This document shows positions 1 through 64,000 of a stretch of DNA of 64,000 nucleotides, one piece after another (the first letter of the stretch is position 1; every line of letters starts with the position of its first letter). The notes below the pieces were generated by a model. The model had not been told where the DNA came from. It saw only the letters and a program-made list of their open reading frames with translations, and ran no database searches. Source of the stretch: Cymodocea nodosa (lineage: Eukaryota; Streptophyta; Magnoliopsida; Alismatales; Cymodoceaceae); assembly GCA_036874045.1 (NCBI GenBank), contig CM072339.1, positions 7,571,501 through 7,635,500 on the forward strand, given 5' to 3'. The position numbers and the translations under genes are program-made.

Positions 1-1
1 A

Positions 2-1489
2 AATGCTAAACCTGTTAGAATTCCTGAGAGGAGATTAAATCCAAACCTTAAAGAAGTAGTCAAGAAGGAAATAGTGAAATGGTTAGATAATGACATAATT
101 TATCCGATTTCTAATAGCTCATGGGTTAGTCCAATCTATGTAGTTCTAAAGAAATCAGGATTAACAATTATTAGGAATGAAAGTTAGGACTTGATACCTA
201 CTAGAATTCAATCAGGTTAGAGAGTATGTATAGACTATAGAAAATTGAATGCTGTTACTAGGAAAGATCATTTTCCCTTATCTTTTATAGACCAAATGCT
301 GGAAAAATTAGCAGGGCAAGAATATTTTTGTTTCCTAGATGGTTATTCAAGATATAACCAAGTTCCAATAGCATTAGAGGATCAAGAGAAGACAACTTTC
401 ACATGTCCTAATGGAACTTATGCTTTTAAGAGAATGTCATTCGGATTATGCAATGCATCAGCTACCTTTCAAAGGTGTATGCAAGGCATATTCACTGGAA
501 TGACTAAAGACTTTTTAGAAATATTTATGGATGATTTTACTGTATATGGAACTTCATATGAAGTGTGTTTAAACAATTTAAACCAAGTATTAAAACGCTG
601 TGCGGAAAAAAATCTAGTTTTAAATTGGGAAAAATGTCACTTCATGGTTAAACAAGGAATAGTCTTGAGACATGTTATTTCAAAGAAAGGATTGGAAGTA
701 GATAAAGATAAAATAAAAGTAATTTCTAATCTACTAGAACCTAAATCAGTAAAAGATATTAGATCATTTCTAGGAAATGTTGGATTTTATAGAAAATTTA
801 TTAAAGATTTTAGCAAAATAGCTAGACCTTTAACTAATTTATTAAAAGATGTCTCATTCAACTTTGATAAAAATTGCAAAGAAGCATTTTTCAAGCTTAA
901 GACTAGCTTAATTTCAACTCCTATAATACAAGTACTTGATTGGAGCCATCCATTTGAATTAATGTGCGATGCATCTGATTTTGCTGTAGGAGCAATGTTG
1001 GGACAGAAGATAAAAAAATCTCCTAGAGTGATTCATTATGCAAGCAAAACTTTGAATGATGCTCAAATTAATTATACTACTAAAAAAGAACTATTAGCTA
1101 TTGTGTTTGCCTTAGAAAAGTTTAGATCATATCTGATTGGAGCTAAAGTGATAGTATACACGGATCATTCAGCTTTAAAACACCTAATAGCAAAGAAAGA
1201 GACTAAACCTAGATTGATCCGGTGGATATTATTTTTACAAGAATTTGATCTAGAAATTAAAGATAAAAAAGGTTGTGAGAATGTAGTAGTAAATCATTTA
1301 TCAAGATTACAAATAGAAAAATCAAACATTGAAATTAAGGATAATTTTCCTAATGAACAATTAATGACCATCAACACAATGCCTTGGTACGTGGACATAG
1401 TTAATTACTTTGTTACTGGTTTAACACCTAAAGATTGGAATAGACAAGATAAGAAATCATTCTTTTTAAGAGTAAAATATTACTACTGA
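2..1489 (+). pseudogene. gypsy RT and RNase H, copy 1 (broken)
   Basis: Encodes the RT and RNase H part of a gypsy Pol polyprotein, which copies element RNA into DNA and degrades the RNA strand. The frame opens at base 2 with the N-terminal RT region (RIPERRLNP, WVSPIYVV). It has stops near 189 and 219, then runs open from 245. RT motifs in order: [26 protein letters not shown], and catalytic FMDDF about 95 codons after base 245. RNase H follows with [16 protein letters not shown], a Glu in FALEKF and [10 protein letters not shown]. The stop near 219 replaces the Trp codon of the conserved SGWR(V/M)CIDYRKLN string. Integrase continues downstream after a broken linker. Confidence 0.88.
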
Positions 1490-2682
1490 GAAGACCCATA
1501 CTTATTTAAGAAATGTCCTAATCTGGTTTTAAGAAGGTGTATCCCAGAAACTAAATATTAGAGCATATTATCTTTCTGCCATGACTAAGCATGTGGAAGG
1601 CATTTTAGTTCAGGGAAACTACTGCCAAAATTCTGCAATGTAGATTTTATTGGCCAACACTATTCAAAGATGCTCATAAATATTGCTTAAGTTGTTTAAG
1701 ATGTCAACAAGTAGGAAGAATATCAAAGAGGAATATGATGCCTCTAAACCTTATTGTTGAGGTTGAAATCTTTGATGTGTGGGGAATAGATTTTATGGAT
1801 CCATTTCCTATGTCTAATCAATTTAATTATATATTATTGGGGGTGGATTATGTATCTAAATGGATAGAAGCTATTCCTATAAAAACTAATGACAACAAAG
1901 TGGTAATACATTTTATAAGAACTAATATAATTGCTAGATTTGGAATACCTAAAACTATTATTAGTGATAGGGGAACTCATTTCTGTAATAGAAGTTTTGA
2001 AGCCTTAATGAAGAAATATGGAGTAAATCAAAAAATTGCAACATCATATCATCCGCAAACAAGTGGACAACTAGAAAGTGCAAACAAACAAATTAAGTTA
2101 ATCTTAGAAAAAGTAGTAAATCCTACTAGAACAGATTGGGTTAATAGATTAATAGATGCACTTTGGGCTTATAGAACTGCTTATAAGACAAGCTTAGGTA
2201 TGTCACCTTTTAGATTAGTATATGGAAAAAGTTACCATTTACTAGTTGAAATTGAACATAAAGCCTATTGGGCATTAAAAACTTTGAATACTAATTTGAA
2301 TCAAGCTATTGAAAATAGAAAAATGCAATTGATTGAATTAGAAGAATTTAGGAATGAAGCTTATTCGAAGACTATAACAAAAAAAGAGAAATTGAAGTTC
2401 TAGCATGACAAGAAAATTATTCCAAAAACTTTTAAAATAAGACAAGAAGTATATCTTTATATAACTAGACTCCATAACCATCTAGGAAAATTAAGATCTA
2501 GATGGGTAGGACCTTACATAATTCGAAATATTTATTCCTATGGAGCTATTGAAATTGAAAATTCTAAAAATCAGAATATATTTAAAGTAAATGGACAAAG
2601 ACTTAGACCTATTCTAAAAATTCCAAAAAGTTCCTTTGGAATTATAGAAGTAAGAGTAGAGGAATACTGGAGCTTTACTTAG
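1490..2682 (+). pseudogene. gypsy integrase, copy 1 (broken)
   Basis: Integrase part of the same Pol, which would insert the DNA copy into the host genome. The N-terminal HHCC zinc region (about 1575-1725) is scrambled by indels and stops compared with copy 2. The catalytic core is open at 1735-2403: GIDFMDPFP (first Asp), SDRGTHFCN (second Asp), [16 protein letters not shown] (Glu). The C-terminal part (HDKKIIP ... VGPYIIRNIY ... VNGQRLRPIL) continues in frame after a TAG at 2401 and ends at the TAG at 2680-2682. It is followed by a spacer holding no further pol sequence. Confidence 0.85.
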
Positions 2683-3427
2683 TAAGATATATATATATTT
2701 CAAAAAAAAAAAAACTTATTTTGAAGTTAGTCATGATTCAACCGAAAGAAATTATTGGTTTTATCGAAACACATATTAAAAGAAAAATATTATTACGATC
2801 ACACCGAAAGGATCCATCGATTTGATTAAAACTTAAAAATATAAAAATCTACATATTATATTAAGTAAAATGTCAGTTTTACCGAAGTATGGTATTAGTT
2901 CAATCAATAGGAAAAAAAAAAGAAAAAAAGAAAAAGTAAAGTAAGTATTTAATTTTAGTTCAATCGAGGAATATAACGATTTGACCAAAATTTTAAAAGG
3001 TTGAAAAATTAAGAATCGATCAGATTGGAAATTCTTTGGTTTAGATCGAATTAAAAATTATTATTTTAAGTACTTTTATTAGTTATAACTTTACGGGAAA
3101 TTTGTTGAGTTATGCTTAACTCAATGAACTTACTCCATTGAGTCTAAGATAAGTTAACGAGCTTACTCCGTTGAGTTAACAATAACTCAACAGAGTACTG
3201 TAGTTAAGTCCATGGACTTAGTCCGTGGAGTTAATCGTAACTCTACGGAGAAGTGTGTGAGATAGCGAGAGTTTGCGCTAGAAAATGACCCGATTACCCA
3301 CCTAAAACTTAGGGTTTATTTATACTAAAACTTAGGGTTTGGGGGCATAATCTGTAGAATCATTTAGAACTTAGAATAGTAGAGATCAGAGCGATTCTGT
3401 TCCGTTCCGTCACACCACAAGGTCAAG
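2683..3427 (+). other. Post-pol spacer of gypsy copy 1
   Basis: AT-rich non-coding stretch between the integrase stop and the next ATG. It has short runs resembling ACCGAAAGGATCCATCG, then the dyad array at 3100-3245, then a TATA-like TATTTATAC at 3317-3325, about 110 bases upstream of the ATG at 3428. The same order recurs in copy 2 (6085-6809; TATA-like at 6702, ATG at 6810), which suggests a promoter for the post-pol ORF. It could instead be a degenerate LTR, but no TG...CA ends were found. Confidence 0.5.
3100..3245 (+). repeat. Dyad array upstream of gypsy post-pol ORF, copy 1
   Basis: At least three imperfect inverted repeats in tandem. Each has the form AACTCAA(C/T)G, a short CTTACT-type spacer, then CGTTGAGTTAA; examples are GTTAACGAGCTTACTCCGTT and GTCCATGGACTTAGTCCGTG. 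The array recurs at 6478-6625 in the second copy. The half-site matches those in the LTRs of both copia families in this window. No function is proven; a protein-binding array is the inference. Confidence 0.65.
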
Positions 3428-4146
3428 ATGACGCTAGAGTTCTGGGAGGAAGTTGACACTATGAGATTTCTCAGAGAATTAGAAGAATGGCATACAAGAC
3501 AAAAGATTAGGAATACAACTTAGGAGAAAGAGCAACAAAAGGTAGAATCTGACATTTTTTACTAGAGGAAAGTTTTAGTAAATTTAGACATTAAGATACC
3601 TTAGATTGTAGAAACAAGGATTAAGGTAGCAACAGAAGTTGCAGTAAACAGAGAAAGGAAAATCAGACCAAACAATGAAGTTGCCCTAGAATTGATCCGA
3701 CGCAAGTTTAGATTATGGTTCATACGACATATTGGTGGACATCCTAGGTGGGCAATCTAGGAGCAATAGAGGAAAGCAACTGAAGAACCTATAGCTACAG
3801 AGCCGGCTGCTGAAAAACTAGTAATTGAGGAACAGTAGTCAGGACCTTCAGTTCCACCAACAGAACCATTACAGCAAGTAGCATTTGCGTGGTCGAGAAC
3901 TAAAGAAGAAGATAAGAAGTTTGCTAGCTTCATCAAAATAGCAAAAGACCTAGGAGATGATGAAAAAGTGGCTATGGCCAAGGCACATATCTTATATGAT
4001 GCCATAAAGAGGAAGCAGGTTGAAGAAAAGTTGAAGGCCTAGTATAAAATTAAAGTAGAGCAACATCAGGAAGTAGCTAGATCAATGGCTGCAAGAGAAA
4101 CTAAAGCTGGTCCTTCAAGACCAATGATTATAGAAAGAGTAAAATA
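3428..4146 (+). pseudogene. Post-pol ORF of gypsy element, copy 1 (broken)
   Basis: Degenerate reading frame starting MTLEFWEEVDT, with several TAG stops where copy 2 or codon context suggests CAG, CAA or TGG. It has charged helical stretches (NRERKIRPNNEVALELI), a Pro/Glu-rich middle (TEEPIATEPAA) and a Lys/Glu/Ala-rich C-terminal half (about 3890-4090). No zinc knuckle, protease motif, signal peptide or hydrophobic segment is visible, so neither gag nor an envelope-like protein is supported. I do not recognise the family. It runs up to the duplication junction at 4146/4147, so its true end is lost. Confidence 0.5.
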
Positions 4147-6084
4147 GATATTAGATCATTTCTAGGACATGCTGAATTTTATAAAAGATTTATTAAAGAT
4201 TTTAGCAAAATAGTTAGACCTTTAACTAATCTATTAAAGGATGTCCCATTTAACTTTGATAAAAATTGCAAAGAAGCATTTTTCAAGCTTGAAACTAGCT
4301 TAATTTCAACTCCTATAATACAAGTACCTAATTGGAGCCATCCATTTGAATTAATGTGCGATGTATCTGATTTTGCTGTAGGAGTAGTGTTGAGACAAAG
4401 GATAGAAAAATCTCCTAGAGTGATTCATTATGCAAGCAAAACTTTAAATGACGCTCAAGTTAACTATATAACTACTAAAAAAGAACTATTAGCTGTTGTG
4501 TTTGCCTTAGAAAAGTTTAGATCATATTTGATTGGAGCTAAAGTGATAGTATACATGGATCATTCAGCTTTAAAACACCTAATAGCGAAGAAAGAGACTA
4601 AACCTAGATTAATTCATTGGATATTATTATTGCAAGAATTTGATCTAGAAATTAAAGATAAAAAAGGTTGTGAGAATGTAGTAGCAAATCATTTATGAAG
4701 ATTACAAATAGAAAAATCAAATATTGAAATTAAGGATGATTTTCCTGATGAACAACTAATGACCATAAAAACAATGCCTTCGTATGTAGACATAGTTAAT
4801 TACTTAGTTACTGGTTTAACACCTAAGGATTGAAATAGATAGGATAAGAAATTGTTCTTTTCAAAAGTGAAATATTACTATTGGGAAGACCCATACTTAT
4901 TTAAGAAATGTCCTGATTTGGTTTTAAGGAGGTGTATTCCAGAAATTGAATATTAGAGCATACTATCTTTCTGCCATGACGAAGCATATGGAGGACATTT
5001 TGGTTTAGGGAAAACTACTGCCAAAATTCTGCAATGTGGATTTTATTGGCCAACACTATTTCAAGATGCTCATAAATATTGCTTAAGTTGTTTAAGATGT
5101 CAACAAGTAGGAAGAATATCAAAGAGGAATATGATGTCTTTGAACCTTATTGTTGAGGTTGAAATCTTTGATGTGTGGGGAATAGATTTTATGGGTCCAT
5201 TTCCTATGTCTAATCAATTTAGCTATATATTGTTGGGGGTGGATTATATATCTAAATGGATAGAAGCTATTCCTACTAAAACTAATGACAACAAAGTGGT
5301 AATACATTTTATAAGAACTAATATAATTACTAGATTTGGAATACCTAAAGCTATTGTTAGTGATAGAGGAACTCATTTCTCTAATAGAAGTTTTGAAGCC
5401 TTAATGAAGAAATATGGAGTAAATCAAAAAATTGCAACATCATATCATCCGCAAACAAGTGGATAAGTGGAAAGTGCAAACGAACAAATTAAGTTAATCT
5501 TAGAAAAAGTAGTAAATCCTACTAGAAAAGATTGGGCTAATAGATTAATAGATGCACTTTAGGCTTATAGAATTGCTTATAAGACAAGCTTAGGTATGTC
5601 ACCTTTTAGAATAGTATATGGAAAAAGTTGCCATTTACCAACTGAAATTAAACATAAAGCTTATTGGGCATTAAAAACTCTAAACACTAATTTAAATCAA
5701 GCTATTGAAAATAGAAAAATGCAATTAATTAAATTAGAAGAATTTAGGAATGATGCTTATTCAAAAATTGTAAAAGAAAAAGAGAAAATGAAGTTCTAGC
5801 ATGACAAGAAAATTATTCCAAAAACTTTTGAAATAGGACAAGAAGTATATCTTTACATGACTAGACTTTATAACTATCCAGGAAAATTAAGATCTAGATG
5901 GGCAGGACCTTACATAATTTGAAATATTTATTCCTATAGAGCTATTGAAATTGAAAACCCTAAAAATTAGAATATATTTAAAGTAAATGGAGAAAGACTT
6001 AGACCTATTTTAAAAATTCCAAAAAGTTCCTTTGGAATTATAGAAGAAGTAAGAGTAGAGGACTACTCAAGCTTTACTAAGTAA
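4147..6084 (+). pseudogene. gypsy RT end, RNase H and integrase, copy 2 (broken)
   Basis: Second copy of the Pol 3' half, starting abruptly inside the RT C-terminus. RNase H is open at 4354-4698 ([26 protein letters not shown]) but begins with an Asp-to-Val change next to the active-site Asp, and has YMDH where copy 1 has YTDH. Integrase is better preserved than in copy 1. The zinc region reads SFCHDEAYGGHF ... CLSCLRC, the core GIDFMGPFP ... SDRGTHFSN, with the Glu region interrupted by a TAA after TSG (5464). Further stops are at 4696 and 5561. The C-terminus ends at TAA 6082-6084. Confidence 0.85.
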
Positions 6085-6809
6085 GAAATAGATATATGTT
6101 AGTAAAAAAAAAAACTTATTTTAAATGCAATCATAGTTCAACCGAAAGAAATTATTGGTTTTATCGAAATATATAAAAAATATATATATATCTTGTTATG
6201 GTCACACCGAAAGGATCCATCGGTTTGACCGAAACATAAAAATATAAAAAAATATATATATTATATTAAGTAAAATGTCGATTTTATCAAAGCATGGTAT
6301 TAGTTCAACTAATAGAAAAAAGAAAAAAAAAATTAATTTTGATTCAATCGAGGAAATATAATAGTTTGACCGAAATTCTAAAATGATGAAAACTTAAGAG
6401 TCGATGAGACCGAAAATTCTTTGGTCTTGACCGAATTAAAAATTATTATTATAATTATTTTTATTAGTTATAACTTTATGAGAGGTCCATTGAGTTATGC
6501 TTAACTCAACGAACTTACTCTATTGAATCTAGGATAAGTTAACGAACTTACTCTATTAAGTTAACTGTAACTCAACGAAGTAATATAGTTAAGTCCATGG
6601 ACTTAGTCTGTGGAGTTAACCGTAACTCTACGGAGAAGTGAGAGAGAAAGTGAGAGTTTGCACAGGAAAATGACCCGATTACCTGCCAAAAACTTAGGGT
6701 TTATTTATACTAAAACTTAGGATTTGGGGGTATTATCCATAGAAATCATTTAGAACTTAGAATAGTAGAGATCAAAACAATTTCGTTCTGTAACGCCACA
6801 AGATACAAG
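6085..6809 (+). other. Post-pol spacer of gypsy copy 2
   Basis: Diverged duplicate of 2683-3427 with the same order: ACCGAAAGGATCC-like runs, a dyad array at about 6478-6625, a TATA-like TATTTATAC at 6702, then an ATG at 6810. No gene inside. Confidence 0.6.
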
Positions 6810-7162
6810 ATGACGCTAGAATTCTGGGAAGTAGTTGACACTACAAGATTTCTCAAGGAGTTAGAGGAATGAAATACACGACAAAGATCAGGAACACGAC
6901 ATAGGAGAAAGAATTAGAAAAGGTAGAATCTGATATTTTCAATTGGAGAAAAGTTTTGGTTGATTTAAATATTAGAATACCTCAAATAGTAGAAACAAGA
7001 ATCAAAGTAGCAACAGAAGTGGCTATAAATAGAGAAAGGAGAATTAGACCAAACAATGAGGTTGCCCTAGAGTTGATCTGGCGCAAGTCATGATTGTGGT
7101 TTGTAAGACATATTGCTAGACACGCTCGGTGGGAAATCAGGGAGCAACATAAGAAAGCAACT
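6810..7162 (+). pseudogene. Post-pol ORF of gypsy element, copy 2 (fragment)
   Basis: Duplicate of the first half of the frame at 3428. It starts MTLEFWEVVDTTRFL and carries different stops from copy 1 (for example TGA in the GGAATGAAAT stretch), so the copies decayed independently. Homology to copy 1 ends at 7162, which cuts the frame. Function unknown, as for copy 1. Confidence 0.5.
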
Positions 7163-7796
7163 GTCTATTGGATTTTGTTAACTTCTGTTTAGTTGTGACA
7201 AGTTAAATCTTAAACTTGCTTATATCAATAATTCCTTTTAGAAGTAAATGAACAACCTTTCACACAAATTATATATTTATTCCAATTTGTATTTTAATTG
7301 CAAGTGTACAATGTATATTATATTTGTGTGCAAGTACAGGTCGATCTCACAAAGAATTGAGTAAGAATTGTGTACTATTTCATTTTTAATAATGAAATTT
7401 ATATGCTCAATAAGTACTCCGTTGAATTATGGCTAACTCAACGGATTAACCTCGTGGAATTGAATTAACTCCACAATGCTATCTTTCTAGTTTAATACTA
7501 CTATTTACAAAGGAATTCGGCCAACCATTGGGCGGTTCCACAGATTGTAAATAACATCAGTTAAGCTCTTTAATGCTAGGTAATATTAGATTTATCATTA
7601 AGAAACACTAACATTCAACTATTTCAAATAGTAACCATTAAAATCTTTAAGTATCTAGAATGAATCAATTTCAGTAAATTGTAAAACTATTTTCTATTTT
7701 CTGAATCAAACAAACATAAAACATTCACAATACTGACAATGATAACATTAATCAAGATAAAATACAACACTTAAATACAAAATGTAAACACAGATA
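7163..7796. other. Unassigned AT-rich flank before the copia block
   Basis: No coding potential seen. It contains TTGCAAGTGTACAATG and TCGATCTCACAAAGAATTG at about 7309-7365. Those resemble, in reverse orientation, the 'tccctgtggattc ... gtacttg' end of Athila/Tat-type LTRs, and a similar pair of strings in the insert at 21739-23260. At 7415-7485 there are dyads of the CGTTGAATTA/TAACTCAACGG type. It may be a piece of a gypsy LTR, but no ends were found. Confidence 0.35.
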
Positions 7797-8879
7797 TGTT
7801 GAGTATTTTTGTTTTGATGATGTGTGCTGAATGAAAATAATCATATTTGCTCAATTACTATTACTTGTGAAAAGAAATTAAAATCATCAATTAATATAGA
7901 AAAAGCTTACTGATATAAATACTTGTCTATATTGGATCTGAAGTTAATAACTAGTCGTTTCGTTGCATTAATTTCTCATTTAGCTAAACGTTAAGCTAAC
8001 GTGTGTTTTTATTGAAAAGCATGATATGTTTTAAAGTTATATCTTCTATATCATGAACAGTGCACATTTAGACAACGTGTTAAGTTAGAGTTTTGTTTGT
8101 TTAGAGGTCACGTGAGAACTCATTAAGTTAGAGGCTTAAAGGTTAAAATAGGTCACGTGACAACTCGTTAAGTTAGTGAGTAAAAGAAGAGACAAACTTG
8201 TTAAGTTAGTGTTATACACGTGGTGAAATTATAAGTTATGAATGTTGTATTGTATCACGTGAGGTGCACATGTTTAACTCGTTAAGTTAACATAACTAAA
8301 CACGTTGAGTTGCTATATTGAACACTAAGGCAGCGCGTTAGGTTAGCGTTATAAACTTAAGTTGTTATTTTTGCACGTGGTAAAATTCTTATTATAAAAA
8401 CATTTGTTTATTACTGAATCAGTGAGTTAAAGAGTTTTTCGGTGACTTACATCTGTAACTATCTGAAACTTAAACTGTTTTCGGTGAGTTATCGTTTAAC
8501 CTTCTGAAAGAAAGGTTAAGCTGGTTCGTTGAGTTAGCATAACACCACAGACTTAGTTCGTTGAGTTACCTACAATACTTGTCACGTGAAATGGCACATG
8601 AGGAACTCGTTAAGTTAGAAACGTTAAGTTATATATATATACTTGTGTTACTCATTTAGTTAACATTAAAGTAACGACTTCTTATTACACTGATGAAAAA
8701 TTTTTGGACGAGAAAGTTTATTTTGTAGGAAATTTTTCAGAGATCCAAGATTGATGATTAAAGAAAATTTGAAATATAAACGTGGGTTAGAATGTGTGTG
8801 TTTCGATGAAGGAAAAAGAAAAGACGTGGAGAAGTGGAAAACTGGTAGTGGTTAAACGTAAAGGATATGTATGAAATGA
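7797..8879 (+). repeat. Family B LTR, 5' fragment (probable B2 5' LTR)
   Basis: Starts TGTTGAGTATTTTTG and aligns to the full LTR at 8880 but stops at ...GTATGAAATGA, where the next LTR begins. It lacks the TATA box, R region and U5, and also the 95-base segment carrying the GACACGTGTC palindrome. If B1 inserted here, the last five bases (AATGA) would be its target site; the other copy of that site is lost. Confidence 0.75.
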
Positions 8880-9149
8880 TGTTGAGTATCTTTGTTTTAA
8901 TGATGTGTGCTGAATGAAAATAATCATATTTGCTCAATTACTATTGCTTGTGAAAAGAAATTAAAATCATCAATTAATACAGAAAAAGCTTACTAATATA
9001 AATACTTATCTGTATTGGATCTGAAGTTAATAACTAGTCGTTTCGTTGCATTAATTTCTCATTTAGCTAAACGTTAAGTTAACGTGTGTTTTTATTGAAA
9101 AGCATGATATGTTTTAATGTTATATCTTATGTATCATGAACAGTGCATG

Positions 9150-9800
9150 TTTAGACAACTTGTTAAGTTAGAATTTTGTTTGTATAGAGGTCACGTGAGA
9201 ACTTGTTAAGTTAGAGGCTTAAAGGTTAAAATAGGTCACGTGATAACTCGTTAAGTTAGTGAGTAAAAGAAGAGATGAACTTGTTAAGTTAGTGTTATAC
9301 ACGTGGTAAAATTATAAGTTACGAATGTTGTATTGTATCACGTGAGGTGCACATGTTTAACTCGTTAAGTTAACATAACTAAACGCGTTGAGTTGCTATA
9401 TTGAACACTAAGGCAACGCGTTAGGTTAGCGTTATAAACTTAAGTTGTTATTTTTGCACGTGATAAAATTCTTATTATAGAAACATTTGTTTATTACTGA
9501 ATCGGTGAGTTAATGTTTTTTTCGGAGACTTACAGCCATAACTATCCGAAAGGTAACTTAAGTCATGTTTTCAGGTCTTGACACGTGTCTCACTAGTTTA
9601 ATAATATAAAGAGTTTTTCGATGACTTACATCTGTAACTATCTGGAACTTAAACTGTTTTCGATGAGTTATCGTTTAACCTTCCGAAAGAAAGGTTATGC
9701 TGGTTCATTGAGTTAGTATAACACCACGGACTTAGTTTGTTGAGTTAGCTACAGTACTTGTCACATGAAATGGCACATGGTAAACTCGTTAAGTTAGAAA
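9150..9800 (+). promoter_or_regulatory. Half-site and G-box array in family B U3
   Basis: Repeated CTCGTTAAGTTAG / CTTGTTAAGTTAG strings (near 9158, 9201, 9247, 9279, 9361) alternate with CACGTG. They are followed by dyads of the element A type (ACTTACAGCCATAACTATCC; GATGAGTTATCGTTTAACC). The arrangement recurs in every family B LTR in the window. CACGTG is the plant G-box core bound by bZIP/bHLH factors; the AGTTA/TAACT half-sites could be MYB-like sites, which is inference. Confidence 0.65.
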
Positions 9801-10066
9801 CATTAAGTTATATATATATACTTGTGTTACTCGTTTAGTTAACATTAAAGTAATGACTTCTTATTACACTTATGAAAAAATTTTGGACGAGAAAGTTTAT
9901 TTTGCCGGAAATTTTTCAAAGATCCAGGACTGATGATTAAAGAAAATTTGAAATATAAACGTGGGTTAGAACGTGTGTGTTTTGATAAAGGAAAAAGAAA
10001 ATACGTGGAGAAGTGGAAAACTGGTAGTGGTTAAACATGGAGGATATGCATGAAATGAAGATACAA

Positions 10067-10074
10067 TATAAAAG
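10067..10074 (+). promoter_or_regulatory. LTR TATA box of B1
   Basis: TATAAAAG within ATACAATATAAAAGGCAT. The same site is present in the other family B LTRs (for example 43618-43625), always about 560 bases before the LTR end. It is the likely core promoter for element RNA. Confidence 0.7.
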
Positions 10075-10087
10075 GCATAGAGTTCTC

Positions 10088-10215
10088 GTTGATCAAACTA
10101 TCCTTGCACACAAAACGAAAAATCTTTTCAAGGATCAAACCATCCCTACACACCAAAAGAAAAATCTTTTTCAGGGATCAAAAACACCTCTTCGGGAAAA
10201 ATCTCTCAAGTGGAA
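10088..10215 (+). repeat. Short tandem repeat in family B R region
   Basis: Three diverged units of about 42 bases, each starting GATCAAA and ending AAAAATCTTTT or AAAAATCTCTC followed by CAAG/CAGG. The repeat keeps an open 63-codon frame (10037-10228) that also recurs in the LTRs at 43588, 54033 and 55260 (minus). Its ATG lies upstream of the TATA box, so it is probably not translated from LTR transcripts. Confidence 0.6.
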
Positions 10216-10633
10216 GAAAGTTCAGTGAAGCATAAAAAGGTAAGATTTTCGTCACTAAATATTTGAAGTATTAGAAGAAAGCAAATTCGGTGAAGCATAA
10301 AAAGAAAAGATATTCGTCACTAAAGAATTGCTGAAGAAGAAAGAAGAAGAAGAAAGATCTCAAATGGGGAGAAATGTTTTAAATTCCGCAAATTAGTTTT
10401 CTCTGTTTGTAGTTATGAAATTGTTTAGATGATACATGGTATCGAGTTATAATTGCATCTACAATTTCTGAAGAGAATTGAATTGTATATTGTAATTGAA
10501 ACCTTGAATAAAAATGATTTTATGATAACAATGTCTCGACTTGGTTTTGAGTTTTAAAGTTTCAATTATATTTCAGAAAATATTAAAAATACATAATTCT
10601 CCCCCCTCTTGTGTAGTCATATGATCCTACAAG

Positions 10634-10645
10634 TGGTATCAGAGC
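10634..10645 (+). other. Primer-binding site of B1 (initiator-Met tRNA)
   Basis: TGGTATCAGAGC, two bases after the LTR end. It is complementary to the 3' end of plant initiator methionine tRNA, the usual minus-strand primer of plant Ty1/copia elements. Confidence 0.93.
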
Positions 10646-10831
10646 TTTGTTAATAATCTTTGATATAAAATCGATATTAACTTATTTAATATCATTGCTT
10701 ATTCTACCTTCCTTGTTTTTAAACAGAAATTAATATCTGAGCATACGTTTAACACTCTTGATTTAAGGCTCAAGTTGTTTTAAAGTTTTTAGACTATTTA
10801 AAATCAAATAGGTTGAAAAATCTAAGGTAAA

Positions 10832-12400
10832 ATGGCTACTGGAAATGGTAATTTTTCTTTATATGAAGGCCAAAATCTTAATCATCCTCCTTTATTAAAG
10901 AGACAAAAATAAACATGTTGATTCATAAGTATGAACTCTTTAGGATGCATGAAGATGAAAATATTTCTGAGATGTTTTCTAGATTTCTTGATATCATAAA
11001 CTCTTTAAAATGTTTAGGAAAGAATTTTGAACAGAAGGATTTGGTGAGGAAAATTCTTAGATCCCTAAGTTCTAAATGGTCTCAGAAAGTAACATCAATT
11101 GAGGAAAAAGTTTTACAAGAAAAAGGCTTTGAAGGTCACTTGGGATGACACGTCTGAAGAGTCTGAATCTGAGGAATCAACATCAAAATTTTCACATTCA
11201 AAAGGAGAACAAAGGTTAGAAGACGTTGCTCATGTGTGCTTCATGGCAGATGAGTCTGAGGTAGTATCTGATCCTGAAAGTCATTCAGATTTCAACTTTG
11301 ATGAATTATTATGTGCTTATCATGCATTATTACAAAAACTTAAAGTATGTAAACTGGAAAATAATAATATTAGAAAATCTTCATCCATTATGGAAGAAGA
11401 AAATTGTTTCTTGTCTACTACTTTAGAAAAGTTTAAATGTGATAATGAAAATCATGCTAGAGATTTGCAAAGATTTAGATTTAATGAATGTATCTTGCAT
11501 GAACAAATACAGAATATAAATGCTAAAAAATTAAAGATAGAATCTGAAAATGAAATGTTGAGAAACAATATAAATGAACTTGAATTAGAGATAGATAAAT
11601 TAAAACTGAGAGAGCAAGATTTAAATTCTACCATTGAGAAATGGAATTTAAGTCAAACTAAGTTAGACAAACTAACTAGTACCTCTACGGTGTCTTATAA
11701 ATTTGGCTTAGGATTTGATTATCCTGAATCTCAAGCCAACAAAGGATTTATTAGTTGCAGTTCAAGTAAATCTAAGACTAAAATTCCTTTTATTATGAAA
11801 CAAGGTAATAAATATGTAGAAGTAGGTACTTCAATGGATGAATCATGCAGTAATAATATATATCAATGTGATTTGTCGAATTGTACTTCTAACATGACTA
11901 TAAATGTTTCTAAAAATCTTGTTTCTTGTTCTGGAAATTCAGTTTCTAATGTTTCTAAAATTTCAGACAATTGTAGTAAACTGAAAATTTAGAAACTTGA
12001 GCATGTAATTCAATACACTGGTATTAGACCATTTACTCATTCTACATGTGATAAAACTAAAAATTCTTGTGCAGAAAAAGATTTTGTATGTACAAAAAAT
12101 GTTAATACAAGTACAAAATCTTGGTACGAACTTACTGAAATATATGAGCATAACCAAAATAAATTAACATCTGATAAAAATCTGTTTGGTCTTGATTATA
12201 CTACATCTGAAAACAAAAAGAATGATTGCAAACGCAATAATGCTATATGTGAGTATGAAGCTAATGATAAATCAATAGTACTTACAACTAATAAGAATAT
12301 AAATGATAATGTTAAACTATTTTTAAACAAAAGGAAGAAAGATGTGTTTAATGAACTTGGTCCTCAACAACATTGGGTACCAAGAAAAAGTTTTTCTTAA
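10832..12400 (+). pseudogene. B1 gag with coiled-coil C-terminus (deleted)
   Basis: Gag would form the particle that packages element RNA. It starts MATGNGNFSLYEGQNLNHPPL, as in B4. An internal deletion then joins CCTCCTTTA to TTAAAGAGAC, removing about 80 codons of the capsid domain. A second deletion after SIEE removes the zinc knuckle. From 11099 a long frame encodes FYKKKALKVTWDD, an acidic stretch, and then a coiled coil (about 11310-11650, Leu/Glu/Lys heptads such as LELEIDKLKLREQDL). A TAG interrupts at 11990-11992. The frame resumes to GPQQHWVPRKSFS and ends at TAA 12398-12400, which is in frame with pol. Confidence 0.82.
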
Positions 12401-12412
12401 TTTGTGTTGCAG
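11261..12412 (+). other. Candidate GT-AG intron between gag and pol (B1)
   Basis: Begins GTAGTATCTG directly after codon GAG and ends TTTGTGTTGCAG directly before GAGGAA, so both sites are phase 0. The length, 1152 bases, is a multiple of three. It holds the coiled-coil gag region and the gag stop TAA (12398-12400). The 3' end is U-rich (TTTTTCTTAATTTGTGTTGCAG) with possible branch-point strings CTCAAC and CTTAAT. The sequence left after removal would read ...MADESE-EEITSKWILDSG, the same fusion seen directly in B4 at 45450/45451. Confidence 0.7.
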
Positions 12413-13459
12413 GAGGAAATAACATCAAAATGGATCTTGGATAGTGGAGCGTCAAGTCACATGACTGGACAAAAAATTCTATTACAAAATTTTACAAATA
12501 CCATGAAAGGAAGTGTAACATTTGGAAACAAAAGCCAATATAAAATCATAGGTATGGGCAATGTTCAAATAACTCCTACTTGTGTTATTTCGAATGTACT
12601 ATATGTAGAAAACCAAGGATTTAATTTGCTGAGTGTCATAAAAGATAAAGGTATATTTTTAAATCAGGAAAAATATGCAGATGAAATGCTTAAGAAATTT
12701 AATTTTAATGATACAAGGATTCGAGGAACTCCTATGAGTACTACTTTAAAGTTAGATATTGATGATATAGGAAAATCTATAGATCAAAGAAAATACATAA
12801 GTATGATTGGTTCTTTACTTTATTTGACTGCTAATAGACCTAATATTATGTTTGATGTGTGTGTTTGTGCTAGATTTCAATCTAATCCTAAGGAATCACA
12901 CTTAATTGCAGTTAAAAGAATATTAAGATATATACAAGGAACTAAAAATTTTGGATTGTATTATTCTAAGGATAGATCAATAGATCTTATAGGATATACT
13001 GATGCTGATTATGCAGGATCTAAATCTGATAGAAAGAGTACTAGTGGCACATGTCAATTATTAGGAAATAATTTGGTGTCATGGTTTAGTAAAAAGCAAA
13101 ACTGCGTAGCACTTTCTACTACAGAAGCTGAATATGTTGCTGCTGCACTATGTTGCACTCAAATTTTGTGGATAAGACAAACTTTAGAAGATTTTGGATT
13201 ATCTTATGATACAACTAAGATTTATTGTGATAGTAGTTCTGCAATAAATCTTTCCAAAAATCCTGTATTACATTCAAGAGCAAATCATATAGAGGTTAGA
13301 CATCATTTTCTAAGAGATAACGTAATTAAAAGAAAAATTAAATTAGAATTTGTGTCTAGTAAAAATCAATTAGCTGATATATTTACAAAACCTTTAGACG
13401 AAAATACATTCTGCAACATTCGATTAAATTTAGGTATTTGTAGGCTATGTGATGTCTAA
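12401..13459 (+). pseudogene. B1 pol, protease fused to RNase H by deletion
   Basis: Pol reduced by a large in-frame deletion. Protease is present at the start (WILDSGASSHMTGQ, catalytic DSGA). After LLSVIK, near 12639, the frame jumps to DKGIFLNQEKYADEM from the RT C-terminus, so integrase and catalytic RT (YVDD) are gone. RNase H is complete, with TDADYAGS, EAEYVA and CDSSSAINL, and ends LGICRLCDV and TAA at 13457-13459. The 351-codon frame has no stop, unlike other pol copies here. The joint has no GT/AG ends, so it looks like a deletion rather than splicing. Confidence 0.85.
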
Positions 13460-14929
13460 AATGCTTAAACTCCACATAAAAAGATAAATATTATTGATGA
13501 TGTTGTTCACCTCATAGATACTATCTAAACTACTACTTAAGATACTATGTATTTATTATAAAATCATAGTAGTATCTTATTGATTTTAAGTAGTTTATCA
13601 ATTTTAATGGTTTTTACAATTTTAAGTGGAAGTGTAAATGAAAAACATTAAATACTTCTGACATTCTGAAATTTTGATTAAATATTTTCTTTGAATCAAG
13701 GAAAATGCATATGATCATGCATAAATTTGACTTAATTGATTAAACTTGTAGAATAAGTTATATGTAACTCATCTTAAACTGTTAATCAAAAGTATAAGCT
13801 TATTGAAACTGATTCATGTTCTCAGTACAATCATAGAAGTAAAAATTGTATGAGATTTGTGTTTTATTACATCTGTATTAATGGAATACATATATACTGT
13901 GCTTAAAGAGAAAAGTGCTTACAAAGTGAAAATCTTTGAGAGTTTATTAATCAGTTTGATCACGAGCCTTTTGTACTTGAGCAGATAGGTATGTAAGGAT
14001 TGTTGTCCTGAAAAATGATTCTTTAAATCTGGCAACCTAAGGTCCTGATCAGATATGGGATTGTTGATTGAAAGCTCATTACACGGGTACATTAGAAAGC
14101 TCTTGTATGATTCAAGCTTTTCAAACTAACTTTTAAAGAAAATTATCAATATTTACTGTCTTGAAAAGAAGAAGTTGTTTCATTAATTACAGATATCTTT
14201 GAATCGCATATAGTTTCTACCAATATGGCTACTGATTTATTGAATCAACATTAGTACTTTTGAAAACGTTTATTTGAGATACATTCTTTTATTCTCCTTG
14301 AATTAATCGCATTGAGTTCAAAGTTGTGTTTTGATTCATATATAGTAGGAATTGATTCTGGAAATCATTTTTGATAATATCAGGATAACGAAAGTCTCTA
14401 AAAAGAAAATTTAAAAGTATAGTTATACTTAACATCTCTTGTCACTACAAGCATATTTTGTATTTTGATTGAATATATTTGAAGTATATTTGTAGGGGGA
14501 GGATTAACAATGTTGAAAATAGATTAATATAATTTAGAATACAAATCTTAGTTAATCTGAATTAATGTCCTCTTAAAATCTTGATGAAATAATTTAAAAA
14601 GACAAATAAACTATTTTAGATTCAAAGGACAAAAAGTTCAAATAGTTTACAATGTTCTCAAGATAATGTTAAGTTTAGCTTGTATGTTGTTTTCGGAATG
14701 TTTCAATTGGAAGCATCTGAAAATTGTTTTAAGTGTCCTAACTAGACGTTATGTTAGATAAGGTAACATGTAAAACTGCCTCTAAACAGCATTTTACTCG
14801 TTAGGTTAGTTAACTCAACGAGTTATACTTGAATATTTTCAGGTACCTTGATTGAATAAACTTTATTCAATATTTATTTAATTTCTAAACCCGACTTCTC
14901 TTCACGTTGAGTTATACGCCTAAAAACCC
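13460..14929 (+). other. Pol to ORF3 spacer of B1
   Basis: Non-coding, conserved in all five family B copies. It holds a hairpin just after pol (13528-13595; AAGATACTATG ... CATAGTAGTATCTT) and a PPT-like AGGGGGAGG at 14494-14502. A dyad at 14797-14822 belongs to the ORF3 promoter candidate. No ORF was found. Confidence 0.7.
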
Positions 14930-14938
14930 TATTTAAAC
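14797..14938 (+). promoter_or_regulatory. Candidate ORF3 promoter of B1
   Basis: A 26-base dyad (CTCGTTAGGTTAG / TTAACTCAACGAG) at 14797-14822 lies about 108 bases before the TATA-like TATTTAAAC at 14930-14938, which is 90 bases before the ORF3 ATG. The TATA-to-ATG distance is also 90 in B2 and B4, and the dyad is kept in all copies. The half-site equals those of the LTRs. Confidence 0.5.
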
Positions 14939-15019
14939 ACTTATTACACGGGCACTTAGGTTATTTGTAAACTTTGTCAAGAAAATCTTTCCCGCTTGTT
15001 GTTGTTACAACCTGCAACG

Positions 15020-17286
15020 ATGGTCTCCAAGTTCTACGAAGGTCGTGGCAGAGGAAAAGGAAAAAGCAAAAGAGATGTAAAAGGAAAAGAAATAGAGAAT
15101 GATGAAGTTCCATGTACTTGGTTTAAGAAAATAATTCGAGTAGACAAAAGGTTAGCAGAACTTTATAGAGATTACTTCTTTCCTTAGGGTATATTAGATG
15201 AAGTTAGACAAGAACTTCAACATACTGATGCAAATATTACATACATGGGTATTCATAGTAAATTTGATAGAGAATACAAAATGAAATGTGCTGAGATTGC
15301 ATTTTTGGAACAATATGCAAAATATTTGGAAAAAGGTGTAGGTTCATCTAATAGAACTCCTCAAACTCCTATAAACGGTACAAGACTACATGCATTTGAG
15401 GAAGAGCATGAATCAGCTATCCCTACTCCTTTATATTCAAAACAAATAGAATCAAATATTGCTGTAGACAAAACAAAAGTTGATTCTCTTCGAAAGGCCG
15501 TTGCAATAGAAAGTGCCTTAGAAGAATTAAAGCAGAAAACTTTTATGGAGCAATTTGAAAAGAAAACAGCAATACTTGAAAAGGAGAAACAAAAATGTTA
15601 TAGAAGAAGGAAAGTCAGAAAAATTATGTCTAAGGAAACAAAGTCTATTGAAAAAGGAAAATCAGATGAAAATTTATTTCCAGAGAACAATGTATGTCTA
15701 GACATTGTACCTTATTGTGCATCTGATAAACTCATCAGTTCTGAGCATACTGAAATTGATGAAGATAATGAGACTTTATTTTCCCTTGCTAGAAAACTTG
15801 AGAAGAAATCCAAGTCAAATATGAGCTCAAGTTTTTCTATTGGTACAAGTCCTGATGATGTAGAAATTGACAAATCAGAGCATCAAACACTTGACATTGA
15901 ACAAGTTATTGCGATATAATTGACAATGTTGAAGCAATAACTAGTTCACAGGCTAAATTGTCTAGAGTAGTAGATATTGAAATTATTAAGACTATAGAAG
16001 TGCTAAAAGTTAACCAGCCTTCTACGGAATCTATAGAAGTAGAGTCTGAGAATTCACAACATGAATCAATGGAATTATCTGTTGAACAAAATGAACAATT
16101 ACAGATAGATACACCAGCTGTAGAATTTGTGGAAAAATTGAACTCTGAACATTCTATAGAGATTGAACAGATGAATGTTGAGCATATTGACAATGTTCCT
16201 AACACTATTGAAGCTGAAGAATCAAGCTTACCTAAGCAGCTTCAAGATAATATTTTGGAAGAGGAACAACATGACATTCATTTTGAAGAAGGGGTTCCTT
16301 AAGATGAATTAAACTCTGAATCACGGCTTCAGGTATCACCTTCTTTGTGTACAATATTAAACATTCAAGGTAATGCAATTCATTTTAGATCTGAAGAAGC
16401 ATTGCAGAAAAATAATAATCTGATTACATGTCAGATTCTGCATGCTCGTCCAATAAAATTCAAAAATTTGATGGAAATAAGAGATCTGTTTGAGTTTCAA
16501 GGCCTCATTAAATTATTGCTAGTAGGAACGAAATGGAAGCAATACACAGAGCTTATTGTAGCTTTTTATAGCAATCTGGACAAGAATGGAAATTTTCTGA
16601 AAACTCAAATAAATGAACAGGAGTTTATATTATCTCCTGAGTTAATTTTTGAAGTTTTAGGATTAAAGAATGAAGGTGTTGTTGTTACCAACAAATTTGA
16701 CATGATAAGACAACTAGAATGGAACATTCAGTCTTTATCGAAAATTCCAGATGTATATTCTGAAATGAGATTAATGGAAAATCTAAATGTAGAGGCAAGA
16801 TTTATTACAAATATATTGCATGCAAATTTATTTTAGAGAGTTGGACACAATTTGGAAGTCAGCAGAAGCTGTTTATATTCAACTTATGGCCTACTGAATA
16901 GAATTCAAATAAATTGGTTTGATGTTTTTATGTCTCAACTACAGCATATGAGTTCAAAGTTATTTTATGGTGATGCTGTATGTAGAATCCTTGCAAGCCA
17001 ATTGACTTTATCTGACTGGCCCTCTGAAACTAAAGGCATGAGAGTATTTAGTGTCACAGATTTGCAAAAATTCCAAGCCATGCATAAACCTCAACGACAA
17101 CAACAACAACAACCTAATACAGACCATATACAACAACAACAATAAAATTATTCAGTTCAAGAAGAACAGCAAACCTAGCTACCTCTTGACTTAGATGTAG
17201 TGCTTAACGACATCAGAAATGATATTAGGCATCTAGGAGATAAAATATGTAATGCTATAAGTGATATACTTAGGAGGGGTCGATAA
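15020..17286 (+). pseudogene. B1 ORF3, post-pol gene (broken)
   Basis: Third gene of family B, between pol and the PPT. It starts MVSKFYEGRGRGKGK (basic) and continues through RTWFKKI-like and AEIAFLEQYAKYLEKG regions, a Lys/Glu-rich helical stretch, an acidic middle, and a region at about 16420-16710 (FEFQGLIK ... LIVAFYSNL ... FILSPELIFEVLGLKNEG). That region resembles the 'putative plant transposon protein' domain (Pfam PF20167, from memory). It ends with Gln repeats and a short helix (DIRNDIRHLGDKI). No transmembrane segment, so not envelope-like. Breaks: TAG 15185, one-base frameshift near 15913, TAA 16300, TAG 16834, TAA 17143. Function unknown. Confidence 0.8.
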
Positions 17287-17758
17287 CTGTTTTTGTTTGT
17301 TTCTGAATATAAAATGTAATGTTTGTATTACTTGTTTGACTGATTGAATAATACATTTTTTCTGTAAATGTGTTCAATTATTATTCTTGGTTACAGAAAG
17401 AGTTGTTGTAATTATATCTCTTATATATATATATATATTCTTTGTAATTATCTTTTTGATTAATGACAAAAAGGGGGAGAAATATTATAAAAAGATGATT
17501 ATGATCTTAATTGCATATATATATTATAAAAGGAGATGCTATTTAAATGGTTATTGTAACCTGACAGATGATAATTAGAAAACTAATACTTATATAATTA
17601 TTAACATCTGAGAGGTAAAATTTACACAAAAATTAGAAATAAGCTTAAGTGAACTTAAGTCAACAAACAAGTTTGTTGAATTAAAAGTTAACCCAACGAA
17701 GGTGCTTTGTTGAGTTAAACATATTTCATAATTGATTTAATATGGTTTTGTCATCATC
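17287..17758 (+). other. ORF3 to PPT spacer of B1
   Basis: Non-coding. It contains an internal PPT-like AAAAAGGGGGAGA at 17468-17480. Three stacked dyads follow at 17644-17720: CTTAAGTGAACTTAAG, CAACAAACAAGTTTGTTG, and a longer hairpin from GTTAACCCAACGAAG to CTTTGTTGAGTTAA. The same set is present in B2, B4 and B5. Confidence 0.7.
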
Positions 17759-17772
17759 AAAAAGGGGGAGAT
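17759..17772 (+). other. Polypurine tract of B1
   Basis: AAAAAGGGGGAGAT directly before the TGTTGAG of the 3' LTR. It is the expected plus-strand primer site. Confidence 0.9.
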
Positions 17773-18472
17773 TGTTGAGTATTTTTGTTTTGATGATGTG
17801 TGCTGAATGAAAATAATCATATTTGCTCAATTACTATTGCTTGTGAAAAGAAATTAAAATCATCAATTAATACAGAAAAAGCTTACTGATATAAATACTT
17901 GTCTGTACTAGATCTGAAGTTAATAACTAGTCGTTTCATTGCATTAATTTCTCATTTAGCTAAACGTTAAGTTAACGTGTGTTTTTATTGAAAAGCATGA
18001 TATGTTTTAATGTTATATCTTCTGTATCATGAACAGTGCACGTTTAGACAACTCGTTAAGTTAGAGTTTTGTTTGTATAGAGGTCACGTGAGAACTCGTT
18101 AAGTTAGAGGTTTAAAGGTTAAAATAGGTCACGTGATAACTAGTTAAGTTAGTGAGTAAAAGAAGAGACGAACCCGTTAAGTTAGTGTTGTACACGTGGT
18201 GAAATTATAAGTTACGAATGTCATATTGTATCACGTGAGGTGCACATGTTTAACTCGTTAAGTTAACATAACTAAATGCGTTGAGTTGCTATATTGAACA
18301 CTAAGGCAACGCGTTAGGTTAGCGTTATAAACTTATGTTGTTATTTTTGCACGTGATAAAAGTCTTATTATAGAAACATTTGTTTATTACTGAATCGGTG
18401 AGTTAAAGTTTTTTTCAAAGACTTACAGTTGTAACTATTCGAAATGTAACTTAAGTCATGTTTTCAGGTCTT
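17773..18472 (+). repeat. B1 3' LTR, first part (before element A)
   Basis: TGTTGAGTATTTTTG onwards, matching the LTR at 8880 up to TTTTCAGGTCTT. The LTR is cut by element A and continues at 26441. The U3 half-sites and CACGTG boxes are mostly kept. Confidence 0.9.
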
Positions 18473-18477
18473 GACAC
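18473..18477 (+). repeat. Target-site duplication of element A, left
   Basis: GACAC before the LTR of element A, repeated at 26436-26440 after its end. The uninterrupted site in other family B LTRs reads CTTGACACGTGTCTC, for example at 9578. Confidence 0.92.
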
Positions 18478-20230
18478 TATTAGGACCCTAGTATTTTGAT
18501 AATGCAAAAACCTATGTGAGGAAACCAAATTGTATTTCATAGATATGTTAGCTTAGCAAAAGATCAGAAAGCAGACGAACAGATGGAGAAAGTTTTAGAA
18601 GATACTGCTATAGAACTACAGGAAAATCGGAGAGTTACAAGTCTAAGTATCCGAAGAGCAAGAGTAAAACAACAGCAAGACTATCGGATAGTTAGAAGGA
18701 TAACTATCCGAATTTTACAAAGCCTTCGGAGAGTTATTATATCAGACAGTTAAGTTGGTTGAATGATTGGAGAGTTATGGAGTTAACTATCCGAAAGAAA
18801 AAGGGAAAATCGGAAAGTTAGAAAGGCTAACTATCTGAAACTTAAGTCATTCAATAAATCACGTGTAGAAATACAGAACGGAAGCTTAAAGGACTTGTCG
18901 GAGAGTTAGATAATTATCCGAGTTTTCTTTTCGGAGAATTAGATAACTATTCAAGTTTTTCGGTAAGTTACATGCATAACTTTCCGAAACTTAAGTCATT
19001 TTATTACGCACGTGCAAAATGAAGAAGTCGGCAGTTGAAAGCTTGAAAGGGAAATCGAAGAGTTAGAAAGAAAACTATCCGGAATTTCAAAAGAGTTTCG
19101 GTGAGTTACAGTTTAACCATCCGAAACTTAAGTCACTGAATTTCCCACGTGCAGAATTCCAGAAAGAAGTGCAAATAAGTTTTCGAAGAGTTAGAAAGAT
19201 AACTATCCGAAATCCTAAAGCGTTTCGGTGAGTTACAAGGATAACCATCCAAAACTTAAGTCAGCCTTTATACACGTGCTGAATTAAAGCAATCGGAAAG
19301 TTAACAGAGACAAACTATCCGACAAGTATATAACTGTTCAGTGAGTTACAGTTATAAGTATCCGATTGGATGACAGCTCACATTTAAATATTCTAGAATC
19401 CTACCTAGCAGTAAAGGTTAAGTGATCTTTCAGTGAGTTACAGATACTCTTCGGAGAGTTGCATAGCTAACTATCCGAAAGGATAGGAAAATCGATGAGA
19501 TATCTTGAAACGATTTTCTGAACAGTAACTTACCGTATTGGGACTTGAATCTAATCAAGTACAGTAGAATACATTCGTTAGAAGAAAATATGATCGTTGT
19601 ACATATCAGGTATATATACAAGATACAAACAACAGATTTAGATAGCTTTTGCTCATATACATACAGAGATACAGTATACATTACAGATCAATTACTGATA
19701 TAGAAGAAAGCTCAAATTCAGTTCAACAAAGAATGGATTGAAAGCTGGATTTACAAGAAGATTCTTAAAGCTCTCCATGTGCTGAAAGTCTAATCCAAGA
19801 AGGATCATTTGGTTCGTGGCTTCAACCTGAAAGCTACATTTTGTTGTTGGTTTGAGTTTCGACCTGAAAACTCGTGAAGTTGGTTTTTTGGAGTTTATAC
19901 CTAAAAACATTTGAGTGTTGGTTTTCTAGAGTTTGTACCTGAAAACTTCTGTGTGGTTGGTTCTTGCTTCGACCTGAAAGCAAGTGTGTAAGTGTTGGTT
20001 GAAACACTTAGTGAAGCCTAAGTGACCCTTGGGGGTGGACTAGCCGAGTTGGTGAACCACCTAAAATTCCCTTGTATTTCTTACTTTTATTTCCGTTGTG
20101 CATGTTATTTTTATCTGATTAGTTCTTGTGCATTCAGATTAATCAAATTAGTTAGTAAAGTTTAAAATAGGCTAAATTACACTCTGTTCACCATTCACCC
20201 CCCCTCTGGTGAAGCCATTCGTTCCTAACA
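18478..20230 (+). repeat. Element A 5' LTR
   Basis: TATTAGGACCC ... TTCCTAACA, 1753 bp. The first dinucleotide is TA here against TG in the 3' LTR. It carries a long dyad array (18626-19490), then a downstream part with three repeats of a TTGGTTTTCTAGAGTTT / CCTGAAAAC type (19840-19990) and a C-rich end (CACCCCCCCTCTGG). A PBS follows two bases later. Confidence 0.92.
18626..19490 (+). repeat. Dyad array with periodic G-boxes in element A LTR
   Basis: About fifteen imperfect inverted repeats of the form TCGGAGAGTTA - short spacer - TAACTATCCGA; examples are CGGAGAGTTAGATAATTATC and CGGTGAGTTACAGTTTAACC. Four of them are followed by ACTTAAGTCA and, 10-14 bases on, CACGTG at 18860, 19009, 19146 and 19273. 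The spacing of 149, 137 and 127 bases gives a higher-order repeat of about 140. The array is repeated in the 3' LTR, with one segment shorter there. Confidence 0.85.
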
Positions 20231-20232
20231 AT

Positions 20233-20244
20233 TGGTATCAGAGC
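20233..20244 (+). other. Primer-binding site of element A
   Basis: TGGTATCAGAGC two bases after the LTR end, complementary to initiator-Met tRNA. It is the same primer as in family B. Confidence 0.93.
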
Positions 20245-20283
20245 AAGGTTGATCTCTTTTTATAGATTTAACCATCTGAGATC

Positions 20284-23200
20284 ATGGCATCTTTTCACAG
20301 AGAAGGTCAGAACATCCATCGTCCTCCTTTGTTTGATGGTATTAATTATAATTACTAGAAAAACAGGATGGAATGTTTCCTCAGAAGCTCAAATGTGAGT
20401 TTATGGAAAATGGTTTTTCTAGGAACACCTATTCCACCTAGTCATGAGGATGACTAGACTGAGGAGGATGAGAGAATCATCCAAATGGATGCTCGAGGGA
20501 TGAATATTATTTACTGTGCCTTATCTACTGAATAATATAATAAAGTTTCAGCTTGTAAATCTGCTCACGAGGCTTGGAACACTCTTCAAATAACCTTTGA
20601 AGGAACTACCAGCCAAGTGAAAGACACTAAAATAAGCATTTTACTCAAAAAGCTTGAATTATTTAAAATGCTTGATGATGAAACTATCACTGATATGTTT
20701 TCAAGATTCACTGAGATTATTAATGGCTTAAGAGGTTTGGGAAAGGAATTTTCTATCCGTGAAGAGGTACAGAAAATCCTCAGAAGCTTAACTGTGGAAT
20801 GGAAGCAAAAGTCCACATCGAAACAAGATTCCAAAGACCTTAACAAATACTCAGTAGAGGATCTAATGGGCAACCTGCTGGCCCATGAAGTTCAAATGAA
20901 AGAATAGAAAGATGAGGAATGTAGTGCTAAAAAGAAAACTGAAACAAAGAAAGAACTAGCCTTTCCATCAACATAGGAACTTCAAAGCTCGGATGATGAT
21001 GAAGTTGTGCTATTGGCTAGAAAGTTTAGAAAATGGATGAAGAAAAAGAACCAAGCTAGCACATCAAAAAGCAATGCACCAATATGCTTTAAATGCAAGA
21101 AGTAGGGACATATACAACCTGATTGTCCATTGCAACAAGAAGAAGAAAAAGAAATGAAGAAGAAGAAAAGGAGCTACAAAAAGAAAATGGCATTGAAGGC
21201 TACTTGGGATGACAGTAGTTCTTCTAGTAGCTCATCCAGTTCAGATGAAGAGGAACTAGTAAACGTATGCTATACAGCACAAGAGGTATGTTCCACTTCA
21301 TCTCAAAGTGATTCTGATGTAGACAATGATAATCTAGATGTAAATATTCTTTTGTCTACTGTTGACAATTTATATGTTAAATGCAAAAAGTATAAAAAGG
21401 AAATTAAGCATTTAACTACATGCTTAGAAGAAGCACATACTGAACTTGAAAATTTGCATGCTGAAGATACAAAATGCAATAATGATAAATTGATAGATGA
21501 AAATGAAAAATTTAAATCTGAAATCACTGATCTAAAAAATACTGTGCATAAATTTACCAATGGATAGAAAGGATTAGATCAGATCATTGGTTCTCAAAGA
21601 TACAGTTCTAATAAACTTGGCCTAGGGTATGCTACTCCATAGGAAATACCCTATTGTGGTAGTGTTATCCGATCTTATAGAGATGGTACAACAGTGTTTG
21701 CCATCAAAAGAAGATTTGGTTCAATGTGGTTGCTATTGAGCTATATTTTTAGCTCAAGCTTTACTGCAAGTGCATAGATCTTTTGGTGTACATGGCAAAT
21801 ATAGGTCATTCTTCCACAAGGATTGTGTTTATGACTTAATCAACTATTACTCAACTTGTTTTTCAAGCTCTTAGGTATACTTCAGTAAATTAATGACATG
21901 TGAATGTAGAATAATCAAAATTAACACAAGCTCACAAATCATGCAGTTTCAAGGCAATGTGTAATGGAAAATGGTGATGTGAATCAATTTCTTTACTTGT
22001 AAATCTATCAACTCATTCAATTATAACATGCACACAAGTTCCACGTGATTTCAGAAGTGATATCAATGCATCAATATTGAGGAAAGAAAAATAAAACAAG
22101 AAGGTTCAATAGACTATACTACTCTATTCTAATTTATACTAAATGCATGCAACTATGCTATTTGCTAATCTAGCTAAACTATACTATACTACTTGCATTA
22201 GAAATTCTTTTTGGAGATTGATTAGGACAAAATGTGATCAATATAAGATATAACAAACTCAATTAACTATTGAAATTAAAATTAACAACTAGATATAAGT
22301 GATAGGTTCTTCATTCAAATGAACATCAACACTTATTTTCTTCTTCTTTCAATTCACACCTTCTTCTCAAATGCGCCAAGCCACCATTGGTGAGTGTCAT
22401 TCACTCGTGTGAAAGCCTCACCAACAGCCCCAACAATACACATGAATAGAGGATGCAAATTAGAAGTTGAAAAGAAGAATTAAACATTCATATACATTCA
22501 TTGAACTCTATCTAGCTAAGAAGACATATAATTGAGATGTTCACCACCATTTCTCATCAATTCTTCCTTCTATACAAGAAAATAATAAACTCTAAGAGTT
22601 GTCACTACCTTAGGAGCTTCTTATCTTCTTCTCTAGAGCTTTGAATTCAATGGAACTTGGCAGCAACTCCACCTCCAAGCTTGGACGTCTTCTCCTTAGC
22701 CCTTGGAATGGTGAATAGCATCAATGGATGGTCTCCTTGCAAGCATAAGCCTCACCTCCAAGCTTTCTTCTCTTCTTTCTTTCTCTCATTGGAAGCACCA
22801 AGGTGGCCTACGAAATTCCTCTCCCCTTGCATTTATGTTAGCATGTGTTCTCTCTCTTTGATGTGGCACCTTGGTTTTATCACCAAGCCAATAGGATGCC
22901 ATAGATCTAGGAGGTCCAATAAGGTGTTGGCATGCCCTCTTCTTTAAAGTTTAGTCCACCAACTTTTGATTCTTTAGATCTTCTTTTGGTCTTTTGCATT
23001 AAGCTCCTTCCATATGTGTGTTACCTACAATTAATGGAAATTGAGCTCCAAGAGATGTTAGCCAACATAGGACATGCAAAATAAATCAATGTGTTCCATG
23101 TAAAATTATATCCAATGGGGGATGCACTTGTTAATTAAATTTCTATATTGCACTATATTTCAAGACTTATATTACCCATAACTAATATCATTTATCCACC

Positions 23201-23358
23201 ATAGATATATAATATCATGCAAAATTACTTATAAAATTCATTAAAAATGGGCAAAATTAAAGCTTGAACAGCTGCCAAAAGGCAATAAACTAAATATTGT
23301 CAGGACTAACACTTATGGACCCGAGAAAGTATGGGTACCAAAATCTATTTCTATTTGA
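20284..23358 (+). pseudogene. Element A gag (broken, with insert)
   Basis: Starts MASFHREGQNIHRPPLFDGINY, as SIRE-type copia Gag proteins do. The capsid-like region has the ITDMFSRFTEIINGLRGLGK and EVQKILRSL motifs (20686-20810). A zinc knuckle follows at about 21081-21125 (CFKCKK, stop in place of one residue, GHIQPDC). Then come KKKMALKATWDD, a Ser-rich run, acidic DNDNLDVN and a short coiled coil (21370-21560). Stops include TAG near 20356 and 20457, TAA near 20533, TAG at 20906, and TAG near 21565. An insert splits it near 21739. The C-terminus resumes QLPKGNKLNIVRTNTYGPEK and VWVPK, and stops at TGA 23356-23358. Confidence 0.85.
21739..23260. mobile_element. Unclassified insert in element A gag (approximate ends)
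   Basis: AT-rich sequence unrelated to copia gag, lying between ...AIKRRFGS and QLPKGNKLN. Near its left end are CTGCAAGTGCATAGATC and CTTCCACAAGGATTGTG, which look like the reverse of the LTR end 'tccctgtggattc ... gtacttg' seen in the solo LTR at 34555-36336. The insert is therefore possibly a minus-strand gypsy LTR fragment. No TSD or clean TG...CA ends could be fixed. The open frame at 22657-22947 has no recognisable features and is not called. Confidence 0.45.
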
Positions 23359-24702
23359 ATTGCAAGATTACATCATTTAGGGGGAGCAGCTAATTTACAG
23401 TGTCAAATTATTCTTTGCAAATCAATGGTATTGCAAGAGGCACCATAAATTGGTAGAAAGTGCTCACTTAGACTAAGTGGAAATCGTGCCTAAAATCTTG
23501 ATGCTCAAGGAGAGCAAAATTTGCAACAGTTAGAAACAAGTGTTGTCAGAAAAAGTAGAATCTCATGAAGAGAAATTTTTAAGAAGCCAAACAATTGGTA
23601 ATCAGAAGGTAATCAGTTAAGAATCAGTTATGATATTCTGAAATTAACAAGTGGTATCAAAAGTAGCATCAATGATTGATTCATGTTTGTTAAACGAAGC
23701 AAGGCCTGTAGTAGCCAGATTACAATCTTCAAATTATTTTCTGCAAATTGAAGAACCTCTTGAAATAAAGCTCCAAGAGAAGATAAACGGATTGGAATCA
23801 GAAGTTAAATGATTGAGAATCATTTATGATGTTTTTGATTAACAATTGATACCTAGTTCAATTGGTATTCTATATGTCATTTTGCAGAACAGGTGCAGCA
23901 ATTTGTCTGCAAGGAAAAGCATATAAGTAGGGGGAGAACCTACTATATGAAGAGAATTCAGAATGTTACTTCAGTACAAAATAAAAGTGTATAAAGAGGG
24001 CATACATATAGGAGGAGAACCTATAGCTTGCTATTATAAATTATAGATAGGGGGAGAGCATGTGGTAGAAATTACAAATATTAACTGCATATTTATAAAT
24101 TGCTACATTAACTATTGGCATTTCACTATTTTCAGTTTCTACAGATGATGCAGTAATTACACGAAAACAAAGGAAGAAATATCACAAATCAGGAGAGTAA
24201 TTACTGACTTCTCAGATGATAGAATGTCAACAACTGGCATCAGACAAGGATTAAGGAAATTAACACTTCAATTGATACTGTGCTCGAATAAGAAAGAAGA
24301 AAAGTAGCACAAATCAAAGGAAAATAGACTGCAATGATGAAAATATCTCAACAATTGAGATCTATACATCAACAGTCTACATTTGATGGAAAATCAAAAA
24401 TTGGTATTTGAAGATATTGATGTATTTGATTCTTTTCACAACTTGATATCTGATGGGATTACAGAGATCAAAAAATTGGTATATCATCAAATACAAATTT
24501 AATGACAAAAAGGGGGAGAAGAATATAGAAAATTACATAGAAGGCAAGGGGAGCATTCCCAGCACACAGACAAGGTGAGAATTTAACTTCATTGTATTCA
24601 TTGTAAATCTTTGCTTTACCTAGTTTCTATGTCATTGAATGTATAACAACAATCTAGGGAGTGAAATACATGTAATTTAATGTAAAGGATTTTGTCATTA
24701 TC
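23359..24702 (+). other. Pol-less 3' region of element A
   Basis: Occupies the place where pol would be, but no DSG, YVDD or RNase H motif exists in any frame I could read. It holds repeated purine tracts: TAGGGGGAGCAG (about 23380), TAGGGGGAGAACC (about 23930), TAGGAGGAGAACC (about 24010), TAGGGGGAGAGC (about 24052) and AAAAAGGGGGAGAAG (24510), before the true PPT. The first tract, two codons past the gag stop, suggests deletion of pol between gag and the 3' non-coding part. Confidence 0.65.
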
Positions 24703-24716
24703 AAAAAGGGGGAGAT
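24703..24716 (+). other. Polypurine tract of element A
   Basis: AAAAAGGGGGAGAT just before TGTTAGGACCC of the 3' LTR. Confidence 0.92.
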
Positions 24717-26435
24717 TGTTAGGACCCTAGTATTTTGATAATGCAAAAACCTATATGAGTAAACCAAATTGTATTTCACAGATATGTTTGCCCAGCAAAA
24801 GATCAGAAAGCAGATGAACAGATTGAGAAAGTTCTAGAAGATACTACTATAGAGCTACAGGAAAATCGAACAGTTGCAAGTCTAAGTATCCGAAGAGCAA
24901 GAGTAAAACAGTAGCAAGACTATCGGACAGTTAGAAGGATAACTATCTGAATTTTACAAAGCCTTCAGAGAGTTATTATATTAGACAGTTAAGTTGGTTG
25001 AATGATCGGAGAGTTATGGAGTTAACTATCCGAAAGAAAAAGGGAAAACCGAAAAGTTAGAAAGGCTAACTATCCAAAACTTAAGTCATTCAATAAATCA
25101 CGTGTAGAAATACAGAACGGAAGCTTAAAGGACTTGTCGGAGAGTTAGATAACTATTCGAGTTTTTCGATAAGTTACAAGCATAACTTTCCAAAACTTAA
25201 GTCATTTTATTACGCACGTGCAAAATGAAGAAGTCGGCAGTTGAAAGCTTAAAAGGGAAATTAGAGAGTTAGAAAGATAACTATCCGAAATTTCAAAAGA
25301 GTTTTGGTGAGTTACAGTTTAACCATCCGAAACTTAAGTCACTGAATTTCCCACGTGCAGAATTCCAGAAAGAAGTGCAAATAAGTTTTCGGAGAGTTAG
25401 AAAGATAACTATCCGAAATCCTAAAGCCTTTCGGTGAGTTACAGGGATAACCATCCAAAACTTAAGTCAGCCTTTATACACATGCTGAATTAAAGCAATC
25501 GGAAGGTTAACAGAGACAAACTATCCGACAAGTATATAACTGTTCGGTGAGTTATAGTTATAAGTATCCGATTTGATAACAGCTCACATTTAAATATTCT
25601 AGAATCCTACCTGGCAGTAAAGGTTAAGTGATCTTTCGATGAGTTACAGATACTCTTTAGAGAGTTGCATAGCTAACTATCCGAAAGGATAGGAAAATCG
25701 GTAAGATATCTTAAAACGATTTTCTGAATGGTACTTATCGTATTGGGACTTGAATCTAATCAAGTACAGTAGAATACATCCGTTAGAAGAAAATATGATC
25801 GTTGTACATATCAAGTATATATACAAGATACAGACAACGGATTTAGATAGCTTTTGCTCATATACATACAGAGATATAGTATACATTGCGGATCAATTAC
25901 TGATATAGAAGAAAGCTCAAATTTAGTTCAACAAAGAATGGATTGAAAGCTAGATTTACAAGAAGATTCTTAAAGCTCTCCATGTGCTGAAAGTCTGATC
26001 CAAGAAGGATCATTTGGTTCGTGGCTTCAACCTGAAAGGTACATTCTATTGTTGGTTTGAGTTTCGACCTGAAAACTCACGAAGTTGGTTTTTTGGAGTT
26101 TATACCTAAAAACTTCTGAGTGTTGGTTTTCTAGAATTTGTACCTGAAAACTTCTGTGTGGTTGGTTCTTGCTTCGACTTGAAAGCAAGTGTGTAAGTGT
26201 TGGTTGAAACACTTAGTGAAGCCCAAGTGACCCTTGGGGGTGGACTAGCCGAATTGGTGAACCACCTAAAATTCCCTTGTGTTTCTTACTTTTATTTCCG
26301 CTGTGCATGTTATTTTTATCTGATTAGTTCTTGTGCATTCAGATTAATCAAATTAGTTAGTAAAGTTTAAAATAGGCTAAATTACACTTTGTTCACCATT
26401 CACCCCCCCTCTAGTGAAGCCATTCGTTCCTAACA
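24717..26435 (+). repeat. Element A 3' LTR
   Basis: TGTTAGGACCC ... CGTTCCTAACA, 1719 bp. It matches the 5' LTR throughout, including the dyad array and CACGTG boxes, but lacks one dyad segment of about 35 bases near 25150. It is followed by the second GACAC. Confidence 0.93.
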
Positions 26436-26440
26436 GACAC
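26436..26440 (+). repeat. Target-site duplication of element A, right
   Basis: GACAC, followed by GTGTCTCATTAG, which continues the interrupted family B LTR. Confidence 0.92.
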
Positions 26441-27339
26441 GTGTCTCATTAGTTTTATAATATAAAGAGTTTTTCGGTGACATACATCTGTAACTATACG
26501 AAACTTAAACTGTTTTCGATGAGTTATCATTTAACCTTCCGAAAGAAAGGTTAAGTTGGTTTGTTGAGTTAGCATAACACCATAGACTTAGTTCATTGAG
26601 TTAGCTACAGTACTTGTCATGTGAAATGGCACATGGCGAACTCGTTAAGTTAGAAACGTTAAGTTATATATATATACTTGTGTTACTCGTTTAGTTAACA
26701 TTAAAGTAACGACTTCTTATTACACTAATGAAAAATTTTTGGACGAGAAAGTTTATTTTGTAGGAAATTTTTCAGAGATCCAGGACTAATGATTAAAGAA
26801 AATTTGAAATATAAATGTGGGCTAGAACGTATGTGTTTCAATAAAGGAAAAAGAAAAGATGTGGAGAAGTGGAAAACTGGTAGTGGTTAAATGTGGAGGA
26901 TATGCATGAAATGAAGATGCAGTATAAAAGGCATAGAGTTCTCGTTGATCAAACTATCCTTGCACACAAAACGAAAAATCTTTTCAAGGATCAAACCATC
27001 CCTACACACCAAAAGAAAAATCTTTTTTAGGGATCAAAAACACCTCTTCGAGAAAAATCTCTCAAGTGGAAGAAAATTCAGTGAAGCATAAAAAGGTAAG
27101 ATTTTCGTCACTGAAGATTTGAAGTATCAGAAGAAAGTAAATTCAGTGAAGCATAAAAAGACAAGATATTTGTCACTAAAGAATTGCTGAAGAAGAAAGA
27201 AGAAGAAGAAAGATCTCAAACAAGGAGAAATGTTTTCAATTCTGCAAATTAGTTTTCTCTATTTGTAGTTATGAAATTGTTTAGATGATACATGGTATCG
27301 AGTTATAATTGCATCTACAATTTCTGAGGAGAATTGAAT
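26441..27339 (+). repeat. B1 3' LTR, second part (truncated)
   Basis: Continues the B1 LTR after element A: GTGTCTCATTAGTTTTATAA through the TATA box (about 26925), the R-region tandem repeat and the GAA-rich stretch, up to GAGGAGAATTGAATTG. The expected next bases (TATATTGTAATTGAAACC) are absent. The sequence passes straight into RT codons GKGYIMGKVDH, so the last 140 or so bases of the LTR are lost. Confidence 0.88.
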
Positions 27340-28373
27340 TGGGAAAAGGCTATATCATGGGAAAAGTGGATCATACTCTATTTATTAAGAGAGATGGTAA
27401 AGATCAGATTGTTGTTCAAATATACGTGGATGATATAATCTTTGGAGCAACTTATGAAAAGTTGATAGAAATATTTTCTAAAGAGATGACTAATCAGTTT
27501 GAAATGAGTTTGATAGGAGAACTTTCATATTTTCTAGGACTTCAAATTAAACAAATGGATAAAGGTATATTTTTAAATCAAGAAAAATATGCAGATGAAA
27601 TGCTTAAGAAATTTAATTTTAATGATACAAGGATTCGAGGAACTCCTATGAGTACTACTTTAAAGTTAGATATTGATGACATAGGAAAATCTATAGATCA
27701 AAGAAAATACAGAAGTACGATTGGTTCTTTACTTTATTTGACTGCTAGTAGACCTGATATTATGTTTGCTGTGTGTGTTTGTGCTAGATTTCAATCTAAT
27801 CCTAAGGAATCACACTTAATTGCAGTTAAAAGAATATTTAGATATATACAAGGAACTAAAAATTTTTGACTGTATTATTCTAAGGATAGTTCAATAGATC
27901 TTATAGGATATGCTGATGTTGATTATGCAAGATCTAAATCTAATAGAAAGAGTACCAGTGGCACATGTCAATTATTAGGAAATAATTTGGTGTCATGGTT
28001 TAGTAAAAAGGAAAACTGTGTAGCACTTTCTACTACAGAAGCTGAATATGTTGTTGCTGCACTGTGTTGCACTTAGATTCTGTGGATGAGGCAAACTTTA
28101 GAAGATTTTGGATTATCTTATGATACAACTGAGATTTATTGTGACAGTAGTTCTGCAATAAATCTTTCCAAAAATCCAGTATTACATTCAAGAGCAAAGC
28201 AAATAGAGGTTAGACATCATTTTCTAAGACATAACATAATTAAAGGAAAAATTAAATTAGAATTTGTGTCTAGTAAAAATCAATTAGCTGATATATTTAC
28301 AAAACCTCTAGACGAAAATACATTCTGCAACATTAGATTAAATTTAGGTATTTGTAGGCTATGTGATGTGTAA
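27340..28373 (+). pseudogene. B2 RT C-terminus and RNase H (truncated)
   Basis: Starts inside RT with GYIMGKVDHTLFIKRDGKDQ, then catalytic IYVDDIIFGATYEKL, the thumb region SYFLGLQIKQMDKG and RNase H to CRLCDV and TAA at 28371-28373. The open frame from 27309 begins in LTR sequence, a fortuitous fusion at the deletion joint. A TGA after GTKNF (27867-27869) is shared with B4. The RNase H first motif reads GYADVDYA instead of GYTDADYA, keeping the Asp. A TAG follows ALCCT at about 28075. Gag, protease and integrase are missing. Confidence 0.87.
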
Positions 28374-29868
28374 AATGCTTAAACTCCACATAAAAAGATA
28401 AATATTATTGATGATGTTGTTCACCTCAGATATTATATACTTATTATAAATATGTAAAGTAATATCTAAATTGCTGCTTAAGATACTATGTATTTATTGT
28501 AAAATCATAATAGTATCTTATTGATTTTAAGTAGTTTATCAATTTTAATGGTTTTTACGATTTTAAGTGGAAGTGTAAATGAAAAACATTAAATACTTCT
28601 AACATTATGAAATTTTGATTAAATGTTTTCTTTGAATCAAGGAAAATGCATATGATCATGCATAAATTTGACTTAATTGATTAAACTTGTAGAATAAGTT
28701 ATATGTAACTCATCTTAAACTGTTAATCAAAAGTATAAGCTTATTGAAACTGATTCATATTCTTAGTATAATCATAGAAGTAAAATTGTATAAGATTTGT
28801 GTTTTATTACATCTGTATTAATGGAATACGTATATACTATGCTTAAAATGAAAAGTTCTTACAAAGTGAAAATCTTTGAGAGTTTATTAATCAGTTTGAT
28901 CATGAGCCTTTTGTACTTGAGCAGATAGGTATGTAAGGATTGTTGTCTTGAAAAAGGATTCTTTAAATCTGGCAACCTAAGGTCCTGATCAGATATGGGA
29001 TTGTTGACTAAAAGCTCATTACACGGGTACATTTGAAAGCTCTTGTATGATTCAAGCTTTTCAAACTAACTTTGAAAGAAAATTATCAATATTTACTGTT
29101 TTGAAAAGAGAAAGTTGTTTCATTAATCACAGATATCTTTGAATCGCATATAGTTTCTACCAATATGACTACTGATTTATTAAATCAACATTAGTACTTT
29201 TGAAAACGTTTATTTGAGATACATTCTTTCATTCTCCTTGAATTAATCACATTGAGTTCAAAGTTGTGTTTTGATTCATATACAGTAGGAATTGATTCTG
29301 GAAATCATTTTTGATGATGTCAAGATAACGGAAGTCTTTGAAAAGAAAATTTAAAAGTATAGTTATACTTAACATCTATTGTCACTACAAGTATATTTTG
29401 TATTTTGATTGAATATATTTGAAGTATATTTGTAGGGGGAGGATTAACAATGTCGAAAACAGATTAATATAATTTAGAATACAAATCTTAGTTAATCTGA
29501 ATTAATGTCCTCTTAAAATCTTGATGAAATAATTTAAAAAGACAAATAAACTATTTTAGATTCAAAGGACAAAAAGTTCAAATAGTTTACAATGTTCTTA
29601 AGATAATGTTAAGTTTAGCATGTGTGTTGTTTTCGGAACGTTTCAGTTGGAAGCATCCGAAAATTGTTTTAAGTGTACTAACTAGACGTTATGTTAGATA
29701 AGATAACGTGTAAAACTGCCTGTAGACAGCATTTTACTCGTTAGGTTAGTTAACTCAACGAGTTATACTTGAATATTTCGGGTACCTTGATTGAATAAAC
29801 TTTATTCAATATTTATTAAATTTCTAAACCCAACTTCTCTTTACGTTGAGTTATACGCCTAAAAACCC
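28374..29868 (+). other. Pol to ORF3 spacer of B2
   Basis: Homologous to 13460-14929, with the post-pol hairpin (about 28485-28530), PPT-like AGGGGGAGG at 29434-29442, and the dyad at 29737-29762. Non-coding. Confidence 0.7.
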
Positions 29869-29877
29869 TATTTAAAC
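29737..29877 (+). promoter_or_regulatory. Candidate ORF3 promoter of B2
   Basis: Dyad CTCGTTAGGTTAG / TTAACTCAACGAG at 29737-29762 and TATTTAAAC at 29869-29877, 90 bases before the ORF3 ATG, as in B1 and B4. Confidence 0.5.
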
Positions 29878-29958
29878 ACTTATTACACGGGCACTTAGGT
29901 TATTTGTAAACTTTGTCAAGAAAATCTTTCCCGCTTGTTGCTGTTATAAACTACGACG

Positions 29959-32222
29959 ATGGTCTCCAAGTTCTACAAATGTCATGGTAGAGGAAAAGGC
30001 AAAAGCAGAAGAGATGCAAAAGGAAAAGAAATATAGAATGATGAAGTTCCACGTACTTGGTTCAAGAAAATATTTTGAGTGGACAAAAGGTTAGCAAAAA
30101 TTTATAGTGAATATTTCTTTCCTGAAGGTATACTAAATGAAGTTAGATAAGAACTTCAAAATACTAATGCAAATATTACATACATGGGTATTCGTAGTAA
30201 ATTTTATAAAGAATACAGAATGAAGTGTGCTGAAATTGCATTTTTGGAACAGCATACAAAATATTTGGAAAAAGGTGTAGGTTCATCAAATAGAACTCCT
30301 CAAACTCCTATAAACGTTACAAGACTACATGCATTTGAGGAGGTACATGAATCAGCAATCCCTACCCCTTTATATTCAAAACAAGTAGAATCAAATATTG
30401 CTGTAGATCACAGAAAAGTTGAAGTTCTTCGAAAGGCAGTTGCAATAGAAAGTTCCTTTAAGGAATTAAAGTAGAAAACTTTTATGAAGCAATTTGAAAA
30501 GAAAACAGCAATACTTGAAGAGGAGAAACAAAAATGTTATAGTAGAAGGAAAGTCAGAAAATTTTTGTCTAAGGAAACGAAATCTGTTGAAAAAGGAAAA
30601 TCAAATGAAAATTTATTTCCAAGGGACAATGTATGTCTAGACATTGTACCTTATTGTGCATCTGATAAACTCATCAATTCTAAGCCCACTGAAACTAATG
30701 AAGATAATGAGACTTTTCCCTTGCTAGAAAGCTTGAGAAGAAATACAAGTCAAATATGAGCTTAAGTTTTTCTATTAGTACAAGTCCTGATGATGCAGAA
30801 ATTGACAAATCAGAGCATCAGGCACCTGACATTGAACAAGTTATTGCAGATATAATTGACAATGTTGAAGTAGTAACTCGTTCACAGGCTGAATTGTCTG
30901 TAGTAGTAGATATTGAAAATGTTAAGACTCCAGAAGAGCTAAAAGTTAACCAGCCTTCTAGAGAATCTATAGAAGTAGAGTTTGAGAATTCACAGCATGA
31001 ATCAATGGAATTATCTATTGAACAAAATGAACAATTACAGACAAATACACCAGTTGTAGAATTTGTGGAAAAATTGAACTCTGAACATTCTATAGAGACT
31101 GAACAGATGAATGTCGAGCATATTGACAATGTTCCTAACATTGTTGAAGTTGAAGAATTAATGTTACCTAAGCAGTTTCAAGATAATATTTTGGAAGAGG
31201 AACAACATGAGATTCATTTTGAAGAAGAGGTTCCTGAAGATGAATTAAATTCTAAATCACAGCTTCAGGTATCACCTTCTTTGTGTACAATATTAAAAAT
31301 TCAAGGTAATGCAATTCATTTTAGATCTGAAGAAGCATTGCAGAAATACAATAATTTGATTACATGTCAGATTCTGCATGCTCGTCCAATAAAATTCAAA
31401 AATTTGATGAAAATAAGAGATCTATTTGAGTTTCAAGGCCTCATTAAATTCTTGCTAGGAGGAATGAAATGGAAGCAATACACAAAGCTTATTGCAGCTT
31501 TTTATAGCAATCTGGTCAAGAATGGAAATTTTCTGAAAACTCAAATAAATGAATAGGAGTTTATATTGTCTCCTGAGTTAATTTTTGAAGTTTTAGGATT
31601 AAAGAATGTAGGTGTTGTTGTTACAAATAGATTTGACATGATAAGACAACTGGAATGGAACATTCAGTCTTTATCAAAAATTCCAGATGTATATTCTGAA
31701 ATGAGATTAATGGAAAATCTTAATGCAGAAGCAAGGTTTATTGCAAATATATTGCATGCAAATTTATTTCAGAGAGTTGGACACAATTTGGAAGTCAGCA
31801 GAAGCTATTTATATGCAACTTATGGCCTGCTGAATAGAATTCAAATAAATTGGTTTGATGTTTTTATGTCTCAACTATAGCATATAAGTTCAAAGTTATT
31901 TTATGGTGATGTTGTATGTAGAATCCTTGCAGGCCAATTGACTTTATCCGATGGGCCCTTTGAAACTAAAGGCATGAGAGTATTTAGTGTCAAAGATTTG
32001 CAAAAATTCCAGGCCATGCATAAACCTCAACGACAACAACAACAACAACCTGATACAGACCATATACAACAACAACAAAAAAGTTATTCAGTTCAAGCAA
32101 AACAGCAAACCTAGCTACCTCCTGACTTCGATGTAGTGTTTAAGGACATCAGAAATGATATTAGGCATCTAGGAGATAAAATATGTAATGCTATAAGTGA
32201 TATACTTAGGAGGGGTCAATAA
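29959..32222 (+). pseudogene. B2 ORF3 (broken)
   Basis: Same gene as B1 ORF3, full length. It starts MVSKFYKCHGRGKGKSRRD. Stops fall in the first 75 codons (TAG near 30033, TGA near 30076, TAA near 30147). Open stretches follow: 30184-30474 (AEIAFLEQHTKYLEKG), 30484-30759, a frameshift near 30712-30745, then 30756-31556 through the acidic middle into the domain resembling PF20167 (FEFQGLIKFLLGG ... LIAAFYSNL). A TAG at 31554-31556 splits that domain from SPELIFEVLGLKNVG. The Gln-rich tail lies at about 32025-32090. Unlike B1 and B4, the codon after DYFFP-like residues is GAA, not TAG. Function unknown. Confidence 0.8.
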
Positions 32223-32706
32223 CTATTTTCGTTTGTTTCTGAATACAAAATGTAATGTTTGTATTACTTGTTTGATTCATTGAACAATACATTTTTCTGT
32301 AAATGTATTTAATTATTATTCTTGTTTACAGAAAGAGTTGTTGTAATTCTCTTATATATATATATATATATTCTCTGTAATTATCTTTTTGATTAATGAC
32401 AAAAAGGGAGAGAAATATTATAAAAAGATGATTATGATCTTAATTGCATATATATATTATAAAAGGAGATGCTATTTAAATAGTTATTGTAATTTGACAG
32501 ATGATAATTAGAAAACTGATACTTATATAATTATTGACATCTGAGAGTTTTAGTTCTGAGAGGTGATATTTACACAAACAATAGAAATAAGCTTAAGTGA
32601 ACTTAAGTCAACAAACTTGTTTGTTGAATGAAAAGTTAACCCAATGAAGGTGCTTTGTTGAGTTAAATATATTTTATACTTGATTTAATATGGTTTTGCC
32701 ATCATC
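32223..32706 (+). other. ORF3 to PPT spacer of B2
   Basis: Non-coding. It holds a TATATA run, an internal PPT-like AAAAAGGGAGAGAA at about 32400, and the stacked dyads at about 32590-32670, including CAACAAACTTGTTTGTTG and the GTTAACCCAATGAAG/CTTTGTTGAGTTAA hairpin. Confidence 0.65.
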
Positions 32707-32720
32707 AAAAAGGGGGAGAT
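32707..32720 (+). other. Polypurine tract of B2
   Basis: AAAAAGGGGGAGAT immediately before TGTTGAG. Confidence 0.9.
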
Positions 32721-34376
32721 TGTTGAGTATTTTTGTTTTGATGATGTGTGCTGAATGAAAATAATCATATTTACTCAATTACTATTGCTTGTGAAAAGAA
32801 ATTAAAATCATCAATTTATACAGAAAAAGCTTACTGATATAAATACTTGTCTGTATTGGATCTGAAGTTAATAACTAGTCATTTCGTTGCATTAATTTCT
32901 CATTTAGCTAAACGTTAAGTTAACGTGTGTTTTTATTGAAAAGCATGATAAGTTTTAAAGTTATATCTTCTGTATCATGGATAGTGCACGTTTAGACAAC
33001 TTGTTAAGTTAGAGTTTTGTTTGTTTAGAGGTCACGTGAGATCTCGTTAAGTTAGAGGCTTAAAGGTTAAAATAGGTCACGTTAGAACTCGTTAAGTTAG
33101 TGAGTAAAAGAAGAGACAAACTCGTTAAGTTAGTATTATACACGTGGTGAAATTATAAGTTACGAATGTTGTATTGTATCATGTGAGGTGCACATGTTTA
33201 ACTCGTTAAGTTAACATAACTAAACACGTTGAGTTGCTATATTGAACACTAAGGCAACGCGTTAGGTTAGCGTTATAAACTTAAGTTGTTATTTTTGCAC
33301 GTGGTAAAATTATTATTATAAAAACATTTGTTTATTACTGAATTGGTGAGTTAAAGAGTTTTTTGGTGACTTACATCTGTAACTATCTGAAACTTAAACT
33401 GTTTTCCGTGAGTTATCGTTTAACCTTCCGAAAGAAAGGTTAAGCTGGTTCGTTGAGTTAGCATAACACCACGGACTTAGTTCGTTGAGTTAGCTACAGT
33501 ACTTGTCACGTGAAATGGCACATGAGGAACTCGTTAAGTTAGAAACATTAAGTTATATATATATACTTGTGTTACTCGTTTAGTTAACATTAAAGTAACG
33601 ACTTCTTATTACATTGATGAAAAATTTTTGGACGAGAAAGTTTATTTTGCAGGAAATGTTTTAGAGATCCAAGACTGATGATTAAAGAAAATTTGAAATA
33701 TAAACGTGGGTTAGAATGTGTGTGTTTCGATGAAGGAAAAAGCAAAGACGTGAAGAAGTGGAAAACTGGTAGTGATTAAACGTGGAGGATATGCATGAAG
33801 TTAACATACAATATAAAAGGCATAGAATTCTCGTTGATCAAACTATCCTTGCACACAAAACGAAAATCTTTTTAAGGATCAAACTATCCCTGCACACCAA
33901 AAGAAAAATCATTTTCAGGGATCAAAAACACCTCTTCGGGCAAAATCTCTCAAGTGGAAGAAAATTCAGTGAAGTAGAAAAAGGTATTATTTATGTCACT
34001 GAAGATTTGAAGTATCAGAAGAAAGCAAATTCGGTGAAGCATAAAAAGACAAGATATTCGTCACTGAAGAATTGCTGAAGAAGAAAAAGAAGAAGAAGAA
34101 AGATCTCAAACAGGGAGAAATGTTTTAAATTCCGCAAATTAGTTTTCTTTGTTTGTAGTTATGAAATTGTTTAGATGATACATGGTATCGAAATATAATT
34201 GCATCTACAATTTCTGAGGAGAATTGAATTGTATATTGTAATTGAAACCTTGAATAAAAATGATTTTATGAAAACAATGTCTCGACTTATTTTTAAGTTT
34301 TAAAGTTTCAATTATATTTCAGAAAATATTAAAATACACAATTCACCCCCCTCTTGTGTAGCCATACGATCCTACA
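32721..34376 (+). repeat. Family B 3' LTR of B2
   Basis: TGTTGAG ... CGATCCTACA, 1656 bp. It is the short version, without the 95-base GACACGTGTC segment. It shares diagnostic variants with the LTR fragment at 7797. A TATA box, R repeats and AATAAA are present. The next base begins B3 gag coiled-coil sequence (TTATCATGCATTATTACA) with no PBS, so the leader and early gag of B3 are missing or belong elsewhere. Confidence 0.88.
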
Positions 34377-37254
34377 TTATCATGCATTATTACAAAAACA
34401 TAAAGTTTGTAAATTGGAAAATAAAAATATTAGAAACTCTATCCATTTTGGAAGAAGAAAATTGTTTTCTATCTACTACTTTAGAAAAGTTTAAATGTGA
34501 TAATGAAAATCATGCTAGAGATTTGCATAAATTTAGATTTATTGAATGTGTCTTTGTATAGATGATATTTGTGTAGATTTTTATATGATAATTCATGCAT
34601 TCTATGTCTTGAAACTCAAGTTATATGCACTTATACAAGAAAATACATGTTAATCACATTTTTATGACATTGCATGAATATGTGCACAAATGCACCCCTT
34701 TAATGCAATTTTCATGAAATGTACTAGATGTTCATATGTTTGAATGTATGATTTAATAATTCTTAGGCCAAGAAAGAGATTTTAAAGTTCATCAAGGTAT
34801 TGAAATAATTTGATATGGCCACATATATTTTACACATTATGGTTATGAACTTGTGGACATTAAATGCAATAATGTGATATTGGTTATGAATAATTTTAAA
34901 TACATGTTATTAATTGATTCATTCATGGATGAAATTACATTTCACATTTGTAAACATGTTAAAATGAATGTTACATACCTTAGAATAAATATATTTCAAG
35001 TTCATAACTAGAGTTATTTTTGGCATGTATTACTAACATTACATGCATGAGTTAAATGGAATTTGTTATAGGTGAATGTTGGCCCTTGGATCAAGCTTTG
35101 GGATCATCAACTCTTGGATGATCAAAAATATCTATAAATAGGCCTTGTATCCCACAAATTTTCTCCCCTCTCCAACTCCAAAATTCGAAATCCCCCTTGG
35201 TGCTCCAAGCAAGGAGGTGAAGGAGCTCCACTCTTGGTGTTTTCTCTTCCAAACGGTTCTTGGAGGTAGGTCTCTCCCTTTCCTTGTTCTCTCCACTTCC
35301 TCCTTTGGCATTCTTCACCATTAGGGAGGTTGAATTGCTGCTGTAATTACTCCTTGAGGTGTTAAATCCGTGGAGGAGAGGAGCATTGGAGAGACAAGTA
35401 GAGGTGTAGTGAAGTATCTTCAAGAGTGCAGTCTCTTGTTCTACACATTGCTGCATTCCTTTTGGCGTTGGACCTCCAATCCATGGAAGGAACAAGCTGC
35501 ATTGGGCATGGAGAATTGGTGGAGAAGGTAGACATCTTTGGTGGTTGAAGTAAGGAGGTGACGTCCCTTGTGGAAAGACCATTGGAGATGTGGGCTTAAG
35601 GTGAGGAGATGGACTATGAGTTGAGATGGAGTTGTTTGTATTTCCTGTTTTGATGTTGTATGGTTGTTATGTGTTCATTCCATGTTTTCCACATATTTCC
35701 CTTTATTGTAATGTTGAATTCTTGTTGTTATATCAATGTTTTTCAATTCTAAGTTTAGTTTGAGTTTTGTGCCCTTTATGTGTTTGATTTTATGTTTCCT
35801 TGTATGGATTCTTCTCAAATGTTTGATCCTCTAACTCTAACATAGTTTAGACATTTTTTTACTTAACTCTAACCTTCTAATTTACTTTATTTGGATTGTA
35901 TATAGCTTATACTTAGTAGATTAGAGCATACATGGATTTAGATGTATGGTTATAAGTCCATGTATGCTAGTTTTGTAGTAGAATTAGTAGTTTGATGTAG
36001 TGTAATTTTCTTTTCTATTTTTGTAGTGTAATAATTATTGTGTGATGCTTTCTCTTAAGTGATGGATAGAGGGGGACATGAATGAGGTTTCCCATTACTG
36101 ATTCAACTCTATATGAAGTCATTTTTAACATATACATGATTGTTAAGGCAAACATATGATGAGAATGCATTTACACAAGGCATATTTATAAACTCTAGTG
36201 AATTTTATGTTTAATTGCTGGTCCCTGTGGATTCAACCCATTCTTGCATGCTTTCTATAATTGACTTCTTGTACTTGTGGTTATAAATATTAAAACTCGT
36301 TTGTGTGTTAATTTCCTGACATGTAAACCCTGAACAGTCTTGCATGAACAAATACAGAATACAAATGCTGAAAAATTAAAGATAGAATTTGAAAATAAAA
36401 TGTTGAGAAACAACATAAATGATCTTGAGTTAGAGATTGATAGATTAAAACTGAGAGAGCTAGATTTAAATTCTACCATTGAAAAATGGAATTTAAGTCA
36501 AACTAAGTTAGACAAACTAACTAGTACCCCTATAGTGTCATATAAATTTGGCTTAGGATTTGATTATCTTGAATACCCTGAATCTCAAGCCAAGAAAGGA
36601 TTTATTAGTTGCAGCTCAAGTAAATCTAAGACTAAAATTCCTTTTATCATGAAACAAGGTAATAAATATGTAGAAGTAGGTACTTCAAGGGATGAATCAT
36701 ACAGTAATAATATAAATCAATTTGATTTGTCTAAGTGTACTTCTAACATGACTATCAATGTTTCTAAAAATCTTGTTTCTTGTTTTGGCAATTCAATCAC
36801 TAATGTTTCAAAAATGTCAAACAATTGTAGTAAATTGAAAATTCAGAAATCTGAGCATGAAATTAAAAACTCTAGTGTTAGACTAATTACTCATTCTACA
36901 TATTCTTTATTTGAAAATTCTTATGCAGAAAAAGATTTTGTATGTACTTAAAATTCAAACACAAGTACAAAATCTTGGTATGAACTTACTGAAATGTATG
37001 AGCATGATCAAAATAAATTAACATCTGATAAAAATAAGTTTGGTCTTGGTTATACTACATCTGAAAACAAAAAGAATGATTATAAGAGCAATAATGCTAT
37101 AAGTAAGTATGATGCTAATGATAAATCATTAGTACTTACAACTAATAAGAATGTAAATGATAATGTTAAACTATTTTTAAACAAAAAAAAGAAATATGCG
37201 TTTAATAAACTTGGTCCTCAACAACATTGGGTACCAAGGAAAAGTTTTTCTTAA
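34377..37254 (+). pseudogene. B3 gag coiled-coil C-terminus (split by solo LTR)
   Basis: Starts at the equivalent of B1 11312 and runs to 34554 (TLEKFKCDNENHARDLHKF). It is interrupted by the solo LTR and resumes after the second GTCTT at 36342 with LHEQIQNTNAEKLKIEFENK. Coiled-coil heptads continue to about 36500. The Ser/Asn-rich region and HWVPRKSFS follow, with the TAA at 37252-37254. A TAA also interrupts near 36948. The acceptor TTGCAG of the candidate intron ends at 37266; the donor side is absent because the 5' part of gag is missing. Confidence 0.8.
34555..36336. mobile_element. Solo LTR, probably Athila/Tat-type gypsy
   Basis: TG...CA insert of 1782 bp (TGTATAGATGAT ... AACCCTGAACA) flanked by GTCTT at 34550-34554 and 36337-36341. 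TCTATAAATAGG at 35131-35142, followed by a CT-rich stretch, looks like a TATA box and start region for plus-strand transcription. Near the right end, TGGTCCCTGTGGATTCAACC with GTACTTGTGG resembles the 3' part of Athila/Tat LTRs as I remember them. No internal genes, PBS or PPT, so it is probably a solo LTR left by LTR-LTR recombination. The frame on the minus strand at 35091-35582 is not supported as a gene. Confidence 0.7.
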
Positions 37255-37266
37255 TTTGTGTTGCAG

Positions 37267-40200
37267 GAGGAAACAACATCAAAATAAATATTGGATAGTG
37301 GAGCATCAAGTCACATGACCAGACAGAAAAGTCTACTGAAAAATTTTACAAATACCAAGAAAGGAAATGTTACATTTGGAAACAAAAGCAAGGATAAAAT
37401 CATAGGTATGGGTAATGTTCAAATAACTCCTACTTGTGTTATTTCGAATGTACTATATGTAGAAAACCTAGGATTTAATCTGCTTAGTGTTATAAAACTA
37501 ACTAATAATGGATATTATGTAGTGTTTGAAGATAATGTATGCAAAATTATTGATAAAAGTATAGATGAACTTAAGTTTATTACTAAAAGAAAAGGTTCTA
37601 TATGTATTTTATCTTTACCTTTTAGTGTAGTTGATTTAAATTCATGTTTGCTAGCTGAAACTAGTGATGCATATTTATGGCATAGAAGGATCAGACATAT
37701 AAATATGAAATTGTTACATAAACTGTCTAGAAAAAATTTAGTGAGAGGTTTACCAAAGATTAAATACTCAAAGGACTTTATGTGTAATGCATGTGAATTA
37801 GGTAAACTTCACAAAAACTCTTTTAAATCCAAAACTGATATTTCAAGCAAGAGAGTCTTAGAACTTATACATATGGATCTATTTGGACCAACAAGAATCA
37901 TGAGTCTTGGTGGTAAACGGTATGTATTTGTTTTAGTAGATGACTTCTCTAGATACACTTGGGTACATTTTCTAGCATCTAAGACAGAAGTTTTTGAAAA
38001 GTTTAAAATGTTTTGCAATCTTGTTCAAAATGAACAAAGTGTCTTTGTTCAAAAACTTAGGAGTGATCATGGTACTGAATTTGATTATGATCAAATGGAT
38101 AATTACTGTATAGATCATGGCATTAATCACAGATTTTCTTTTCCAAGAGCACCGTCTCAAAATGGTATTGTTGAGAGAAAGAATAGATCACTTTAGGAAA
38201 TGGCTAGAACTATGTTCAATGAACATAATTTACCTCAAAATCTTTTGGCTGAAGCAGTGAATATAGCTTGTTATGTTATTAACAGAAGTCACTTAAGACC
38301 TCTTATTAATAAAACTCCTTTTGAAATTATGTTTGATAGGGTTTAAAAAATTTCCTATATGAAATCATTTGGCTACAAGTGTTTTATTCTTAATACTAAG
38401 GATAAAAGGGATAAATTTCAAGCCAAAGCGGATAAAGGAATTTTTGAAGGTTACTCTACTATAAGTAAAGTTTATAGAGTATATAATAAGACTTCTAGAA
38501 CTATTGAAGAAACCCTTCATGTAAGCTTCAATGAAAATTCATTTAGAGAATCTCAATCTAAAGTTGATAATGATGATATGATCAATTTCCCAAAAGAATT
38601 AGAAATCAATAGAGAGATTGAAGATTTATCTGAGAAAATCAAAAATATGAACTTAAATGATCAAACTAATGATGAAAGTGATGTACCTTTAGATGTTGAT
38701 GAGAATATTGAGGAAAATCAAAGAAATTGGCATTATTCTTCATCACATCCCATCACTAAAGTCATTGGTAATATTAATGAGGGAGTTAAAACTAGAGCTT
38801 CAGTAAATCTAAATAGTATGTGTATGTTTGTTTCTATGGTAGAACCAAAGAATGTAGAAGAAGCAGTATCTGATGAAATTGGATAGTGGCAATGCAAGAA
38901 GAACTAAATCAATTCATTAGAAATGATGTTTGGGAATTAGTCTCTCCACTAGAACATCAGTCCATAATAGGCACAAAGTAGATCTTTAGAAACAAAACTA
39001 ATGAGACTGGTCAAGTTATAAGGAACAAAGCTAGATTAGTTGCACAAGGATATACACAGGAAGAAGAACTAGATTATGATGAAACATTTGCTCCTATGGC
39101 TAGGTTAGAAAGTATTAGAATATTATTGGCCTATGCTTGTTATATGGATTTTAAACTATATCAAATGGATGTCAAGAGTGCATTTCTAAATGGTTTAATT
39201 AATGAAGAAGTTTATGTAAAACAACCACCTAGATTTGAAGACATTAAAAATCTTGACTATGTGTATAAATTGAAAAAAGCCTTATATGGTTTGAAGCAAG
39301 CACATAGATCATGGTATGAAATGTTATCTACTTTTCTAATAGAACAAGGTTATATCATGGGAAAGGTAGACCATATTGTTTTTATCAAAAAGGATGATAA
39401 AGATTAGATTATTGTTCAAATATATGTGGATGATATAATCTTTGGAGCAACTTTTGAAAAACTGATAAAAATATTTTCTAAAGAAATGGCTAGTCAGTTT
39501 GTGATGAGTATGATAGGAGAACTTTCATATTTTCTAGGACTTCAAATTAAGCAAATGGATAAAAGTATATTTTAAAACAAGAAAAATATGTAGATGAAAT
39601 GCTTAAGAAATTTAATTTTAATGATAAAAGGATTCGAGGAACTCCTATGAGTACTTCTTTAAAGTTAGATATTGATGACATAGGAAAATCAATAAATCAA
39701 AGAAAATACAGAAGTATGATTGGTTCTTTACTTTATTTGACAGCTAGTAGACCTGATATTATGTTTGCTATGTGTATTTGTACTAGATTTCAATCTAATC
39801 CTAAAGAATCACACTCAATTGCTGTTAAAAGAATATTTAGATATATACAAGGAACTAAAAAATTCAAACTGTATTATTCTAGGGATAGTTAAATAGATAT
39901 TATAGGATATTCTGATGCTGATTACGCAAGATCTAAATTTGATAGAAAAAGTACTAGTGGCACATGTCAATTATTGGGAACTAATTTAGTGTCATGGTTT
40001 AGTAAAAAGCAAAATTGTGTAGTACTTTCAACCACTAAAGCTGAATATGTTGCTGTTTCACTGTGTTGCACTCAAATTCTGTGGATAAGGCAAACTTTAG
40101 AAGATTTTGGATTATCTTATGATACAACTGAGATTTATTGTAATAGTAGCTCTGCAATAAATCTTTCCAAAAATCCTGTATTGCATTCTAAAGCAAAACA

Positions 40201-40372
40201 TATAGAGGTTAGACATCATTTTCTAAGAGATAACGTAATTAAAGGAAAAATTAAATTAGGATTTGTGTCTAGTAAAAATCAATTAGCAGATATATTTACA
40301 AAACCTCTAGATGAAAATACATTCTACAACATAAGATTAAATTGAGGTATTTGTAGGCCATGTGATGTGTAA
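37267..40372 (+). pseudogene. B3 pol (protease, integrase, RT, RNase H; broken)
   Basis: Pol in copia order. Protease DSGASSHMTRQ is preceded by TAA in place of the Trp codon (about 37285). The integrase zinc region WHRRIRHIN ... CNACELGK is followed by the core HMDLFGPTR, SDHGTEFD and GIVERKNRSL, then TAG at 38194. Further stops are at about 38344 and 38883 (frameshift), with TAG for Trp near 38979. RT has YQMDVKSAFLNG and IYVDDIIFGATFEKL, with a TAG between them near 39404 and a frameshift near 39570. RNase H has GYSDADYARS, KAEYVA (Glu to Lys) and CNSSSAI (Asp to Asn), so two catalytic acids are lost. It ends TAA 40370-40372. Confidence 0.87.
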
Positions 40373-41930
40373 AATACTTAGACTCCACAAAAGATAAATA
40401 TTGTTGATGATGTTGTTTACCTCATAGATATTATATACTTATCATAAATATCTAAGTAATATCTAAACTGCTGCATAAGATACTATGTATTTATTATAAT
40501 ATTATAGTAGTATCTTATTGATTTTACATATTTTGTCAAATTTGATGGTTTTAAAAATTGTATGTGGAAGTATAAATGAAAAACATTAAATACCTCTAGA
40601 ATCTTGAAATTTTGATTAAATGTTTTCTTTGGATCAATGAAAGTACATATGATCATGCATGAATTTGACTTGATTGATTAAACTTGTAGAATAATTTATA
40701 TGTAAATTATCTTAAACTACTAATCAAAAGTATGAGCTTATTGAAGCTGATTCATATTTTCAGTAAAATCATAGACGTAAAAATTGTATGAGATTTGTGT
40801 TTTATTGCATAATGGAATACATATATACTGTGCTTAAAATAAAAAGTGCTCACAAAGTGAAAATCTTTGAAAGTTTATTGATCAGTTTAATCACGAGCCT
40901 TTTGTACTTGAGCAGATAAGTATGTAAGGATTGTTGTCTTGAAAAAGGATTCTTTAAATCTGGTAACCTAAGGTCCTGATTAGACCTGGGATTGTTGATT
41001 GAAAGCTCATTACACGGGTACATTAGAAAGCTCTTGTATGATTCATACTAACTTTTAAAGAAAATTATCAATATTTACTGTTTTGAAATGATAAAAGTTG
41101 TTTCATTAATTACATATATCTTTGAATCGAATATGGTTTCTACTAATATGACTGCTGATTTGTTGAATCAAAATTAGTACTTTTGAAAGTGTTTATTTGA
41201 GATACATTCTTTTATTCTGCTTGAGTTAATCAAATTAAGTTCAAAGTTATGTTTTGATTCATATACGGTTGGAGTTGATTCTGGAAATCATTCTTGATAA
41301 ATTCAGGATAACGGAAATTTCTAAAAAGAAAAATTAAAGTATAGTTATAAGTAACACCTACTTTATACAAGTATATTTTGTATGTTATTGAATATATTTG
41401 AAGTATATTTGTAAGGGGAGGAATTACAATGTCAAAAAAGATTAATATCATTCAAAATATAGATCTTAGTTAATTTGAGTTTAGCCCTCTTAAAATCTTG
41501 ATGAAACAATTTAATAGACAAACAAACTATTTTAGGTTCATAAAAAGAATATTAGAATAGTTTACAATGTTCTTAAGATAATGGTTAGTTAAGTTACTTT
41601 TAGCTTGTTTGTTGCCTTCGAAAGTTTTTAGTTGAAAACATCTAAATTTTTGTTAAGTATTCTAATTAGACATTATGTTATGTAAGGTAACGTGTAAAAT
41701 TGCCTCTAGACAGCATTTTACTCGTTAGGTTCGGTAACTCAACGAGTTATGCTTAAATGTTTCAGGTATCTCGATTGAATAAACTTTATTCAATATTCAT
41801 TTAAAACACAAACCCGACTAATATACTTGTTAAGTTATTCTACAGAAACCCTATTTAAACACTTATTACATGGGAACTTAGGTTATCTCTTAAACATCTT
41901 TCCTGCTTGTTCCTGTTACATCCTACGACG
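40373..41930 (+). other. Pol to ORF3 spacer of B3
   Basis: Non-coding, homologous to 13460-15019. It includes the post-pol hairpin (about 40475-40520), PPT-like AAGGGGAGG at 41413-41421, and the ORF3 promoter dyad (41721-41746, less symmetrical) with TATTTAAAC at 41852-41860, 79 bases before the ATG. Confidence 0.65.
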
Positions 41931-42428
41931 ATGGTCTCCAAGTTCTACAAAGGTTGTGGTAGAGGCAAAGGCAGAGGAGATGGAAAAGGAAAAGAAATAG
42001 ACCATGATGATGTTCCACGGACATGGTTTAAGAAAATACTTCAAGTGGACAAAAGCAAGTTTGATCGGGAATACAGAATGAAGTGTGCTGAAATTGCATT
42101 TTTAGAATAGTATGCAAAATATCTGAAAAAAGGTGTAGGTACATCAACTAGAATTCCTCAAACACCCATAAACGGTACAAGATTACATGCATTTGAGGAA
42201 GAACAAGAATCTACAATTCCTACTCCTTCATATTAAAAAGAGAAACAAACAAATATTGCTATGGATAAAACAAAAAGTTGAAGGTCTTCAAAAGGTAATA
42301 GCAATAGAAAGTGCCTTAGAAGAATTAAACCAGAAAACTTTTATGGAACAATTTCAAAAGAAAACAGCAATACTTCAAGAAGAGAGACTAACTTGTTATA
42401 GAAGATGAAAAGTCAAAAAAATTATGTC
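41931..42428 (+). pseudogene. B3 ORF3, 5' part (interrupted by B4)
   Basis: Starts MVSKFYKGCGRGKGRGDGKG. After LQVDKS it skips about 39 codons present in the other copies (RLAELYRDYFF ... MGIRS) and resumes at KFDREYRMKCAEIAFLE, then TAG at 42108. Further frameshifts lie near 42235 and 42275. It is cut at ATGTC (42424-42428), where B4 begins. The gene continues at 54628. Nothing of the domain resembling PF20167 is left in this copy. Confidence 0.8.
42424..42428 (+). repeat. Target-site duplication of B4, left
   Basis: ATGTC, inside the ORF3 string AAAATTATGTC of B3. The right copy at 54628-54632 reads ATGCC (one mismatch). Confidence 0.8.
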
Positions 42429-44182
42429 TGTTGAGTATTTTTGTTTTGATAATGTGTGCTGAATGAAAATAATCATATTTGCTCAATTACTATTGCTTGT
42501 GAAAAGAAATTAAAATCATCAATTAATACAGAAAAAGCTTACTGATATAAATACTTGTCTGTATTGGATTTGAAGTTAATAACTAGTCGTTTCGTTGCAT
42601 TAATTTCTCATTTAGCTAAACGTTAAGTTAACGTGTGTTTTTATTGAAAAGCATGATATGTTTTAAAGTTTTATCTTCTGTATCGTGAACAGTGCATGTT
42701 TAGACAACTCGTTAAGCTAGAGTTTTGTTTGTATAGAGGTCACATAGGAACTCGTTAAGTTAGAGGCTTAAAGGTTAAAATAGGTCACATGATAACTCAT
42801 TAAGTTAGTGAGTAAAAGAAGAGATGAACTCGTTAAGTTAGTGTTATACACGTGGTGAAATTATAAGTTATGAATGTTGTATTGTATCACGTGAGGGGCA
42901 CATGTTTAACTCATTAAGTTAACAAAACTAAATGCGTTGAGTTGCTATATTGAACACTAAGGCAACACGTTAGGTTAGCGTTATAAACTTAAGTTGTTAT
43001 TTTTGCACGTGGTAAAATTCTTATTATAAAAACATTTGTTTATTACTGAATCGATGAGTTAAAGTTTTTTTTTCAGAGACTTATAGTCGTAACTATCTGT
43101 AAGGTAACTTAAGTCATGTTTTTAGGTCTTGACACGTGTTTCACTAGTTTTATAATATAAAGAGTTTTTCAGTGACTTACATCTGTAACTATTCGAAACT
43201 TAAACTGTTTTCGGTGAGTTATCGTTTAACCTTCCGAATGAAAGGTTAAGCTGGTTCGTTGAGTTAGCATAACACCACGGACTTAGTTCGTTGAGTTAGC
43301 TACAATACTTGTCACGTGAAATGGCACATGGTGAACTCATTAAGGAGGAAACGTTAAGTTATATATATATACTTGTGTTACTCGTTTAGTTAAAATTAAA
43401 GTAACGACTTCTTATTACACTGATGAAAAATTTTTGGATGAGAAAGTTTATTTTGTAGGAAATTTTTTAGAGATCCAGGACTAATGCTTAAAGAAAATTT
43501 GAAATATAAACGTGGGTTAGAACGTGTGTGTTTCGATGAAGGAAAAAGAAAAGACGTAGAGAAGTGGAAAACTGGTAGTGGTTAAACGTGAAGGATATGC
43601 ATGAAATGAAGATACAGTATAAAAGGCATAGAATTCTCGTTGATCAAACCATCCTTGTACACAAAATGAAAAATCTTTTCAAGGATCAAACCATCCCTAC
43701 ACACCTAAAGAAAAATCTTTTTCGGGGATCAAAAACACCTCTTCGAGAAAAATCTCTCAAGTGGAAGAAGATTCAGTGAAGCATAAAAAGGTAAGATTTT
43801 CGTCACTAAAGATTTGAAGTATCAGAAGAAAGCAAATTCGGTGAAGCATAAAAAGACAAGATATTTGTCATTGAAGAATTGCTGAAGAAGAAATAAGAAG
43901 AAGAAAGATCTCAAATAGGGAGAAATGTTTTAAATTCCGCAAATTAGTTTTCTCTGTTTGTAGTTATGAAATTGTTTAGATGATACATGGTATCGAGTTA
44001 TAATTGCATCTACAATTTCTGAGGAGAATTGAATTGTATATTGTAATTGAAACCTTGAATAAAAATGATTTTATGAAAACAATGTCTCGACTTGTTTTTG
44101 AATTTTAAAGTTTCAATTATATTTCAGAAAATATTAAAAATACACAATTCACCCCCCTCTTGTGTAGCCATATGATCCTACA
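42429..44182 (+). repeat. B4 5' LTR
   Basis: TGTTGAGTATTTTTG ... TATGATCCTACA, 1754 bp, the long version with TCTTGACACGTGTTTC. TATAAAAG at 43618-43625; R-region tandem repeats and the GAA-rich stretch follow; AATAAA at about 44058. Several CACGTG boxes have decayed to CACATG or CACATA compared with B1. Confidence 0.93.
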
Positions 44183-44184
44183 AG

Positions 44185-44196
44185 TGGTATCAGAGC
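44185..44196 (+). other. Primer-binding site of B4
   Basis: TGGTATCAGAGC two bases after the LTR end (initiator-Met tRNA). Confidence 0.93.
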
Positions 44197-44382
44197 TTGG
44201 TTAATAATCTTTGATATAAAATCGATACCAACTTATTTAATATCATTGCTTATTCTACCTTCCTTGTTTTTAAACAAAAATTAATATCTGAGCATACGTT
44301 TAACTCTCTTGATTTAAGGCTCATGTTGTTTTAAAGTTTTTAGACTATTTAAAATCAAATAGGTTGAAAAATCTAAGGTAAA

Positions 44383-45450
44383 ATGGCTACTGGAAATGGT
44401 AATTTTTCTTTATATGAATGCCAGAATCTTAATCATCCTCCTTTATTTGATGGAATACATTTTGAATATTGGAAATATAGGATGACTATTTTTCTTCAAA
44501 GTATAGAACATAAATTGTGGTTCATTATTTCTAAACCATATACTCCGTTAACTACTCCTTGTAATACTTGGACAATTACTGAAAAAGAAAATGAAACTCT
44601 AAATGCTAAGGGCTTAAATATTTTGTGCATTGAGTTATGAACAGTTCAGTAAAGTGTCGGCATATAAATCTGTTTATGAGGTGTGGCATGCATTAGAAGT
44701 TTCACATGAAGGTACTTCTCAAGTTAAAGAGACAAAAATAAACATGTTGATTCATAAGTATGAACTCTTTAAGATGCATGAAGACGAAAATATTTCTGAG
44801 ATGTTTTCCAGATTTCTTGATATCATAAACTCTTTAAAATGTTTAGGAAAGAATTTTGAACAGAAGGATTTGGTGAGGAAAATTCTCAGATCCCTAAGTT
44901 CTAAATGGTCTTAGAAAGTAACATCAATTGAGGAATCACGAGATTTAAATGTTTATACTATAAATGAACTTATAGGAAATTTAACAGTAAATTAAAAATT
45001 AAGAAAGAAATAGCCTTCGAAATTAATTCAGATTCTAATATATCTACTGATTTTGACGAGGATTTGATTTTGCTAACTAGGAAATTCAAGAAAGCAAGGA
45101 AAGCTAGGAAACAGCAAAGGAACAAAAATGATAAACCCTCAACGTCAAAATCACTGAATGACAAGAATTCTTCATCCAAAAAGTATGTATGTTACAACTG
45201 TAATAAACCTGGACATCTTTCTCCCAATTGTCTTTTGAAGAAAAATGAAAAGCAAAGTACGACAAATCAGAAGAAGACGGCTCAGAAAACTCAGAAAAAG
45301 TTTTACAAGAAAAAGGCTTTGAAGGTCACTTGGGATGACACGTCTAAAGAGTCCGAATCTAACGAATCAGCATCAAAATTTTCACATTTAGAAGGAGAAC
45401 AAGAGTTAGAAGATGTTGCTCATGTGTGCTTCATGGCAAATGAGTCTAAG
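44383..45450 (+). pseudogene. B4 gag (capsid and zinc knuckle, no coiled coil)
   Basis: Starts MATGNGNFSLYECQNLNHPP, then FDGIHFEYWKYRM (typical copia gag N-terminus). A frameshift occurs at about 44630, after which SYEQFSKVSAYKSVYEVWHA and EMFSRFLDIINSLKCLGK continue in another frame. A TAG replaces Gln at 44912, and stops follow near 44993 and 45010 with a second shift. From 45064 the frame is open: a Lys/Arg-rich stretch, zinc knuckle CYNCNKPGHLSPNC (CX2CX4HX4C, about 45187-45230), KKKALKVTWDD and an acidic tail ending MANESK. It then joins pol without a stop at 45450/45451. Confidence 0.87.
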
Positions 45451-45460
45451 GAGGAAACAA
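45441..45460 (+). other. Gag-pol junction with candidate intron excised
   Basis: TGAGTCTAAG is followed directly by GAGGAAACAA. In B1 and B5 the corresponding sites are TGAGTCTGAG + GTAGTATCTG (or GTAATATCTG) and TTGTGTTGCAG + GAGGAAA, separated by 1152 and 1161 bases. The joint keeps codon phase 0. A deletion using the 3-base match AGG at both sides would give the same product, so splicing is favoured but not proven. Confidence 0.7.
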
Positions 45461-48400
45461 CATCAAAATGGATATTGGACAGTGGAGCATCAAGTCACAT
45501 GACCGGACAAAAAATTCTATTACAAAATTTTACAAATACCATGAAAGGAAGTGTAACATTTGGAAACAAAAGCAAAGATAAAATCATAGGTATGGGCAAT
45601 GTTCAAATAACTCCTACTTGTGTTATTTTGAATGTACTATATGTAGAAAACCTAGGTTTTAATTTGCTGAGTGTTATAAAACTAACTGAAAATAGATATT
45701 ATGTAGTGTTTGAAGATAATGTATGCAAAATAATTGATAAAAATATAGATGAAATTAAGTTTATTGCTAAAAGAAAAGGTTCTGTATGTATTTTATCTTT
45801 ATCTTCGGGTGCAGTTGATTTAAATTCATGTTTGCTAGTTGAAACTAGTGATGCATATCTATGGCATAGAAGGATTGGGCATATAAATATGAAACTGTTA
45901 CATAAACTATCTAGAAAACATTTAGTGAGAGATTTACCAAAGATTAAATACTCAAAGGACTTTATGTGTAATGCATGTGAGTTAGGTAAACTTCATAAAA
46001 ACTCTTTTAAATCCAAAACTGATATTTCAAGCAAGAGAGTCTTAGAACTTATACATATGGATCTATTTGGACCAACAAGAATCATGAGTCTTAGTGGTAA
46101 ACGGTATGTATTTGTTTTAGTAGATGACTTCTCTAGATACACTTGGGTATATTTTCTAGCATCTAAGGCAGAAGTTTTTGAAAAATTTAAAATGTTTTGC
46201 AATTTTGTTCAAAATGAGTAGAGTGTCTCTATTCAAAAACTTAAGAGTGATCATGGAACTGAATTTGATAATGATCAAATGGATAACTATTGTAATGAGC
46301 ATGGCATTGATCATAGATTTTCTTTTCCAAGAGCATCATGTCAAAATGGTGTTGTTGAGAGAAAGAATAGATCACTTCAAGAAATGGCCAGAACTATGTT
46401 GAATGAACATAAGTTACCTCAAAATCTTTGGGCTGAAGCAGTAAATATAGCTTGTTATGTTATTAATAGAAGTCATTTAAGACCTCATGTTAATAAAACT
46501 CATTTTGAAATTATATTTAATAGGGTTCCAAAAATTTCCTATATGAAACCATTTGGCTGCAAGTATTTTATTCTTAATACTAAGGATAAAAGGGATAAAT
46601 TTCAAGCCAAATCGGATGAAGAAATTTTTGAAGGTTACTCTACTAGAAGTAAAGCCTATAGAGTATATAACAAGACTTCTAGGACTATTGAAGAAACCCT
46701 TCATGTAAGCTTTAATGAAAATTCTTTAAGAGAATCTCAATCTAAAACTGATAATGACGATTTGATCAACCTTCCAAAAGAGTTAGAGATCAATAAAGAG
46801 ATTGATGATTTATCTGAGAAAATAAAAAATATGAACTTAAATGATCAAACTAATGATGAAAGTGATGGACTTTCAGATGTTGATGAGAATATTGAGGAAA
46901 ATCAAAGAAATTAGTGTTAATCTTCATCACATCCCATTACTCAAGTCATTGGTGATATTAATGAGGGAGTTAAAATTAGATCTTCAGTAAATTTAAATAG
47001 TATGTGTATGTTTGTTTCTATGGTGGAACCAAGGAATATACAAGAAGCATTATCTGATGAAAATTGGATAGTGGCAATGCAAGAAGAACTAAACCAATTT
47101 ATCAGAAATGATGTATGGGAATTAGTCTCTCCACTAGAAAATCAGTCCATAATAGGTACAAAGTGGATCTTTAGAAACAAAACTAACGAAACTGGTCAAG
47201 TTATAAGGAATGAAGCTAGATTAGTTGCACAAGGGTATACACAAGAAGAAGGATTAGATTATGATGAAACATTTGCTCCTGTGGCTAGGTTAGAAAGTAT
47301 TAGAATATTATTGGCCTATGCTTGTTATATGGATTTTAAATTATATCAAATGGATGTAAAGAGTGCATTTCTAAATGGTTTAATTAATGAAGAAGTCTAC
47401 GTAAAACAACCACCTAGATTTGAAGATATTAAAAATCCTAACTTTGTGTATAAATTGAAGAAAGCCTTATATGGTTTAAAGCAAGCACCTAGATCATGGT
47501 ATGAAAGATTGTCTACTTTTTTATAGAAAAATGCTATATCATGGGAAAAGTGGATCATACTCTATTTATTAAGAGAGATGGTAAAGATCAGATTGTTGTT
47601 CAAATATACGTGGATGATATAATCTTTGGAGCAACTTATGAAAAGTTGATAGAAATATTCTTTGAAGAGATGACTAATCAGTTTGAAATGAGTATGATAG
47701 GAGAACTTTCATATTTTCTAGGACTTCAAATTAAACAAATGGATAAAGGTATATTTTTAAATCAAGAAAAATATGCAGATGAAATGCTTAAGAAATTTAA
47801 TTTTAATGATACAAGGATTCGAGGAACTCCTATGAGTACTACTTTAAAGTTAGATATTGATGACATAGGAAAATCTATATATCAAAGAAAATACAAAAGT
47901 ACGATTGGTTCTTTACTTTATTTGACTGCTAGTAAACCTGATATTATGTTTGCTGTGTGTGTTTGTGCTAGATTTCAATCTAATCCTAAGGAATCATACT
48001 TAATTGTAGTTAAAAGAATATTTAGATATATACAAGGAACTAAAAATTTTTGACTGTATTATTCTAAGGATAGTTCAATAGATCTTATAGGATATACTGA
48101 TGCTGATTATGCAAGATCTAAATCTGATAGAAAGAGTACTAGTGGCACATGTCAATTATTAGGAAATAATTTGGTGTCATGGTTTAGTAAAAAGCAAAAT
48201 TGTGTAGCACTTTCTACTATAGAAGCTAAATATGTTGCTATTGCACTGTGTTGCACTCAGATTCTATGGATAAGGCAAACTTTAGAAGATTTAGATTATC
48301 TTATGATACAACTGAGATTTATTGTGATAGTAGTTTTGCAATAAATCTTTCCAAAAATCCTGTATTACATAAAAGAGCAAAGCATATAGAGGTTAGACAT

Positions 48401-48556
48401 CATTTTCTAAGAGATAATGTAATTAAAAGAAAAATTAAATTAGAATTTGTGTCTAGTAAAAATCAATTAGCTAATATATTTACAAAACCTCTAGACAAAA
48501 ATACATTCTGCAACATTAGATTAAATTTAAGTTTTTGTAGGCTATGTGATGTGTAA
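45451..48556 (+). pseudogene. B4 pol (protease, integrase, RT, RNase H; broken)
   Basis: In frame with gag from 45064. Protease WILDSGASSHMTGQ; integrase zinc region WHRRIGHIN ... CNACELGK; core HMDLFGPTR, then TAG at 46219-46221 two codons before VSIQKLKSDHGTEFD; GVVERKNRSLQE. The linker ends in TAG/TAA near 46914. RT is open at 47002-47526 (WIFRNKTNETGQVIRNEARL, YQMDVKSAFLNG, LKQAPRSWYE). A one-base loss at 47522-47526 shifts the frame before YIMGKVDH, and IYVDDIIFGATYEKL follows. RNase H has the TGA after GTKNF (48051-48053) shared with B2, GYTDADYARS, EAKYVA, a small deletion near 48290 and CDSSFAI. It ends TAA 48554-48556. Confidence 0.9.
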
Positions 48557-50053
48557 AATGCTTAAACTCCACATAAAAAGATAAATATTATTGATGATGT
48601 TGTTCACCTCATAGATATTATATACTTATTATAAATATCTAAACTAATATCTAAACTGCTGCCTAAGATACTATGTATTTATTGTAAAATCATAGTAGTA
48701 TCTTATTAATTTTAAGTAGTTTATCAATTTTAATGGTTTTTACAATTTTAAGTGGAAGTGTAAATGAAAAACATTAAATACTTCTGACATTCTGAAATTT
48801 TGATTAAATGTTTTTCTTTGAATCAAGGAAAATGCATATGATCATGCATAAATTTGACTTAATTGATTAAACTTGTAGAATAAGTTATATGTAACTCATC
48901 TTAAACTATTAATCAAAAGTATAAGCTTATTGAAACTGATTCATATTCTCAGTACAATCATAGAAGTAAAAATTGTATGAGATTTGTGTTTTATTGCATC
49001 TGTATTAATGGAATACATATATACTGTGCTTAAAATGAAAAGTGCTTACAAAGTGAAAATCTTTGAGAGTTTATTGATTAGTTTGATCACGAGCCTTTTG
49101 TACTTGAGCAGATAGGTATGTAAGGATTGTTGTCCTGAAAAAGGATTCTTTAAATCTGGCAACCTAAGGTCCTGATCAGATCTGAGATTGTTGACTGAAA
49201 GCCATTACACGGGTACATTACAAAGCTCTTGTATAATTCAAGCCTTTCAAACTAACTTCTAAAGAAAATTATCAATATTTACTATCTTGAAAAGAAGTTG
49301 TTTCATTAATCACAGATATCTTTGAATCGCATATAGTTTCTACCAATATGACTACTGATTTATTGAATCAACATTAGTACTTTTGAAAACATTTATTTGA
49401 GATACATTCTTTTATTCTCCTTGAATTAATCACATTGAGTTCAAAGTTGTGTTTTGATTCACATACAGTAGGAATTGATTCTGGAAATCATTTTTGATGA
49501 TGTCAGGATAACGGAAGTCTCTGAAAAGAAAATTTAAAAGTATAGTTATACTTAACATCTATTGTCACTACAAGCATATTTTTTATTTTGATTGAATATA
49601 TTTGAAGTATATTTGTAGGGGGTGGATTAACAATGTCGAAAACAGATTAATATAATTTAGAATACAAATCTTAGTTAATCTGAATTAATGTCCTCTTAAA
49701 ATCTTGATGAAATAATTTAAAAAGACAAATAAACTATTTTAGATTCAAAGGACAAAAAGTTCAAATAGTTTACAATGTTCTCAAGATAATGTTAAGTTTA
49801 GCTTGTATGTTGTTTTCGAAACGTTTCAGTTGGAAGCATCTGAAAATTGTTTTAAGTATACTAACTAGACGTTATGTTAGATAAGGTAACATGTAAAAAC
49901 TGCCTCTAGACAGCGTTTTACTCGTTAGGTTAGTTAACTCAACGAGTTATACGTGAATATTTTCGGTACCTTGATTGAATAAACTTTATTCAATATTTAT
50001 TTAATTTCTCAACCCGACTTCTCTTCACGTTGTGTTATTCGCCTAAAAAACCC
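48557..50053 (+). other. Pol to ORF3 spacer of B4
   Basis: Non-coding, homologous to 13460-14929. It holds the post-pol hairpin (about 48660-48710), PPT-like AGGGGGTGG at 49617-49625 (one purine lost), and the promoter dyad at 49921-49946. Confidence 0.7.
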
Positions 50054-50062
50054 TATTTAAAC
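49921..50062 (+). promoter_or_regulatory. Candidate ORF3 promoter of B4
   Basis: Dyad CTCGTTAGGTTAG / TTAACTCAACGAG at 49921-49946 and TATTTAAAC at 50054-50062, 90 bases before the ATG. Confidence 0.5.
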
Positions 50063-50143
50063 ACTTATTACACGAGCACTTAGGTTATTTATAAACTTTG
50101 TCAAGAAAATCTTTCCCGCTTGTTACTGTTACAACCTGCAACG

Positions 50144-52406
50144 ATGGTCTCCAAGTTCTACAAAGGTTGTGGCAGAGGAGAAGGCAAAAGTAGAAGAGAT
50201 GCAAAAGGAAAAGAAATAGAGAATGATGAAGTTCCACGTACTTGGTTCAAGAAAATATTTCGTGTGGACAAAAGGTTAGCAGAACTTTATAGAGATTACT
50301 TCTTTCCTTAGGGTATATTAGATGAAGTTAGACAAGAACTTCAACATACTGATGCAAATATTACATACATGGGTATTCGTAGTAAATTTGATAGAGAATA
50401 CTGAATGAAATGTGCTGAGATTGCATTTTTGGAACAATATGCAAAATATTTGGAAAAAGGTGTAGGTTCATCAAATAGAACTCCTCAAACTCTTATAAAC
50501 GGTACAAGACTACATGCATTTGAGGAAGAGCATGAATCAGCTATCCCTACTCCTTTATATTCAAAACAAGTAGAATCAGATATTGCTGTAGACAAAACAA
50601 AAGTTGATAGTCTTCGAAAGGTCGTTGCAATAGAAGTGCCTTAGAAGAATTAAAGTAGAAAACTTTTGTGGAGCAATTTGAAAAGAAAATAGCAATACTT
50701 GAAAAGGAGAAACAGAAATGTTATAGAAGAAGGAAAGTTAGAAAAATTATGTCTAAGGAAACAAAGTCTATTGAAAAAGGAAAATCAGATGAAAATTTAT
50801 TTCCAAAGGACAATGTATGTCTAAACATTGTACCTTATTGTGCATCTAATAAACTCATCAGTTCCGAACACACTGAAACTGATGAAGATAATGAGACTTT
50901 ATTTTCCCTTACTAGAAAGCTTGAGAAGAAATCCAAGTCAAATATGAGCTCAAGTTTTTCTATTAGTACAAGTCCTGATGATGCAAAAATTGACAAATCA
51001 GAGCATCTGGCACCTACCATTGAACAAGTTATTGCAAATATAATTGACAATGTTGAAGTAGTAACTAGTTCACAAGCTGAATTGTTTGGAGTAACAAATA
51101 TTGAAATTGTTAAGACTCTAGAAGAGCTAAAAGTTAACTAGCCTTCTACGGAATCTATAGAAGTACAGTTTGAGAATTCACAGCATGAATCAATGGAATT
51201 ATCTATTGAACAAAATGAACAATTACAGACAAATACACCAGCTGTAGAATTTGTGGAAAAATTGAATTTTGAACATTCTATAGAGACTAAATAGATGAAT
51301 GTTGAGCATACTAACAATGTTCCTAACACTATTGAAGCTGAAGAATCAAGTTTACCTGAGTAGCTTCAAGATAATATTTGGAAGAGGAACAACATGACAT
51401 TCATTTTGAAGAAGAGGTTCTTGAAGATGAATTACTCTTTGAATCACGGCTTCAGGTATCACCTTCTTTGTGTACAATAGTAAAAATTCAAGGTAATGCA
51501 ATTCATTTTAGATCTGAAGAAGCATTGTAGAAATACAATTATCTGATTACATGTTAGATTCTACATGCTCGTCCAATAAAATTTAGAAATTTGATGGAAA
51601 TAAGAGATCTGTTTGAGTTTCAAGGCCTTATTAAATTCTTGCCAGTAGGAATGAAATGGAAGTAATACACAAAGCTTATTGCAGCTTTTTATTGCAATCT
51701 AGACAAGAATGGAAATTTTTTGAAAACTCAAATAAATGAACCGGAGTTTATATTGTCTCCTGAGTTAATTTTTGAAGTTTTAAGATTAAAGAATGAAGGT
51801 GTTGTTGTTACCAACAGATTTGACATGATAAGACAACTGGAATGGAACATTCAGTCTTTATCGAAAATTCCAGATGTATATTCTGAAATGAGATTAATGG
51901 AAAATCTAAATCTAGAGGCAAGATTTATTACAAATATATTGCATGCAAATTTATTTCAGAAAGTTGGACACAATTTGGAAGTCAGCAGAAGTTGTTTATA
52001 TGCAACTTATGGCTTGCTTAATAGAATTCAAATAAATTGGTTTGATGTTTTTATGTCTCAACTACAGCATATGAGTTCAAAGTTATTTTATGGTGATGCT
52101 GTATGTAGAATCCTAGCAAGCCAATTGACTTTATCTGACTGGCCCTCTGAAACTAAAGGCATGAGAGCATTTAGTGTCAAAGATTTACAAAAATTTCAGG
52201 CCATGCATAAACCTCAACGACAACAACAACAACCTGATACAAAACATATACAACAACAACAACAACAAAGTTATTCAGTTCAAGTAGAACAGCAAACCCA
52301 GCTACCTCCTGACTTAGATGTAGTGCTTAACAACATCAGAAATGATATTAGGCATCTAGGAGATAAAATATGTAATGCTATAAGTGATATACTTAGGAGG
52401 GGTTGA
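50144..52406 (+). pseudogene. B4 ORF3 (broken)
   Basis: Full-length copy of the post-pol gene. It starts MVSKFYKGCGRGEGKSRRD, and a TAG at 50309-50311 after DYFFP is shared with B1. Later breaks: TGA near 50403, frameshift near 50635, TAG near 51139, 51292 and 51361, frameshift near 51380, TAG near 51528. The last 228 codons are open (51720-52406): FILSPELIFEVLRLKNEGVV, then MENLNLEARFITNILHANLF, WFDVFMSQLQHMSSKLFYGD, a Gln-rich tract of CAA codons (about 52215-52310) and a C-terminal helix NDIRHLGDKICNAISDILRR. No hydrophobic membrane segment. Role in the element unknown; five copies in one block show it moves as part of family B. Confidence 0.82.
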
Positions 52407-52891
52407 TAACTGTTCTTGTTTGTATCTGAATACAAAATTTAATGTTTGTATTACTTGTTTGATTGATTGAACAATACATTTCTCTCTAAATGTGTTCAAT
52501 TATTATTCTTGTTTACAAAAAGAGTTGTTGTAATTATATCTCTTATATATATATATTCTCTGTAATTATCTTTTTGATTAATGACAAAAAGGGGGAGAAA
52601 TATTATAAAAAGATGATTATGATCTTAATTGCATATATATATTATAAAAGGAGATGCTATTTAAATGGTTATTGTAATCTGATAGATGATAATTAGAAAA
52701 CTGATACTTATATAATTATTGACATCTGAGAGTTTTAGTTCTGAGAGGTAAAATTTACACAAACAATAAAAATAAGCCTAAGTGAACTTAAGTCAACAAA
52801 CAAGTTTGTTGAATTAAAAGTTAACCCAACGAAGGTGCTTTGTTGAGTTAAACATATTTCATAATTGATTTAATATGGTTTTGTCATCATC
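52407..52891 (+). other. ORF3 to PPT spacer of B4
   Basis: Non-coding. It holds internal PPT-like AAAAAGGGGGAGA at about 52586-52598 and the stacked dyads at about 52775-52852 (CAACAAACAAGTTTGTTG; GTTAACCCAACGAAG/CTTTGTTGAGTTAA). Confidence 0.7.
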
Positions 52892-52905
52892 AAAAAGGGA
52901 GAGAT
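52892..52905 (+). other. Polypurine tract of B4
   Basis: AAAAAGGGAGAGAT before the 3' LTR; one G has changed to A relative to B1 and B2. Confidence 0.88.
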
Positions 52906-54627
52906 TATTGAGTATTTTTGTTTTGATGATGTGTGCTGAATGAAAATAATCATATTTGCTCAATTACTATTGCTTGTGAAAAGAAATTAAAATCATCAAT
53001 TAATACATAAAAAACTTACTAATATAAATACTTGTCTGTATTGGATCTGAAGTTAATAACTAGTCATTTCATTGCATTAATTTCTCATTTAGCTAAACGT
53101 TAAGTTAACGTGTGTTTTTATTGAAAAGCATGATATGTTTTAATGTTATATCTTCTGTATCATGAACAGTGTACGTTTAGACAACTTGTTAAGTTAGAGT
53201 TTTGTTTGTATAGAGGTCATGTGAGAACTCGTTAAGTTAGAGGCTTAAAGGTTAAAATAAGTCACATGATAACTCGTTAAGTTAGTGAGTAAAAGAAGAG
53301 ACGAACACGTTAAGTTAGTGTTATACACGCGGTGAAATTATACGTTACGAATGTTGTATTGTATCACGTGAGGTGCACATGTTTAACTCATTAAGTTAAT
53401 ATAACTAAACACGTTGAGTTGCTTTATTGAACACTAAGGCAATGCGTTAGGTTAGCATTATAAACTTAAGTTGTTATTTTTGCACGTGGTAAAATTCTTA
53501 TTATAAAAACATTTGTTTATTATTGAATCGGTGAGTTAAAGTTATTTTTTCGGAGACTTACAATTGTAACTATCCGAAAGGTAACTTAAGTCATGTTTTC
53601 AGGTCTTAACATGTGTCTCACTAGTTTTATAATATAAAGAGTTTTTTGGTGACTTACATCTGTAACTATGCGAAACTTAAACTGTTTTCGGTGAGTTATC
53701 GTTTAACCTTCCAAAAGAAAGGTTAAGTTGGTTCGTTGAGTTAGCATAACACCACGGACTTAGTTCGTTGAGCTAGCTACAATACTTGTCACGAGAAATG
53801 GCACATGGTGAACTCATTAAGTTAGAAATGTTAAGTTATATATATATACTTGTGTTACTCGTTTAGTTAACATTAAAGTAATGACTTCTTATTACACTCA
53901 TGAAAAATTTTTGCATGAGAAAGTTTATTTTGCAGGAAATTTTTTAGAGATCCAGGACTAATGATTAAAGAAAATTTGAAATATAAGTGTGGGTTAGAAC
54001 GTGGTGAAGTGGAAAACTAGTAGTGGTTAAACGTGAAGGATATGCATGAAATGAAGATACAGTATAAAAGGCATAGAATTCTCGTTGATCAAACCATCCT
54101 TTTACACAAAATGAAAAATCTTTTCAAGGATCAAACCACCCCTGCACACCTAAAGAAAAATCTTTTTCAGAGATCAAAAACACCTCTTCGAGAAAAATCT
54201 CTCAAGTGGAAGAAGATTCAGTGAAGCATAAAAAGATAAGATTTTTGTCCCTAAAGATTTGATGTATCAGAAGAAAGCAAATTCGGTGAAGCATAAAAGG
54301 ACACGATATTCGTCACTGAAGAATTGCTGAAGAAGAAAGAAGAAGAAGAAAGATCTCAAACAGGGAGAAATGTTTTAAATTCCGCAAATTAGTTTTCTCT
54401 GTTTGTAGTTATGAAATTGTTTAGATGATACATGGTATCGAGTTATAATTGCATCTACAATTTCTGAGGAGAATTGAATTGTATATTGTAATTGAAACCT
54501 TGAATAAAAATGATTTTATGAAAGTAATGTCTCGACTTGTTTTTGAGTTTTAAAGTTTCAATTATATTTCAGAAAATATTAAAAATACACAATTCACCCC
54601 CCTCTTGTGTATCCATATGATCCTACA
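52906..54627 (+). repeat. B4 3' LTR
   Basis: TATTGAGTATTTTTG ... TATGATCCTACA, 1722 bp (first dinucleotide TA instead of TG). Compared with the 5' LTR it has lost about 30 bases near 54000 (GTGTGTTTCGATGAAGGAAA region). TATA box, R repeats and AATAAA are present. Confidence 0.92.
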
Positions 54628-54663
54628 ATGCCTGAGGAAACCAAGTCTACTGGAAACGAAAAA
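54628..54663 (+). pseudogene. B3 ORF3, continuation after B4 (36 bp)
   Basis: ATGCCTGAGGAAACCAAGTC and the bases to 54663 match the ORF3 string encoding MSKETKSIEKGK in the other copies (for example 15628-15663) with several changes. The first five bases form the right TSD of B4. It is cut at 54663 by the LTR end of B5. This short piece fixes B4 as an insertion into B3 rather than a neighbouring tandem copy. Confidence 0.75.
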
Positions 54664-55422
54664 TGTAGGATCGTATGGCTACACAAGAGGGGGGTGAATT
54701 ATGTATCTTTAATATTTTCTGAAATATAATTGAAACTTTAAAACTCAAAAACAAGTTGAGACATTGTTTTCGTAAAATCATTTTTATTCAAGGTTTCAAT
54801 TACAATATACAATTCAATTCTCCTCAGAAATTGTAGATGCAATTATATCTCGATACCATGTATCATCTAAACAATTTCATAACTACAAACAGAGAAAACT
54901 AATTTGCGGAATTTAAAACATTTCTCCATGTTTGAGATCTTTCTTCTTCTTCTTTTTCTTCTTCAGCAATTCTTCAGTGACGAATATCTTGTCTTTTCAT
55001 GCTTCACCGAATTTGCTTTCTTCTGATACTTCAAATCATCAATGACGAAAATCTTATCTTTTTATGCTTCATTGAACTTTCTTCCACTTGAGAGATTTTG
55101 CCCGAGAAGGTGTTTTTAATCCCTCAAAAAGATTTTTCTTTTGGTGTGTTGGGATGGTTTGATCCTTGAAAAGATTTTTCTTTTTGTGTGCAAGGATAAA
55201 TTGATCAACAAGAATTCTATGCTTTTTATACTGTATCTTCATTTCATGCATATCCTTCACGTTTAACCACTACCAGTTTTCCACTTCTCCACGTCTTTTC
55301 TTTTTCCTTCATCGAAACACACACGTTCTAACCCACGTTTATATTTCGAATTTTCTTTAATCATCAGTCCTAGATCTCTGAAAAATTTCCTACAAAATAA
55401 ACTTTCTCGTCCAAAAATTTTT
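54664..55422 (-). repeat. B5 3' LTR, 3' part only
   Basis: On the minus strand it runs from AAAAATTTTTGGACGAGAAAG through the TATA box (about 55235), R repeats and AATAAA to CACCCCCCTCTTGTGTAGCC and ATACGATCCTACA. The upstream U3 with the dyad array is missing; the sequence joins the hairpin region after ORF3 instead. Confidence 0.88.
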
Positions 55423-55863
55423 AACTCAACAAAGCACTTTCGTTGGGTTAACTTTTAATTCAACAAACTTGTTTGTTGACTTAAGTTCACTTAAGCTTAT
55501 TTCTATTGTTTGTGTAAATTTTACCTCTCAGAACTAAAACTCTCAAATGTCAATAATTATATAAGTATCAGTTTTCTAATTATCATCTATCAGATTACAA
55601 TAACCATTTAAATAGCATCTCCTTTTATAATATATATATGCAATTAAGATCATAATCATCTTTTTATAATATTTCTCCCCCTTTTTGTCATTAATCAAAA
55701 AGATAATTACAGAGAATATATATATATAAGAGATATAATTACAACTACTCTTTTTGTAAACAAGAATAATAATTGAAGACATTTACAGAAAAATGTATTG
55801 TTCAATCAAATCAAACAAGTAATACAAACATTACATTTTGTATTCAGAAACAAACAAAAATAG
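55423..55863 (-). other. ORF3 to LTR spacer of B5
   Basis: Non-coding. It keeps the hairpin dyads (55424-55500) and internal PPT-like AAAAAGGGGGAGA (minus strand, 55674-55686). The true PPT is lost with the LTR start. Confidence 0.7.
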
Positions 55864-58124
55864 TTATCGACCCATCCTAAGTATATCACTTATAGCATTA
55901 CATATTTTATCTCCTAGATGCCTAATATCATTTCTGATGTCGTTAAGCACTGCATCTAAGTCAGAAGGTAGCTAGGTTTGCTGTTCTGCTTAAACTGAAT
56001 AACTTTGTTGTTGTTGTTGCATATGTTCTGTATCAGGTTGTTGTTGTCGTTGAGGTTTATGCATGGCCTAGAATTTTTGCAAATCTTTGATACTAAATGC
56101 TCTCATGCCTTTAGTTTCAAAGGGCTAGTCAGATAAAGTCAATTGGCTTGCAAGGATTCTACATACAACATCACCATAAAATAACTTTGAACTCATATGC
56201 TGTAGTTGAGACATAAAAACATCAAACCAATTTATTTGAATTCTATTCAGCAAGCCATAAGTTGCATATAAACAGCTTTTGCTGACTTCTAAATTGTGTC
56301 CAACTCTCTGAAATAAATTTGCATGCAATATATTTGCAATAAATCTTGCCTCTACATTCAGATTTTCCATTAATCTCATTTTATAATATACATCTGGAAT
56401 TTTTGATAAAGACTGAATGTTCCATTCCAGTTGTCTTATTATGTCAAATCTATTGGTAACAACAACACCTTCATTCTTTAATCCTAAAACTTCAAAAATT
56501 AACTCAAGAGACAATATAAACTACTGTTCATTTATTTGAGTTTTCAGAAAATTTCCATTCTTGACCAGATTGCTATAAAAAGCTGCAATAAGCTCTATGT
56601 ATTGCTTCCATTTCGTTCCTACTGGCAAGAATTTAATGAGGCCTTGAAACTCAAACAGATCTCTTATTTCCATCAAATTTCTGAATTTTATTGGACGAGC
56701 ATGTAGAATCTGACATGTAATCAGATTATTGTATTTCTTCAATGCTTCTTCAGATCTAAAATGAATTGCATTACCTTGAATTTTTAATATTGTACACAAA
56801 GAAGGTGATACCTAAAGCCGTGATTCAGAGTTTAATTCATCTTCAGGAACCACTTCTTCAAAATGAATGTCATGTTGTTCCTCTTCCAAAATATTATCTT
56901 GAAGCTGCTCAGGTAAGCTTGATTCTTCAGCTTCAACAGTGTTAGGAACATTGTCAATATGCTCAACATTCATCTGTTCAGTCTCTATAGAATGTTCAGA
57001 GTACAATTTTTCCACAAATTCTACAGCCGGTGTATCTGTCTGTAATTGTTCATTTTGTTCAACAGATAATTCCATTGATTCATGTTGTGAATTCTCAGAC
57101 TCTGCTTCTATAGATTCTGTAGAAGGCTGGTTAACTTTTAGCTCTTCTAGAGTCTTAACATTTTCAATATTTGCTACTCCAAACAATTCAGCCTTTGAAC
57201 TAGTTAATGCCTCAACATTGTCAATTATATTTGCAATAACTTGTTCAATGTCAGGTGTCTCATGCTCTAATTTGTCAATTTCTTCATCATCAGGACTTGT
57301 ACTAATAGAAAAACTTGAGCTCATATTTGACTTGGATTTCTTCTCAAGTTTTCTAGCAAGGGAAAATAAAGTCTCATTCTCTTCATCAGTTTCAGTGTGT
57401 TCGGAACTGATGAGTTTATCAGATGCTTAATAAGGTACAATGTCTAGACATACATTGTCCTTTGGAAATAAATTTTCATCTGATTTTCCTTTTTCAATAG
57501 ACTTTGTTTCCTTAGACAAAATTTTTCTGACTTTCCTTCTTCTATAACATTTTGTTTCTCCTTTTCAAGTATTGCTGTTTTCTTTTCAAATTGCTCCATA
57601 AAAGTTTTCTACTTTAATTCTTCTAAGGCACTTTCTATTGCAACGGCCTTTCAAAGACTCTCAACTTTTGTTTTGTCTACACCAATATCTGATTCTACTT
57701 GTTTTGAATATAAAGGAGTAGGGATAGCTGATTCATGCTCTTCCTCAAATGCATGTAGTCTTGTACCGTTTATAGGAGTTTGAGGAGTTCTATTTGATGA
57801 ACCTACACCTTTTTCCAAATATTTTGCATACTGTTCCAAAAATGCAATCTCAGCACATTTCATTTTGTATTCTCTATCATATTTACTTCAAATACCCATG
57901 TATGTAATACTTGCATCAGTATGTTGAAGTTCTTGTCTAACTTCATCTAATATATCCTGAGAAAAGAAGTAATCTCTATAAAGTTCTTCTAACCTTTTGT
58001 CCACTCGAAATATTTTCTTGAACCAAGTACGTGAAACTTCATCATTCTCTATTTCTTTTCCTTTTGCATCTCTTCTGCTTTTGCCTTTTCTTCTGCCACG
58101 ACCTTTGTAGAACTTGGAGACCAT
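55864..58124 (-). pseudogene. B5 ORF3 (lightly broken)
   Basis: Best-preserved ORF3. It starts MVSKFYKGRGRRKGKSRRD and reads DYFFSQDILDE where B1 and B4 have a TAG, supporting Gln as ancestral there. Breaks: TGA near 57888, frameshifts near 57655 and 57550, TAA near 57428, TAG before 56812, TAG at 56521, TAG near 56122. The acidic middle is open at 57324-56812. The domain resembling PF20167 spans 56799-56400: FEFQGLIKFLPVG, LIAAFYSNLVKNGNFLKTQI, then SLELIFEVLGLKNEG after the stop. A Gln-rich tail (about 56060-55990) and C-terminal helix follow. It ends TAA at 55864-55866. No signal peptide or membrane segment. Confidence 0.82.
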
Positions 58125-59711
58125 CGTCGTAGGTTGTAATAGCAACAAGCGGGAAAGATTTTCTTGACAAAGTTTACAAATAACATAAGTCCCCATGTAA
58201 TAAGTGTTTAAATAGGGTTTTTAGGCGTATAACTCAACGTGAAGAGAAGTCGGGTTTAGAAATTAAATAAATATTGAATAAAGTTTATTCAATCAAGGTA
58301 CCCGAAATATTCAAGTATAAATCGTTGAGTTAACCAACCTAACAAGTAAAACGCTGTCTAGAGGCAGTTTTACACGTTACCTTATCTAACATAACGTCTA
58401 GTTAGTACACTTAAAACAATTTTAGGATGCTTCCAATTGAAACGTTCCGAAAACAACACACATGCTAAACTTAACATTATCTTGAGAACATTGTAAACTA
58501 TTTGAACTTTTTGTCCTTTGAATCTAAAATAGTTTATTTGTCTTTTTAAATTATTTCATCAAGATTTTAAGAGGACATTAATTCAGATTAACTAAGATTT
58601 GTATTCTAAATTATATTAATCTGTTTTCGACATTGTTAATCCTCCCCCTACAAATATACTTCAAATATATTCAATCAAATACAAAATATACTTGTAGTGA
58701 CAATAGGTGTTAAGTATAACTATACTTTTAAATTTTCTTTTCAGAGACTTCCGTTATCCTGACCTCATCAAAAATGATTTCTAGAATCAATTCCTACTGT
58801 ATATGAATCAAAACACAACTTTGAACTCAATTCGATTAATTCAAGGAGAATAAAAGAATGTATCTCAAATAAACGTTTTCAAAAGTACTAATGTTGATTC
58901 AATAAATCAATAGTCACATTGGTATAAACTATATGCGATTCAAAGATATCTGTAATTAATGAAACAACTTTTTCTTTTCAAAACAGTAAATATTGATAAT
59001 TTTCTTTAAAAGTTAGTTTGAAAAGCTTTAATCATACAAGAGCTTTCTAATGTACCTGTGTAATGAGCTTTCAGTCAACAATCCCAGATCTGATCTGGAC
59101 CTTAGGTTGCCAGATTTAAAGAATCCTTTTTCAGGACAACAATCCTTACATACCTATCTGCTCAAGTACAAAAGGCTTGTGATCAAACTGATCAATAAAC
59201 TCTCAAAGATTTTTACTTTGTAAGCATTTTTCATTTTAAGCACAGTATATATGTATTCCATTAATACAGATGCAATAAAACACAAATCTCATACAATTTT
59301 TACTTCTATGATTATACTGAGAATATGAATCAGTTTCAATAAACTTATACTTTTGATTAACAGTTTAAGATGAGTTAAATATAACTTATTCCACAAGTTT
59401 TATCAATTAAGTCAAATTTATGCATGATCATATGCATTTTCCTTGATTCAAAGAAAACATTTAATCAAAATTTCAGAATGTCAGAAGTATTTAATGTTTT
59501 TCATTTACATTTCCACTTAAAATCATAAAAACCATTAAAATTGATAAACTACTTAAAATCAATAAGATACTACTATGATTTTACAATAAATACATAGTAT
59601 CTTAAGCAGCAGTTTAGATATTACTTTAGATATTTATAATAAGTATATAATATCTATGAGGTGAACAACATCATCAATAATATTTATCTTTTTATGTGGA
59701 GTTTAAGCATT
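58125..59711 (-). other. Pol to ORF3 spacer of B5
   Basis: Non-coding on either strand. In minus-strand order: the post-pol hairpin (about 59605-59560), PPT-like AGGGGGAGG (58641-58649), then the ORF3 promoter candidate. Confidence 0.7.
58206..58346 (-). promoter_or_regulatory. Candidate ORF3 promoter of B5
   Basis: On the minus strand CTTGTTAGGTTGGTTAACTC and AACGAT (58346-58321) form the weakened dyad. TATTTAAAC is at 58214-58206, 90 bases before the ATG at 58124. Confidence 0.48.
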
Positions 59712-62700
59712 CTACACATCACATAGCCTACAAATACCTAAATTTAATCTAATGTTGCAGAATGTATTTTCGTCTAGAGGTTTTGTAAATATATCAGCTA
59801 ATTGATTTTTACTAGACACAAACTCTAATTTAATTTTTCCTTTAATTACATTATCTCTTAGAAAATGATGTCTAAACTCTATATGCTTTGCTCTTGAATG
59901 TAATACAGAATTTTTCGAAAGATTTATTGCAGAACTACTATCACAATAAATCTCAGTTATATCATAAGATAATCCAAAATCTTCTAAAGTTTGCCTTATC
60001 CACAGAATTTGAGTGCAACACAGTGCAACAACAACATATTCAGCTTCTGTAGTAGAAAGTGCTACACAATTTTACTTTTTACTAAACCATGACACCAAAT
60101 TATTTCCCAATAATTGACATATGCCACTGGTACTCTTTCTATCAGATTTAGATCTTGCATAATCAACATAAGTATATCCTATAAGATCTATTGAACTATC
60201 CTTAGAATAATACAGTCTAAAATTTTTAGTTCCTTGTATATATCTAAATATTCTTTTAAATGCAATTAAGTGTGATTCTTTAGGATTAGATTGAAATCTA
60301 GCACAAACACACACAGCAAACATAATAGCAGGTCTACTAGCAGTCAAATAAAGTAAAGAACCAATCATACTTCTGTATTTTCTTTGATCTATAGATTTTC
60401 CTATGTCATCAATATCTAACTTTAAAGTAGTACTCATAGGAGTTCCTCAAATCCTTGTATCATTAAAATTAAATTTCTTAAGCATTTCATCTGCATATTT
60501 TTCCTGATTTAAAAATATACCTTTATCCATTTCCTTAATTTGAAGTCCTAGAAAATATGAAAGTTCTCCTATCATACTCACTTCAAACTGATTAGTCATC
60601 TCTTCAGAGAATATTTCTATCAACTTATCAGAGGTTGCTCCAAAGATTATATCATCCACGTATATTTGAACAACAATCTGATCTTTACCATCTCTCTTAA
60701 TAAATAGAGTATGATCCACTTTTCCCATGATATAGCATTTTTCTATTAAAAAAGTAGACAATCTTTTATACCATGATCTAGGTGCTTGCTTCAAACCATA
60801 TAAGGTTTTCTTTAATTTATACACAAAGTCAGGATTTTTAATATCTTCAAATCCAGGTGGTTGTTTTACATAGACTTCTTCATTAATTAAACCATTTAGA
60901 AATGCACTCTTTACATCCATTTGATATAATTTAAAATCCATATAACAAGCATAGGCCAATAATATTCTAATACTTTCTAACCTAGCCATAGGAGCAAATG
61001 TTTCATCATAATCTAATCCTTCTTCCTGTGTATACCCTTGTGCAACTAATCTAGCTTTATTCCTTATAATTTGACCAGTTTCGTTAGTTTTGTTTCTAAA
61101 GATCCACTTTGTACCTATTATGGACTGATTTTCTGGTGGAGAGACTAATTCCCATACATCATTTCTAATGAATTGATTTAGTTCTTCTTGCATTGCCACT
61201 ATCCAATTTTTATCAGATAATGCTTCTTGTATATTCCTTGGTTCCACCATAGAAACAAACATACACATACTATTTAAATTTACTAAAGCTCTAGTTTCAA
61301 CTCCCTCATTAATATGACCAATGACTTGAGTAATGTCATGTGATGAAGAATAACGCCAATTTCTCTGATTTTCCTCAATATTCTCATCAACATCTGAAAG
61401 TTCATAACTTTCATCATTAGTTTGATCATTTAAGTTCATATTTTTGATTTTCTTAGATAAATCATCAATCTCTCTATTGATCTCTAACTCATTTGGAAAA
61501 TTGATCATATCATCATTATCAGCTTTAGATTGAGATTCTCTAAGAGAATTTTCATTGAAGCTTACATGGAGGGTTTCTTCAATAGTCCTAGAAGTCTTGT
61601 TATATACTCTATAGGCTTTACTTCTAGTAGAGTAACCTTCAAAAATTCCTTCATCCGATTTGGCTTGAAATTTATCCCTTTTATCCTTAGTGTTAAGAAT
61701 AAAACACTTGCAGCCAAATGGTTTCATATAGGAAATTTTTGGAACCCTATTAAACATAATTTCAAAAGGAGTTTTATTAACATGAGGTCTTAAATGACTT
61801 CTGTTAATAACATAACAAGCTGTATTTACTACTTCAGCCCAAAGATTTTGAGTTAACTTATGTTCATTCAACATAGTTCTAGCCATTTCTTGAAGTGATC
61901 TATTCTTTCTCTCAACATCACCATTTTGACACGGTGCTCTTGGAAAAGAAAATCTATGATCAATGCCATGCTCATTACAATAGTTATCCATTTGATCATT
62001 ATCAAATTCAGTTCCATGATCACTCTTAAGTTTTTGAATAGAGACACTTTGCTCATTTTGAACAAAATTGCAAAACATTTTAAATTTTTCAAACACTTCT
62101 GTCTTAGATGCTAGAAAATATACCCAAGTGTATCTAGAGAAGTCATCTACTAAAACAAATACATACCATTTACCACCAAGACTCATGATTCTTGTTGGTC
62201 CAAATAGATCCATATGTATAAGTTCTAAGACTCTCTTGCTTGAAATATCAGTTTTGGATTTAAAAGAGTTTTTATGAAGTTTACCTAATTCACATGCATC
62301 ACACATAAAGTTCTTTGAGTATTTAATCTTTGGTAAACCTCTCACTAAATGTTTTCTAGATAGTTTATGTAACAGTCTGATATTTATATGCCCAATCCTT
62401 CTATGCCATAGATATGCATCACTAGTTTCAGCTAGCAAACATGAATTTAAATCAACTGCACTAGAAGGTAAAGATAAAATACATATAGAACCTTTTCTTT
62501 TAGCAATAAACTTAATTTTATCTGTATTTTTATCAATTATTTTGCATACATTATCTTCAAACACTACATAATATCCATTTTCAGTTAGTTTTATGACACT
62601 CAGCAAATTAAATTCTAGGTTTTCTACATATAGTACATTCGAAATAACACAAGTAGGAGTTATTTGAACATTGCCCATACCTATGATTTTCTCTTTGCTT

Positions 62701-62819
62701 TTGTTTCCAAATGTTACACTTCCTTTCATGGTATTTGTAAAATTTTGTAATAGACTTTTTTGTCCGGTCATGTGACTTGACGCTCCACTGTCCAAGATCC
62801 ATTTTGATGTTGTTTCCTC
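59712..62819 (-). pseudogene. B5 pol (nearly intact)
   Basis: Copia Pol open for 793 codons. Protease WILDSGASSHMTGQ; integrase zinc region WHRRIGHIN ... CDACELGK; core HMDLFGPTR, SDHGTEFD, GDVERKNRSL; RT WIFRNKTNETGQIIRNKARL, YQMDVKSAFLNG, IYVDDIIFGATSDKL. TGA replaces Arg (CGA) at about 60444-60446, then the frame resumes at GTPMSTTLKL. RNase H reads GYTYVDYARS where active copies would have GYTDADYA, so the first catalytic Asp is lost. A TAA follows SWFSKK at about 60072, then EAEYV and CDSSSAINL. It ends CRLCDV TAG at 59712-59714. It lies in frame with both the unspliced coiled-coil frame and the predicted spliced frame. Confidence 0.9.
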
Positions 62820-63980
62820 CTGCAACACAAATTAAGAAAAACTTTTTCTTGGTACCCAATGTTGTTGAGGACCAAGTTCATTAAACGCATATTTCTTATT
62901 TTTGTTTAAAAATAGTTTAACATTATCATTTATATTCTTATTAGTTGTAAGTACTATTGATTTATCATTAGCTTCATACTCACATATAGCATTATTGCTT
63001 TTGCAATCATTCTTTTTTTTTTCAGATGTAGTATAATCAAGACCAAACATATTTTTATCAGATGTTAATTTATTTTGGTCATGCTTATACATTTCTGTAA
63101 GTTCATACCAAGATTTTGTACTTGTATTAACACTTTTTGTACATACAAAATCTTTTTCTGCACAAGAATTTTTTGTTTTATCACATGCAGAATGAGTAAT
63201 TGGTCTAACACCAATGTATTGAATTACATGCTCAGGTTTCTGAATTTTCAGTTTACTACAATTGTCTGAAATTTTAGAAACATTAGAAACTGAATTTCTA
63301 GAACAAGAAACAAGATTTTTAGAAACATTTATAGTCATGTTAGAAGTACAATTTGACAAATCACATTGATTTATATTATTACTGCATGATTCATCCCTTG
63401 AAGTACCTACTTCTACATATTTATTACCTTGTTTCATAATAAAAGGAATTTTAGTCTTAGATTCACTTGAACTGCAACTAATAAATCCTTTATTGGCTTG
63501 AGATTCAGGATATTCAGGATAATCAAATCCTAAGCCAAATTTATAAGACACCGTAGGGGTACTAGTTAGTTTGTCTAACTTAGTTTGACTTAAATTCCAT
63601 TTCTCAAAGGTAGAATTTAAATCTTGCTCTCTCAGTTTTAATTTATCTATCTCTAATTCAAGTTCATTTATATTGTTTCTCAACATTTCATTTTCATATT
63701 CTATCTTTAATTTTTCAGCATTTATATTCTGTATTTGTTCATGCAAGATACATTCATTAAATCTAAATTTTTGCAAATCTCTAGCATGATTTTCATTATC
63801 ACATTTAAACTTTTCTAAAGTAGTAGACAGGAAACAATTTTCTTCTTCCATAATGGATAAAGATTTTCTAATATTCTTATTTTCCAGTTTACATACTTTA
63901 AGTTTTTGTAATAATGCATGATTAGCACATAATAATTCATCAAAGTTGAAATTTGAATGACTTTCAAGATCAGATATTAC
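62820..63980 (-). other. Candidate GT-AG intron between gag and pol (B5)
   Basis: On the minus strand GAG is followed by GTAATATCTG at 63980, and the segment ends TTTGTGTTGCAG at 62820 before GAGGAA. Its length of 1161 bases is a multiple of three, phase 0, and it contains the gag TAA (62832-62834). The donor GTAATA is close to the plant consensus. It is the counterpart of 11261-12412. Confidence 0.7.
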
Positions 63981-64000
63981 CTCAGACTCATTTGCCATGA
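62832..64000 (-). CDS. B5 gag C-terminus with coiled coil (partial)
   Basis: Uninterrupted frame entering from beyond the window: FMANESEVISDLESHSNFNF, a coiled coil (about 63900-63600: FKCDNENHARDLQKF, LELEIDKLKLREQDLNSTFE), a FGLGFDYPEYPESQANKG motif, a Ser/Asn/Cys-rich region and HWVPRKSFS, ending TAA at 62832-62834. All of it after MANESE lies inside the candidate intron, so it would be made only from unspliced RNA as the Gag C-terminus. The coiled coil could serve Gag multimerisation, by analogy with similar regions in SIRE-type elements. No stop or frameshift within the window, in contrast to B1 and B3. Confidence 0.85.
   Translation of the reverse strand, partial: MANESEVISDLESHSNFNFDELLCANHALLQKLKVCKLENKNIRKSLSIMEEENCFLSTTLEKFKCDNENHARDLQKFRFNECILHEQIQNINAEKLKIEYENEMLRNNINELELEIDKLKLREQDLNSTFEKWNLSQTKLDKLTSTPTVSYKFGLGFDYPEYPESQANKGFISCSSSESKTKIPFIMKQGNKYVEVGTSRDESCSNNINQCDLSNCTSNMTINVSKNLVSCSRNSVSNVSKISDNCSKLKIQKPEHVIQYIGVRPITHSACDKTKNSCAEKDFVCTKSVNTSTKSWYELTEMYKHDQNKLTSDKNMFGLDYTTSEKKKNDCKSNNAICEYEANDKSIVLTTNKNINDNVKLFLNKNKKYAFNELGPQQHWVPRKSFS

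Follow-up and report, generated by a model that had tools for sequence, protein, structure and literature searches.

We describe a large Ty1/copia family in Cymodocea nodosa that exists in two forms, differing by a single 1.15-kb piece whose bounds are exact and whose ends look like splice sites. The explanation that we favour, at a probability of roughly two in three, is that this segment is a facultative intron within a sirevirus-type element, that its spliced RNA has been copied back into DNA in more than one lineage, and that some of the resulting gapped copies were amplified afterwards. In the unspliced RNA, the segment would encode the C-terminal portion of Gag, and gag would end at a TAA. 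Splicing from GAG|GTAATA to TTTGTGTTGCAG|GAG would take out this C-terminal part together with the hairpin at the end of gag and the stop, and since all of these would be removed in phase 0, Gag would be read through its zinc knuckle into protease. The predicted junction of the spliced RNA is GAG|GAGGAAAC, with TCT[G/A]AG as its left side; such RNA would sometimes be packaged and reverse transcribed, giving rise to gapped copies such as the one named B4 below. Judged from the genomic DNA, splicing has very likely occurred at least once, and reverse transcription of spliced genomic RNA, probably on more than one occasion, gives the best fit.

Sequence comparison within the window (the whole 64-kb stretch of DNA analysed) showed that copy B4 equals copies B1 and B5 minus exactly 1152 or 1161 nt, respectively. 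In the two intact copies, the segment follows the zinc-knuckle part of gag and precedes the protease, at 11261..12412 on the forward strand in B1 (1152 nt, GTAGTA...TTTGTGTTGCAG) and at 62820..63980 on the reverse strand in B5 (1161 nt, GTAATA...TTTGTGTTGCAG). The B4 junction, TCTAAG|GAGGAA at 45445..45456 (+), has five equivalent placements when computed against B1, and one of them, between 45450 and 45451, yields GT-AG ends and keeps phase 0; B5 was compared with the B4 junction by eye, with 20 nt left of its donor inside the window. In B1 and B5, gag and pol share one frame with a single TAA between them, and this stop (12398..12400, + in B1; 62832..62834, - in B5) is part of the segment, whose end follows 12 bases later. 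In B4, an open frame at 45064..46221 (+) runs from the zinc knuckle of gag across the junction into protease/integrase, with Pfam matches to zf-CCHC, Pol_BBD and gag_pre-integrs and a partial match to rve. The first-pass annotation had described the loss of exactly this GT-AG segment in phase 0, the gag stop within it and the fusion of gag to protease in one frame, and our analysis agrees on each of these points, but the left side of the B4 junction, given there as TCTGAG, reads TCTAAG. It had also credited B4 with LTRs and a TSD. Both LTRs are present and 93% identical to each other, the 5' LTR (TG...CA) at 42429..44182 (+), followed by the PBS TGGTATCAGAGC, and the 3' LTR, which starts with TA and ends with CA, at about 52906..54627 (+). 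The TSD is plausible, the flanks ATGTC before 42429 and ATGCC after 54627 matching at four of five positions.

Breaks of the frame in B4 gag look, by eye, like decay. In B3, a diverged copy, the 3' part of the segment is found at 36338..37266 (+) with the stop and the acceptor kept, the donor side having been lost by another deletion; the gag segment of B3 is broken by about 1.8 kb of other sequence at 34555-36337. For the gag segment, Pfam gave no match with E<=0.01. Base 45448, three bases to the left of the junction, varies between G and A (7/28 in gapped loci, 7/26 in the donors of segment-bearing loci). We considered this base as a lineage marker and rejected it, because both letters occur in both forms; it is likely a site of methylation decay.

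The ends of the segment are GT-AG with good consensus, as in a spliceosomal intron. We scored the stretches of B5 (8588 nt) and B1 (7140 nt) that lie in the window, using an approximate plant splice matrix. On this matrix the acceptor ranked first of 581 AG dinucleotides in B5 and first of 456 in B1, and the donor ranked eighth of 432 and eighteenth of 341. Distinct deletions of 100-4000 nt have some GT-AG placement in only 0.51% (B5) and 0.46% (B1) of cases, and those that score as well as the observed one on this approximate matrix number 3 of 17964634 in B5 (1.7e-7) and 6 of 13973295 in B1 (4.3e-7). These figures bear on the possibility of an ordinary AGG microhomology deletion, arising during reverse transcription or in the genome, that has GT-AG ends by chance and was amplified later. 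A 3-bp microhomology is present and deletions of this kind are common in the family, but among sampled deletions with at least 3 bp of microhomology, a GT-AG placement occurred in only 240/31449 (B5) and 285/31702 (B1), and an equal score in one (B5) and none (B1). Moreover, AGG at both ends is the normal product of AG|GT...AG|G splice sites and so does not favour a microhomology deletion, and the loss is in phase and takes exactly the end of gag and its stop. We thus regard such a deletion as very improbable.

The other large family-B deletions in the window, of 278, 361 and 2060 nt in B1 and 3489 nt in B2, have no GT-AG placement, and inspection by eye of the large deletion in B3, placed less precisely than to the single base, gave no clean GT-AG. 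Base composition does not follow the rule, as stated in the excerpted text of PMC3735527, that plant introns are U-richer than the exons around them: U content is 32-33% in the segment and 32-34% in pol, so that the segment equals pol, and 25.5% in the 200 nt to the left of the segment in B1.

We searched the window's whole genome (374.6 Mb, 28 contigs). Of 3807 candidates for a 301-nt query spanning the junction, 40 places were scored, 39 matching over the full length and one over 2-301, at 94-100% identity. With at most one mismatch, a 23-nt junction pattern was found at 172 places, compared with 1491 for a 23-nt pattern of the intact acceptor side, and reversed control patterns gave 0 matches; counted by these 23-nt patterns, gapped copies make up about a tenth of the total. 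We read 48 gapped loci, of which L001 (B4) to L028 were picked by query and L059-L078 sampled by pattern, and 49 segment-bearing loci, comprising L029 (B1) to L058 picked by query and 19 of 20 sampled by pattern (L096 gave no match). The segment-bearing loci were sorted by the acceptor motif within two edits. The junction TCT[A/G]AG|GAGGAA was found within one substitution in 48/48 gapped loci, a uniformity that comes partly from selection, since gapped loci were found by junction-spanning queries and intact ones by acceptor queries. Among the segment-bearing loci, the donor GT is kept in 41 of the 42 with a donor region and the acceptor AG in 47/49, while the in-frame gag TAA and an inverted repeat at the end of gag are present in 49/49. 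In 21/48 gapped loci, an open frame extends over 100 codons or more to the left of the junction, and in 10/48 it also covers 150 codons to the right. Comparison of breakpoints at L047, L057, L088 and L094 revealed other deletions touching the segment, with breakpoints that differ among the four.

The earlier suggestion that B4 stems from a spliced, reverse-transcribed RNA is therefore well supported by splice-site quality and by the census, in which B4 is one of 172 places by pattern and its junction is common, within one substitution, to the gapped copies read; recombination is a possible alternative. The simplest reading is that of repeated losses at one boundary. Its main rival posits a founding loss that happened once, either by way of one spliced RNA or as one deletion, after which the gapped lineage was amplified beside the intact one and co-packaging and template switching near the junction reshuffled the flanks.

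In the first sets, flank distances were equal within and between forms. For these 28 gapped and 27 to 32 intact loci, median distances among gapped, among intact and between the two were.0457,.0477 and.0461 on the left and.0362,.0371 and.0361 on the right; no site in these flanks is fixed between the forms, and the largest frequency difference,.56, falls on a site where the letter of the B1 query is rare among gapped copies. For the pattern-sampled loci, the corresponding left-flank distances were.0742,.0629 and.0689, and the right-flank distances were.0593,.2531 and.2510, the latter distorted by deletions in pol. When haplotypes were counted at positions -81/+60/+70/+165, with the 20 extra gapped and 19 extra intact loci picked by pattern included, most occurred in both forms: GATT in 25 gapped and 22 intact loci, AATT in 6 and 9, GGTT in 4 and 4, TGCA in 2 and 2, GGCT in 2 and 1, and AGTT in 1 and 2. 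TGCG was confined to gapped loci (3) and TATT to intact ones (2). To put the gap on TGCA, a single founding loss needs exchanges on both sides of the junction within about -81 to +70.

In trees, the two forms were not resolved as separate groups. A first tree of 32 rows was star-like, with its three intact rows scattered. On 1250 nt of pol, with 60 of 80 rows (after removal of 10 named rows for divergence and of 10 more for a pol deletion), a single gapped clade was rejected at p-AU 0.0094, and the same tree gave 16 label changes against 19.1 in shuffled labels, 41/500 shuffles being as low, which amounts to slight clustering. In contrast, on the shorter alignment of 93 rows and 666 columns a single gapped clade was not rejected (p-AU 0.078), as one founding loss would have it, although the label changes, 32 against 31.3 when shuffled, speak against such a clade there as well. 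The derivation of all gapped copies from one deletion, which the first-pass annotation had named as a finding that would refute its proposal, is thus rejected by the 60-row tree and sits poorly with several haplotypes that carry both forms, but is compatible with the 93-row one. The nearest relative was of the same form in.60-.61 of cases compared with.53 under permutation (p.13-.19), with 55 of 64 rows kept and nine dropped for divergence.

Some gapped copies do group together. L001, L007, L013 and L019 (+357 G) form one gapped-only group, and L070, L073, L075 and L076 (+165 G, +240 G) another. Such groups are what a single founding loss would produce, and they indicate that gapped copies have in part been amplified themselves. 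A looser, older gapped group consists of L059, L061, L066, L068, L070, L073 and L075, with 21 sites at which at least 4/7 members differ from the rest. The segment-bearing B3 has 13 of those 21 letters, eight being found in at most 1/24 intact and at most 1/29 other gapped rows, and in the 60-row pol tree it pairs with the gapped L073 (96). Its distance to the older gapped group is.062-.083 compared with.075 to the rest, hardly nearer.

Deletions in pol add a further distinction between the forms. They are recurrent, mostly about 2 kb long, with several junctions close together (about +230 to +2290, downstream of the acceptor) and breakpoints that differ among copies; examples are B1 at 12643 and L006, L008, L021, L025, L029, L031, L032, L034, L040 and L047, among others. 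Among pattern-sampled loci, a pol deletion within the first 500 nt was found in 10/19 intact but only 1/20 gapped copies (Fisher p 0.0012); in the query-picked sets, the pol match broke off in 8/30 intact and 4/28 gapped loci (p 0.34), and one per set never rejoined. Two of the junctions are not splice-like and occur with and without the segment: junction a in the intact L029 (B1) and L032 and the gapped L008, and junction b in the intact L031, L034 and L047 and the gapped L006. By breakpoint coordinates, junction b recurs in 6/19 pattern-sampled intact loci, so that a deletion not made by splicing is able to spread in this family; this, like the scarcity of pol deletions among pattern-sampled gapped loci, lends weight to a single founding loss. 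The difference between 10/19 and 1/20 means that gapped copies do not sample all transcripts at random. Taken with the gapped-only groups, the few pol deletions imply that gapped copies also amplify and that their source is mainly copies with a complete pol. On balance we consider a single founding loss possible but rather unlikely beside repeated reverse transcription of spliced RNA. The complement of segment-bearing copies that have lost pol and gapped copies in which pol is retained would fit a division of labour; history alone may also account for it.

The element belongs to Ty1/copia (Pseudoviridae), its pol running from protease through integrase to reverse transcriptase with RVT_2; in B5 the Pfam order is Pol_BBD, gag_pre-integrs, rve, SH3 and RVT_2. 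By the features tested, it fits the sirevirus type. Excerpts of PMC2829016 and PMC5009743 describe sireviruses as having a large gag with a CCHC motif and a coiled coil, an inverted repeat at the end of gag, and gag and pol that are not one open frame. Here, the CCHC knuckle was detected by Pfam in B4, a long C-terminal part of gag is seen, and 3' ORFs are present, the two scanned giving no Pfam match. An env-like 3' ORF and repeated PPTs are further marks of the lineage. An inverted repeat of 11 bp with one mismatch and a 5-nt loop lies inside the segment at the end of gag, at 62848..62876 (-) in B5 and 12356..12384 (+) in B1, and is found within two substitutions at 49/49 loci. Only 2/200 shuffles of these 29 nt were as stable, compared with 13/200 for the B3 stretch, which was cut one base off register; the 200 nt around the stop folded no more stably than shuffles (z -0.04). 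The gag/pol-boundary repeat of sireviruses, as given in an excerpt of PMC5009743, has 27 nt with an 11-bp stem and a 4-nt loop, and the repeat described here resembles it in size and stem length.

Residues 75-200 of the B4 fused frame gave 58 candidates in a protein database, none at E<=0.001, and among viral contigs 17 stretches matched a pattern, none related to the junction peptide. Between B5 and B3, pN/pS of the gag segment was 0.55, compatible with coding constraint; the value of 1.23 between B1 and B5 is uninformative because these copies are recent.

These observations lead us to a more tentative proposal, which we put at somewhat less than even odds, that splicing acts as a switch, as the first-pass annotation had inferred. 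Unspliced RNA would supply complete Gag and spliced RNA would supply Gag-Pol without the Gag C-terminus; the spliced RNA would have been re-copied repeatedly, leaving about one in ten copies as a prespliced Gag-Pol form beside intact copies and pol-deleted, Gag-only ones. No second splice product was seen. If true, the switch would reverse the plant pattern of BARE1 and EVD, where splicing makes Gag. It would also provide a plant counterpart to MLV, in which spliced RNA is reverse transcribed and whose canonical acceptor is that of env, and a concrete route for Pol expression in sireviruses lacking a single gag-pol frame, with a genomic record in many copies. We did not find a coding-intron switch between Gag and Gag-Pol in the open-licence literature, which misses most subscription papers.

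The known systems compare as follows, as far as the excerpted text of each source describes them. In the barley Ty1/copia element BARE1, splicing of a 104-nt facultative intron leads to a frameshift and to Gag only, and genomic DNA yielded no smaller product of spliced size (PMC3735527). BARE1 resembles our case, as we interpret it, in having a GT-AG segment near the gag/protease border that is spliced from part of the transcripts, but here the segment is 1.15 kb long, lies inside gag, and by its loss removes the stop and would yield Gag-Pol. In EVD/ATCOPIA93, splicing linked with early termination cuts out the protease region to form shGAG, giving Gag only, whereas unspliced RNA gives Gag-Pol (PMC8892269, PMC12786077). 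In both, putatively so in ours, a facultative intron in the RNA of a Ty1/copia element governs the ratio of Gag to Pol; the assignment of spliced and unspliced products is the reverse of that proposed here. Translation of the whole polyprotein of Ogre, a Ty3/gypsy element, needs partial splicing (PMC6317226), but its intron lies between gag-protease and RT-RH-INT and the element belongs to another superfamily. The SD' RNA (SDARE) of MLV undergoes splicing, is packaged and reverse transcribed, and integrates in prespliced form, giving an element that is transcribed in its turn (PMC2925334); this is a retrovirus, with a donor in gag, the canonical acceptor and no joining of gag to pol. As for sireviruses without a single gag-pol frame, Pol expression is described as unresolved, and bypass or internal entry has been proposed where pol is in +1 or apart (PMC2829016, PMC5009743). 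Here, in contrast, pol lies in frame behind one TAA, and splicing is a possible route.

The window itself is a nest of one Ty1/copia family plus other repeats. B1 to B4 stand in tandem at 7792-54628, with LTRs seemingly held in common, and B4, flanked by a near-perfect 5-bp TSD, seems to have inserted into B3. The 3' LTR of B1 contains a nested LTR-like element at 18480-26435, with repeats at 18480-20230 and 24719-26435 that are 93% alike. A 3-kb direct repeat with 88% identity occupies 748-3782 and 4138-7163, and adjoining it is a Ty3/gypsy-like pol (RVT_1, RNase H) at 245-1489.
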